Source: Hypoxylon rubiginosum
Lineage: Eukaryota > Ascomycota > Sordariomycetes > Xylariales > Hypoxylaceae
Direction of reading: 5' to 3'
DNA length: 64,000 nt
Assembly: GCA_902806565.1 (NCBI GenBank)
Contig: CADCXA010000029.1
Location: 1,798,001-1,862,000 of the forward strand
Shown: piece by piece, positions 1-64,000 of the stretch
Numbering within the stretch: position 1 is the first letter of the stretch
How the letters are laid out: every line of letters starts with the position of its first letter
The notes under the pieces: generated by a model
Databases searched by the model: none
What the model was told of the DNA's origin: nothing
What the model saw: only the letters and a program-made list of their open reading frames with translations
Program-made: the position numbers and the translations under genes

Positions 1-197
1 AAGGCCGATAGCATCTATTCACTCTCATACATAGTACTACTTGCAAAAGGCGAAATTACTAGTTTCCTAATATTAGGTAGTGAGGGCCGTGTTTTGAGGC
101 TTCGTCTAGTTCAAATCAACTCCGACACCAGGTCCAAGACTCCTCCCCTTGGCTGCATTTGACTCCGATGCATTCTGAGGTCTAGCATCCTTCGAGG

Positions 198-3112
198 ATG
201 AATCACCAACACCAACCACCCGGAGGCCAGATTATAGATTTGCAGTCTACGCCTCCGAACCGCACCCTGACCGGAAAATACAGGCGTAATGGGAAACTAC
301 AGTACGCATTTCCACCTCTCCCCGCTTCGAATCTGCACACGCTTACATTTAAGGGGCGCTGCGGGATCAAGCCAAGATTCCACGGCACGCATGGCATGTA
401 AACGGAACCTATCTGGGGTCTTCTTTTGCCATATAACGTGCGCAGAGGGAATCTAGCTTGTTCCCGTCGTCCTACTCGTGATAGGTCTTGTGAGCCGTGT
501 AGAAGATCTAAGCTAAGATGCGACCATGTTGTTCCGGCCTGTGGGAGATGCGTAAGGAGACGATGCGTCGACCAGTGCATCTACCATCCGAATCCCCTAA
601 GTCAGGTTCGTCGGGTCGTCTATATATTACAACCTATCCTTATCCGGTCTTCTATCTGGAGGCTATGATTACTATATGCGCGTTGCCTTACTTGGTTGGA
701 AGTGGAAGAGCTGAACTGATAGTACTTGATAATAGAGTCGACCAACAAGTGAAAATGCCCCTCTAACGCCTGTGACGTCGACGAATGATGAGGGTTCGGT
801 GACTATCGTGCAGTCGATTGAGTTATCAAGAGCAGAATCCCCCGGCGTCATCACACCCCAGACTCCGCTGCCGCGTTCCATAGAAGCGGTTGGACGCGAA
901 GTACACCGAGCTGCGTCCGCTCCGCCGCTGCACCTCCGGGACGAAAGCAACAACCGTACCGGAAGACAGTTCCTTGGCGAGACGTCCTATGTTTCTATCT
1001 TCGCAGACGGCCTGGGCGGCTGTCACGGCCTGACCTACTCTCATGCTCACAAAGTCAGGTTGTCACACGACAAGATAGTGCAAGGATGCAAGGTCCTATC
1101 TTTCCTAAAGGACAAACCTTCAATTCTTCGTTTGGTATCACGTTGGTACGAGATATGCGAAGACGAAGGCTGCATATGCATTGAGCCTATTATGAAAGAG
1201 TGGCTTTGGGGTCTTGGGGTTAACCATGGAGATATCGTAAGTATGAAAGTTGCTTCACTGCCTGCGAGCTGGCACCGTCTTCCAATGTGGAAAATTACGT
1301 GAAAGTGGAGCGTTAGATATCTCTCGTGACATGCTAACATGTGTTTAGCTGAGAGACCAGAACCCCGAAAAGATGCGTCGTCTAGTTGATCTACTTTGGC
1401 GTAATACTCAGACTTCAATTATCTTTAATGAGAAGACAACCGCGACGCAAGTGAGTAAAATGGGACTTATCATGCCCCCTCTATCAATATCCGTTTGAAA
1501 TACCTACGCAGAAGTTCCTTCACGGTTGTTAAACTAAAGACAAGGCTCGAACTCGTCCCGCTGCTAACTACCATGTGCTGTAGTGGGCACGCCTTGGAAC
1601 TGGACCTAACATACGATGGGAAGTTATCGGCCTCATCGCCGCCATCGTTGGCCAGTGCGCCAGTACCCCTGAACCATCGGATCGATTTTCCAAGAAGCAC
1701 AACTTGGCGCACCCATCGTTTCCGAGGCAGATGAGCGAGATTTCAGAGGCCTGCTTAAGTTTTACCCGCGAATGCGAAGTCCTCGGCGATATGTACATCT
1801 GGCTGCTTGTCGAAAATTATTCCTTGACTTCTAGTTTGTGCCCCTTCAAGATTGTCTATACATCGTCGTTTCATGGCTAAACGTATATATGACAGTGATC
1901 AAGGGAGAGAGCAGCCATACGACATATACCCAGAGCAGCGAGATAATGGCAACGGCTGTTGCTATGGGTCTGCATCAGGGAGTCGAAGCAGGAGATCGGT
2001 TACCATTCTTTCTCGCGGAAATGCGGAAAAGACTCTTCTCCCAGACCTACAGCGCAGAAATCGGTATCGCGACCTTCTTAGGCCGCCCTCCCCGCATTTC
2101 GTATCGTTATTGCAATCTCCAGCCACCCCTGGATCTCTCTGTGGCTCAGGTAATCCTCGAAGAGAACGAGCTAGCAGTGGCGCTTGCCGGTCTAGATGAG
2201 AACGGGTTCAACACAGCCGGGAAGATACAGCGCGTTACCTGGACGAAAACCTGGCTAGGCTGCGCCCCGGACAGGGAAGCCATACTTGACCTGGCGTTAG
2301 GCCAATACACCCGTGACGAGATCGTGCGGAATGCGGACGACATCCAAAGAAGAAGCGAGCGGTACTGGGAGAGCTTGCCATCGTTCATCAAAAGGGTGAG
2401 AGACGGGCCCCTAGATTTGGAGGGCAAGACGCCGACGGAGATCTTATATATGACGGTTATGCGCCAAGCGTTCCGCGCCAACGACCTGCTGCTCCAGCTC
2501 GTCCTGATTCGCAAAGCTGGCGCCACTTCGGAGAAGCTCATACACATTGCGCGCTCGATCCTGAAGGACATCCTGTTTATGAGCCAGCGCCACGATCTCG
2601 GGGCGCTGTTCCAAACAGATATCGCGTCTCTTCTCGCGGTGCAAGGCATGCGAAGCGCAGCCGTCATCGCGGTGGAATTGTTGAAACAGGAGCAGCTCCC
2701 CGTCTACCCCAAGGAGCCTCTCCTGCCCAGGAGCCAGACCATCCAGGACTTGTCCGTGTTCGCGGCCAGACTGGGCGCTATCGACCCCGCGGACGGCTCC
2801 TTCGCCATATGCGACCAGGGGCGCAAAGTCATCTCGCATATTCTCGACAGGATCCTGAACCATCCCACCGCGTCGGATCGGCAGCAAAGCTACCGCGCGC
2901 CGACTATCCCTCGAGACCAGCACCACCAGCCTAGCCAGATAGGCCTAGATATCCCCATGAGCGAACCGACGCAGGGAGGTCTACACATACCGTGTGTCAT
3001 AGATCCTACTATGACGGACCTGAACTTCGGCATCGAGGTTCCCTTCTTAGGGGCTGATAATGACTTTATGCAATGGCTCGAGAATATGGATTGGGAACGG
3101 CCGGTTCAATGA
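198..3112 (+). CDS. Zn(II)2Cys6 fungal transcription factor
   Basis: Predicted nuclear DNA-binding regulator of about 768 aa. Proposed exons: 198-285, 457-605, 736-1236, 1349-1450, 1584-1833, 1896-3112; all phases agree. Exon 2 holds the binuclear zinc cluster: CEPCRRSKLRCD followed by C-G-R-C and two more cysteines. The middle carries the usual fungal-specific TF domain signatures: the FLGETSYVSIF region, then the W-E-V-I-G-L-I region in exon 5, then MATAVAMGLHQG followed by an R-K-R-L-F stretch and FLGRPPRIS. The intron at 1834-1895 has a GTTTGT donor and a GCTAAAC branch. The reading frame has no stop once introns are removed, so the gene looks intact. The weakest part is the first exon: the zinc-cluster frame has no ATG of its own, and the 198 start depends on a 171-bp intron (286-456) chosen because its phase fits. 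Target genes are unknown. The PsiD-like gene lies 1.3 kb downstream on the same strand. Confidence 0.8.
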
Positions 3113-4441
3113 AGTTGTCCGTGACGTCGCATCAGTCGATACAGATAGACCTCGATACTGCCCGTCTAGATTACTAGAGTCGGCCTATTTGAACTTGATT
3201 TGCTAGGCGGCCATATAGAGACCGATTTGTGAGACCAAGGGCGAATAACGGGAGGGCTGGCTTCTTTGAAGGCTAGCCGAAAGGCACCGGGCGCCGTCTC
3301 ACTTCGTACCGTCCTACATCATAGTTCATGGCTTCTCCCCCCCGGGCCAGGCGAAGGTTTTCAGGGGTCTACGGGGTTCACCAATACAAGGTGGCATCTG
3401 CACGCCAGTCAAATCGTGGTAGTCCAAGGCCCTCAACACTACGTTCTTGATTTCGACAGCTACATCCTGGACTAGGCACTCGGCTTCTGGGTCTCCTCTA
3501 GTCTACTCTCAAGCCACCAATCGGTTGCTGGACCTATAAGCTTAAATCTAGGGTTCAATTTATGACATGTTACTTATTACTTACCTCCTAGGTATTCCTC
3601 TGATCGCTTAAAACACTACAAGAAATCCTGATAACCGGTGGACCTTGGCTACTTGATTTCTTTTAACAAATATTGGACCATCCGGTTCCACGGCATTGAT
3701 GCGTACGGGAATAGCTGGGATTCTGATCAGATCAGATCAAGCCCGGGACGGCTCTAAAAGCTAATAAGCCCTAGCTGTCATCGAATACGCTACACTTGAT
3801 TTTTAGTGCACCTATCGCACAGTGGGTACTTGAGCACACGGTGAAGTATTCCTGCCCGCGTTTCCTGTTCTTACACCGGTTCTAAGCATCGATATCATCG
3901 TAGGGGTGTTGACCCTTAGCGAGACTGGGGCTGTCATCTGAGCTCTGATGAGGAAGCTTTATGTCCAATATGACACATGATACAAAATGCATTGTCGAAT
4001 CAGTAGGAGGCTCTCGGGGGGCTTATTATATCCTGGCAGCTGGTCGCACAACTTTATTGGAGACGAGTCGGATGACTAGTCAGTCTCGATTCCTCGATTT
4101 ACCTATCAGATGTCGTATCGTATAGAAACCTAAATACCCCCATCCGCATTGGTTTCGCTTTAACCTGTTCTTGACCTACATGCAAGCCATGGACGCGTAA
4201 AACCCAGTTGCCCCCTCCTCTCCTTGCGGACCTGAGTGATCGCCGTGCAGCTACACACAATCATTACATCATGATTAGGCTTCTTATTCTCGGGTATTAT
4301 CCCCGCGCTCCACAACAGGCGTGGTATATGAAGGCTTGGGGAACCGTCGCTCTTGGCAATTCAGGAACCGATCTAGGTAGTATACCCTTGATCTACATAG
4401 TATCGACGTAAGGCTGTTTCGTGGCGCCTATATAACCCGAG
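3113..4441. other. Intergenic region, no gene seen
   Basis: About 1.3 kb between the zinc-cluster regulator and the PsiD-like gene. Only short open frames without recognisable domains occur on either strand. The last few hundred bases are the likely promoter of the downstream gene. No tRNA-like or repeat structure was recognised. Confidence 0.5.
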
Positions 4442-6080
4442 ATGGTTCACCAGCACGGCGACGAGCACGATATTCCCCAGGAACACTTTATTAATAGGTT
4501 AGTAACCCAAAAAATAACAAAGAAAGAACGCTATCATGTCCTACATAAACACTCCGGCTCCGAGTTAACTGTTAACCACGACTGATAATAATAAAAATTA
4601 ACGGTTGTTCGCAGACATGGCGCCTGGCTTCCGGCGGACCACCGCGTCCAGCACGAATGGCTCAAGACGCAGATCGAGCACGTCGACAAGTCCCCCAAGA
4701 AGGACCTGATCCCCGTGCTCCAGGAGTTCAAGAAGCTCATCGAGGGCAACTCGCGCATCTACATGTACTTCAACCAGATGTGGGAGGAGATCCCGCTCAA
4801 GAAGCCCTACGACAAGGACCCGGCCGGGGTCCACAGGCAGATCCGCGACTACCGCCACATGCTCGCCGTGCTCAACCACATCTTCACCCAGGCTCCCCAG
4901 TGGACCGACGCGGCCTTCGGCGTCGGCATGGTCGGCGTCCCTATGGTTGGGATCTTCGACTACGTGATGGCTACGCCTAGGTTAGATTGCCATTTCAGAC
5001 GAGCGGTCGGGCTTGCTTTAGGTAGATAGCTAACTCTCTGTGTCTAGTGGCCATGCGGCCTTCTTAGACCCGGAGGTCAACAAGATGATGAAGAAGATCC
5101 TGAATGAGTGGGGCAAGTTCTTAAAGGTAAGTCTTGAGGACGCGCAATCTCCTACATCGACTATGAAAGCACCAAGCATGACTAATTTCCTCGGTACCTA
5201 GTCACCGAAATCCGCCGAGGTGCTCGCATCTCACAAGGAGGGCTGGTTCTCGCAGCACGCGGTCAAGGACGTGATGGACGTGGCCAACGCGCCCCTGAAG
5301 ACCTCGCACCGGTTCGAGGACATGTACGTCTGCAACCCGTCGGCCCGGTACTACGGGTACGCCTCGTGGGACGACTTCTTCACGCGGCAGCTGCGCGAGG
5401 ACGCGCGTCCCGTGGCGTCCCCGGGAGACGACGACGTCGTGGCTAGCGCGTGCGAGTCGAGGGTGTACAACGTGGCGCGGCACGCCAAGCTGCGGGACCG
5501 CTTCTGGATCAAGAGCCAGCCCTACTCCGTCCTCGACATGCTGGGCCACGACCCGCTGGCCGCGCAGTTCAGCGACGCCACCGTCTACCAGGCCTTCCTG
5601 TCCGCGCTGTCGTACCACCGGTGGCACGCCCCCGTCAGCGGCCGCATCGTGCGCGCCTTCGTCAAGGACGGCACCTACTTCAGCGAGCCGCTGTTCGAAG
5701 GGCCCGCCGGCGGCTACTCCGAGGGCGAGCGTAGCGGTGGCGGCGGCGGTAGCGGCGACATCGACACCCGCGGCATCAGCGTCGCCCAGGGCTACCTGAC
5801 GGCCCTGGCCACCCGCGCCGTCGTCTTCATCCAGGCCGACAACCCGGCCATCGGGCTCATGGCCTTCGTCGGCGTCGGCATGGACGAGGTCAGCACCTGC
5901 GAGATCACCGTCAGCCAGGGCCAGCACGTGACCAAGGGCGACCAGCTCGGCATGTTCCACTTTGGCGGCTCGTCCCACTGCCTCCTGTTCCGCGCCGGCG
6001 TGCCCGTCGACGGGTTCCCTACTCCCGGTCGCAAGGAGAACGTCCCGGTTCGTAGCAAGGTCGCTGTTATTAAGAAATGA
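4442..6080 (+). CDS. PsiD/phosphatidylserine-decarboxylase-like pyruvoyl decarboxylase
   Basis: Predicted 459 aa, close to the length of fungal PsiD-type L-tryptophan decarboxylases. Exons: 4442-4497, 4615-4980, 5048-5126, 5202-6080; all junctions keep frame. The N-terminal third (HGAWLPADHRVQHEWL, then FNQMWEEIP and GVPMVGIFDYVM) matches the PSDC extension that precedes the catalytic domain in this subfamily. The catalytic part has ASWDDFFTRQLR, the SYHRWHAPVSGRI histidine region and, near the C-terminus, FGGSSHCLLF; the serine of GGSS is the expected self-cleavage site that becomes the pyruvoyl group. Family knowledge: such enzymes decarboxylate phosphatidylserine or aromatic amino acids. 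No membrane segment or mitochondrial presequence is evident, which favours a soluble amino-acid decarboxylase over a membrane PSD. The substrate is inference. A Gly/Ser-rich insert (near 5735-5755) lies inside the catalytic domain. Confidence 0.88.
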
Positions 6081-6512
6081 GGAGGTTGCTTATGGAGGGA
6101 TACGGAGGGAACGTGTGAAAGATGATGAAGATAATGGATAGTAATGTGTAGCAGCGTAGTGATCATGGGTTCTGCTTAGCCCCAAAAGGCCTCATTGATC
6201 GTAATTGAAGATTGTATAATTGATGAAAAGTTAGGGATAACAGCAGCTTCTCTATTTACGTAGTCATAAAATTAGGACGGTGTTGACAATGTATCTCGGA
6301 TCTCAGAATCTAGCAAATTGCAAATACCAAGATGAGTTGCATTCCCACATGAGTCTAAATCATTATTTTTCACATAACTTGTATATCTGCCTGATAGATA
6401 GGTGTTATGTATAAACATTAACTTTTAGATATAGTTGAATAACTGTGGTAAGTCACTTTTTCATCTTTAAACCAAATACCCGGTGGCAATTTCTGGACGT
6501 AGCACGAACCCC
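6081..6512. other. Convergent 3' intergenic region
   Basis: About 430 bp between the stop codons of the PsiD-like gene (plus) and the cellobiohydrolase (minus). A+T-rich, as expected for two 3' untranslated regions; no coding signal. Confidence 0.5.
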
Positions 6513-8313
6513 TCACTGAAAAGGGGGATTGGCCTATAACAACGTTGGTTAGTAATTGCTTATTGGAACAAAGATATTGGAGGCTTAGAAGACATGTTAA
6601 GTGGGACGAGCTCATGTTACATACATTGTTGTAGAGTTGCTCGAAATAGGCTTGGAACCACGAGCCGGCCTCCGGCGCAGGCTTCAACGCGTCAGATAGG
6701 CCACAGTGAAAGTCGTACCGCGTGGCAGTCGTATTGCTGGTGCCATCGCACTCGCCGCCGGGCTTGATCCACACGAACGCGTCTAGGACATCGCTGCCCG
6801 TTTCGGCGGTAGGTCGGGTGCCGAAGCCCGTTCCGATGACATTGCACCAATCGCCCCATTCCTTCTGGCCGGTGGGCTGCTTGCCGCTGCGGCCCGTGTC
6901 CGTGACGAAGTGCGCGTCCCAGCCAGCGGCAGACAGTAAGGGGGCCATGGCGTTCACGTAGCTTGACTCGTCGCAATTGGTGTTGCCCTGAGTATACGAC
7001 GGGCAAGTGCTGATCTCCCACGCGTTGTAGTTGGCGACGTTGGTGGCAAGACCACGTAGCGCTTGAGGTGACCCGGCGTCCTTGTATACCCCGGCGAATA
7101 ACTTGGCCGCCGGCTGCAGATTCGCAGGCCAGCCTAGCCATCCCGCATGACCGGCATCGAGATACATGGCGACATTGGGGAGGTTCAGGTTCTTAACAGC
7201 ATAGGTAGTACACTCCATATATGCCGCCTGAGCGTTAGAACATTTCGCCACGTTTGTGTTTGTAACCAAATTAGCCAAGGAGTCCGGCTCTATATAATTA
7301 TTAGTGGAAAGGTAGAAATAGTGAGGAGTGTTAGCAAAGACGGACCTATAATAAGGAGTAGTCGGACATCGGAGTAAGTCTTGATTAGATCGGCAATAGC
7401 ATCAATGTACGCCTTGTATTTCGCAACACCACCATCAGCGATCGAATACTCGCCATTTGATGCGGCGGCGGCGCAATCGCGATCGGGAAGATCGTAGACG
7501 ACGAATATTCCAGCATTGGGAGGGCTCGCCCCAGCCTTATTAGCTGCGCGAATGTCGGCCAGGGTCTCGGCCATTAAGTCTACCTTATCCCGGGTGTCTC
7601 TGCGTTCCGGGTTAGATGAGGCCAAGGTAGAGACTGATATGTGGGAGCTACTTACAGCCACATGAAGCTGGGAACTTTGGCAACGGCCGCTGCACCGGCG
7701 CCCAGAGTGGGAACAGCGAACGCGGAAACTTCTGAGGCATAGTACGAGTTGGTCCACATCGCGACGCCGGAGAAGGGGTTACCCGACCACGAGGCTGCGC
7801 CGCTGCCAGCTGGAGCAGTGGTAGTGACTATTGCATATTCACACGTTAGTCATTGTTCGTGCTTCACGGAAGTCAAAGCAAGAGTAATTGGATGTGAGTT
7901 ATTCTCGGTGGATTGAAAGGAACTGATGTTCTGGGTACTGACCTTTAGTAGTCGTCGTGCTAATAGTAGTTGTTGGATTAGTAGTCGTGGCCTTGGTAGA
8001 TGAAGATGTAGTGATGCGAGTAGTCGTCGTCGTCGTACCGGCGGTTGTAGTTACGGCACCAGGTTGGCACTGTGCGTAATAGTCGTTTGTCTTGACACAT
8101 GTGCTTCCACTATCACAACATGTAGCTCCTGACCAGTCTTGGCCACCACATTGTGCCCTATCCTAGGTGTAAGCTAGAGCTGGATTTTCTTTCAGGATGA
8201 GAGAACTCATACCAAGCGGCAGCGCAAACCGCGCGCTCTTCAACCACGCCCTCGACGGGGATAGCTAGAGCTGCAGAGCTCAGAGCAGCAATGAGGAATT
8301 TCTTCGCAGACAT
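6513..8313 (-). CDS. Cellobiohydrolase II, GH6 with N-terminal CBM1
   Basis: Secreted exoglucanase releasing cellobiose from cellulose chain ends; predicted 475 aa, close to Trichoderma Cel6A. Exons on the minus strand: 8313-8213, 8157-7943, 7827-7656, 7599-7346, 7289-6625, 6533-6513; phases agree. It begins with a signal peptide (MSAKKFLIAALSSAALA), then a CBM1 cellulose-binding module (AQCGGQDWSGATCC ending YYAQC), then a Thr/Ser-rich linker, then the GH6 domain. Catalytic-region motifs seen: VYDLPDRDCAA, EPDSLANLVTN (rebuilt across the 7290-7345 intron), NVAMYLDAGHAGWLGWP and KPGGECDGTS. The last exon encodes only ANPPFQ and stop, after a TACTAAC branch and TATAG acceptor; a naive frame would instead run on into the intron to 6418. 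Intact. Likely induced by cellulose and carbon-repressed, as is usual for the family; a single CreA-like CCCCAC lies at 8496-8501. Confidence 0.95.
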
Positions 8314-8401
8314 GTCGACTTTGCTTGCCTTAAGAGATTGAGAAGATATCTTGAGAGTATGCTGTCAAGAATCTCCTTGCTAATAAGCTGCGACGAAGGA
8401 T

Positions 8402-8409
8402 CTTTATAT
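8402..8409 (-). promoter_or_regulatory. TATA-like element upstream of cellobiohydrolase
   Basis: ATATAAAG on the minus strand about 90 bp upstream of the cellobiohydrolase ATG. Plausible core promoter, by position and sequence only. Confidence 0.4.
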
Positions 8410-8413
8410 CACG

Positions 8414-9740
8414 ACTGGACTCCTGCTAGATCCAAATATGTCGGATAGACGGGAACGTGGATTCCCTAGACTTGGTCATAGAACCCATTGAATCTCCCCA
8501 CCCTGCTTCGAGGTTTCTCGTGACATTCTTGTGGACGCGGTCTAGGTACGCCCAACTATGCTACGGAGGATGGAAAGGCGGGAACGCGGTTCACGGTGCC
8601 GGAGTCTCGTCATGATTTTAGTGGGCTGGCACACAGATCAAGCGATCTATCACACGCGACCCAACCTCGAGGAAGGACGAGTATCGACGCCATGACTCCT
8701 AGACACGATGATGTCTGCTATTCCCAAGTATCGAAGGGTTGAACTACTGGTTCTCGAAGAAAAGACGGCCAATCATAATCCAGTACGGCTAGGCGTTCCA
8801 CATAATAAGGTCCAGGACGTTGGAAGCAATCTAGCCTCCTTCGGTAGTGATCGCGGAAGTTGTTCCTGAGCACGCCAGAATAGGGAACCCATGGCCGTGA
8901 GGGGAATTTGGGGTCGCGGTGGGCTCGGTCTGATAGTCGTAGCTTTTTGTACTGCTGCTACGCTGTGCCGTACCCCTAACACATAAGGGGAAGTCAAGGC
9001 GATAGTTTCGTCCAAGCTAAGAAAACTCGCGTTTATGGCCGTCGCTTAGAATAAAATAAGAACCTTGATTCGATATGATCTAGACCAGGAATCTCATGTT
9101 ACGCCCATGTGCTCTGACATTATTCTTTGGGCCTCGAGGTAACATTCAACTCGCTCTTCAGAAACCGAGTTTGGATAGGTCTAGACTCTAGATCAGTAGC
9201 AGGGCAGGATCCGGAATTGAGAGAGTGAACCCGGTTATGGGGATAACCAAAAATATTATAGCCTTGTATATATTCGACTAGACTTCTAGTCTCGGTCACC
9301 ATATATTGTCTTTTTGGCAAGCGGTTGGTATTGTGAGAATTGATTCTTTGCCTTGGCATTAGGCAGTCGGAGAACGAAGAGGTAATAATTTACACAAAAA
9401 AAAAGAGAAAAAAAGAGAAATAAAGACGTTTTAGATAATTAGTTGGTAGCGAATACGTTACGCCAGGCATTGTACCTGATAGGTGCTAAAGAAGGCTAAC
9501 TCCAGTGACGTTCAGGGGTATGTAATTACACCACTGTAAACTCAATCTTATCGCACTATCGCTTATCGTAATATCACTGTTTGCTTGGCTTACAGCTGCA
9601 ACCAAGCCTAACCGCCATCTTCCGTCACGGTTACAGCGGCGCCGCGACGCTTCTAAACATAAACCAAACCCAGTCAAAAACACATCCGTCCTTTTTTTTT
9701 TCTTAGCGATTGGCGAAGGTCAAGTCGCAAGGTCAGCAAG
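8414..9740. other. Divergent intergenic region
   Basis: Promoter space between the cellobiohydrolase (minus) and AP-2 mu (plus). Contains one CreA-like hexamer (8496-8501), an A-rich run near 9395-9420 and a T-run at 9691-9701 just upstream of the AP-2 mu start. No coding sequence recognised; small open frames lack domain similarity. Confidence 0.45.
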
Positions 9741-11169
9741 ATGCTTTCCGGCATCCTGATCTTCAACCAGAAGGGCGAGAACCTCATCTTCCGAGCCTTT
9801 CGAAATGACTGCCGGCCTCGTCTTGCCGACGTCTTCCGAATCCAAGTCATCTCCAACCCTCAGGTCCGATCGCCTATCCTCACTCTCGGTAGCACCACCT
9901 TCAGCCATGTAAAACACGAGAATATCTACCTGGTTGCCATTACTAAGAGCAATGCCAATGCCGCCCTCGTGTTCGAGTTCCTCTACCGCCTAATCCAGCT
10001 TGGTAGGGGATACTTCGGAAAGTTCGATGAAGAAGCCGTCAAGAATAACTTTGTGCTAGTCTACGAACTTCTAGATGGTGAGTCCATAGGGTACAGACCA
10101 CTTAGTTGCCCTATCTAACCCATGTCGTTTCCAGAGATCATCGACTTTGGATACCCCCAAAATACCGAGACCGACACCCTGAAGATGTACATCACCACCG
10201 AGGGTGTCAAGTCCGAACGCGCCGCCGAAGATTCCGCTAAGATTACTATGCAAGCTACCGGCGCACTGTCATGGAGGAAGGCAGATGTCAAATACAGAAA
10301 GAACGAGGCCTTTGTCGATGTTATCGAGGACGTGAACCTTCTGATGTCTGCCACTGGTACTGTTCTCCGCGCAGATGTCACCGGCCAGATTATCATGCGC
10401 GCTTACCTATCTGGTACCCCGGAATGCAAATTCGGACTCAACGACCGGCTTTTACTAGACCACGATGGTCTCCAGTCACTACCGAGCGGAAACCGACTTG
10501 GAACTAAGGCTACGAAAGCGGCCGCCGGTAGTGTAACTCTGGAGGACTGCCAGTTCCACCAATGTGTGAAATTGGGAAAATTCGACTCTGACCGAATCAT
10601 CTCCTTCATCCCACCCGACGGAGAGTTCGAGCTCATGCGTTATCGAGCAACCGAGAACGTCAATCTACCCTTCAAGGTTCACGCCATCGTTAATGAAGTT
10701 GGCAAGACCAAAGTAGAGTATAGCATTGGCGTCAAGGCGAATTTTGGCAGCAAGCTATTCGCCACGAATGTTGTAGTGCGCATCCCTACTCCCCTGAACA
10801 CGGCCCGAATTACGGAACGTTGTACCCAGGGGAAGGCCAAATACGAGCCGAGTGAGAACAACATCGTCTGGAAGATTGGACGCTTCACTGGTCAAAGTGA
10901 ATTCGTGCTGAGCGCGGAGGCAGAGCTCACAAGCATGACAAACCAGAAAGCCTGGTCTCGCCCGCCCCTGAGCATGAGCTTCAGTCTCCTCATGTTTACC
11001 AGCTCCGGATTACTGGTGCGGTACTTGAAGGTGTTTGAAAAGAGTAACTATTCGAGCGTGAAGTGGGTTAGATACATGACGAGAGCAGGGTCCTATGAGA
11101 TACGGTTAGTCTCTTCCAAACTCCCTTCCGAACCTTATTACGATAGCTAACAATTGGAATAGATTTTAA
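9741..11169 (+). CDS. AP-2 complex subunit mu (clathrin adaptor medium chain)
   Basis: Predicted 437 aa, the normal length for AP-2 mu. Exons 9741-10077, 10135-11104, 11163-11169; the last exon adds only the third base of an Arg codon, Phe and stop, giving the family C-terminus SYEIRF. The N-terminal longin-like domain starts MLSGILIFNQKGENLIFRAF and includes the GRGYFGKFDEEAVKNNFVL helix. The mu-homology domain runs from about residue 170 (SWRKADVKYRKNEAFVDVIE) to the end and includes SGTPECKFGLNDRL. It selects Yxx-phi cargo for clathrin-mediated endocytosis at the plasma membrane. The R-I-Q-V-I-S-N-P-Q-V-R-S-P segment fits mu2 better than mu1. Housekeeping gene with no defects. Confidence 0.95.
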
Positions 11170-11837
11170 ATGAAACTAATAAGACAGCATCTATGAGCTC
11201 GGATTGAGTGCCTATTGAAGCTATTCTGCCATAGCTCTCCTTATAACACTACGAGTTCTCGAGCCGGCTATGGGCACCTTTAAGTTGAATGCCCCGAGCT
11301 ATCGAAGATATTAAGGGTGCCGTACTTTCTTACTATAGTGAGAAGTTCTCCGGGCATTTCCTGGCTAGTTGATGTTGGGTGGACCCTTATATAAGGGCTG
11401 CGGCAGCATCGAACATCATGACTTAAGGTTAATAGTCACCGGAGACGTGAAACCAAGATTGTTGGCTACCATGTGCTCGTAGCCCCTGCGCCACCCCTAG
11501 CAAGACAACTGCATATATCACAGTTGGTGACGAGATAGGAGATGCCGGCGGCTTGAGTATAGCACTATGAGAAGTCTACAACCCCGCGGGATTCTATAGC
11601 CATGGACGGCGATATAGATCCGATTCGCTTCTTCAAATCCCGAATGAAACACATAATTTGATGAAGATTCGATATTCTGAAATCTGACTAATGCGATTTG
11701 TAAGAATGATGTAAATAGTCTCCGTCATCGGGTGTATAAATCATATATAAACCAAATCGACGCTCCCCCCTATTAGCATAGGATCAGAATTTGGGGTAGC
11801 ATAGTACAACATTAAAAGATAGCGAACTCCAATCGTC
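11170..11837. other. Intergenic region
   Basis: About 670 bp with no coding signal. The TATATAAACC stretch near 11745 is a possible core promoter for the downstream HD protein. Confidence 0.4.
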
Positions 11838-12673
11838 ATGTCTTCCACACCAGCAGCATTCGTAGATGATATTGTCAAGCATGGTTGGGACGCTGTGCCA
11901 GTCGATGGCAATGCGATTCTTAATGGAAAGCCTTACATTCACAAGCCTTCGCCCCTGACTGTGAAAGACATACCTTTTCCCTCCGAAGACCCTATCGTCG
12001 CCAAGGTCCAAGACTACGCCAAAAAGCACCTTATTGAGCAGACGTATAATCACTCGATGCGAGTGTATCATTGGGGTAAATTAGTTCTCCCCCATCAAAT
12101 ATCACATGCTACTTAGCATCAATATTTGAGTTTGGGTTCGAACTGACAGGTACCCTAGGCTATTCCATTCTAAAAGACCAATTCCCCGAGCAGTTCGGCA
12201 AGCTCTCGCTAGCCACGTGGGCGCTTACCTGCCTACTCCACGACATTGGCACCACGCACGACAACCTCAGGGCGACGCTGCTATCGTTCGAGTTCTACGG
12301 GGGCATCCTAGCGCTGAACCTGACTAAAGAGCTAGGCGCGCCCCAGGCGCAGTCCGAGGCCGTGGCCGAGGCCATCATCCGGCACCAGGACCTCGGGACC
12401 GTGGGCAAGATCACGTTCCTGGGCCAGCTGATCCAGCTGGCGACCGTGTACGACAACATGGGCATCAACCCGCGGATCGTCGACGAGGCGACCCGGACCG
12501 GCGTGAACGAGGCGTTCCCGCGGATGGGCTGGAGCGGGTGCTTCGCGGGGACGATCAGGGAGGAGAACGGGCTCAAGCCTTGGGCGCATACGACGCACCT
12601 TGGCGAAGAGGATTTTCCTGAGGGGGTTAAGAATAACGAGCTCATGGAGCCGTATGATAGCTGGGGGTTGTGA
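11838..12673 (+). CDS. HD-domain protein, cyanamide hydratase-like (Ddi2/CAH family)
   Basis: Predicted 250 aa, the family's usual size. Exons 11838-12075 and 12159-12673; intron donor GTAAAT and acceptor CCCTAG give the junction HWG-YSILKDQFPEQF. An upstream acceptor at GACAG (12145-12149) would keep frame but insert three residues, so the acceptor is not certain. The metal-binding HD signature is present: a first histidine in YNHSMRVY, then the HD pair in CLLHDIGTTHDN, then a downstream histidine in EAIIRHQDLG. Family members hydrate cyanamide to urea, and yeast DDI2/DDI3 are induced by DNA-damaging agents. Cytosolic; no signal peptide. Substrate here is inferred from the family. GC content rises sharply in exon 2 (12200-12600) compared with exon 1. 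Confidence 0.9.
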
Positions 12674-14469
12674 TGGAAGTAGTGAGGTATCAGTTGTTGG
12701 CGGCACTCTTGTGCGGAAGTGTAATATGATTTAAGATTGGTGAAAGGCGTAGAGGCGTTGGTACGGGTGACGACTTGATTTTGAGTTATGGTTATGACTT
12801 TTCTAGTAACAAGTAATACTAGCACAGTTCCTTATCTCATTCTAATACCAGTGCCTCTGCTCCCCAAGTAGAGGTTAGTAGACAGTGGCCGGCGTCTGCG
12901 TTGGAAGCAAGTGCAGACAACTTAATCTAGACAACCTTCGTTAGAATAGGACCACTAATGTCCAACTTTGGGGGCAACGGTATTGTCAAATTTCGCTGAT
13001 ACAGTAGAATAACTAGCATCTGTGTATCTAATTATTAGATAGGTCTACTCACGAGGGTTGTCTCCATCCATTGCTTGATAAACTATGTGTGGTAGCTAGT
13101 CCTCTAGATAGGGGTTCTACCTACTAGCCTACCTAAGATATGGTGAGACATAAGCATAAAGGGCCTTGTTATATATTATATATATATCCTTAACAATGAG
13201 TTTGTGAGCTCCCATGCAAGATCGTCATTACTTGTGCATCTTTCAGTTTGCATCGTGATAACTACATGGTCAGGTATTCTGAAGTTGACCACTAGGACTT
13301 GGCATGACATGATACTCTTGACGATATTTCAATCTATCCCTGATGATGATGGCCCTGGGAATAGTGTAACTTTTGAGATAAGTCATTATTACTTATTCTT
13401 CATCTAGAGAGTCTGTTCAAATTTGTGGTTACCTAATAACTCGAAGTGCTGAAAGCTTCTTGGTCTTATGGTCTCGCACATTTAGCAGAGGCCATTTCGC
13501 ATACAGACATCTCATAGCTTGACGTCTTAAAGGTGATACGATCTTCCGTGCAGACAAACTGAGTATGCCATTAAATGCATGAAGCCTTTCGCGATAGGCA
13601 GCCTGGCAGCCTAGCAGCTTGAAGGTTCGAGAAGAAGAATGTGAGGCGGTGAATTGAAGCGTTTGATGCCAAGCCAAGACAAGATGAGTCTGAGCCTGAG
13701 CCTCAGCTTCAGCCTCAGTGGGGGAATGCCGACCTTCTGCCATAGATGCTCTTTGGGGTTAGCCCTGAGGCACTCAAGTCAGCCTTACTACCTGATAAGG
13801 CAAGTGGAAATGTGAAATACATATGTATTTGCCCCTCCAACCCCTCACCCTCTGGAGGAGAAGCGTGGCCAGGCAGCCAGCAGCCAGGCATCTATCCACG
13901 GTGCAGGCTGCCTGGCTACCAGCCAAACAAGAACGGAGGCTCCATGGGTTTCGCAGGCTTTCTGTTTCACAACGCTTTTCTACCCGCGGACGGATGCACA
14001 CATATGGGAAGACAGCAAGGTCATGAGGTGTATGTGATGATAGGATGATAGGTACGGACAAATACCCGAATGTATAATGTAGGGGACGAACAGATAAAAG
14101 TTAATAAACTCGATAGTTTTAAAATGCAAACAATAATCTATTCAGTGTTCCATTCGGGTATCTTTCTAAATGCATACATATGTACCCTGGTATAGATATA
14201 CTGGTATAGATATATGCAAAAGGTCGTGTAGCTATATCGACAGCCTCATTCTGTCTTGTAACTTTTTTTTCTTGAGGTTGCTGCCTTTTGCCTTTCCAGA
14301 AGGTTGGAGAAACTGCAGGCACCGCGAAGACAAAGCTGGAAGGGTCTGGTCAGGGGAGTCTGGACTTGCATGCCAGCGCCCTGGATGCATTCGTCCAATC
14401 ATCGGTCCACAGTCGTTGCCATGGAGCTGCGGCTCGACCAATCACAGAGCTCCTTCCGCTTTTTAGCAC
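12674..14469. other. Long intergenic region before HSP90
   Basis: About 1.8 kb without a recognisable gene. Notable contents: a Glu/Ala-type imperfect repeat of GAGCCT/CAGCCT units near 13690-13725, GGCAGCC-rich inverted repeats at 13600-13930, and ATATACTGGTATAGATATA repeats near 14190-14215. The right end leads into the HSP90 promoter. Confidence 0.45.
13869..13915. repeat. GGCAGCC inverted repeat
   Basis: CCAGGCAGCC at about 13870 pairs with GGCTGCCTGG at about 13907, giving a potential 10-bp hairpin stem. The same GCAGCCTGGCAGCC-type words recur near 13600. Function unknown; could be a small degenerate transposable-element remnant. Confidence 0.45.
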
Positions 14470-14600
14470 CAGAATTGCCGTAGAATTCGATAGAAACCAA
14501 TGTGTGGGGCCCGGGCAACGGAAAGAGCTGTGAAGAACATTTCTATCGTTGCTTCGTACATGTATTTCTTCTCTTTCCTTTCCCTCAACCTCCTCTTTTT
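14470..14600 (+). promoter_or_regulatory. Possible heat-shock elements upstream of HSP90
   Basis: GAA and TTC units lie at 14472, 14483-14488 (GAATTC) and 14493, roughly 10 bp apart, with another GAA/TTC group near 14532-14545. This resembles a gapped HSF1 site array. Spacing is imperfect, so this is tentative. Confidence 0.3.
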
Positions 14601-14706
14601 TCCGGCATCAACCCAACTTTTCTTCCTTTCTTCAGTGATAAACACACGAGAGATCAACATACTCTCTTGATACCCCCAAACCCCTTGATACACCTCAACA
14701 TCTCTG

Positions 14707-15058
14707 GTAAGTTGTAGCAATCCTCAATCCTCTGCTTCTGCTTCTAGTTCCCCCGCCATCAGCCTTGTCTCTGCTCGCTGCTGTCCGCCGCTCTAGTTTA
14801 CGAGCAATTCCCATTTCCAAACCTTTCCAAGCACCCAAAGTATCAGTATTCGTAATTATCACATACGCACCCATCGGTTTATGTCCGGGGAGCTGTTCCA
14901 TCTACATCACTCTGCGTGTTTCTTCAAGCCTTGCAACAATTTGTGTGCAAACGGTGCTCACCCCGCCATCACACCCCTCCAACCCAACCCAACTCCACTT
15001 GTTCGCTCATAATTCTTGACCGCCAACCGTTGGACGTTCATCCTTGCTAATACTTCAG
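14707..15058 (+). other. Probable 5' UTR intron of HSP90
   Basis: A strong donor GTAAGTTG at 14707 and a GCTAATAC branch followed by CTTCAG ending at 15058 would remove 352 bp from the leader, 35 bp before the HSP90 ATG. Inferred from consensus only. Confidence 0.5.
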
Positions 15059-15093
15059 TCACTCAGAATACCTCATCAACCAATCCAGCCAAG

Positions 15094-17270
15094 ATGTCGT
15101 CGGAGACTTTCGAGTTCCAGGCTGAGATCTCTCAGCTCCTCTCCCTCATCATCAACACCGTCTACTCCAACAAAGAGATCTTCCTACGAGAGTTGGTCTC
15201 CAACGCCTCAGATGCTCTCGACAAGATCCGATATGAGGCCTTGTCCGATCCGAGCAAGCTCGATTCGAACAAGGACCTCCGTATCGACATCATCCCCGAC
15301 AAGGACAACAAGACCTTGACTATCCGCGATACTGGTATCGGAATGACCAAGGCTGTAAGTACACAAAATGAAAAATTTTATTACCAAGGGCAAAATACTA
15401 ACGTAGAATCTAGGATCTTGTCAACAACCTCGGTACCATTGCCCGATCAGGCACCAAGCAATTCATGGAGGCCTTGACCGCCGGTGCCGATGTTTCCATG
15501 ATTGGTCAGTTCGGTGTTGGTTTCTACTCGGCATACCTCGTTGCCGACCGAGTCACTTTCATCTCCAAGCACAACGATGACGAGCAGTACATCTGGGAGT
15601 CGTCTGCCGGTGGTACCTTCAGCGTCAAGCCTGACACCGAGAGCGAGCCTCTTGGTCGCGGTTCTAAGCTGATCCTCCACCTGAAGGATGAGCAGATGGA
15701 GTACCTCAACGAGAGCAAGATCAAGGAGGTCATCAAGAAGCACTCCGAGTTCATCTCGTACCCCATCTACCTCCACGTCAAGAAGGAGACCGAGAAGGAG
15801 GTTCCTGACGAGGAGGCCGAAGAAGTCGCCGAAGAAGTCGAGGAGGGCGAGGACAAGAAGCCCAAGATCGAAGAGGTCGATGACGAGGAGGAGGACAAGG
15901 AGAAGAAGCCGAAGACCAAGAAGGTCAAGGAGACTTCCATTGAGGAGGAAGAGCTCAACAAGCAGAAGCCCATCTGGACTCGCAACCCCCAGGACATCAC
16001 CCAAGAGGAGTATGCCGCTTTCTACAAGTCCCTGTCCAACGACTGGGAGGACCACTTGGGAGTCAAGCACTTCTCTGTTGAGGGCCAGCTTGAGTTCCGT
16101 GCTATCCTGTTTGTGCCTAAGCGCGCTCCCTTCGACCTTTTCGAGACCAAGAAGACGAAGAACAACATCAAGCTTTACGTCCGCCGTGTCTTCATCACCG
16201 ATGACGCCACTGATCTCATCCCCGAGTGGCTTAGCTTCATCAAGGGTGTTGTCGATTCTGAGGATCTGCCTCTGAACCTGTCCCGTGAGACCCTCCAGCA
16301 GAACAAGATCATGAAGGTCATCAAGAAGAACATTGTGAAGAAGGCTCTCGAGCTCTTCACCGAGATCGCCGAGGACAAGGAGCAATTCGATAAGTTCTAC
16401 AGCGCATTCTCCAAGAACCTGAAGCTCGGTATCCACGAGGACTCCCAGAACCGACAGATTCTGGCCAAGCTTCTCCGCTTCAACTCGACTAAGTCTGGTG
16501 ATGAGCAGACTTCTCTTGCCGACTATGTCACCCGCATGGCCGAGCACCAGAAGAACATCTACTATATCACTGGCGAGTCTATCAAGGCCGTCACCAAGTC
16601 TCCTTTCTTGGATGCGCTCAAGGAGAAGAACTTCGAGGTTCTGTTCCTGGTTGACCCTATCGACGAATACGCCATGACTCAGTTGAAGGAGTTCGAGGGC
16701 AAGAAGCTTGTTGATATTACCAAGGACTTCGACCTTGAGGAGACCGAGGAGGAGAAGAAGGCTCGCGAGGTCGAAGAGAAGGAGTTCGAGGATCTTGCCA
16801 AGGCGCTCAAGAACGTCCTCGGCGACAAGGTAGAGAAGGTTGTCGTCTCTCACAAGCTCGTTGGCTCTCCTTGCGCCATCCGAACCGGTCAGTTCGGTTG
16901 GTCTGCTAACATGGAGCGTATCATGAAGGCGCAGGCTCTTCGTGACACGTCCATGAGCAGCTACATGAGCTCGAAGAAGACATTCGAGATCTCGCCCAAA
17001 TCGGCTATTATCAAAGAGCTTAAGAAGAAGGTTGAGGCTGACGGCGAGAACGACAAGACTGTCAAATCTATCGTTCAGCTTCTGTTCGAGACCTCTCTCT
17101 TGGTCTCTGGCTTCACCATCGAGGAGCCTGCTGGTTTCGCCGAGCGCATCCACAAGCTTGTGTCTCTCGGCCTGAATCTGGATGAGCAGCCCGAGGTTGA
17201 GGAGGTCCCTGCTACCGAGGAGACTGCCGCCGTCGAGACGGGTGACAGCGCCATGGAGGAGGTTGACTAA
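15094..17270 (+). CDS. hsp90: Heat shock protein 90
   Basis: Cytosolic ATP-dependent chaperone dimer, predicted 705 aa. Exons 15094-15354 and 15414-17270; the 59-bp intron has a TACTAACG branch and TCTAG acceptor. The N-terminal ATPase domain shows [20 protein letters not shown], the [19 protein letters not shown] motif across the splice and [16 protein letters not shown] Glu/Lys-rich charged linker lies at about residues 220-270. The middle domain has [15 protein letters not shown], including the catalytic-loop arginine. The C-terminus ends in MEEVD, the TPR-cochaperone tail, so this is the cytosolic form rather than an ER or mitochondrial paralogue. Start chosen as the first ATG giving the family N-terminus [12 protein letters not shown]. 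Codon use is strongly biased to C-ending codons, as expected for high expression. The long open frame on the opposite strand is an artefact of this bias. Confidence 0.99.
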
Positions 17271-17888
17271 ATGCATTCACGGATGGGAATGAAACGGGAA
17301 TCGCAAAAGTTCATCGGAGTTTGGATGGTTTTCGGGTTTCTACTTGGGGCGACAACGTCTCTGGCGGGCTTTTTTTCTCTCGGTAATTTGCTCATACCCT
17401 CCCGGCCTCGGGGGCACAGTAGTATCTGGCATAGGTTAGCTATCGCTAGTTAAGTTGTTGCATTCCGGGTCGTTCATGTATTCTACATTCATGTCATGCC
17501 ATTACGAGACGCAGATGGGGCGGGTTAATCCGCCGAAATGAAAGCACTTAATGAAACACTTGATCGTGTCTGAATTCGTTCGTGATTGTATTATCCTAAA
17601 TTTGAACATCCATTGAGTGAACCGCGTATGTTGAATACCGTCCACACTGCTAAAGCACTAAACCATTTCGAACAGGACAGAAACCACTTCGATTTTACCT
17701 ATTACTCTATGTGACAGTCCTCAGGTTTTGCGCTATGACAATTGACGATGAGACTGTAAGGAGACCTGCCCCTTATTTCAGCAGAAAGGCATGTATATCT
17801 GTAACAGGTATTCGGTGATTTTCATCAGAGTATAGTCTGTCTATTTGTACCGGAATGAGAAAAATCTAATGGAAGCTAAAATTTATTT
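17271..17888. other. Convergent 3' intergenic region
   Basis: About 620 bp between HSP90 and the minus-strand mitochondrial-type gene. Presumably both 3' UTRs; no coding signal seen. Confidence 0.45.
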
Positions 17889-19210
17889 TCATATTTCTCT
17901 ATAATCTTCTATATATCCCTGGAGTCTCCAAAGCTTCAACTGCAGGTCCGTCGTCCGTCGTCCGGCAAGCATAAAGAGGCTGCCATCCTTCAGAGCTGCG
18001 GCCTGCCCCTTCACGCGTCCGGCCCGCTCGGGGCCCAGGAGCATGGACATGTTGTGTACGGCTACGCTCGTGGTCATCGCCTCGCCCTGGATATCCTCCT
18101 TCCGGATATCGAACGTGGCAAACGGGCCGGGCCCGTCGCCGGTCTGATTCGGCACAGCACCGCCCTCGTCGGGTTCTCCGAACCAGAGCACGGCGCCCTT
18201 GTGCTTGTACTGCACGTCGGCCCAGCCGTAGCACTTGACGATGTAGTACCGTCCTGCTTCCGAGCAGAGCCCGGACAGGTATAGCAGGTCGTCGACGATG
18301 GCTTGCCGCATCAGGTCCAGGATGTACGTGTCCATGTCCTCGCGCCAGACCACCTTGCCTGCTAGATTTTTCTGCCGGGAATGAGATCCCGTGATCTGCT
18401 TGGGGGCGCTGTCGAAACCTGACTTCTTCACGACGAAGGAAGAAAGTAAATCTTGCCTAGCTAGTACGTAGGCAGCCCGACCATGTAGTCGGCTGCTGTC
18501 TTCTGATGTAGCTACCGTAGAATTTGAGTCTTTCGAGTTGTGTGGCTCGGATTGGGTGTCTTCTACGCTCTCTCTTGCCCCGTCAGAGCTCGCCTCGTCT
18601 GCGGCTGGTGGTATCCCCTTCGCTCCCAACTCTTGAGCTGGAGACGGCCTGTCGGGTATGAGGCTGCTGGGAATCAACCAGGGCGCGTCGGTTTCGGGGT
18701 GGGCGACGAGGTTGAAATCTTGGAGGAAGAAGCTGGGTAGGCGGGTTTTGGTCAGGGCGCACATGCGCACCGGTGTCGCCAGGGCTTTCGCTATACATAT
18801 GTAGGGTATTAGCATCTAAGAAGGGTAGCTATCTCGGCTCGCATTCGTTCCCCCTTACCAAACGCGTTGGCCCGAAGCTGGCGCTCGACCGAGTTCTGGA
18901 GCTTCCCAGGCTTCGCTTTCGGGACCTGGTGCCGGCGCGTGGCCTCCCAGAAGGTAGGGTCCATGACGGGCGACAGCGGCAACGAGCCGACGGCGGTCTC
19001 TACCGTCTTGTTTTCCGGGTTGATCTTGAAGGCATCGTCGCGATCGCTCGACAGCTGTTCGTCAGAGTTCGGCTTGCCTTGTACTGTGCGCGGCCTGGAG
19101 GGACTGCCATACCGATCGGCGAAGCATCGGCGGTTGAAGCACGCCGGCGAGGTTATTCTATGCTGGCTAGGCCTCGCACTTCTCGGCCGCAGCGCCTTAC
19201 ATAGGTTCAT
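17889..19210 (-). CDS. Conserved protein with mitochondrial presequence, function unknown
   Basis: Predicted 417 aa; exons (minus) 19210-18859 and 18790-17889, joined at GCG (Ala) to read NAF-AKALATPVRMCALTKTRLP. The start at 19210 is the only ATG near the frame's beginning and gives an Arg-rich, Ser-containing N-terminus (MNLCKALRPRSARPSQHR) typical of a mitochondrial targeting sequence; acidic residues appear only after about residue 50. Conserved-looking stretches are LPSFFLQDFNLVAHPET, a low-complexity linker rich in Ser, Glu and Asp in the middle, and a C-terminal part with GRYYIVKCYGWADVQYKHKGAVLWFG. I do not recognise a named domain. It is divergent from the mitochondrial ClpP gene, 450 bp away, which is consistent with a mitochondrial role. 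Intact frame. Confidence 0.8.
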
Positions 19211-19660
19211 AACCACATCAAGATAATAATTAACGAGTCGAGTACCAACAGTAAAAGGCAGTAAAGCAAGAGGTGGGAGGGGATTTGACGCCGTTGAGCT
19301 GAAATCTACATGTCTACATGTCAAGATTTAGCGGCGGTATGTCGGCGTGTCGATAAGTACGTACCGGAGCTATGGAGTAATCGAGGGGCATAGCTCCCTT
19401 CTCCAACGGCACTTTTAGCGCTTCCCGCTTCCATTTAGCGGCGAGATCGCTAAACCGTACAGGGACTGCAAGTTCGGATATCGAACACTGGTACTGGTTT
19501 GCAGGCTTGACGAACATCGAACGTAACATTGAACGTAAACCAATTCGAACCAGGTTCATATATTCCAATCCCAACTGGCGAATAACTTGACTACCTCCTC
19601 TTCGCCTACCTTGTTTGGCTCTCTCGCCGGCCAATCCGTTTTACCATACCGTCTCACATC
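19211..19660. promoter_or_regulatory. Bidirectional promoter region between two mitochondrial-type genes
   Basis: The 450-bp gap separates the starts of the minus-strand protein (19210) and ClpP (19661). No open frame with support. Shared control is an inference from layout. Confidence 0.4.
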
Positions 19661-20618
19661 ATGAACTGCCAACGGCCATTATGGCGAGTGGCATCACGAA
19701 AGCTGCCGACCACAGCAACACATAGCGCCCGCCGCTTCTCCCAATTCCCAATGCCAAATGGTCATATGCAACCGCCTCGAGCAGCTGTTCCCTTACCGTA
19801 CATCACAGAAGTAACTGTAAGAGGCCAATGTTCTCGCACGAGACCTAGACCCGATAGCTGACGGAATAGACTGGCGGTTGGAGAACATGTTCGTAGTCCT
19901 CGAACTTGTAGAGGCTTTGGGATCGCGGGCAACCTTTGCTAACTCAATTGCACAGACGATATCTTTTCTAAGCTATTACAAGTATGTCGGAACCTTACCA
20001 TTTTCTTACCGTCGCCCATTGTCCTCTACTAACCTAAATCGTGGCTAGGAACGAATAATATGTCTCAACGGGCCTATAGACGATACGGTGTCGGCTTCGA
20101 TCGTTGCGCAGCTACTCTGGCTGGAGTCCGACAACCCAGAAAAAGCTATCACAATGTACATTGACTCCCCCGGAGGCTCCGTTACGGCCGGGCTGTCCAT
20201 CTACGATACGATGAGTTATATCCGTTCGCCGGTGTCCACGGTGTGTTTAGGCCAGGCGGCATCCATGGGCTCGCTGCTGCTTACGGGGGGTGAAAAGGGA
20301 AAACGATTTGCCTTGCCGCATAGCAGTATCATGATTCATCAGCCCCTGGGCGGTACGCAGGGTCCTGCAAGCGACATTCTGATTTATGCGAACCAGATAC
20401 AGAGGACTCGCGAGCAGGTCAACGAGATCTACCGAAAGCACTTGAACGCGGCGTTTGACCACGAGAAATATAACCTGAAAGACGTGGAGGACATGATGGA
20501 GCGTGACAAGTACTTGACGGCCCAAGAGGCCAAGGACATGGGTATCGTAGACGAGATTCTGACGAGGAGAGACAGCAAGAAACCCGAAAAGGAGGAAACC
20601 AATAGCGGTAGCACATAA
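19661..20618 (+). CDS. clpP: Mitochondrial ATP-dependent Clp protease proteolytic subunit
   Basis: Serine protease that forms the ClpP barrel in the mitochondrial matrix; predicted 256 aa. Four exons: 19661-19816, 19870-19888, 19956-19981, 20049-20618. Exons 2 and 3 are only 19 and 26 nt. They are needed to restore the conserved block [34 protein letters not shown], and each has a normal donor and acceptor (intron 3 has a TACTAACC branch). The N-terminal 40 residues are basic and hydroxylated, as in a presequence. Catalytic residues seen: Ser in [11 protein letters not shown], His in [11 protein letters not shown], Asp in the [20 protein letters not shown] region (the last needs alignment to fix). 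The C-terminal tail is charged and Lys/Glu-rich. A gene finder that ignores tiny exons would start the protein wrongly at 20088. Confidence 0.95.
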
Positions 20619-22862
20619 GAACGAAGAATGCTATTGGACCAGGGATACTTAATATGTTCCTGCTGTATACAATTTGATAATTGATTCCAGCCACTTGGTA
20701 CTAGTGTACGAGAGCGAAATTTATGTGGAAGCTAAGAAGCGCCCCGGGTTTCTTCGACGTCTCGGCAATTCTAAGAGATGCAGGAGATAGTGGCATCCAG
20801 GCATCTCAGCATCTATGCCGAATCGAACCAGCAAGAGACGAGACTGAGAAGATGATCGGCGCAAGCAATTATCTAAGCGGGCTCGCAGAAACTCGAGGCT
20901 CCACGTGCATACCACCTTACGGATCCCTCCGTACGTGTACAGCCGCGTTCATACAGTGGCAGAGTGGACGGGCAGGACGGGACCGAAAAGGGGGGCAGAT
21001 CCAATGTGATGCTAAAAATTGCAGCAAAGTAGTATCTGTGTCCGTACCTGGTTTTCGTAATGACAGACCACGTGGCCCACATATCACATTTCTGTAGTGC
21101 TTCACACCTTTTGGCTCCCTCCGTCGAATGAGAACTGGAAAATAATCCACTACATCCGTATATATTAGGGGGTGGGAAGCTGACAGACCGACATGGAAGC
21201 CCGGTGTGCTGGGTTTGCTGATGCAGCTAAGACATTCCGATGCTCGTGGCGGCAAGCCCTTCTGTAATATTGTCGCTTGCTCGTGCGTCTCTGCTGCTTT
21301 TTTAATGCCGGGGGAGGTCGGCAAATGACAATTGGTCTAAATACGGGCGCGGCATTCTATCCATTTAGCTTCTCGCAAGCAGGCAAGCGGGCAAGCGTGC
21401 GGGTGTGGCTTGAGAGCTAAATGATAGGGCGGGCAGAGAAGAGGGAGAGATATGATTCTATCTACCTAGTAAAATGATTTGTCAAGTTCTGTCGGCGGGC
21501 TATCACAGGGTGGAGAAGAGTCCGAGAGGAGAACTAAGAGAGAACTAAGAGAAAACTTCGCAAGGGAGCCGAGAGTACTAAAACCGAACGCCAACGCTGA
21601 TTGATCGTTGATCACTGATCAATTATCAGTTGCAGGTTGCGTGAAGCAAGGGGCATGCACGGCAAGGCAGAAAAAGAGTGTTTCAATATCACGATAGTGG
21701 GGATCATAGGATATGGGATGGGATATGGGATATGGGGACTAGGACTTGTCCCCGTCCGTGTGTGTCCCCGTCATCATCCCATCTGCCCATCTCGCCATCT
21801 TCCCCCTCCAGTTTCTCCTTTTTCCCTTATGTTACCAGCGGCTTTCTCCCCTTGTCCCCTTGCCCTCTTGTCCCCCTCGTCTGTACAATATCTCCTATCT
21901 CCTTGTAGAGCCAGCCCTAGTAAGGCGGGTTAGGCGACTTGGCCTAGTGTTCACGCCGATATCATTCACCCTTACCAATCCACTTTTGTCTCTCCTCGGT
22001 CCTGCTATGCCCATGCCCACCATTCCAATCCATTGCCGGCAGCGGTTCGAAGGCTAAGAAAAACCCATCCTGTCACTACATACTATGGTAACTGTACGCT
22101 ACGGTCGAATTAAGACGAAAAAGACGTGCGAAGCAACCTCACTCCACCGACTTATGCTGTATTAAGCCATCAGTTGCCCTCCTCTTACACTCCACATGGG
22201 AATCCATGGGGATCCAGGACGATAAATTACCACAGTATACGTTACCTATGCAGCCTACGTCAATGCAAGGCATCGGTTCGCATCCAATCTGTCCGAATCG
22301 CTGGAGTTACCAAACTGCTGTTTCTTACCTTATGTACCTCCTACTATACCTACCTGGTACTTAGCCTTAGGAGGTACATACATACACATTAAATAATACT
22401 AGAGTCGCCCCTATACAATATTGCCCCCTCCTTTACGTCCTCCCCCCCTTGGTACGTTACTCGCTAGGTCTTTGAGGGTTTCTACCACCTTCGTTACTGT
22501 TGATGGCGCTATCCATTTCTTTCATCGTCCGCACTTACTGTCATCGTCCTTGTTCGGCCCATCCCTAGGACTACTCATTCGCCGTAACCCGCTTGTATGC
22601 TGTAGACATCCTCTTCTTTTTCTTTCATCGGCATCATTGTCTACAGTAGCTTCGCATAATCTTACTCTAGCTTCATCTCCAGTTCTCTTCCCGCTAGCCC
22701 TCGGGAACACCCTCATCTACCAACTCTCCCAAACGAAGGACATCCTTGTTGCGCGAGCTACTAACCAGATCGACAACCCGCCCGCACTCGACACCTTAGC
22801 TCCCTATTGAGCCTCTCGTTGTTTTTAATATCTACCTATCTAAGGTAAAATACAGAGACAAG
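20619..22862. other. Long intergenic region upstream of the Clr5 gene
   Basis: About 2.2 kb with no supported gene. Contains GGGATATGGGATAT tandem-like repeats at 21710-21740, GATC-containing palindromic words near 21600-21630 and pyrimidine-rich tracts at 21770-21900 and 22420-22640. The pyrimidine tracts suggest a long promoter or 5' leader for the regulator gene. Confidence 0.4.
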
Positions 22863-24643
22863 ATGCATAGCGACTTCACTTTCTCCGTCAATAATTACAT
22901 ACCTGAACCTAATGCCAAAATGTTGCTTCCTTACCGGGCCTCCGTCACGACTCCGGTCACGCAGACCTTCTCGCCTGAGCTCTCCCCTCCTGCCAGCGAC
23001 TCTAACTCTAGCCCCAGTGAATCGGGCAGCGTCTCAAAGCACGAGAATGACCCCGTCAAGCCGACGGCGATCCACATGCAGACTGTCTTCTCGTCGCAAA
23101 CTGGAGAAGCGCATCCTTCGCAGCAGCACTCGGCACAAGTATGGGAAACTCACAAAACCGAGATTCGGCGATTATATCTGGAGGAGAATAGACCCCTGAA
23201 GGAGGTCATGGCCATCATGCGACAGAAGGGCTTTAGAGCGACGTAAGTCATTCAGACCGTCACATTTTATAGATCCAGCTCGCTAACGACACCGGCAGTG
23301 TGCGCATGTACAAATCGCGCTTTGACAAGTGGGGGTTCAGCAAGAACAATAGCAAGAAGGACGTCATCGCGATGCTTCAGGTTCAACGTCAACGAAACGC
23401 CGTCGGCAAGCGCACCGCCTTTCATCGCAACGGAAAGGAGGTCGCTATCGATGCTTACCTCAAACGAAAGGGTATCTCGCAATACGATCTAGTAGAGCCC
23501 GGTTTGGCCGAGAACCTACCCGAGAACCTACGGTGTCTCACGCCGCCCCCCGAGAGTCCCAAGACGTTACAAGCTCCAGGCAGTCTGTCGATACAGGAAC
23601 TCGTCTTGCAATGCGCGAGGGATTTGGCTTGGAATTGGTACTGTCCGCCCGATACCCCCTTGGTCGCTTGCGCCGCCCATTATCGCGGTGACGAATTACG
23701 CTGCGCCATCACAGATATTACCAATGCCGACTGGCTATTCTCGGTTGGCCAGTTCGAAAGAGGGGGGGCAATGTGTGAACAGGGCTTTCAGTCTCTTCAC
23801 TTGATGTTCCAAAAGCCGTCGATTTATGGACTCGTGCATTTACTAATCACCGTCCTCGACGCTTCCAACAAGGGAATCGTTAAGGAGATTTGGAGATATC
23901 TCGCAGCATATTCCGCCACCATCCGAGTCGAGGGGCCTTTAGCTCGACTCTTCCAAGGCATCTGGAAATTCCTTAGTACTCACGACTACGAGGAGTACTG
24001 GGATTTTATATTTGAGTGCACCGAAAAATTACTCGTCATCGAAGAGCAACACTCGGGTCTCCCGGCAGACACGTTAGCAAGGCTGTATCCGCTGTTATTC
24101 ATCCCGCGAGCCTACCAATACAAAACACAGCCGTATCGTCGCCTACAGAGCCGTTGCGACTTCGCGCGGCTCATTCAAGGCCCCATGCCAACGGCGGTAG
24201 AGGAGCTAACCGTTTTCCAAGCAACGGAGCTGCTGATTCTCGGAAACCAGACCATGTGGCAAGGCGAGCGCGTTTTCGAACTCGCCAATACGGTGCTCGA
24301 AAATACCAAGGGCATCGCGTACAATACGGACTTCTTCGTCTATATCGCGCTGACCTCACTGGCCCATTACCACAGGAACCAATTCTTGGTAACCGACGAT
24401 CCCATCGCCAAAGCATCAAACCACCAGCTGTCGGTACATTACCTCGAAACGATAGTCTCGGTGATGGAGGGCCAATGGGACCCCGATATGGGATACATGC
24501 TCGGCGAATTAGAGCGGCTCGAGCATTGGTATAGGGAAGCGGGCGACACCGCCCAAGCGGACGCTGCTCACGTACGGTGGCAAAACGCCCTGGAAGCGAT
24601 ACCGAAAGATTTCGTTAGAGGGAAAAAGGGTATATTACACTAA
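22863..24643 (+). CDS. Clr5-domain protein, putative transcriptional regulator
   Basis: Predicted 574 aa. Exons 22863-23242 and 23299-24643; the junction falls inside the Clr5 domain and restores GFRAT-VRMYKSRFDKWGF. The Clr5 domain (about residues 92-148) is recognised from WETHKTEIRRLYLEENRPLKEVMAIMRQKGF and the following KSRFDKWG segment. The N-terminal 90 residues are Ser/Pro-rich and look disordered. The C-terminal 400 residues are mostly helical by eye (QELVLQCARDLAWNW, YGLVHLLITVLDASNKG) and may form a TPR-like scaffold; no catalytic motif is seen. Family knowledge: Clr5 of fission yeast acts in gene silencing, and fungi carry many uncharacterised paralogues, so the target is unknown. 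Intact; strong splice sites. Confidence 0.88.
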
Positions 24644-25376
24644 GCGTCCGGAGCTCTGCCTGGCATGCGCTCCCTACACGACTATCTGGTTGTGCCGTTT
24701 TTTTGGAGAGCATCTTCCGACAAAGTACATATTTTGATATACCCCTTTTTTTTGGTTGAGTTTTGCATTACGTAGCGTCGGCGTCCGGTTGGGCAAGGAG
24801 AGGGAGAGGTCATAAGGGGAGTTGAGTTAGTTGTCTAAGCTGAATCCGCACCTCTTAGGGATAAGACGGATCTAGAGCTGTACCTACTCCCCCGTCGGCT
24901 ATGTATCTTTATGAGATCTGTAACATCTACGAAGAAATCTAACACGTCGTATATTCGAAATCTTAACCGAATTATCTTGACTCCACTTTCCCCCTTTTTT
25001 TGCCCGGTTTACCTTTGGTCGCGTGCTTATTTGCTAACGACGATCTTGTAGGATCACGATTCTAGAAGCTGCCGGTGTAACCACACCTGCTAGCACAGCC
25101 GTCGTCAGGCTCACCTTGCCCAATGGATGACATTATTAAACTTGCTTACTCACCGTGGCTGAAGAGCAGAAGAAAAGTGATGGGACTGCCTCATTGGAGG
25201 GAGCCTTAACCCGCACACGGATTGCGCAGGTGCGCATTAACGCATAATTGAATTGCCAGCCTTGCGAATTTCCACAGTATGAGCGTAAGTAAGGCTGCGG
25301 TTTAGTCTATTATGTAGGGCTGGAAGACTATCGTGATAATTTATTTACCTGAGTTACTTAGGTTTCTTCATTCTTA
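24644..25376. other. Intergenic region
   Basis: About 730 bp. T-rich runs at 24699-24755 and 24995-25003; no coding signal. It separates the mostly core gene set to the left from the accessory-looking genes to the right. Confidence 0.4.
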
Positions 25377-28300
25377 ATGACCGCATATCGCACCTTTACT
25401 TCACGCCTTGGGGCCTATTCTAGCAATACTGCATATGCGACGGCCGATATGGATGATCAAAGTCTCCATGATAGAGCCGGCTCTCAGCCCGGTGAATGGA
25501 ACAATGCTGTCAAGCTAGAATGCACGGAATCCAGTGCCACGAACTTTGCAAGGCAATCCACCAAGCAAAACACTTCGGTTTCTGTTCCCCTTTTCAACCG
25601 CCTCCATATGACAATGTGTGGAGTTACAGGTTTCGAGCCAAGGTCATTCTTATCGTTAGATCAAATAGAAGCTCTCACGCCACCATTGGTGAAAGAAGAG
25701 TTAAAGAGGTGTATTCCCACGCTCCCTGAATATGACCTTGACCGGTATACGACATTAATTACTGGGATCCCTACTGGAGATGTTTCGGTTCGTAAGGGCC
25801 AGACGAAGCCGCCTCTTTCGAAGACGTTCTCGATTTTGGTTCTTCTCAATATGTTGGACAGCATTCCGGCATTCATCTCCGAGGGGTTTACGGATTCCTT
25901 CCTACCGATTGATCACGTCCACTTCCGAGGTGAAGCAGCGTACCGGCTGTACCCTCCATCATTGACTGCCGTGCTTAAGCGGTGCTTCGATGGCTGGATA
26001 ATGCCAAATATCGAAGCATTCATATCGGTACAGTGGGCGGTTCTGTCTCCATTCTTTGCTAGCACTGTTGGTGACGTTGCCCTATACGACTTTGATGCCC
26101 GAACCATCATGCCATTCATATATGACGACCTTACTACCTCTTCATCCGTCGAAATCGGTGTACATGGCAATGTACGAAAAGTCAAGATCCACCCTTCGCA
26201 CCACAACTTAGAAAAGAATCAGGTATGCTCTAGAGGTCAACGCTTAGGGCTAGATGCTAATGATCACTTTAGGAAGAGCCCTACTTTGCTCTAAAGGAGT
26301 TACATTGCAAACGTGTAGAGGATTTTCAGCATGAAGTTGCCTTGCTTAGGCAATTGGCTGCCGTCGCGCCAAGTCAACGTGTTAGTCCTCTCGCTGCCTT
26401 CCGGCATGGGGCATCGTTTTATTCACTTTCTCCTTGGAATCAACATATCTTTCGTTCCTCTAAGGAAACGAATCCTAGGCCGGCCGCAAACGCTTCTCTT
26501 TCGGAATGGGTCATAGAACATAGCATTGGCGTCGCTGCAGCGTTGAACGAAATGAATCATGAAAGCAGCACAGTGGGTGCATCGGACTACAGGAGCCACG
26601 AGAAAGTCAAGTCGGACGATATTGTTTGGCTAAGAAGCTCCACCGATAGCAGCGAGCCTCCAACAGCGATAAGCGCCATTGGACTTAAGACATTATACTG
26701 CTGGCTAGTAACAGGTCTAAGTCACAGTCCTACTGAGAAGCCACGCATTCATCCCGCCCTGGAGGATGATGTTAAGGGGACTAGTACTGGGGGCGCTTGG
26801 TTCGTTGGGTGTATTCTCCTTGAAGATGCTGTATGGATGCTTCACGGGTGGGAAGGGGTTATATCTTTCTCTTTATGCCCTATTGCTCCAAAGGAACCAG
26901 ACGAAAACTCCAGTACGCAGGACGGGAACTCTTCTGAAGGCGCGATCACTCCGCCAACAGTTCGCGAGCCCAGCACCGTGCAGGTGAGATGTACGATCAT
27001 ATATCCACGAACCCTCTACTAATAATATCATAGATCGACGGCACGGTTAGTAACAGTTCAGCAAGCCCCTATCTTGTCGACCTGCTAAGATTGACACGAG
27101 ATGAGCTTTTGAATACGGACTGGAAGACGGGCGATGGCAGTGCGATTATTGTCAATAAGCTCCGACATCTCCAGCAGAAATGCCTACGGACCTCGGAATA
27201 CACAGCAGCGCTTCATAAGCCACCAAGTCCCACTTCCGCGACAGCGCTTCACTTACCGGCCGATGATGGTCCATCTATAAGATCTCATCCAGTGTCGGTG
27301 GCGAGTTCTATTGCGGGCGGCGACTCGCCAGCCACGCCATCACCTTCTAATCTTGAAGATGACCATGAGAGACCAAACACAGGTAAGCCATCCTCTTCAG
27401 GCCTGACATATTTAACTATAACTACGATTATATCTCACACGTTTCCCGCTGTATAGTTCATCGCTACACCAATGTCATCCCTGAATTGGATCGTACGATG
27501 ACGGATGTCTACGACGACGAACTTTACAATCCTAACTTCACCGTTACTTCAGCTTCTCCGCCGAGCCAAACTCACATTGCTATGACACCACCGGGTAACG
27601 AGTTATTCGTCCAAAGAATGCAGGCTGCTAATGACCAAAGCTCCTTTAGTTTTATAGGGGCAAGCCTCCAGTGCAACCATTGCCCTCAAGGGGAGACCAT
27701 TGCGAATTTGGGTTATAGCGACATTTCGAGATATTGCCCTGATATGCCATCTGATATGCTATATACGTTTGATGAATCCCCGAGCCCAAGGCACTTTCAC
27801 AGCGACTACTCCGGCCGAGGAACCAACTCAGGCTCTAATGATCATAATAGCTATTCCGTAACTGACACTAACGACACACGACGATCTCTCGATTGCGGTA
27901 CGTACAATGCTCCAAGTCCCAGTAACCATGTACCTATAACTAATTTGATTACAGGGGATGACCCGGCTGATACTTACAGTCGGGGTCCTGTCGTCTTCAA
28001 TCGCTCCGCCTCGTGTTCGTATGACGACACTCAGCACAACATCCGACCGAACATCCAGTCTGAACCCCTTGATACTGCTAGTTCCAGTAGCCAAAAGCGA
28101 TACTTAGATGATATAACCGAATATAGCGACACCGAACATGATACACAACGAAAAATGCGCAAGAAAAGAGGTAAACTACCGGATGTCTTATATCAGAACT
28201 TACCGGAAGCAACCAAAGGGATAACTCAAGAGCCACCAGAGATAGCTAAAGAGGACATACTGTTTGCCTGCCCTTTTTACAAGCGAAATCCTGCAAGATA

Positions 28301-29162
28301 TAGCAAGAAATACTGGAAAGCATGTTTTGGACCTGGTTGGGGTATATCCAGATTGAAGTCAGTACCTATGTCTCTTGATTCGGCTTAAGTGGCGAGAGGA
28401 CTCACGGCTAACAAGAGAGACAGGGAGCATCTATACCGCAAGCACTATTCACCCCGTCACAGATGCAGCCGATGCTTCGCCGAGTTCGAAAACATATGCG
28501 AGCTAGATCAACATCATCGTTCAGGTCCGCGCTGTCCGATACAAGATCCTGCTCCGGATATCAATACGATTGACGAGACACAGAAAGCCCAGATCCAGAA
28601 GAAACTGCGAGGGGTTTCTGACGAGCAGAAGTGGAATGAGATTTATAAAACCATCTTCAAAGTCCAATCTGCTAAGGAGATTCCGTCGCCGTGTAAGTGA
28701 CTCGGGCAGCGTATTCAAATTCAACACTAATACAATGATGTTGTAGATTACGAGAGTGCTACAGGCGCTACCAATGGTGCAGGAGACAAGGTCAACAATG
28801 CTGACTCGCTGGCCGACTTCGAGGCTTATCTCCATCGCCTGGTAGATGGCGATGGCCTGCGTGACGTGACGGCAATTAGGGACTGTCTCAACCTCATTCA
28901 GAGCTTCCACCAGACTAAGGCCGGAGAACCGTTTATGCCTTCACCTGGAATGTCTTATACCACGATCGACCCTTCGAATGGCACCGCTGGGTTTCCCATA
29001 CCTAAGGCAACGTCTAAGCCTACAGGTGAGAACGCAGGCTCGCAGAGTATAGGCGTCGAATACGCGGATGAAGTTAGCGACCCCTTTTGGGCGCATTTCA
29101 ATGAGTTGTTTTCACCCGATGGGCCAAGCAGGATACCTGATACGTTCGATATCAGTGGTTGA
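25377..29162 (+). CDS. Predicted pseudokinase with C-terminal C2H2-like module
   Basis: Predicted 1,163 aa. Exons 25377-26222, 26273-26983, 27034-27382, 27457-28357, 28424-28692, 28747-29162; all phases fit. The kinase-like fold starts near residue 250. The VAIK-type lysine is present in YFALKEL (Lys290) and a helix-C glutamate in FQHEVAML (Glu303). The catalytic loop expected as HRD or HGD-IKPENILWF reads HEKVKSDDIVWL (His391-Glu392-Lys393), so the catalytic Asp is missing, and the DFG position reads AIGL. The later GCILLEDAVWMLHGWEG matches the helix-F region (WSLGCI-type) of fungal kinases. Residues about 905-970 contain FACPFYKRNPARYSKKYW, then EHLYRKHYSPRHRCSRC and a further His-His, a Cys/His module common beside fungal NLR and kinase-like proteins. 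Probably signalling or scaffolding rather than phosphotransfer; this is inference. No frameshift or stop found. Confidence 0.8.
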
Positions 29163-31453
29163 AGCGGAACGTCGCTAGGGCTATAGCGAAACCCGTTTCT
29201 CCTCGGGATTCCCGTTGCTGTCTATGTGTATCCGCTGGGAAATGGAACGGAATATATAGGAGCACATGTGCAACAGCTGTTGATCTTGCAATATGTTACA
29301 GCGAGACACTACTATAATACCTGTGAAAGATATGGCGTTTCACTGTTTCACCGTCATACCCAAGAAAAGGTATCGAGTTGCACTTGAAGAACGCCGCCCA
29401 CGCGTACATATTCAAATGTAAACGGAATACCCCACGAGAGTGCGAGATACTGCAAGAATATCTCATAGATACGTGCTATTATTACTATTAGATCTATGTT
29501 GCATAGCTCTGGAAAGTCCTAGGCCGCATATAGGCACCTAGGTGCTTACCTAATCCCATCTAATAACCCCTTTTGCCCGAGTGCTCGAGGTTTAAAAAGG
29601 GTCTTGTAGCGGAGCTGGCTCTATTGATCAGACTTCGGATGGATTCAAGCTATGAGAAGGTCGAGATGACCAGTATGGATGTGCATATAAATTACGTCTA
29701 CATGGCATAGAAGCGTTTAGGATTGGAAGTTTTGAGATCTAGAAATGGCATCCCTTATGCTACATGCGACCTCTTATATGCGTTCCCTATCAAGCACCTC
29801 TCCTCGGCATGTTCTCCCCGGCTCAAGATCCATCCCGATGATAGCACCAAACGTCAGAACTGCCAAAACCAAATAAGCTATACACATAGCCCTCTTTACT
29901 AGACCTTTCGCGTCCCCATCTCGTTGCATCATTCTAATCGTCCAGACTCATCTGCTTCATTTGACGCGGCCGGTTTATTTCAGCTGTCCGCTTGGGCGCC
30001 TTTGGCTCCGCACTTCTCCTCGCAGTAATAAGTCATCTAATTCAATGGTTGTTAGCATCTATCACCCTCAGGTTGAGGTAAAAGGAAATTGGCTTGCCTC
30101 GTCTCCACCAATGTGCTTCGCTGCAGAGTTACAGACTAAGCCGTCCTATATGACAGTCAACAAGGGCAGAGGATTTATGGTTCATTGGTTCAAACACACA
30201 AAAGTACAGTCTGGGCATTGATCCCACTGTTTACTACCTGTGTTGCGTTTTTTGTAGAGTTCGCAAGCGCAGCTGGTAGCTGTTCGGGGTCAGCAACGCA
30301 CCATCGATGAGTCTGAGGGACTCACCATTAAGAAGAATCTCGTAGCCAGCTACAGTAGAGTCCCTGGCTGCGATACAGGCTGCTGCAGCGTGCAAGTCCG
30401 CCGCTGCCCTGAGGATAGAAACTGAACTTAGTAAGGGGCACCTTGAGTGGATTGAGTGTTCAAATCATGAGCCTACCTGGAGACGAGGACCATGAGAAGT
30501 GAAACTGTTGACCACTGCATGATTGATGGATGAGCAAGCTACAAAACGAGTTGAGAATACCAATTAGTATGGCAGGGTAGGTAGTGTTGGAGTTGATCAC
30601 TGGCACACAGATGCATATATATATATCCATGGTCCACCCTATAGGTAGGTAGATATATATAGTAGGTATCAACCATCATAACCAGTTCAGTCCCCAGGAG
30701 CATTGCGATTGGAGGAAGCTGACCCCGGTACTCCCTATAGATTTCGGATAGTTCCGAATTGTTGTAAAACAATCTAAAAATGTCGATTTGATTGCAGGAT
30801 ACTCCTGATGCTTTCCATTGACTACTCCGCCGCATCCCCTAACCCCTAACCCTCCTCTCTATTCCCATCTGCGTATTTACAACTCCCCATTATGTAGAAT
30901 AGGGACTTTTGGTTGAGGTTCTCGTATTTGCGCCCCAGTCTGTGCGTGCGGCATTAATAAATGGCGTCAATGCTCTCTTAGCTTGGCATAGCCCAAGTAG
31001 GGTGGACCATGCCGTTCAATGGGCACAGCCTTGTTACGACACAGCAAAGGCCAATCACGCAGATATGAAAGATCGTCGGCGCTCACTGAAAGATCTTGGC
31101 TCATAGTAGCTTATCCACCACGTGGGCCAGATCGGTGGTCGAATCTGGAAATCGGTCATCAAATCTGGAAGGTGTAAATATCAAGCACAAGCATCTAGGG
31201 GCGTGCGGCTCTTCCCGTAGAATCCGCATAATTATAGAACATCGCATAGAAGAGAGCCAGCAAGGTCTCGAATCTCGAGAGATACACGGAAAATGGACAT
31301 TGTATGAACTATCAAGAACACCCGTCCACAATGTAGTTATATAGGAGGATATCTCCTGAGTTCTATCAGCTTCTTTGTTCAGCATCAATCGAGTCAAGTT
31401 TAAGCTATACCTAACATTCAACTCATTGAAGTCACCCAAAATCCCTGTCCAAA
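29163..31453. other. Intergenic region with small remnants
   Basis: About 2.3 kb without an intact gene. A stretch on the minus strand at about 30420-30245 has an open, coding-like frame (Ala-rich, ending NSYQLRLRT) with a CAG acceptor and a GTGAGT donor. It may be a remnant exon; I do not recognise it. ATATATATAT runs lie at 30616-30660, and telomere-like CCCCTAA repeats at 30835-30852. Confidence 0.4.
30835..30852. repeat. Short telomere-like repeat (CCCCTAA x2 then CCCT)
   Basis: Reads CCCCTAACCCCTAACCCT. Only two full units, internal to the sequence, so at most an interstitial telomere-like seed. Confidence 0.4.
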
Positions 31454-32318
31454 ATGCTGCGCTCAGTTCCCCTTTTGCTTCTTGCGATCAGCCTCGTCAA
31501 TGGCTTCCCTACTTTAGACATCAGCAATCTTGTCGCCAGAAATTCGACCTCCGAGACCTTTCTCCAGGACGATGAAGTCCTCGTGTTCGACAATGGACGT
31601 GGTAAGTATCCTTGGCCCCAAAGCCCGAATTTCACCAGAGCTGTCTAGAATATCGTGTTGGTTTTGACATTAAGGCAATGCTGACTATATATAACGTGTA
31701 GCGGAAGTGGTGCATTCAGGCGATTTCCTGAATATGTTGGAGTCCATGGCCATTCAATCAGAGGCCCCTCAAATCGACGAGTCTTGGCTCAACTTCACCT
31801 CCGAGACCAATCTCCAGGCTCGTGATGACTGCTCCGCCACGATTGTTGTAACCGATAAGACTGAGCGATTCGTTGATTGGGACATACAAATGTCGCCTGT
31901 TATTATCGGTGCCGGAACTGGCATTGACGTCTTTGTTGCAAACAGTTACAGTGCCTCCAACGCGATCTCAGTCTCAGCCGGTGTAGATTACAAGATTATC
32001 GAAAACATATTGGGTGTCAGTTTCAGCATCGATTACACCTACACTTGGACAACCCAAACCACGATCCAAACCAAGGCAACCGTTCTACCAGGGCAGGCCG
32101 GTGTGATGATAACGATGCCGTTCAAGAATCGAAAATATGGCCGGTCTTTCTGTGGTAGACCCGGCTCTCTGGTACAGACTGGAACGTGGATTGCAGATTC
32201 TTATGAGAGTAAAGATTATAATGGAGTCAACTGGGTTTCTGGGGCAATCTCCGGATGTATCAAAAACCAGACAGCACTCCCTCTCACACGTTGCCACGGA
32301 GAGGGTGAGTTCATATGA
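31454..32318 (+). CDS. Small secreted protein, Celp0028 effector-like
   Basis: Predicted 254 aa. Exons 31454-31601 and 31702-32318, joined at GCG (Ala). It starts with a clear signal peptide (MLRSVPLLLLAISLVNG). Later stretches ETFLQDDEVLVFDNGRG, WDIQMSPVI, YTWTTQTTIQTKATVLPG and the end LTRCHGEGEFI follow the pattern I know from proteins annotated Celp0028 effector-like in Colletotrichum and related fungi. The middle (about 100-200) is Ser/Thr/Ile/Val-rich with alternating hydrophobic residues, suggesting beta-strands; cysteines are few (one near residue 97, two near the C-terminus and one about 40 residues earlier). A GTGAGT lies just before the stop, so a further 3' exon cannot be excluded. 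Probably extracellular; biochemical role unknown. The frame is intact although it sits beside two pseudogenes. Confidence 0.75.
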
Positions 32319-32930
32319 CCGCGTGCGGTTCGGCGCGTGGTGCGATAGTATCAGGAAAGGGTTGCAACGAGGCGAAGGTTGTGGTCAGGCTAACGATCAA
32401 TTTCGCCTTCGCGTGGCGTTGGGTGGAGAGCTTACTCGGCATCTGCGTCGTAGAGTTGAGCCATCGGGTCTCTAAATCGAGTTGGTGGCGTTGAATAGAA
32501 GACGTTGAACCATAAACGCACGCCAAGATCACCGTCCCTTACTTTCTCCCCTCTTGCCTACCCTCCTCTGCCTCTCATGTGATGCTATTCCTAGCCTCCC
32601 CTGGTCAAGAGTCTAGTGGCCTAAGCCACTAGAGATAGGCGGGTTTTACCAGGCCCATCAGGGGCTCCACAGCCAGGACAAAAGAACCTTATATATATGG
32701 ACCCGGGACTTGCCGGTGGCTGCTAGATCATAGATAGGGGCCCGCATCGTGACACTCCCCACGCATTAATTAACATATCTGCCGGAAAGGTCGAAAAGTG
32801 CGGGGCGATTCTAAGTATCTGATTGGCCGCCGGAATTGATGAAATAAAGAGAAGTTGATTCCAAGTAACGGCTTTGTGCGACCCTAAGGATCGGTCATGG
32901 ACGAAGATTATTGTGGCGTCCTCCCTCGAC
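32319..32930. other. Convergent intergenic region
   Basis: About 610 bp between the secreted protein gene and the ABC relic. Contains a small palindrome-like CTAGTGGCCTAAGCCACTAG at about 32611-32630 and a TATATATATGG run at 32691-32700. No gene seen. Confidence 0.4.
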
Positions 32931-35262
32931 CTAGGAGGAGCAAATTCTATATTTGCCAAGTCCAGAAGGAAAGAAGCATGGCTTGCTCTCAACTAGGAAC
33001 AAGGAATTCTCATACCCTTGTGCTGGCGCTCTTCTTCCCCTTACTGACCAGTAAATAACAAAAGTAGCGATAACGTTGAAGACGACATAAACCGCTAGAA
33101 TGCCTGCATTACGCCAGTATTGCTGTGGGTTTATACCTAGACCTTCCAAGACAGGATCAGAATTGAAGACTTGACAGTATTGACAGTCTGTTATAGCAGA
33201 CGGATTAGAGACATAGCCACCGGTGTCTATCGCATACCGCTCCAAATAATCGCCACAAGTTCGAGCCGCCGAATCATGTGGTATCTGAAGCTCCAGTAAT
33301 TCGATTGGGGAGCACTTTATATCAACGCCGGCGAGCCCAGCCGCGGCGAGGCCTTGGAGAAAATATGTAAACGGCGAGACGTAGTACATGAAGATCCAAA
33401 AGCGAGGAAAGTTGTTTGGAGAAACGAGAACACTGTAGCCAAATATGAGCATTTTTATTTTTACAAGGTCGCGTTAGTGCTGCATTTACCCGCCAAAGAC
33501 AATAGATAGCCAGAAGCACAGAGTCGCAACCTGAACAGCCGTTTCACTTTGGGAAAACCCAGCAGCAAAGGCCTGGCAGAACGTACCAGACCAGAGGATG
33601 AAAAGCCAGAGAAGGATGAATGCGAGAGCACTGCGCTCGGCCGTCCCACTGAGATATAAGCCTGTCGGGTAGTACCAAGAGGCAAAAACTAGCACCGAGA
33701 TCAGAATGTACCAGAATACCTCGAGTAGCATGTTAGAAGAGATAAAGGCGATCCAGTGATACATTTTAGAGCTCCGCTCACGCGCTTCGAACAGATCACG
33801 TCCCCCGACGAACCGAAGCGTGATGAGCCGGCTGACAGAGTTGAACATCTGCGCCATGAGGGAGATCGCAAACAAAAGACTCACGAGTCCTTGTGCATCG
33901 TGGGAAGTCTTGTAAAAAGATATGCCGTTCACTAAAGCCTGGCATATACAGAGCGCGATCTTGCAGTACAGATATACCGGGTCTCGCCACTGGTCTTGCA
34001 ACATCCGTTTGAATACCAGAGGTATCTGTCGCAAAACAGGTACCGTGTATTCTTGGTTTGACCTCGCATCTAGCACTTCTGTCGTGTTCTGTGGTTTCAT
34101 CCTTAGCCTCGCAAGTTCGCTCTGGACGGCACGCTTCTCATCGCTTGAATACCACGTCTCAGCCCACGTGCTATAGATCTCTCCCTCTGCGTTGATCTGA
34201 GCTTCGTTCTGAGTCACTGTGAGTATCCACTCGGCTAGATTGTCGTCTTTTTGGAACTTTGGAGCACCGTTGCGTTCGAAATAGGCCATCACGGAAGCGC
34301 CGCCCTGGCCTATTTCGCCAAAATATAGTGGTTTGCCCCCTTTATCAAGCAGGAGTAGTTGGTCGAACATACTAAATTTTTGAGAGGATGGTTGATGAAT
34401 AGTGCAAAGCACTGTCTGTCCGCTGGCTGCTAGCTTGCCCAGCAACGTACAGATAGACCAAGCCATTTGGCTATCAAGGCCGGAGGTCGGCTCATCTGTT
34501 AATCAATCTTGTGGTCAGTTCAATTCTTTCAATAAAAGTTAGAAGACCGCACCTAAGAATAACAGTAGCTCTGGTTTAGCAGCCATCTCGATGGCTATCG
34601 AGAGAGTTTTCCGCTGCTCCACGTTTAACCCTTCCCAGGAAGACCGATAATTGCATCAGCATAGTGCTCCATATTCAGAAGCTGTATCGTGTCTTCAACA
34701 TACGCCATCTTATCGCTTCTTGATACGGCGCATGGTTGTCTCAAATTGGCGCTAAACTGCAACGCCTCGCGAACTGTTGCAGTGGGGAGGTGGATATCAT
34801 CTTGCTGAACATAGCCCAGGCGTCGTTGGAAGCCGGCACCTCGGGAGCGGCCGTTAACATACATGTTACCAATCACCACACCTGCGTTAACGCGCTGGGC
34901 CAAGACATCTAGGAGAGTCGTTTTGCCAGCTCCTGTTACCCCCTATGTTCAATGTCAGTGGTCACCTTACCTCCCACCATATCCAGGGGTAGATATCTTA
35001 CCATCAAAGCAGTAAGCGTTCCTGGCTTAACCCATCCGTCAACATCCTTCAAGATACTTCGTTTGCCTTGTCGAGTCTTGATATCGAGACACAATGACCC
35101 CCAATGGATGATCGCAGGTTGATTGGAAATTGTAGTCATCGTCTTTGCATGCCCTTCTGGAGGGCCGTTATGCTTCCGCATCGAGAATACTACCGGGACT
35201 CGTAAATGGTTCACCAGCCTCCAAATCCACGGGCCGGTCCTTTGTGCTGTAAGGGGATACAT
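32931..35262 (-). pseudogene. C-terminal half of a PDR-type ABC transporter (ABCG), frameshifted
   Basis: Exons (minus): 35262-35002, 34942-34553, 34495-33490, 33432-32931. The order is that of the second half of a full PDR drug-efflux pump: HVDGWVKPGTLTALM-type entry (here DVDGWVKPGTLTALM), Walker [34 protein letters not shown], signature LNVEQRK, Walker B LLLFLDEPTSGLDSQ, CTIHQPSS, then membrane segments and a short extracellular Cys-containing loop. Two defects: (1) exon 2 is 390 nt where the flanking phases need one base more; in the P-G-E-G-L-N-V motif (about 34634-34637) one G/C base is missing, giving a premature TAA; (2) the first nucleotide-binding and membrane half is absent, and only 263 bp separate this from the neighbouring gene. 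All remaining exons keep frame, so decay is recent. An assembly error at the one-base site is the alternative for defect 1. Confidence 0.85.
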
Positions 35263-35525
35263 CTGCCTACGTCGGGTATATGTAGGAATCTTAGGTATCC
35301 CATGTTAATGCCTACCATTAAATAATCTACCTTAGGAGGTAGTAGTGTTAATTATGAACAACTGTAGCAAACTCCCGAAGACCTACGCCACGCTCATTTT
35401 CTGCTCCCTTTGCTCAGCCCCACCCGCCTGTTTTCCCATCAATGCACTTGAGTAGAAACAACCTTTCTTCCCTTTCTTCTGATTGACAACCTTGACAATC
35501 TTGACAATCGAGAAAGTCTAGCAAC

Positions 35526-37299
35526 ATGTCCCGACAACTATTCTATGGGGTTTCGGCATTAATTTCTATTCTAGCACTGTTTTTGGCTCGACTTACAATA
35601 CTGAGCCCAAGTCTCAAGTCACCCCCCCTATTATTGGTCGCGCCAATGTTGTGTTATTTCTCGTCAACAGCGAAGCTGGGTTGTCGAACGTGTTGGTAGC
35701 AACAGCGAAATCTCTGCTGGAGGAGCATCCCGCGGTGGAGATTCACTTTGCGTCGTTCGCTCCCCTAGCACCTCAACTAGAGCGCATTTCCTCATACATT
35801 CACACTAAGGATCCGTCCAATCCCGCCCAGGATGTTGTATTTCACCAGCTTCCCGATCTGTCGTTGACTCGTGCTATCAAGTTATCGGGCAGAACGATGT
35901 CTAACATGGCCCATCCACCAGGTCTCGATGGCATTAGCCAAATATGCAAAGATATCCAGTTCTATGTCTCACCTTGGTCTGGGGAAGATCACTACGTTCT
36001 ATACCAATGACTAATCGACATCATTGACCAAGTAGATCCTGCAATCATCGTGCTGGATACCGTCTTTCGCCCTGGCATTGATGCGACACGTGAAAGAAAC
36101 AGGCTACATGCTTTCATTTCGCCTAATACTTTGATCGATAACTTTGTCATGGAGCAACCATATGGAAGCATGTTCTGGAAATATCCCTTGTGAGTAATGC
36201 ATACATCAACCCATTCATTCATCGACCCCCTATAAAATGTGATGCCCGTTTAATTAGCCTCTGATGCTATGTACTCATGTTAACCTTGCATCATGATAAG
36301 GTCGGCATCAGGCATTCCATATCCCGTTCCTTGACGAAGAATACCAGAGAACATCTACCTGACCTTGCGTTTCATCTACTCTGTTCTGTCCATGTCTGAC
36401 ATAAAGAAGAAGCAGGCTTTTCTCAAGTCCAAAGGTCTTTCTGATCCTATCAATTTCTACAACCTTCACCGCCCTGACGTGCCCTGGTTCACACAAACTC
36501 TGCCTGGGGCATCACGACCCCTTTATAAAATTCCACAGAACGTCAGCTGTCTGGGGCCAATGTCTATTTCTCTTGGGGAAGCGTCGGAACAGGACCTTAA
36601 TATGGTAAAATGGTTGGCTCGAAAGCCAACTATACTTGTTAACTTCGGGAGCGGGTTCACATAGATGGAGCCAAAGGCAGCAGCCATGGCCTCGGCGTTG
36701 GCCCATGTCCTCGAGCAAACCGACTTGCAAGTCCTTTGGAAATTCCGAAAAGACACGACGGATCCTTTCGATAACGTAGACCGCGGCGTCGAATACGACG
36801 ACGCATTTATTACGCCGCTGCAACCCTTCATTAACAGCGGCCGAGTGAAAATGACCCCGTGGCTATCAGTTGATCCTACGGCGCTACTAAAGACGGGGCA
36901 TATCGCCGTCTCGGTTCATCACGGCGGTGCGGGCTGTTACCATGAGGCCATCGAGTAGGTTTCCCGCCGTTTTCACAGTAGAAAAAGATTAACCATGCAT
37001 TTTAAAATAGGGCCGGCGTACCTCAATTAGTCCTACCCCAATGGTTTGACCTGTATAATTTCGCACAGCTGGTCCAAGATATTGGCGTCGGTGTCTGGGG
37101 TTGTCCAGAAACAAGTCCTGATTGGACCATCAAGTGTCTGGAAGGTGCCCTGTTAAGAGTCGTGAAGGATAAGTCTGGCCAAGAAATGAAAGAAAATGCG
37201 AGACATTTGGAGCACATGGCCCAGAATAGTCCAGGCCCTCAATTCGCGGCCAGTGAAATTGCTAGGCTGGCTGCCGCTGGAAAGAGCGAGAGGACGTGA
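35526..37299 (+). pseudogene. UDP-glycosyltransferase (GT1) pseudogene
   Basis: Coding remnants of a roughly 500-residue GT1 enzyme: an N-terminal hydrophobic anchor (MSRQLFYGVSALISILALF), NVVLFLVNSEAGLSNVLVAT, the acceptor-domain middle, and the donor-binding C-terminal region HHGGAGCYHEAIE-AGVPQLVLPQWFDLYN, which spans an intron (about 36956-37010). Breaks seen: the start frame (35526) and the body frame (35651) differ, with a run of seven C (35621-35627) between them; TGA at 36008-36010; TGA at 36332-36334, where Trp is expected; TAG at 36662-36664 in NFGSGFT-stop-MEPKAAAM. Several independent lesions make a sequencing artefact unlikely. When active it would have glycosylated a small lipophilic substrate. 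It lies head-to-head with the broken ABC transporter. Confidence 0.85.
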
Positions 37300-38277
37300 A
37301 AACCGACTTTTTCTTGCTCAATCTAACGTCAGAATGTTTCCTTAGCTATCCCGTGTATGTTACACAGCGATATCATCTTGGATCGATGTACAGCCTACAT
37401 GACCAAGCATTCCAATTTACCCTAAATTACCACTCACACCAGTGTTGTCTGCTAAAGAAGTCCTACATATGTATGCCTACCTATGCATGCCAGTCTGTTG
37501 CTAACTAAAGATGCGCCGGGCCGTCCCTTGTAAGAGTTATGATTGGAGTATCTGGTGTTTGTTGGGGACTGAATACCTAGCACAACAGGTATATGGTATT
37601 CAGCTAAGGCATTTCATATCCATCATATCCACTCATATATGCTTCGTTGCCACTTGTATACACGCAGTAGTCTAATATCAAGTACTTGATGCAGCAGGCT
37701 GCGGGTTATTAAATACACGCCTCCCATTTTTTAGAGTCGTTACATTGAAACCTCAGCTCATGTACCTGTCGGGAAGAGGCAGGACGGAAAGCGCCCATAA
37801 GCAGCCCAGCAAGCCACCCTAATCATCTCATGAGGTCTATCAATTAAAGGCTACAAGCTACATCGCTTACCGCCAGGAGCTGCGAGCCTATGAATAGGTA
37901 CCTACCCAGGGTGCGTAACTCGAGCCTCATCTTATCCCGCTTAGCTATTTCATACTCTCGGTGTGTTCGACCGACTCTCCATTCTGCCTCAGGAGGAGTA
38001 TTTTCGCCTATGAGAGATCATTACGTCTGTGTTGGGTGTACATGAGAGCTAGTGAAATTCGTAGCGGCTGTTGTACTTGCCTGGACTTACACTTTGCGAC
38101 CCACGCTCTGCTCCGGCCATTCCCGGGGTAGACCCCCTATTTGTTGCCCGAGCAGCCCGTGCTCGCGCTCCGAGTTTCTGCGAACAAACTCAGATAAAAC
38201 CAAGCTAGCACCCATAGACCTTGTCCATCCAACAGAGGTTGCAAATGGGAGTCCTGTGTAAAAGGGAGTCACCACGG
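37300..38277. other. Intergenic region
   Basis: About 980 bp between the glycosyltransferase relic and the 3' end of the NLR-like gene. Short open frames only; no recognisable domain, tRNA or repeat. Confidence 0.4.
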
Positions 38278-41200
38278 TTAGGTACCATTGAAACCAGTAT
38301 AAACGAACTCCCCAGGTCCAAAATTGGCCTTTATCGTACATGGCTGAACTGACATGGAAATCACTGGGTATAGCTTGCGGTACACGAGCTCGTGCGAACC
38401 TTTAACTGCATAGATTCATCGTGTCAGCAGAGTTCAATCTTATACAGCTGACCATCTTCGACTTACAGACAAGCTGTCCATTCAGGGTGTAGTAGTAGGA
38501 ACCGTCCGTCCAGTTCAAGCCGCATCCAATCACGTCTCCCTCGGCATACGTGTCGCCGTCACCAAGTGTCATGGTATTCTCCATGATGAATCCATCCCCG
38601 TGGTACCCGATGGTGTCGTTGCTCCATCCCGGCCAGCGGTCTCTGAGATCGTCAAACTCACCGCACAGTCCGATTCCTACCAAGGTGCCCATGCCGGCTA
38701 TCCTGTTGCCTTTCCTGTCGAAGTTGTCCGGGTTATCACTCTCCAATATCTTTATCTCGAAATACGGTACACCCGTATCTCGAGGCGGTAAAGGGTGATC
38801 TGCTCGGACGCTTATTGGACTGCGCTCATGCTCTATAAAGCCGTCAGTTAGGCCCCACCTGCTGCTTATCGAGCGGCTTGAAGGAACGGGTAGTGGTTGC
38901 TCTTACCTTTGTACTTGACCTCGAGGTCGTTTACTATTTCCAGTTCCGACACCCGGCTACGCTGGAGCCATGATCGCGGCGACTCGATGCGGGTTGGGCA
39001 GCGGGTTTTCTTCTCCGGTGGCTTAGACGCGCCATCGATCCACGGCAGCGTGTTTCCCATTTGGTATAGGAAATGGTTCAGCGTCCACTGGTCGTTGTCC
39101 TCGCGCCGTGAAGCCGATCTGCGGAGCGGCGCCAGCTTCTCCCATCCGTCTTGGGAGCCTACCTCGAGGACGGCTCGCAGCGCCCCAAACCCGTCCTCTA
39201 GCACGGAAAGATTGGTACCTAGCTTGTCGAGACACGAATTGAATAGTTCGGTCCTGAACTCGCCGGGAGTATGCATAGGGATCATCTCAAATGCGGATGG
39301 GTAGCCGCTGGCTTTACGCAGGAATGGGTTAATTCCAGAGGCGAGAAGGTCCTTCGCCCAGAGGCACTGGCCGTCCAGAAGGGCAGCCGCCAACAGGGTA
39401 TGCCCTTCCGGTGACCGGGAATTAATGACATTGTGGTCCTTCTCTCGTTTGAGGAGTTCAGTTACATTCTGCAAGTACCCCTTTTCGTAAGCCTTCCAAA
39501 TAGCTGTTATTCGATCATTTGCATCCCACGGTTCCTCTCCTGCCTGAAATCGTAGCTCTAACAGTGCCTCTAGCATGCTCTGGCCAATATCTCTTATTGC
39601 TGCGATCTGGAGACAGCTACCGCCTGTCTCGCACCGGTCCGTGGCGCGGGCTCCGGCCTGTAGCAGCAGGGTCATAGCGTCGCTGGTCCCTTCAGCGAGG
39701 GCGCAGTGCAGTGCCGTGTAGCCGTCGTGGTCGCGGATGTGGATGTCGGGCTTGTATCGGAGAAGCACGCTAATATTTTCGGAGCCGTCGGGGTTTCCGG
39801 AGGCCCGGTGCAGAGGCGTCCTGCCCGAAATATCTACGATGTTGATAACGGTAGCATCTGCCTCGAGTAGCTTTGTGAGTATTTCGCTGTTGGCCCGGCG
39901 GGCTGCCTCGAGCAGAGCTGTGCCACCACCTTCATTCTGGGCCTCGAATATCACCTCGCCGTGCTGGATCAGCATTTCCAGGATATCCGTACACTGCTGT
40001 TCTACAGCTATATGTAATACAGTAGAGCCGTCTGGCCGACGCAGGCTCACGTCCGCCCGGGCGTTTAGAAGGACTTGCACCGATTCGCTCTCCCCCCAGT
40101 ACGTAGCGCGCATTACGGGAGTCCACTGTTGGTGGTCGAGATCGTTGACGTTGGAGCCGCTATCGAGCAGACACTTGGTCACGTCGGGGTTGTCGGCGCC
40201 CGCGTGTAGTGGCGTCCACCCAGATTTGTTGGCAATATTGACGTTGGCCTGGTGCTCTACTAGTACCTTCACGATATCGAGGTAGCCCGAGTACGCGGCC
40301 CGAAACAAGGGTGTTCTTCCATTAACGTCTTGTTTATTGACAAGGTTGGGTTTCTCGTTATTATCCTCGGCCTTGGTCATGACGTTGAGTAGTACCTTGA
40401 CAATCTCTAGCTCCCCTGAGTCGGCTGCCACGTGTAGCGGTATGGAACCATCCTTGTCTGTCCGGCTCCAATCAGCACTCTTATCCAGTAGCATGGATGC
40501 GACGCATAGCTTGGACACGACGCTACCGTTTTCGGTCCGTTTCTTGGCTGCGCAATGTAGAGGTGTCTGCCCGCTGTCAGTTGGCCGGTTCACTTCAACA
40601 TCGTGTTTGAGTAGGACGCCAACGACGTCTTCGTATCCTTTCCACGCGGCCGTATGTAATGCTGTGCTACCTAGTGGGTCGGCCACATGTACGATATCCG
40701 GGTCCCTGCCTATCAAGAAATTTATGGCTTTAACGTTCCGAGTCTTAGCTGCTAGTATAAAGGGCGGGTTGATCGTAAAGACGTCGTCGTCGACTTTCTG
40801 CTCCACCCCCCATATCTTCTCAACCGCTGTAATAGATCCAGACTGAATGGCAACATGGAAGGGTGTAGCGTCGTTGTCGTCCATAATGTCCAACCTTGCC
40901 CGACTAAGCAGCACGTCAACGGTGTCGTCGAAGCCGTTGCGAATTGCGAGATGCAAGGGCGTAGCACCACTCTCGTCTTGCGGGTCTACTTCAACACCGC
41001 GATGGAGGAGAAAGTCCACCATTTTAGGGTATTTCACCGCCAAGTGGAGGGCGGTGCGCCTGTCCCGAGTGCGTGAGTTGATAAATGCCCCTTTTATTAG
41101 TAGCATCTTAGTAATGCGTACATATCCCTTTTCCGCAGCCTTATGTAATGGTGTCCATCGGCCCGGGCCAAGGCAGTTGGGGTCTGCGCCGTTGTCGAGG

Positions 41201-44200
41201 AGGTACTCCACTACTAGCTCGTGGCCGGCGCCCGCCGCATTATATAGTGCTTTCTGATCAGCAACAGAGGCGGCCTTGGGGCCAATCGTGGAACATAGCT
41301 CAACGATAGCTGCGTGCCCAGAGGAAGCCGCTGCGACCAGGCCGTCATCGAGCGCTGTCTGGACGGATAAATCATCCGAGCGCGACAGCAGGAGCTTTAC
41401 GATGTCCAGATGACCGCTCTCCGCTGCTATTTGGAGTGGTGTTTTACCCTCTTCAAGCGAAGTGTTGACCTCCGCGCTCTGCTTGCCCAAAGTATCAATG
41501 AGCTTCTCAGCGACGTCTAGATATCCAAGCCCGCAGGCCATGTGGAGGGCTGATTGGGATTTGACATTGATTATACTCGGATCAGCACCATGGTCGAGCA
41601 AAATAGCCACCATTTCCACCCCGTTGTAGACGGCGTAATGAAGAGCAGTCGACCGGTCGTTGTCGGCGAGGTCGAGATCTGCGTGGCTGTCGACTAGTGT
41701 GCGGACGACATGGACGAGGCCGGTCCGAGCAGCAAGCACCAGCGGGGTGCGCCCGTCTCGGTCCCTGGCATTGATGTTGACGCCACCCTTGCGTAACAGC
41801 AGCCTGATGATACTGCTCTCACCGCCGATGACGGCTTGGTGCAGCGGCGTGCGGCCTTGCTCGTCAGTGGCTGACACAGATGAGTACTCCAGAAGCGCTT
41901 GAACGGCGTTATAACACCCCCATTTGGCGGCCGTGTTGAGTGCCATGGTGATAGCACTAAGGTTAGTGCTAGACTCGACGATGGGCCTTATGAGCGTCTC
42001 TATCACTTTAGAATTATCGCTATGCGCCGCGGCCACTAGCGCATCGACACCACTAGCACCCGCGTTAAGAAACAAGTCGATTAAATCGTCGTGGCCTTCA
42101 CGAATGGCGCTCGGGAGGAGGCTATCCGGACTCGGTAGATCGTGATGAAACGTATGCCCATCCTGCATGCTAGCAGCGATAATGCGAGGGAAGTTCAGCT
42201 CGCTGGCAATGTGTTGGGCTGTGAGATTTCCCGGCGTCGGACCGATCTGCGGAGAAATGCTCAGACGGTAGAGTTCGTACCATCTAGTAACCAGCCCTAC
42301 GTTCTGTAGCATTGCCGTGACAGTGGAATCGAGGGCAGCGTTGGCGTTAGCTAGTCGGTAGTGTACCGGCCATTGTGTCGTCGCATACCCCAGAAAGTTC
42401 AGGATCGACGAGTTGCTCGGCCACATCTCGTACTTCCATGCAACTTGAGCACGGCAGTTAGACCATGATATTTCCAGCTTCTCTAGATTAGAGAGGAGCT
42501 GCGTCAGGTACTCGATACAGAGGGTAGCTAACTCTGCATGAGACAGCAGCTTGAAAGTCCTCTGTTCTTGCTGCTGATGTTGCGAAGCAGCCGTATTTAC
42601 ATCTGAGACCTTGAAGGACTTCCTCACCGAAGAGTTCACCGGAAATACGACCTGGTTCTCCAGCCGAAGTATCATGCTTAAGTGGCGCCTGATGTCGTCT
42701 GTGACTGACACCGAGATATTCGATTGCATCTTCTCAATGTTAAAGCCGCGCTCCTTCACGGCAACTGCCGCAGCGAACTCTTCAGCCCGAAGTGGTCGCC
42801 GGGCCTGTAGGGCCCATGATAACGCCAGCCGGCACCATTCCAGTGTCTGGGGCTCCTTCTTTTCTAGGTCGTCGATGATCCGCTTGTAGATCTCGTCTTC
42901 GGCCTTCGGCCACTCCCTTAGACCTATATCGAGCGCTTCCGCGGTGGATAGCGAGAAATTTTGCGATAGCTGCGTGATGTATAGATTCGCGGTAGCAAAA
43001 GAGCCGCGAAATGGTATGAGGTTCTCAAGGATCGTATCCTTGAAGGCAGCCACGTTCCCTTGGCCCTGCGTGTGCGCCAGACCGTCTAGTTTAGCCTCTA
43101 TGAACTTGTTTCGAGACACGTCTGCTACAGCTCCCAAATCTATGATGGTCCTCGGTGGTGCATAGTCGGCCAACACATCTGGAAACTCGTTTTGATCAGA
43201 GTCTTTCCCCCTACCGGTGCTGATATACACGTAGTCCCCGCCGATGGACGAAAGATAGGATAGCAGTCTCTGGTACAATCCAGTCATCTCTGTGGATATG
43301 TCATTGATGTTACTGGTTAGCATGACGACTTTCCAACCCCTGATATGCCGGAAGAGCTCCGAAACAAACGTCCATAGGGTGTGCATGCTCCACCTTTGCT
43401 CCTGGGCGTGATCAACGTAGAAGTTTCTCATACGTTGAAAGATGAACGGTATTTGGGAGAGCAATTGGTGTGCGATAGACAAGAGGACAGACTGGGTAGG
43501 GTGTATAGACATTAGGGATGATTCCGTCAACGCCTCTAGGACTAGTGCTTTCTTGAACCGTCGCTTGATTCTCTGCGCAAGGAGCTTCATAAGGGTTAGC
43601 TTTCCATGTCCTGGGGGTCCAATGATGTGAATTGCTATCGGCTTTTGGAATGCATCGATGCTGAGGTTTTCGATCTGGTCTTGGTATATCTCCAAGTCCG
43701 CAGCTCCCGCCACCAAGTGTACTGAGTTAGCCTCGTGGATGAGCCATCTAGAAGGCGCTACCAGTTGCAGGCAGTCGAGAAAGTCAGCCCGCAGAGAAGC
43801 GGAGCTCAAGTCCTCGCTAGACCAAGATTCTATACCAATAAGTGATTAGAGGGGATACCAGTCAGTGGCTTACAAAGACTCGGGAGACATGGAGCTAAGA
43901 TACCGAGGTTGAGGAGTCTTGGAGGTGCTAGACTATCTCGAAGCAGCTTTCGCACATCTCTATCTTCGGGAGAAAGATTCACCGCGACATCGTCACCCAT
44001 GAGAGCAAAAGTATTCTCATTTAGGACTTCCCCTGCTAGGGAATCTCTATTCTGGGAATTGGGTCAGCATCAGCGAGAAATGCCATCAGACACTACCAGG
44101 TCTCCGGCAAGCGCTGGGGTGGGATCATTACCAGTTTGTTGACCAATTCCGAACCGGCTTGGTCAAAGAAATTGATAATATGGTATCGCGATGCTATACC

Positions 44201-45045
44201 GTAGAACTCTGAGGCTGTAGACTCAACAAGCACTGCCAAAGCTGAGACAAAGCGTGTCTTCCAGCCTCTTAACTCGATCCCGTTCATCGAAATCATCTTG
44301 CCCAAAAGGGTCTCCCAGACGTTGAGCGTAGGTACCGTATGAGGCGTTGAAATGAAGACCTGGACTTTATGTGAGAAGGGTTTCCTAACGCATCAAGATC
44401 AACTCGAGCTCCCTAATAGGCTTACAATGTCTGACGTTATCACAGCAACGTCATAATATCGAGGGTTGGAGTTTGCTAAAACTAGTGCCTGCCACGATAT
44501 CTGAGTTTACCATACTAATCACCCCTAGAGGAATTACACTCGAGGGCCAGCTTCTCACCTGCTTGATAATAATCCCACCGAGGCCATAACCAACGAGCAG
44601 AACGGTTGTCCACTTTGAGGGGTGGTTAGAAACTAGAAATGATCTAAATAGTATAGAGTAGTTCATATGCTTTACCTTATTCTTGGTTGCCGTATTTCTC
44701 CTTATAGCCTTTAAGAGAATAGATGCCTCCTTGGAGAAGTCATTATCGGAAAGAACATTCTTGTCGGCCGCCGCTCTAGCCTGGAAGAGAGAAAATTCGA
44801 AGACGCGCGCCTCTGGAACAAGCGCAGGGAGTGATCGAAGGAAGGACTGGTGTTCTGCATCTTCCATATCCCCATCATCAGGTCGGGTGTTGTCATGGCG
44901 AGATATTCCGACTAGATAGATACTATTCAAGGATCACCAGGCTGATTTTAGGAAGAGACGACCGCGAATCAAACACTTACTCATATTTACTGGCTGCGCT
45001 CTGGACACTCAGCAGACTAAGACTTTCCGAAGTCTTGAATGGCAT
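38278..45045 (-). CDS. NLR-like protein: hydrolase-like domain, P-loop NTPase, ankyrin repeats, SPRY
   Basis: Predicted 2,073 aa, nine exons (minus): 45045-44981, 44922-44676, 44612-44559, 44488-44426, 44359-44132, 44051-43904, 43829-38907, 38832-38467, 38405-38278; all phases agree. Residues about 23-260 form an alpha/beta-hydrolase-like domain (YLVGISRHDN, LLVGYGLGGIIIKQ, VFISTPHT), but the GxSxG serine is Gly (GYGLGG). The P-loop is GPPGHGKLT (about 339-347). Walker B, normally a DxLDE-type motif in fungal STAND proteins, reads VVMLTSNINDIS. From about 840 to 1775 there are about 25 ankyrin repeats (TPLHLAA-type, 30-37 residues each). The C-terminal SPRY domain (about 1910-2073) runs from VPYFEIKILE through GYHGDGF to the last exon (HELVYRKLYPVISM, then NFGPGEFVY). 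Cytosolic sensor by analogy with fungal NLRs; ligand unknown. The 63-bp intron 44613-44675 is in frame and may be retained. No stop or frameshift found. Confidence 0.88.
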
Positions 45046-45502
45046 ATTGCGCGAATTGTATGGAGCTAGACTGCCGACATCAATGTGATGATGGCACGGA
45101 TGAGAAACCCTATGTATTATCTGAGTGAACTGCTACCAGCTACCCCATGACAAGAGGATCGCGCCCCTTCCCTAAAACAACGCATAACCAAGCGGTGTAC
45201 AGCCTACATGTGGGCGCAATGCAGATACCTAGAGCAGCGGCTTGATTGGAGGGAGTAAGACCATGTTTCGGGCCAAGGCTGAGAGACGCGATGTATAATA
45301 CTCCTCACATTGTACTGGGTACATCTGCTATATTAGTACTCCCACACCTTGTTGCAACCTCTCAGCTTCGTTCAAACGTCAATCACTGCCCCCTGCAGTC
45401 GATGGATTTCAATATTCTTTTATATTGGCACACTCTTCCTGACTCGTCATACCACCACCTGCACCACCTATCCCTCATTGCTAATATCTGATATCGGCCC
45501 TT
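45046..45502. other. Intergenic region
   Basis: About 460 bp between the NLR-like gene start and the stop codon of the next minus-strand gene. It must hold the NLR-like gene's promoter. Nothing else recognised. Confidence 0.4.
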
Positions 45503-46450
45503 CTACTGTGGCTGTTGTATTTCGGGTAACTCGGAAGTTGATTGTGCGAGATCGTCGTCCCTGACTGCGTCAATCCTAGTAACGGACACGGCGTCACCTA
45601 GCTGGCGCAGGTTGACAGACCGGAGATTGCTCAGGTCAATTTGTTGATCAGCCATGAGGGCACCCTTTGGTTCTGGGAATTGTACGCCACGCTTGAAGAT
45701 GACGGGGTCGTTCCGGCGATCCCCAACCAGTTGGTGAACGATCCAGGCGGCTCTATAGTGGACGTCAGCCAGAGCGTTGATGGAGAAGTAACCGCGGAAG
45801 CGGTCAGTATCCTCGTGTAGCCGCAGCAGGATTGCAGCACGCAATTCACGCACGACACCTGACCTTTGGCTTGCATTCTCGTATAGGCTGAGAGCCACCG
45901 CATTACGCTTGCCGTATTCGCGCCCGCGTCGCACCCTTGCCCCTGTCACCACCGCCCAGTTCGCCCGGTTTGTTGTCGTTTTCACCTCCCATCTACCTGT
46001 GAGCGTTGCAGAAGCCACTGAAGCACCCGCCGATGCGCCTTGTTCAACCGAGTGTGTGTCCTCCACCGTCGCCGACGTCTCCTCATAACTATATTCGCGG
46101 TCTGGCCAGATCGCCACTACCTCTGGGGCGTGCAGCAGTGGTTCCTCCTCGTCTTCGAAATAGATGGTCACTTGAACCTCACGAAACCGCCGCCTTTGGT
46201 TAATGCCCTGGAAGCGGAACCCGATCACAATTAGCGTAGCCGCCTCGCCATCCGGGCTTTCTTGGCCGTGGAGAACCTTGAGCAGATCGGCTTGGATCAG
46301 TAAACCCGCAGTCGTGTCATCGGTGATATTCTCCCGCTGGATCTCATCACCCTGATTCAGCGTGTGAAAGCGCGCTTCGGTTCCTAGCGGGGCGTCTGTG
46401 AGTTCAATCGAGATTCCCTCTTGGAGCGTATGTTGCTGATCTTCTTCCAT
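45503..46450 (-). CDS. Intronless 315-aa protein of unknown function
   Basis: Single open frame starting MEEDQQHTLQEG, no introns, unusual beside its intron-rich neighbours. I do not recognise a domain. By eye, residues 70-115 and 150-230 alternate hydrophobic and polar residues (LIVIGFRFQG, EVQVTIYFED, RWEVKTTTNR, NAVALSLYEN), suggesting a beta-rich fold. Between them, residues 121-152 form a Ser/Thr/Glu stretch passing into a Gly/Ala/Ser patch (EQGASAGASVASATLTG), which could be a flexible loop or hairpin. The C-terminal 55 residues are acidic and probably disordered. There is no signal peptide or clear membrane helix and no cysteine. It lies between the NLR-like gene and a divergent protease gene (599 bp from that start codon), so a partner or substrate role is possible but is inference. 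Confidence 0.75.
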   Translation of the reverse strand: MEEDQQHTLQEGISIELTDAPLGTEARFHTLNQGDEIQRENITDDTTAGLLIQADLLKVLHGQESPDGEAATLIVIGFRFQGINQRRRFREVQVTIYFEDEEEPLLHAPEVVAIWPDREYSYEETSATVEDTHSVEQGASAGASVASATLTGRWEVKTTTNRANWAVVTGARVRRGREYGKRNAVALSLYENASQRSGVVRELRAAILLRLHEDTDRFRGYFSINALADVHYRAAWIVHQLVGDRRNDPVIFKRGVQFPEPKGALMADQQIDLSNLRSVNLRQLGDAVSVTRIDAVRDDDLAQSTSELPEIQQPQ

Positions 46451-47048
46451 GGTACTCGTTCGAGATTCTAATCAGTCGTCATACAATAGCAATAGTAATG
46501 GCAATGGCAATGACAATGGCAATGAAGACGAGTCCCTAACAAGACCCCTAATTCAAGTGACTTATATACCCATGCTAGCAGCGAACCTATTTCCGAGTTC
46601 GCTTGGCGTAGGTAGGTACACCATAAGCGTCAACGAGAGTTCAGGTTTTGGCCCCCATCCCCCTTTCTTTCCCAACCGTGTACAGGTGAGACATTCGGTG
46701 TGCAACGAGATGATGTACTGAGTACTTATGGTTCAGCCAAGGCGTTCTCCGCCCCATTCCTAATGCTGCAGTAGGAGATATCCAGACTTAGTCTTTTTCT
46801 CAAGTAAAAATATGGCCATCGAATGCTGCACGCATACCGTCTCATACAATAATACCTATCTCCCGAACCCGCTCATGGTTTCCATCGAATGCTGTTAAGA
46901 CAAGGCTATTACGAACAGGCAATAAAAATTGAAAATATTTCTCCATGATCCTGGCTTTGAGTAGGACTGAATAATAGCATCTCTGTTACACGCGCTTCTG
47001 TTCCTCATTTCGCTATACCGTTAGTGCGGTTCTACTACTACTCTTACA
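46451..47048. promoter_or_regulatory. Bidirectional promoter region of the 315-aa protein and the protease
   Basis: About 600 bp between two divergent starts. Near its left edge lies an imperfect AATGGC hexamer repeat (46495-46528). No coding signal. A shared promoter would allow coordinated expression; this is inferred from layout. Confidence 0.4.
46495..46528. repeat. Imperfect AATGGC hexanucleotide repeat
   Basis: About five copies of AATGGC/AATGAC just upstream of the 315-aa protein start. Simple repeat, likely in its 5' leader. Confidence 0.6.
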
Positions 47049-50000
47049 ATGCCACTAGCAGATGGAGATGAAAAGAAGGACTCTGGCAGCGCTCGGCAGA
47101 CAAAGCTGCTCGAGATTACAACAAAATGGCACACTCAACTGAAGGATTCGACACAAGAAAACTACGGCGATATTATTGGAAATTTCCGGGAAGCGATCCG
47201 CGACGAACTAACGGGTCAACAGAGGAGTCGATCAGTGTCAGAGGATGATATCATTAACGTACTCGACCAAAACAAGGATATGTACAGCACACTCTTCCAG
47301 GACCAAAAACATTCATCGTCCAGTATTTTTCACGAGATCCTAAAACGCCTGAAAATTTCAACTAATGGGGACGACGAAAACAAGTGGGCTGCTGCACGTC
47401 TGTTCCTCCAACACCTTGTCATCAGCTATCCACGTGTGCTCACACATCGAGATGATGGTGACCTCAACCCTTTAGAACAAGCAGCTAAGAAGAATAAACC
47501 TATCGTACTTCTTATCACCGACCTCGTGGTTCCCGACGAGATCTTGTCGCTTCTTCGGCGCAAATGCGACAAGGCGACATCAAGACTTGGACCTAGTACC
47601 CCCATGAAACAAGGTACAGCCCGAAACTGCACCATCGAACTAAATAAGGTCCTAGTGAAGCGGTTTCGGAGGACCGGCAAATTCGACCACGCAGCCTGCC
47701 TACACGACCTGATTGATGAGAAGAAGCTCGCTGAGTCGAACGAGAATCTGCGGCAAACCTTGGAGGAAGCACTACTAGGCGAAACGGATAACGATAATAG
47801 GACCACTTGCCTCCATAGCCTCCTTAAGGACGACACTATATTTACTTTGAAAGATGTCGACAAAGCAGTTATAGCTTTCCAACACCTCATCAGGCTATGT
47901 CCCGGGCCGCTCATGAGAGTCTGTGATCAAAACGGGCTAACTCCGCTGCACAATGCGATTCGGCTCTATAGTCAGGACAACTTTGACTTTGAGCTGCTCA
48001 ACAAGATCATCGTCGAGCTATTCATGCGATCGCCGGAGTCCCTGTACGACACTGTCCAGGGAAACCAGAAGAATAAGGACTACAACAAATCGCCCTATGC
48101 GCTGCTCAAAGAAATGAAGCTGCCGCTACCCGGACCTAATACAAAGAGTAACAAACCTCAATGTTATACTGACATTGAGCGGACTCTAAAGTATGCGTGT
48201 ATCGGTGGCAGACTTGCGCGCAATCAGAAGAGAGACTATCTGTATGGCGAGCAGGATAATGGTATGTTGTCTAGAAATCCGCTGAGGCTACAGTCCATTA
48301 GGGCAGTGTGGTTTAGCTCATCTCCATTACTCTTCCCTTTGATCTCCCATTATTTAGCTATAGAGAAGCTAACGCTGTTTTTCTTTTGCCTGTATCAGCT
48401 CCTAGACTATTTCTTGATCTAGAGCACGTGAATGGTGGTGTGAATAAAAAATATCTTGAGATGTTGTCAGAAAAGGTCAACCAAGCCTATGACACGGCCC
48501 TAGAATATGTCAAGCTACCTCGGATTCAGCAAAAGTCGATGGGCCAGCCCGTAACCGGCCCAGATAGCCGGGGCCCAGTGAGCAAGGTTATTGGTACAAT
48601 AGGGAGTGAAGCTCCTGAAGAGTCGAACCCATACTCCCAGGTGTTTGCCTGGCTTAAAATGAAGGAAAAAGTCGAAAAGATATTCAACGTCATTGTTGAC
48701 GACCTCGGGGACAGATCTCACAGCGACGATGCCATTGTGAAAGCGTTACAACCCTTCGACATCGAAGTATGGGATTGGATGAAATTTGACATGTGCAGCA
48801 GCACCATCCAGAAAGCAGCACCGAATGTGCGCCGCGTTTTTCTCCACGCAAGTGGTAACAACGCGATTCTTCGGAGCTGGTCCTGTAACACAGGATTTAT
48901 TCAGTTCAAACAGGTGACGGGATATTTCTCCTTTCCCCTCTTGTTTCTTTCCTCCTATGTCGTTCTCATGCAACCCCACGTATTCTACAGCCCACTATCT
49001 AACTCTCTTGGTCACTATTTAGCTTGAAGAGATCACGATTACTATGTATCCAGGCGTAAGTACAAGCATCCTCCATCTTTACTTTGATATATCGTTAACA
49101 TATCACACCGGAAGAAACGCGAATCAAAGGAAACACTCCAGCTCTATCTTGAAGATTTCAGGATAGCTTTCTCCAGCCATAGACTCGGCTCCCAGCCAAA
49201 GATAACGATTCGAGGCCTCGACAATTTGTCCATGTCTAGACCTCCGTTAGAGAGAACGATGAAATCATCCAGCACAGACCAGCAATCCGAGTATGCTCTG
49301 CAGGGTCCCTTTGCTGGTCTATTTATTAAATCTCCTTAGAGAGTAATCACTCAAATAGTTTACTAACCTATTGCGTGTTAGGGATGCATGGATCAGAAAT
49401 CTCACACCATTCCGCAAAGCGCTAGACAACTGGTTTAGTGGTCGTCACCATGATCAAGGGGAACCCGACAGTAAGAAGGATGATAATGGGGACGACGGGC
49501 CACTGGTCAAGATTGCGCTGATTGACAGCGGCGTAAATATCCGCCATCAGGAGGTCGGCAACATAGAAGCGACAGAGTCGTTCTATAACCTGTCCTCTTC
49601 AAATGGCTTTCGTGACGTCTTCGCAGACCCTTCTACTCACGGCACACAGATGGCTACCTGCATCCTCAAGGTCTGCCCCAGGGCTAAACTCTATGTCGCT
49701 CGACTGGATGACTCCAAGGAACAATTCACGATTGAATCTACTCTCCAGGTAAGAACAAAGCTGGCCTTTGGTGGTAGATCTGGAAAGCATTGGAGAGTGG
49801 ACTGGCAATGACTGACATAGAAAACCTAGGCACTGGAATGGGCTACAAAGAAAGGGGTGGACATCATCTCCATGAGCTGGACATTCAACCAGACCAAACT
49901 CGGTGAACAGGAAAGGACAGAGTTCAAAGCGGCTATCAATAAGGCATCGAGCGAGAATATTCTCCTATTCGCTTCACTCAATGACGCAGAACCGAACTCA

Positions 50001-50486
50001 GACATTAGCAGTTTTTACCCCGTCGGCCTCGACCACGTCTTCAAGATCGGCTCGGCTAAGAAATGGGGCGCGAGCGCTGACTTCGGGCAGGAGAACAAGT
50101 CTGACTACCTGTTCCCAGGCCAGGACATAACGCTAGAAGACCCCGACGGCGAAACATTGCATCCGTCCGGCAGCTCCCTGGCTACGGCGTTTGCCGCCGG
50201 CATGGCCGGACTAATCCTCTACTCGATGAAGCTCCACCTGATGACCCCCGATACTGAGGAGACGGAAGAAGTCAGGACGAAACGGTTAGAGGATGCCAAG
50301 ACCAGGGCGGGCATGGTCAGGATATTCAACGTCCTAGGGGGCAAGATGTCCGAAACCGTACCCAAGGATATCCCGGTGGCTTTCTCGAAGAACTTATTCC
50401 CCCAAGCTATGAGCGCTCTGATGGAGGAAAAGACGAGAACTCTCCGAGAATTTATACAGCGAATCGCACCTACATATATCGGCTAA
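47049..50486 (+). CDS. Subtilisin-like serine protease (S8) with ankyrin-like N-terminal region
   Basis: Predicted 986 aa, six exons: 47049-48261, 48399-48913, 49023-49055 (33 nt), 49115-49290, 49382-49748, 49830-50486; phases agree. The C-terminal third is an S8 domain with a complete triad: Asp694 in IALIDSGVNI, His732 in STHGTQMAT, Ser884 in HPSGSSLATAFAAG, plus an oxyanion-type Asn near 819 in FASLNDAE. The N-terminal 640 residues are helical and include degenerate ankyrin-like segments (LNPLEQAAKK, NGLTPLHNAIR). There is no signal peptide, so it should act inside the cell, unlike secreted subtilisins. Family knowledge: intracellular fungal subtilisins of this kind occur in NLR-like proteins and next to cell-death effectors such as HET-Q1. 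It is divergent from the 315-aa gene and close to the NLR-like gene. The 49291-49381 intron uses GTATGC and a TACTAACC branch; a naive frame would stop at TAG near 49338. Confidence 0.88.
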
Positions 50487-50921
50487 TGATAATGGGGTCT
50501 ATGCTTTTGGACTTTTTATCCTTTGCATAGATCACCAGGGGGGTTGGTTCTACTTAGAATAAAGGAGTCTTGTATGTAACGATACTTGTAACTCGATAGC
50601 TTTCGTGCTTGCTACGAAGCAACGTCCTCTGGGTACCTGTTTGGTACGGAATTCAACCCCCTTTTAGCAATACTAGAGCTGGACCTAGAACTCAGACTCT
50701 CCTTCTCGGGGAACCCAGGTAGGCCATAAAATGTAAGGCATGAAATGGTATTCGGCCGTAATATCATACGAAAACTGGATAAATTTGATAGAACTGATCA
50801 ACTTCACGTTTAATAGTAGCATGATACGTATTTCTACTAAGACTGCCTGTAAGCCAGTAGACAACTAACCTGATAATACATAGACAAGGTACGTCGTGTA
50901 CTTGTGAAATACCTTGACGGC
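50487..50921. other. Convergent 3' intergenic region
   Basis: About 435 bp between the protease (plus) and the oxidoreductase (minus). No coding signal; presumably 3' UTRs. Confidence 0.4.
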
Positions 50922-52130
50922 TCACGGGGCCGAAAGGTGCGCCAACATCTCATCTAGTTGGTTATGGCGCTTCGCAGCGTGATCGAATGTAGGATACTTT
51001 GTCGAGTCCCCGGCAGCAAATGCCTCGTAAAGCGCTCCGACCATTCTCGCAGACACATCAAGCTCCTCTCTCCCTTGCCAGTTCCACCCAACAGTCTGCA
51101 CTTCATCCGTATCAAAGTCGTGCATTTCAATAACAATCGGTTGTCCGTGCGCCGTTGCAGAGATACTCATTCCCCCCGTAGCTGTTAGGCGGATCTCACC
51201 CTTTTCTCCGTTCACTGACCACACCAGCGGGTCCTCTCCTTTAAAAGCCTGCCCCCGGCGGCATCTGAAATGAAGAGTGGCGCCCGGAGTAACATATTCC
51301 GAGGCCTGTAGTGAACCGGTTACGAGCACCAGGTCGGGAACATCCGATCGAATTGTTTCTACAATCTTCCCAGTCGATGGGTCCCGGACTTTCACGTCTG
51401 GTCGCTGAATTTGCAGGTGCGAGTTCAGGACCTCGATCTCTCCAAGGGCGGACTGAACGAAATCAAATACTGAAATATGCGATCAGCAAGTCTTTCGGAT
51501 TCCCTTATAGGCCAGGACAAACTTACGGTGACCAAATCCAATCGTGAACGTGTTTCCCCCAACCTTCCTGTCGGTGAAGTACTTCAGGGGAATCGGCATG
51601 ATAGTCCTATCGTTCGTGCCGCCCGCCCCGCGAACCTCGCTACTCAGCACCTTTCCAATGCGTCCGCTCCTCACCAGGTCCCGAACCGTCATCACGGCCG
51701 GCGCATACCAGCCCTGAAGTCCCACCATGGTCCTCCCCCCTTTTTCGCGCGCAAAAGCCGCTAGCTCACCTGCGAGCGCCGCGTTCTGAGCTAGGGGCCA
51801 CTCCACGTACGCGGACTTTCCCTGGCGCACGCTCGGCAGAATGGTCTCGTAATGCTTGTCCACGCGCGTCGCGCACACGACGAGCTGCACATCCGGGTCC
51901 GCGGCCAGAGCCTGCGGGTCGCCGTACGCGCGTGTCTCTGGCAGCAACTGAAAGGACTCGATGGCGCGCCTGGCGGCGTCTACGCTAGAGTTGCACAGAG
52001 CTATGATCTGGAACTTGGCCTTGCCCTCGGGACTGAGCAGGTAGGGGAGGTGGGCATGGCCAGCCCAGTTGCTGGGAGAGGAACTCGAGAGCCCTATGAT
52101 GGCGGTTCGGATTGGAGACATGTCTAGCAT
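50922..52130 (-). CDS. Gfo/Idh/MocA-family oxidoreductase (Gal80-like)
   Basis: Predicted 383 aa from the ATG at 52130, or 380 aa from a second ATG at 52121 that gives MSPIRTAIIGLS. Exons (minus) 52130-51527 and 51469-50922, joined to read GFGH-LFDFVQSALGEIEVLN. The N-terminal Rossmann fold shows AIIGLSSSSP with VQLVVCATRVDKHYETILP and the YVEWPLAQN motif (the E-K-P element of the family replaced by E-W-P). The C-terminal alpha/beta domain has GGNTFTIGFGH and WSVNGEKGEIRLT. Family members oxidise sugars or sugar-like substrates with NAD(P); the E-W-P element and fold are also those of yeast Gal80, a non-catalytic regulator, so catalysis is not assured. Substrate unknown. Intact; high GC in exon 1. 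Confidence 0.88.
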
Positions 52131-53278
52131 CGGTTCTTGAGTTTCTTGAGTTACGGAATAAGAAGCCCGATATTGAATAAAAGCAGGTGGTCAATAAGTA
52201 GCAGTAAGCCGGGGAGTAGTCTTCGACGGCAAACTTGGCCGGTACTATAATTAATAAGCAAGGAGTGCTTATAAATTTATACTTCACGTCTCACTAACAG
52301 CCAATAAAAAATCAGCGATGTCTTAACTGGGCTGCATCATGCGTAAGGATAAAACGGCCGGCATCTTGCTCAGAAATAAGCTAGATGTTCAATGTTACCT
52401 ACCTCCTACCTAGTAACTTATAAAGACGTGCTAGGTACTGTATATTATGACATTATCAGGTTGAACAAGTGGCATAGGAACAAGAAGGCTACGAAACTTG
52501 GCTATCAGTAAGAGCTATAAATCCTACATGGTCCTTCTGAAGAGCCCTTACTATCTGCGGTGGACTTATTGATGTTTAGTAAGGCCCATAACTTGCGTAG
52601 TGAGGATGCGGTGAAAGAAGTCTAGTATTGGACGATAGTTGACTTATAGAAGAAGAGGATAGAAATACCCCTATTTATATAGGTAGGTATACACCAGCTT
52701 CTTAGTCTTACTAAAAGTGTTAGTGATAGAAGCTTGAATATCCGCAAGCTGGACTTGATCGAGTATTGATCTGTGATATATGAGAGGTAGTTGGTTCAAC
52801 CCTGTGTAAGCCAGCATGTTAATATAGGATGTTAAAAATGAGTAATTCAAGAGGAAAGAACGGGCAATGAAAGATATAAAATAGCGGGGCAGCTGCGGGG
52901 TTACATGCAGGCTGCGGGAAGCTGGGAGCTCCCCTGTTGATATATGGGTCCGGCTTATGCAGGTGTAACTTCAGATCGGATTTTGGGCAACTATTATGTA
53001 AGCATGCTTGCTTATAAAGCACAGAGGAGCTCAGATAGGGGCAGCGGCGCTTTTCTTTCGTACTTTGGGAACAAACAGTGGCTGTAATATCACCAAGCTG
53101 GTGTGCTATTCTCTAGTGCTCTAGTTAGTTAGGTAGATGTATTTCGTTCGACTAGCTTTTATGTGTGCTTATCAACCCCATTCGATATCTCACCAAGCAT
53201 TTCATCTCAATCTGCTGGAATTTGTGAAAACATTCTGCATACCCCTTACGTACCCCAACCACGTATCTTTTCGGAAAT
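52131..53278. other. Intergenic region
   Basis: About 1.15 kb, moderately A+T-rich, no supported coding sequence. GGTTCAACC at 52794-52802 resembles a tRNA B-box, but no matching cloverleaf was seen. No diagnostic repeat. Confidence 0.4.
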
Positions 53279-55098
53279 TCAATAAGGGATAATAGGAACG
53301 TAGAAGCGGAAGCGGTTGTGCGGATCATATTTGATCTTCAGTCCTCGTAGCCTCTCTAAGCGCCAGGGCTCGTACCCGTATATAGACTCGAGAGACTCGT
53401 ACGTGTTCCCTGTCGCGTAATTTACATACGTCGCCGGCTTACGTGTAGGCTGCCCGGCGTTCCATATGTCCCAACTCTCTTTGGCCCACGTCTTCGCCGG
53501 CTCCAGCAGGTCTGATCCCTTGGGGATTTCGGTCAAGAAGAATCTTCAACGGTGTCTCTGTCAGCACAATTGAACTCTTCTAGAAGTACATACGCCTTTG
53601 GGAATGGGAACGGATACGCACGCTAAATGGTGTTCATCGCGGTGGGGATACGCAGTAGAGGCAGGATTAATAGCCTGCACCCCTGCGGTCGCATAGCCTT
53701 CGTGATAGAGACGAGCGGTTACCCCGAGCTCAGGGTATAAAGCTGCTTTTCGGTTAAAAAGGTCGTATAGCTGGCGTTGTGCCGTAATATTATAGGCCTG
53801 GAGCGAAACGGTAGACATGGCGTATGAGCCGGAAGTAATAGACGAGGAAGCACTATCCTGAGGAACGACGAGTTCAGGATAGGGGACATCGCCCATCTCT
53901 TCAGATATAGCCTCAATCGCGTTAAACGGGCGCAGAACTTCCTCGGCTGCGGATGCAGGACCTGCATAGGCGAAGGTCCACCAAAGAATGGCCTATGTGA
54001 AATCAGGAATCAAGAGTTGTGTTTATGGGTAAGAGGGGGCAGATAAAAACTACGCACCTCGTTTTCGCAGAGAGATCGATTCATAGATATTCGACCGTAA
54101 TTTTCGCCCAATAAATGGGTCGCATTGCTATGATGCTGAATCTTGTTCAACTCCTCAAATACCGTCTCAAGCTTATCTTGGGTCCAGGAGTAGTTATGAT
54201 AATGCCACGTCGCTGTCTGGCTTGGGTAAATCTTGAGTCTCAAGCTAGTAACAATACCGAAATTATGGCCAGCGCCCTTCATCGCCCAGAATAGGTCTTC
54301 ATGGCTCGTCTCATTCACAGAAATTGTTGAGCCATCAGCCAGGACGACGTTTAAGTGGATGATATTATCGCTAACCAAGCCGTAAAGGCCATCGTAGCGT
54401 CCGTGACCGCCACCAAGAGCAGGCCCCGTCAGGCCAACGCCCTCGCTAGCCGCAGTAGCTAATGAATAGCTCTGTTAAGAACGTGCCTCTCGAATATTCT
54501 TTCGGATCACGGTGCAAAAGACACTCACCCGCAACGTAACCCTGATCCCAAAGTTTCGCCATTATTTCACGGACATATGCTCCACCTTGGAATAAAGCAG
54601 ATTTCCCATCCGGGTCGATGGTGATAGCTGTGAGCTGTTTCATGTCAATCTGAACACCGCGAAATCTACCCAGGGACGTGGTGAGGCCATGACCACGGTT
54701 TACTGCTAAAAATTGGATGCTGTTATCATTGCAATACTGGACCTAAATCCGCTGTCAGGCAAGTGATAAGATAATTCAGGGGTTACGGCAGCGCTGACAA
54801 TCTTTGAGATGTCGGACTCCTCCGCCGGCTGTACCGCAATCTTGATGTCAGGGGGTGCCAAAGTATTCCATCTCTCCGTGACCTCAGACCACGACGGATC
54901 TGAAGGCAAGAATATGGCTGAGTTGGAAGATACAATTGTACCTAGGTCCCGTGCGATTTCAGAGACTAGCACCTGTCGACGCGTGAAGGGGTTATTCTGA
55001 AAATAACGGGGCACAGAGCTGGAAGGCAAGAGTAATTTTGCTACAGATGCCTGGAAAAGCGTGAGAACGAAGAGCGTATGCCGAGAAAATACGCCCAT
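53279..55098 (-). CDS. Secreted FAD-linked oxidase, BBE-like (PCMH domain)
   Basis: Predicted 516 aa, five exons (minus): 55098-54799, 54742-54529, 54458-54058, 53992-53622, 53543-53279; all phases agree. The start at 55098 gives MGVFSRHTLFVLTLFQASVAKL, a signal peptide; an ATG 27 codons upstream would add a poor leader. The FAD-binding PCMH domain shows [29 protein letters not shown], the FQGGAYVREIM strand, GVGLTGPALGGGHGRYDGLYGL and GAGHNFGIVTSL. The BBE C-terminus is present: YVNYATGNTYESLESIYG and LRGLKIKYDPHNRFRF. Family members oxidise alcohols, carbohydrates or secondary-metabolite intermediates with covalent FAD; the usual His of the RGxGH motif is within NRGHG. Substrate unknown. 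This is the last gene before the A+T block, 240 bp from its edge, yet it shows no stop codons. Confidence 0.9.
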
Positions 55099-55304
55099 GC
55101 TTGCTATAGTATCGATATGACCGCACAGGGTGAACGGAATCAGCAATGAGTTCCCACCCGTAATGCAAGAGGATAACAAACCTTTATAACAGCCTGTAAC
55201 CTACTCCCTAGTTATATAAGTGCTGCTCCTTCTCTTCATTTTCTTTCTTGCGAAACACAGTTTCTTTCTTGAGCTTTGACAGTTAATTAACTTATATATT
55301 ACTA

Positions 55305-55327
55305 GCTGCGCAACCTGGTTGTGTAAA
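55305..55327. repeat. Imperfect palindrome at the edge of the A+T block
   Basis: GCTGCGCAACC, one base, then GGTTGTGTAAA. The second arm differs from a perfect inverted copy at four of eleven positions, three of them C-to-T or G-to-A type. Possible transposon terminal repeat altered by RIP. Confidence 0.45.
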
Positions 55328-55339
55328 TATAGCTAGGAG

Positions 55340-58300
55340 GGAAGTTATAGGTTTTTTTTTAGATTATATAAGTATTTTATTATTATTTTATATTAATTTT
55401 ATGTAATTTAAATTAATTGGAATTTATTTATAAAAATATAAAATAAAAATTATAAAACTAATATTTAATTATTAAGTTTATTATTTTTTATTAGAATTTT
55501 TTATTAATTTATATTATTTTTTTTTAATTAATATATTTATATTAATTATCTTATTTATATTTTATATTTTATACTTATATTTATATTTATTTTTTTTAAA
55601 CTTTTATTTAAATTTTACTATTTTTTTCCCTAGAAATCTTTTAATTAATAACTGTTATTTTTTTTAACTATTAAAATATTATCGTGTTTATATTTATTAA
55701 AGTTTTATTTATTGTTAATTTAAATGTTACCGTTATTATTAATAAAATTATTAAATAATAAAATTAAATTAATATTTAATTTAAATATAATATCGCTAAA
55801 TATAAATTTAAACTATTTAATTTTAATATAAGTTAAAATTAATATTAATTTTATATGTTTTATTTTTAGCTTTTTATTAGTTTTAAACTTTTTTTTATAA
55901 TTATTATTACTAGTTATTAACTTTAGTTTATTTTATTTTTATATAATAAAAGCTTTTTTATAAAATTAATAATAAGTAATAAGGTTATTATTATTAGATT
56001 TTAAATTTAAATTTAAAAAGTTTTTTTTTAAAGTTAAGGAATAATATTTATAATTATTTCTTAATTATTAATTTTTTAATTTTAAGCCTTTTAATTTTAA
56101 GTTTTTTAATTATTAATTTTTATTTTATTTTTTCCTTTTTTTTTAATTATTTGTTTTTAATATTCTTATTTATAGTTTATATATTTTAATTAAGGTTTTT
56201 AATAACTTTTATTTATAATGTTTATTTTTTTAAAGTTTTATTAATAGTAAATTAAATTTTTAATTTTTTGTTACTTTTTTATTTTTAAATAATAAAACTA
56301 TTTTATTATATATTAAACTTTAAATAAAATATATAAATGTATATTAAAAAAATACTTTTAAAATAAAATAATATTTAATATTATAATAAAAATTTAAATA
56401 TAATAAATTTTTATTGATAAAAAGTTTTAATAGGTTTAATATATAAATTTATAATATATATAATTTATTTAATTTATTATTTTTATTTTTTTTTTTTTTT
56501 AATATTATAATTATATAGTTATAATTAAATAAATAATAAATATTATTTTAAATTATTATTTAATTTTTATTATTATTAAAAGGGTTATTTATATTTAAAA
56601 ATAAAGTTATAAAATTTTATATATAATAATTATTAAATTAAGTTAAATATGTTTTTAATATAATATAAACTATTTTAATTTTAATTAACGCTTCTATAAA
56701 ATAATAAATCTTAGTTAAAAAATTATAACTATTTATTGGTTTTTTTAAGTTTATTATAATTTTAATAATTAAGATTTATAAAAATATTTTTTTATTATTT
56801 AAAGTTGGTTTATTTAAAGTTAATTTATTTAAAATTAACTTATTTACAGTTAATTTATTATATTTATATTTTAAGTTTACTGTTTTTTTTTATAATAAAA
56901 ATAAAATAATAAGTATTATTTACTAATTAAAGTTTAAATAAAAAATATAATTATTTATTAATATTATTTTATTAATAAACTTAAATAATTATTATAATAT
57001 TATAATAAGAAAATATTTAATATTATTTATTAATTAAATTTATTAATAGTTATTAAATAATAAAATTTTATAGTTAAATATAATAAATAGTTTATTCTTA
57101 AAAGTTTTTAAAATATAGAAATTATATTTATTTTTATATATTTATAATATATTAATGTTTTTTCTTACTATTAAATATTAATAGTTACTAATAATAATAA
57201 TATAAATAATATAAATTATTTTATAATTAATATTAAAAATTATATTAAAATAATTTAAAAAGTTAAAATTAAGTAATAACTTTATTTTTAAGTATTTTAA
57301 ATAATATATATTAAGTTTATATTATAATTATATATATAAATTATATAAAAACAGTTTATAAATTAAATAATGTAATTTATTAATATTATTTATTTTTAAA
57401 TATATAAATATAATATATATAAATTTAAATATATATAAATAATAAAAAGTTATATTTATTATAATATAAATAAAATTATAAAGATTTATTTATATAAGTT
57501 ATTTAAACATTTAAATAATAAATTATTTTAAAACTTAAAATATTAATAATTTATTATTTATTTATATATATAAGTAAGTTATATAATATATAGTTAATTT
57601 TTTATTTTTTATTTTAATATTTATTTTTTATTAATATATTTTTTATTAATATAAAATATAAAATAAATTTAAAAGAAAAATTTATAACTATTACGTTTTT
57701 TAATAATAATAACAATATATTTAACTAAATTTAAAAAGTTATTTATATTTTTTATTTTAAATATAATTTATTATATATATTAATTATTTTATATGTTATT
57801 AATAATAATAAACTTTATTATTTATTATTTTATAAAATTTATATAATTATTACTAGGAATATTTAAAATAATATTAAAAATATATAAAAACTATATTTTT
57901 TTTTATTTATTAATTAAATTGTTTTTTATTTACTAGTATTTTAAGATAATTTAATTAATACCGGAACTTATTATTTTTATATTTTTTATAAAAACCATAT
58001 AAATATAAATTATATATTTAAATATTATAATTAGTTTTAAATATTATATATATATATTTATATTAATTATTTTTATTATAATTAATATATTATATTTAAT
58101 AATTTCTTATTAAAAGCACTGGTTTTTTTTTTATAAAAATATATTTAAATAATAAAAAAATATATATATTAATAACTTATTTAACCGTATTAATTTTAAA
58201 TTTAATTTTAATTATAATTATTATATTTTTATATTATAATTAATAAAACTAAAAAATAGTTATATTATACTTAAAATTATAAATTTTTAATTATTAGTTA

Positions 58301-59041
58301 ATTAAATATATATATATCTTATAAAAAATTTATTAAATATTATTTATATTTTTTTTTTAACTATATATTTTTTCGTTAAAACTTTTATTATATTTAGGAT
58401 AAAAATTATATTATTATTTATTTAAAGTTAAATTTTAAATAAAAGAATAAATTTTATTTAATGTTATATATTTTTTAGTTACTAACTAAGTATTATAATA
58501 TAAATATTAAAATATATATGTTATTTTATAATTATTTTTTTTATTTAATTTTTTATATTTTAATTAAATTTTTATTTGTTTGTTTCGTTTAAATTTTATT
58601 TATTAAAAAGGTAATTAAAATATTTAATAATAATATTTTTTATTAAAAATATTTTATTATTTTTTTTAAATATAAAGGTTTTTATAATAAATAATTTATA
58701 TAATAAATAATAATAATAAAATAACTTCTTAATTTTAAAATAAAAATTATTAATATTAAAAAAGTTGGTTAAAAATATAATATTAATAAAGTTTTATAAA
58801 ATGTAAACGAAGTTAAAAAAAAAAATATAAATAAAATTAAAAAAAAAAATATAAGCGAAGTTAAAAAAAAAAGCGATATTAAATATTTAAATAAACGTTT
58901 AGTTTATTTAATATATATTAAATAAATAAAATCTAATAATAATAATAATTTTAAATATCTTTTTTAAAAGTATTATTATAAGAGATTAATATTTTTAACA
59001 CGTATTAAGTAATTTAAATTTACTAGTAATAATAATAATAA

Positions 59042-59088
<47 letters not shown>

Positions 59089-62000
59089 GTTTTAACTTTT
59101 TTTTTTTTAACGATTTAGATAACGATTTTTAGCTTAATTAAAAAAAAAAATTTAAACTTAATTTTTTATATTTAAATATTAAAATTAAACTTATATTATT
59201 TTATTTATTTATTAATTTTAATTTTATTTTAAAATTATTTATATTTATATTTAATTTAGTAGATAGTAATAATTAAAATTTAAGTTATTATAAAAATTAT
59301 TTTATTTTAATTATTTTTTATATAGTTTTTATTAATATTAAATTTTTTATTAATATTAATTTTAAAATTAACTATAAAATTACTTTTAAATATATTTATA
59401 ATAATTATATTTATTAAAAGGTTTAATTTTTTTTAATGTTTTATTTATAAAAAGTTAGGTTTTTTTTAGTATATTATAATTAAAAAAATTAGATTTTTTT
59501 TTATATATTATTTTTTTATATATATAATTTATAATATTTTTTAAATAAATGTTTTTATAAGGATAATATTTTATAAAATACATATATATAAATAAAAAAA
59601 AAAAAATTTAATAGATTGGTTTATTATTTTATATATCGCTTAATAAAAATTTTAAGTTAATATTTTTTTATATTTTTAAAATATAAAATCTTTTTTTATA
59701 TTATAATTTTATAATATAAAACTAAAAGCGCTTAATTAAATAATTCTTACTTATTTAAATTAATACTAATTAATTTTATAGTTATAATTTATTTAAAACT
59801 TTTATTTTTTCTATTATTTTATATATATTTTAAACTGGCTTATTTTTAACATATAATATATATTTAATTATTATATGTTTTTTTAAATTATTATTAAAAT
59901 ATAATTTATATAATATTAATTTTAAATTATTTGGTATTTTTTTTACTTGTTTAATTTAAATAATCATTTAGTTTAAATTTTTAGATTTTATAAATTTTTA
60001 TAATTATTTTTAATTAATATTATTTAAGTTTATATAGTTTATAAGATTTTTTTTTAATTTATAAGAAATGTTTTTTAAAAGATTTTACTAACTTTAAAAA
60101 ACTTTTTAATTTTATTTTAACTTTTTTATATTATAAGAATAATATTTATAATAACTGTTATTACTAAATTAAAAAAACGGTTTTATAGTTTTATAAATTA
60201 AAATAATAATAATTAACACGTTAGTTTTTATTTATTAAGTTTATTATTTTATAATATAAATTATTTTAACTTTTTTAAGTTTAATTAAAAACAGGTATTA
60301 ACTTTAAATTAAAACAGGTTAAATTATTTTCCGGCTTTATTTTATACGTTTAAAATTTTTTATTATATTAACGAAAATAACGATTATTTTATATTAAAAA
60401 ATAACAGAGATTTAATTAAATATATATAATAAATTTTAATTAAAATTAAAAAAATTAAAATAAATAATATTATAGTTTTAATATTTAATAATCTATATAT
60501 ATATTAAGTTTTATTATTTTTTTAAATAAGTATTTTATTAATAATTTAATAACTTATTATTAAATAAACTTTTTCATTAAATATATAATATAAAAATTAA
60601 GTTTATTACTATAAAAAAATTAAATTAAATAAAATACTAATTATTAACTATAAAAATAAATTTATATTAGTTTTTTTTAATTAACTTAAAAGTTTTAATT
60701 ATTATTAGTTATTTATATATAAATATATAACATTGTTTTACCCTTAAAATAAAATTATATTAATTATAAAATAAATAATAATAAATTTTAATATTATATT
60801 ATTTTATTTAACTATTTTAATAATATATATATTAGTTATTATTATAATAATATTAAAAGTAAATACTTTTATTAACTTAATATATAATATATAAATATTA
60901 ATAAACCTAAATAATAATAATTAATTTTTTTAATAACTATTAATAAATATATTAAAATAAATAACATATTAATTAATATTTTTATATTAATTTTAATTTT
61001 TTTTTAATGTAATTTTTTATTATTAATAACTAAAAAAAGTATAAAACCTATAACGAAATAAAGGTTAATTAATATTTATTTATTTAAAATAATTAAAGTG
61101 ATTTATAGTTTATTATTTTAATTATTTAATATAATAAAAAAAATAGAATAATTAAAATATAACAGGATTTTTTATTTTAAAAAATAAAAATAAGTTAAAT
61201 AATTAATTAAAAGTGTTTTATATATATATTAAATATAATATTATTTATAGTATTTTTTTTTAATTATTTGTTAATTTTTATAAAATTTTAAAATATATAA
61301 TATTTAATAATTTATTAGATTTTACTTTTAATATTTTTAAAACTTTTAATTTTTAAATAAATTTAACTTTTAATATAATTATATAAAATTATTTATATAT
61401 AAATATAAAAATCCTTTAATTAATATTAATTATATTAAAAAATTATTCTTATAATTTATTTATAGTTATAATAAAATAAATTAATATTAAAAACTGTTAT
61501 TTAAATTATATAAATAACTAGTTTTTATTATTTTAAATTAACTTAATTTTTAATAAAATATATTTTATTTTATTAAATAACCTACTAAGAATTTTAATTT
61601 TTATATTATATTTATTAAACTAAGTTATAATTATTTAAATACCATTATAAAAGTTTTAATTAAAATCTAAGTTACATAACATTATAATAAAAAAACCAAC
61701 TTTTAATTTTAATTTAACCGGTGGTATTTTTTTTAACTATAAAATTTAAATTATTTTAATCGGTGTTTTTTTAGTTTATTAATCGTTTATTTTAATAAAT
61801 TTATCTATTAAAAAATATTTTTATTTTTTTTTAAAGATATTAAATAATAAGTTATTATTAATCTTTTATATAAATATATTATATATAAATAAAATAAATT
61901 TAAAAGTAAAAACATTTAAATTATATAACGTATTATTTAAGATTTTTTTTAAATAAATATAATTATAAAAGTTTTTAATATTATTAAACGTTTTTATTAT

Positions 62001-64000
62001 ATTAAATAATAATATTAATTTATTAGTTTTAAAACTATAAAAAATTATTTAAAGTTATTATAAAAACTTTATATTTTTTATATTACTTTATTAAACCCTT
62101 ATATTTTTCGTTAAATATAACTTTTAAAACTTAAATTATAAAAATAAATTCTATAAATAAATGTTAATAATTTACAGTTTTAATTTTCTTTTAATTATAA
62201 GTAAAATTTATATAAAGTTTTTTTTAAATAAAATAAATACTTTGTTAAATAAAAATTAATTCTTTTATATATTATATAATATTTTATAAACTATTTTAAA
62301 TATATGTTTATATTATATAATAATTTTATTTTAGATAATTAACAATGTTTATTAAAAGAGATTTATTTTTATTGATTTTTTTTAAATATTATATATTAAA
62401 TTATTATTTAAAATAATAGGAATTTTAAACTATAAATAAGTGGTTTTTTTACTAGGTAATAAAAACGTTATAATATTAAATAAAACCATATATAATATAA
62501 TTTTTTTTTCTAATTAATAATAATAATAAAATGTTAAATATAAAAAAGTTTTCCTGGTTTTAATTAGGTTTTATAAGTAAAAATATATAAAAAAAAAAGT
62601 TTATTTAATAGTTATTATAATAATATTATATATAATATATTAACCATTATTTAACATTAAAAACGCCTTGTTATATAAGTTTATTTTAATGTTATAATTA
62701 TAATTTAACTTTTTTTTAAGTAAGTAATTAATATAAATTTTTTTTTAATTAAATTAAAATAAAAAAAAACTTGTTTTATTTTAATTTTTCAAGCCTATAA
62801 CAACTATTTTAATTAAATATAAATTATAATTTAAGTAGGTAGTTTTAATTAAGTTAAATAGGTTTTATATTTTATTAAATACCTATATTAAATTATTATA
62901 TATAAATTTTTAAAATTTATTTTAAATATAAATTAAATTTTAAATATTATTTTTTTATAAGGTGTATATAAAAACGGTTTTTAACTAACTGTTAGTTAAG
63001 GATATTTACGCTTTTTTAAAAAAATTCTTTTAATAGTTATTATTTTTTAAAAGGTTTTAAGTTTAATAAATGTTTTAAAATATTAAATATTAAATATTAT
63101 TATATTTTATTAAATTAAGTTAATTTTTAATTTTAGAAATTAAGGTAAAAAATATTTATAAATAAAATCTTTTACTAGTTTTTAAATAAATGAAATATAT
63201 TTAATTAAGTTTTTTTATTATTTTTTATTTATATTTTTTTTTTTTTTTTTTTTATATATTATTAAAATAAATATAAAAAATCCTGGTATAAAATATTTTA
63301 ACTATCCTTATAAATTTTATTATATTTAAATTATATTATAAAAGTTATATAGTTTTATTTTAAAGTTTTTATTATTAATTTAAGGTTATTTTTAATATAA
63401 TATTTTATTTTATTTTGTTTTTTTAAATGGATGGTTAAAAGTTAAATAAATAAATATATATTATAAACTAGAAATTTTAAAAAACAATATATTAATTTAT
63501 ATAGTTTAATAAAACAATTATATAAATATTTATTAATTTTATTATAAGGTTAATTTTAATTTTAATTTTATTATAGTAGCGTTTTTTTTTAACGTAAGTG
63601 GGTTATAATTTAATTATTACTTTTATAAATATATTTATAAATATATTTAATTGTTTTTATAATAATGTAAATTTTAATATTAATATACACCTGGTATTTT
63701 TAGTTAAAAAAAAGGTTATATAATATTATTTAATTATTATTTTATTTTATTAGTTTTAAATAACTTAAGATTTTAATATATAATTTTTATTTATATATTA
63801 AATATCTATTTAATTTAACTGTAATTTTAAAGTAAAATAATTTTAAAAAGTTTTTAAAATAATAGTTTTTAATTATATAAAATAATTTTAAATTCGCTAT
63901 ATTATAAAGTTTATATATTATATTAAATAATATTATTTACTGTAAAATGTTATTTAAATTAATATTAGTTTTTAGAATTTTAACTTATATAATATAATTA
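55340..64000. other. RIP-type A+T-rich isochore, gene-free
   Basis: About 8.7 kb of almost only A and T with a sharp left edge. No open frame of useful length exists on either strand. Most remaining G or C lies in AGTT/AACT, CG or CC contexts; CpA is rare. This is the pattern left by RIP, which prefers CpA and spares CpT. The original repeats are unrecognisable. It reaches the window end, so its full size is unknown; a transposon nest, centromere or subtelomere are all possible. Confidence 0.85.
59027..59089. repeat. TAA/AAT trinucleotide microsatellite
   Basis: About 20 units of TAA with one interruption near 59051, inside the A+T block. Confidence 0.85.

Follow-up and report, generated by a model that had tools for sequence, protein, structure and literature searches.

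Protease-gated gasdermins are regarded as a theme that animals, fungi and bacteria share in their lytic immune death, and the hemolysin fold is known from secreted bacterial toxins. According to the accessible text of PMC10989679, HET-Q1 is believed to lose 40 residues when the S8 protease HET-Q2 cleaves it after Phe238; that of PMC10197012 gives approximately 80% of fungal gasdermin genes as clustering with a protease gene and approximately 63% with an S8 gene; and two- or three-gene clusters, as well as proteases fused to ankyrins, are described in the accessible part of a review (PMC12881547). NLRs that combine ankyrins with SPRY are also known: in the available portion of PMC12258605, SPRY occurs in 46 of 4,613 Sordariales NLRs, always together with ankyrins.

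We analysed a stretch of 64,000 nucleotides from Hypoxylon rubiginosum (contig CADCXA010000029.1, positions 1,798,001 to 1,862,000; hereafter the window), which belongs to a 48.3-Mb assembly of 70 contigs, and in which an S8 gene lies beside a small leaderless effector gene, the arrangement typified by HET-Q1/HET-Q2. A preliminary description of this DNA had listed three adjacent genes, with the gene for a 315-aa protein divergent from a protease gene and an NLR-like gene on the same strand as the former, and we confirm this arrangement with identical outer coordinates (Table 1); the starts of the divergent pair are separated by approximately 600 bp. On balance, we favour the interpretation that the locus is a protease-gated cell-death cassette with a hemolysin-like pore-former, in which the NLR-like protein probably serves as a sensor, either upstream of the protease or in parallel with it. 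An ordinary gene for a Gal80/GFO_IDH_MocA-type oxidoreductase (window 50922-52190, minus strand) adjoins the protease gene.

Table 1 Features of the candidate cassette (nucleotide positions are those of the window; residue numbers are those of the protein named)
Feature	Position	Strand	Remarks
NLR-like gene	38278..45045	-	nine hand-placed exons, 2079 aa
C-terminal SPRY domain of NLR-like protein	38278..38858	-	two exons; closest PDB RanBP10/RanBP9
P-loop GPPGHGKLT of NACHT-like domain	43594..43620	-	at residue 339
GYGLGG	44574..44591	-	at nucleophile-elbow position of hydrolase-like domain
315-aa gene	45503..46450	-	single open frame; predicted pore-former (effector)
315-aa protein, all-beta domain	residues ~42-260
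315-aa protein, candidate stem hairpin	residues 119-174		Gly/Ala/Ser/Thr-rich tip
315-aa protein, C-terminal part	residues 261-315		variable linker, then conserved NLRSVNLRQLGDAVS strip, then tail
Divergent intergenic region	46451..47048	.	presumably common promoter of effector and protease genes (inferred role)
S8 subtilisin protease gene	47049..50486	+	six hand-placed exons, 986 aa; weakly ankyrin-like N-terminal half
Protease exons	47049-48261, 48399-48913, 49023-49055, 49115-49290, 49382-49748, 49830-50486	+
Catalytic Asp694 codon	49524..49526	+
Catalytic His732 codon	49638..49640	+
Oxyanion-hole Asn819 codon	49980..49982	+
Catalytic Ser884 codon	50175..50177	+

The protease is an S8 subtilase, with a domain that carries the Asp-His-Ser triad. 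Peptidase_S8 (residues 688-919, E 5e-21) is its sole Pfam domain, and Asp694, His732, Asn819 and Ser884 align with the triad and oxyanion asparagine of subtilisin. When it is aligned with 18 relatives, the Asp is found in 19 of 19 sequences, the His and the Ser in 18 of 19 each, and the Asn in 7 of 19. Both the full triad and the lack of a signal peptide had been proposed in the preliminary description; the alignments bear out the first, and the second agrees with hydropathy, by which the N-terminus contains no hydrophobic segment. A deposited homologue from Hypoxylon texense is 71% identical to the window protease across its length, and approximately 30 residues of our exon 2 are absent from this homologue and present in that of Annulohypoxylon truncatum. 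Similarity of the N-terminal half to ankyrins does not rise above the threshold, but recognised ankyrin domains occur in 9 of the 18 listed relatives.

Sequence comparison places the 315-aa protein in a small family. Nine members, the window's included, were found among 7,998 candidates scored from a set of 5.8 billion proteins, and all six whose source is known are fungal; 9 pattern matches from viral contigs were examined, none of which was confirmed as a relative. The nearest named relatives of both the 315-aa and the protease proteins are from H. texense and A. truncatum, and Trichoderma atroviride possesses homologues of both genes, in different assemblies. Two of the nine members are fused to DUF6594 (one confirmed by Pfam), and these fused proteins (P0008, P0009) bear C-terminal hydrophobic segments; such fusions occur in the window genome (C6:1226087-1227896), H. 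texense and H. crocopeplum. By hydropathy, the 315-aa protein has no N-terminal hydrophobic segment and no signal peptide. Over five orthologues, 87% of positions are invariant in an N-terminal strip (26-48), compared with 20% in the linker (261-275), 65% in the C-terminal strip (276-292) and 9% in the free tail. No Pfam family was matched by any of 10 family members at E <= 10 (HMMER filters on), Leukocidin included, nor were NCBIfam matches obtained for three members or PADLOC matches for two, and the family profile matched no sequence in the PDB. For the C49 member, Shikimate_dh_N scores below the cut-off (E 0.047), which we attribute to chance.

The predicted fold of the 315-aa protein is alpha-hemolysin-like. 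We call it hemolysin-like only, because no family member matched the leukocidins by sequence. Models were obtained for the window protein (mean pLDDT 53.8; 91 of 315 residues at or above 70) and for a second member approximately 25% identical to it (mean pLDDT 55.5; 139 of 561 residues at or above 70), two models that are not independent because both were built from the same nine sequences. Chains of the hemolysin family head the Foldseek lists of both, with TM-scores of 0.14-0.34, and in the second model the family reaches E 3.4e-4 versus 4.9e-3 for unrelated folds; several VIA rows of this model have an rmsd of 6-10 Å. The evidence for a hemolysin body fold with a hairpin occupying the stem position comes from these predicted models (mean pLDDT 54-56), of which the putative stem is the least confident part. 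In each of 11 members compared, glycine, alanine, serine and threonine together make up 50-75% of the 20 residues preceding the conserved Trp position, a proportion read without a control stretch. Neither model contains a helix of 4 or more residues within the domain, and gasdermin chains are absent from the listed fold matches of both, an absence that does not amount to exclusion. The earlier opinion that the protein does not look like a known gasdermin is supported as far as it was tested, the predicted fold being hemolysin-like.

A first alternative is that the family consists of very divergent fungal gasdermins, such that the locus would simply be a cluster of the het-Q1/het-Q2 kind to which an NLR has been added. 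The size of the protein, its lack of a signal peptide, its adjacency to an S8 gene and its short C-terminal tail all match fungal gasdermins as described in the accessible parts of PMC12881547, PMC10197012 and PMC10989679. However, none of the 10 members has a Pfam match and the family profile has no PDB sequence match, although the solved fungal gasdermins reported in the accessible text of PMC12881547 are presumably within the 2026 copy of the PDB, and both models lack domain helices of 4 or more residues and retrieve hemolysin-family chains instead. Pfam Gasdermin yields 0 matches in the window genome, with a model that may not detect fungal gasdermins. We consider this alternative quite improbable. 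A second possibility is that the 315-aa protein forms no pore and is instead a beta-sandwich binding protein, which might serve the protease as guarded substrate, inhibitor or adaptor. Such sandwiches are a widespread fold, and models of low confidence may give false matches; moreover, the C-terminal hydrophobic segments of the DUF6594-fused branch could already provide a membrane anchor. Against this stand the position of the hemolysin family at the top of both lists, its lead over unrelated folds in the second model, and the predicted hairpin at the stem position, and we regard this possibility as unlikely.

The pairing of 315-aa and protease genes is more than accidental. Seven family loci are known in the window genome (the window, C62, C49, C6, C16, C31 and C29:1259164-1260148, hereafter C29:1260k), a lower bound because the searches score only the best candidates. 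Five of these (C62, C49, C6, C16, C31) were found genome-wide with the 315-aa query, and again with other members as queries. The C29:1260k copy is more divergent: it was detected in two pieces (E 8e-7 and 1e-4) by local search beside protease paralogues and was missed by genome-wide searches with three other members. Used as a query, it returned itself and one weak match (E 0.3) and recovered none of the other six, so that its membership rests on profile scores and alignment. This copy is likewise transcribed divergently from its protease gene. Altogether, six of the seven known copies, including the window's and the one found by looking beside protease paralogues, lie within 10 kb of S8 sequence, at distances from open frame to open frame of 0.6 kb (window), 0.6 kb (C29:1260k), 0.5 kb (C49), 0.4 kb (C31), 7.0 kb (C16) and 9.6 kb (C62). 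At C31 a remnant of the family gene lies beside a protease remnant, and triad motifs can be read by eye in the C16, C62, C49 and C29:1260764-1264561 proteases. The seventh copy, C6, is a DUF6594 fusion, and no S8 sequence was found in the 40 kb examined around it. The middle stretch of the C16 copy (L018:8492-9418) is unaligned in its open frame, as if shifted.

Among the five paralogues found genome-wide with the 315-aa query, four have S8 sequence 0.4-9.6 kb away. Judged against an independent list of S8 loci (a Pfam search of the genome giving 36 rows, merged to 27 loci), two of the five are paired (chance ~0.002), rising to three when the C49 S8 sequence, which was also found genome-wide, is added (~4e-5), and to four with the C31 fragment as well (~4e-7); these figures assume uniform placement, and they describe retained pairing rather than independent events because a single ancestral cassette may have given rise to the copies. 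Pairing is not strictly one-to-one, since no family copy was found in the 20 kb fetched around each of two further protease paralogues (C44:47235-48937 and C29:879768-880559). Two weak family matches on C55 (917318-917506, E 0.015; 984165-984386, E 0.3) are either divergent copies or chance; if real, they adjoin no known S8 locus of the Pfam list and would lower the proportion of six in seven.

Linkage extends to other species. In H. texense, the protease Hte_005965 and effector Hte_005966 have consecutive locus tags and are both listed with a longest contig of 5,109,626 bases, and in A. truncatum the effector F4807DRAFT_433752 and protease F4807DRAFT_433754 have near-consecutive tags and are both listed with 587,353 bases; linkage is here read from locus tags and contig listings, and JGI-style numbers may depart from gene order. 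The conserved linkage that the preliminary description had suggested looking for is therefore found in two other species, by locus tags, and among divergent paralogues of the same genome. As evidence against its proposal it had also named either a housekeeping fold or homologues that in most genomes are remote from protease and NLR genes; this describes one of the seven copies, the DUF6594 fusion, and not the other six.

A third explanation for the linkage is genomic co-residence, under which fast-evolving protease, NLR and HET genes gather beside AT-rich islands with no joint function. Indeed, the cassette of the window lies next to an island of 4-12% GC, as do the C62, C49 and C29:1260k copies, and about 93 NPHP3_N loci are present in the genome. 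Yet the C16 and C31 copies are paired with S8 sequence in the absence of an AT-rich island in the stretches fetched, and pairing persists at approximately 18-34% effector identity and in other species, which co-residence alone does not predict. We judge co-residence to be very unlikely. AT-rich islands also adjoin the C44 and C29:880k protease paralogues, C44 being cut by one, and the island in the window occupies 54000-64000 (34% GC at 54-56 kb, 6-9% from 56 kb on). A 330-bp element common to two of the loci adjoins, at C49:38865-39194, the point where the protease frames of C49 begin, and has a 92% identical counterpart just upstream of the C62 effector; it proved to be a dispersed repeat with at least 40 matches listed in the genome.

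The third gene encodes a protein that fits the definition of a fungal NLR, combining a NACHT-type domain and P-loop with repeats, in the order alpha/beta-hydrolase-like N-terminus, NACHT/NPHP3_N, ankyrin repeats and SPRY; its N-terminal exons were placed by hand, without a homologue in support. With the long open frame as query, NPHP3_N scores just above its cut-off of 24.8 bits (25.3 bits, E 2e-5), and with a shorter piece ending inside the domain it scores 22.2 bits, below the cut-off. Ankyrin repeats (E 1.5e-135) and a C-terminal SPRY domain (E 1e-11) are also recognised, the latter being nearest to RanBP10 (E 4e-16) among solved structures in the PDB. The N-terminus has a PGAP1-like Pfam match below the cut-off (E 9e-4), and GYGLGG stands at what we take to be the hydrolase elbow, where GHSLGG is usual; because this motif has no serine at the elbow, the domain is probably catalytically dead, a pseudo-enzyme.

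While the effector-protease pair is well supported, the NLR as a third gene is less so. NPHP3_N lies within 13 kb of four of the seven copies (window, C49, C31 and C29:1260k). For the five paralogues whose discovery did not depend on proteases, the figure is two (chance ~0.026, with about 93 such loci in the genome), statistically a weaker association than that with the protease. At C16, a large ankyrin protein is encoded between the effector and protease genes; the part preceding the ankyrins shows weak similarity to the NLR of the window (E 8e-5), but no NACHT domain was recognised in this protein by Pfam. An open frame with winged-helix and HET domains (C29:1256736-1259099) lies beside the C29:1260k effector/protease pair.

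How might such a cassette function? Cleavage, pore, death, trigger and the part played by the NLR are what we infer. The 315-aa protein would be a soluble cytosolic pore-former, with a beta-sandwich body and a stem hairpin able to fold out, and the C-terminal tail beyond the variable linker may hold it inactive. Under this scheme, the N-terminal half of the subtilisin would sense a trigger and the protease would cut its neighbour, which could then oligomerise in the membrane and kill the hyphal compartment; the NLR-like protein, with its ankyrins and SPRY, would act upstream of the protease or as a separate, parallel sensor. A natural reading is that the tail keeps the body in check for as long as the linker is intact, although the protease might instead cut within the conserved N-terminal strip (26-48) or ahead of it. 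Phe258, a candidate cleavage site by analogy with Phe238 of HET-Q1, is retained as a hint only, because the next residue in the window protein is proline.

The type of circuit proposed here is already known, whereas a hemolysin-like effector was not found in the literature searched. That search covered openly available journal papers; among its best-ranked matches none described a fungal cell-death effector resembling a hemolysin or leukocidin, and DUF6594 returned 0 papers in the same body of literature. A broader proposition, to which we assign somewhat less than an even chance, is that fungi possess a second, non-gasdermin class of protease-gated executioner, an internal protein of alpha-hemolysin fold whose gene would share its cassette with that of a subtilisin and often with an NLR gene; these cassettes would work in the manner of an animal inflammasome pathway, though assembled from different parts, and in a side branch the pore domain would be DUF6594-anchored. 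If hemolysin-like proteins do fill the gasdermin slot in fungi, then the conserved element is the circuit of sensor, protease and pore, and not the pore-former itself, and a fold of secreted bacterial toxins would gain an internal, self-directed use. A search rule also follows: another orphan gene that adjoins the gene of an intracellular subtilisin may encode a further type of executioner. The rule has worked once here, in that the C29:1260k copy was found beside a protease paralogue.

Comparison with described systems places the locus closest in layout to HET-Q1/HET-Q2 and the clusters of Q2L-proteases with gasdermins, with which it shares an S8 protease that is intracellular and, next to it, a small putative pore-former that has no leader and ends in a short C-terminal tail; it differs in its effector, for which no similarity to gasdermins was detected and a hemolysin-like fold is predicted, and in the NLR-like gene that is a frequent third neighbour of the 315-aa cassettes. 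Like the alpha-hemolysin/leukocidin pore-formers, the 315-aa protein has a predicted body fold of that kind with a hairpin at the stem position, yet there is no sequence match, and whereas those toxins are secreted with a signal peptide, this putative pore-former is fungal, lacks a signal peptide and is encoded beside a protease. The window NLR resembles fungal ankyrin-SPRY NLRs in its NACHT domain, ankyrins and C-terminal SPRY, but adjoins a pair of protease and candidate pore-former, and its N-terminal hydrolase-like domain is without the usual serine. Finally, the animal NLR-caspase-gasdermin pathway likewise divides receptor, protease and pore-former among separate proteins, although here the protease is unrelated, the pore-former is unrelated by prediction, and the relay between them is putative.
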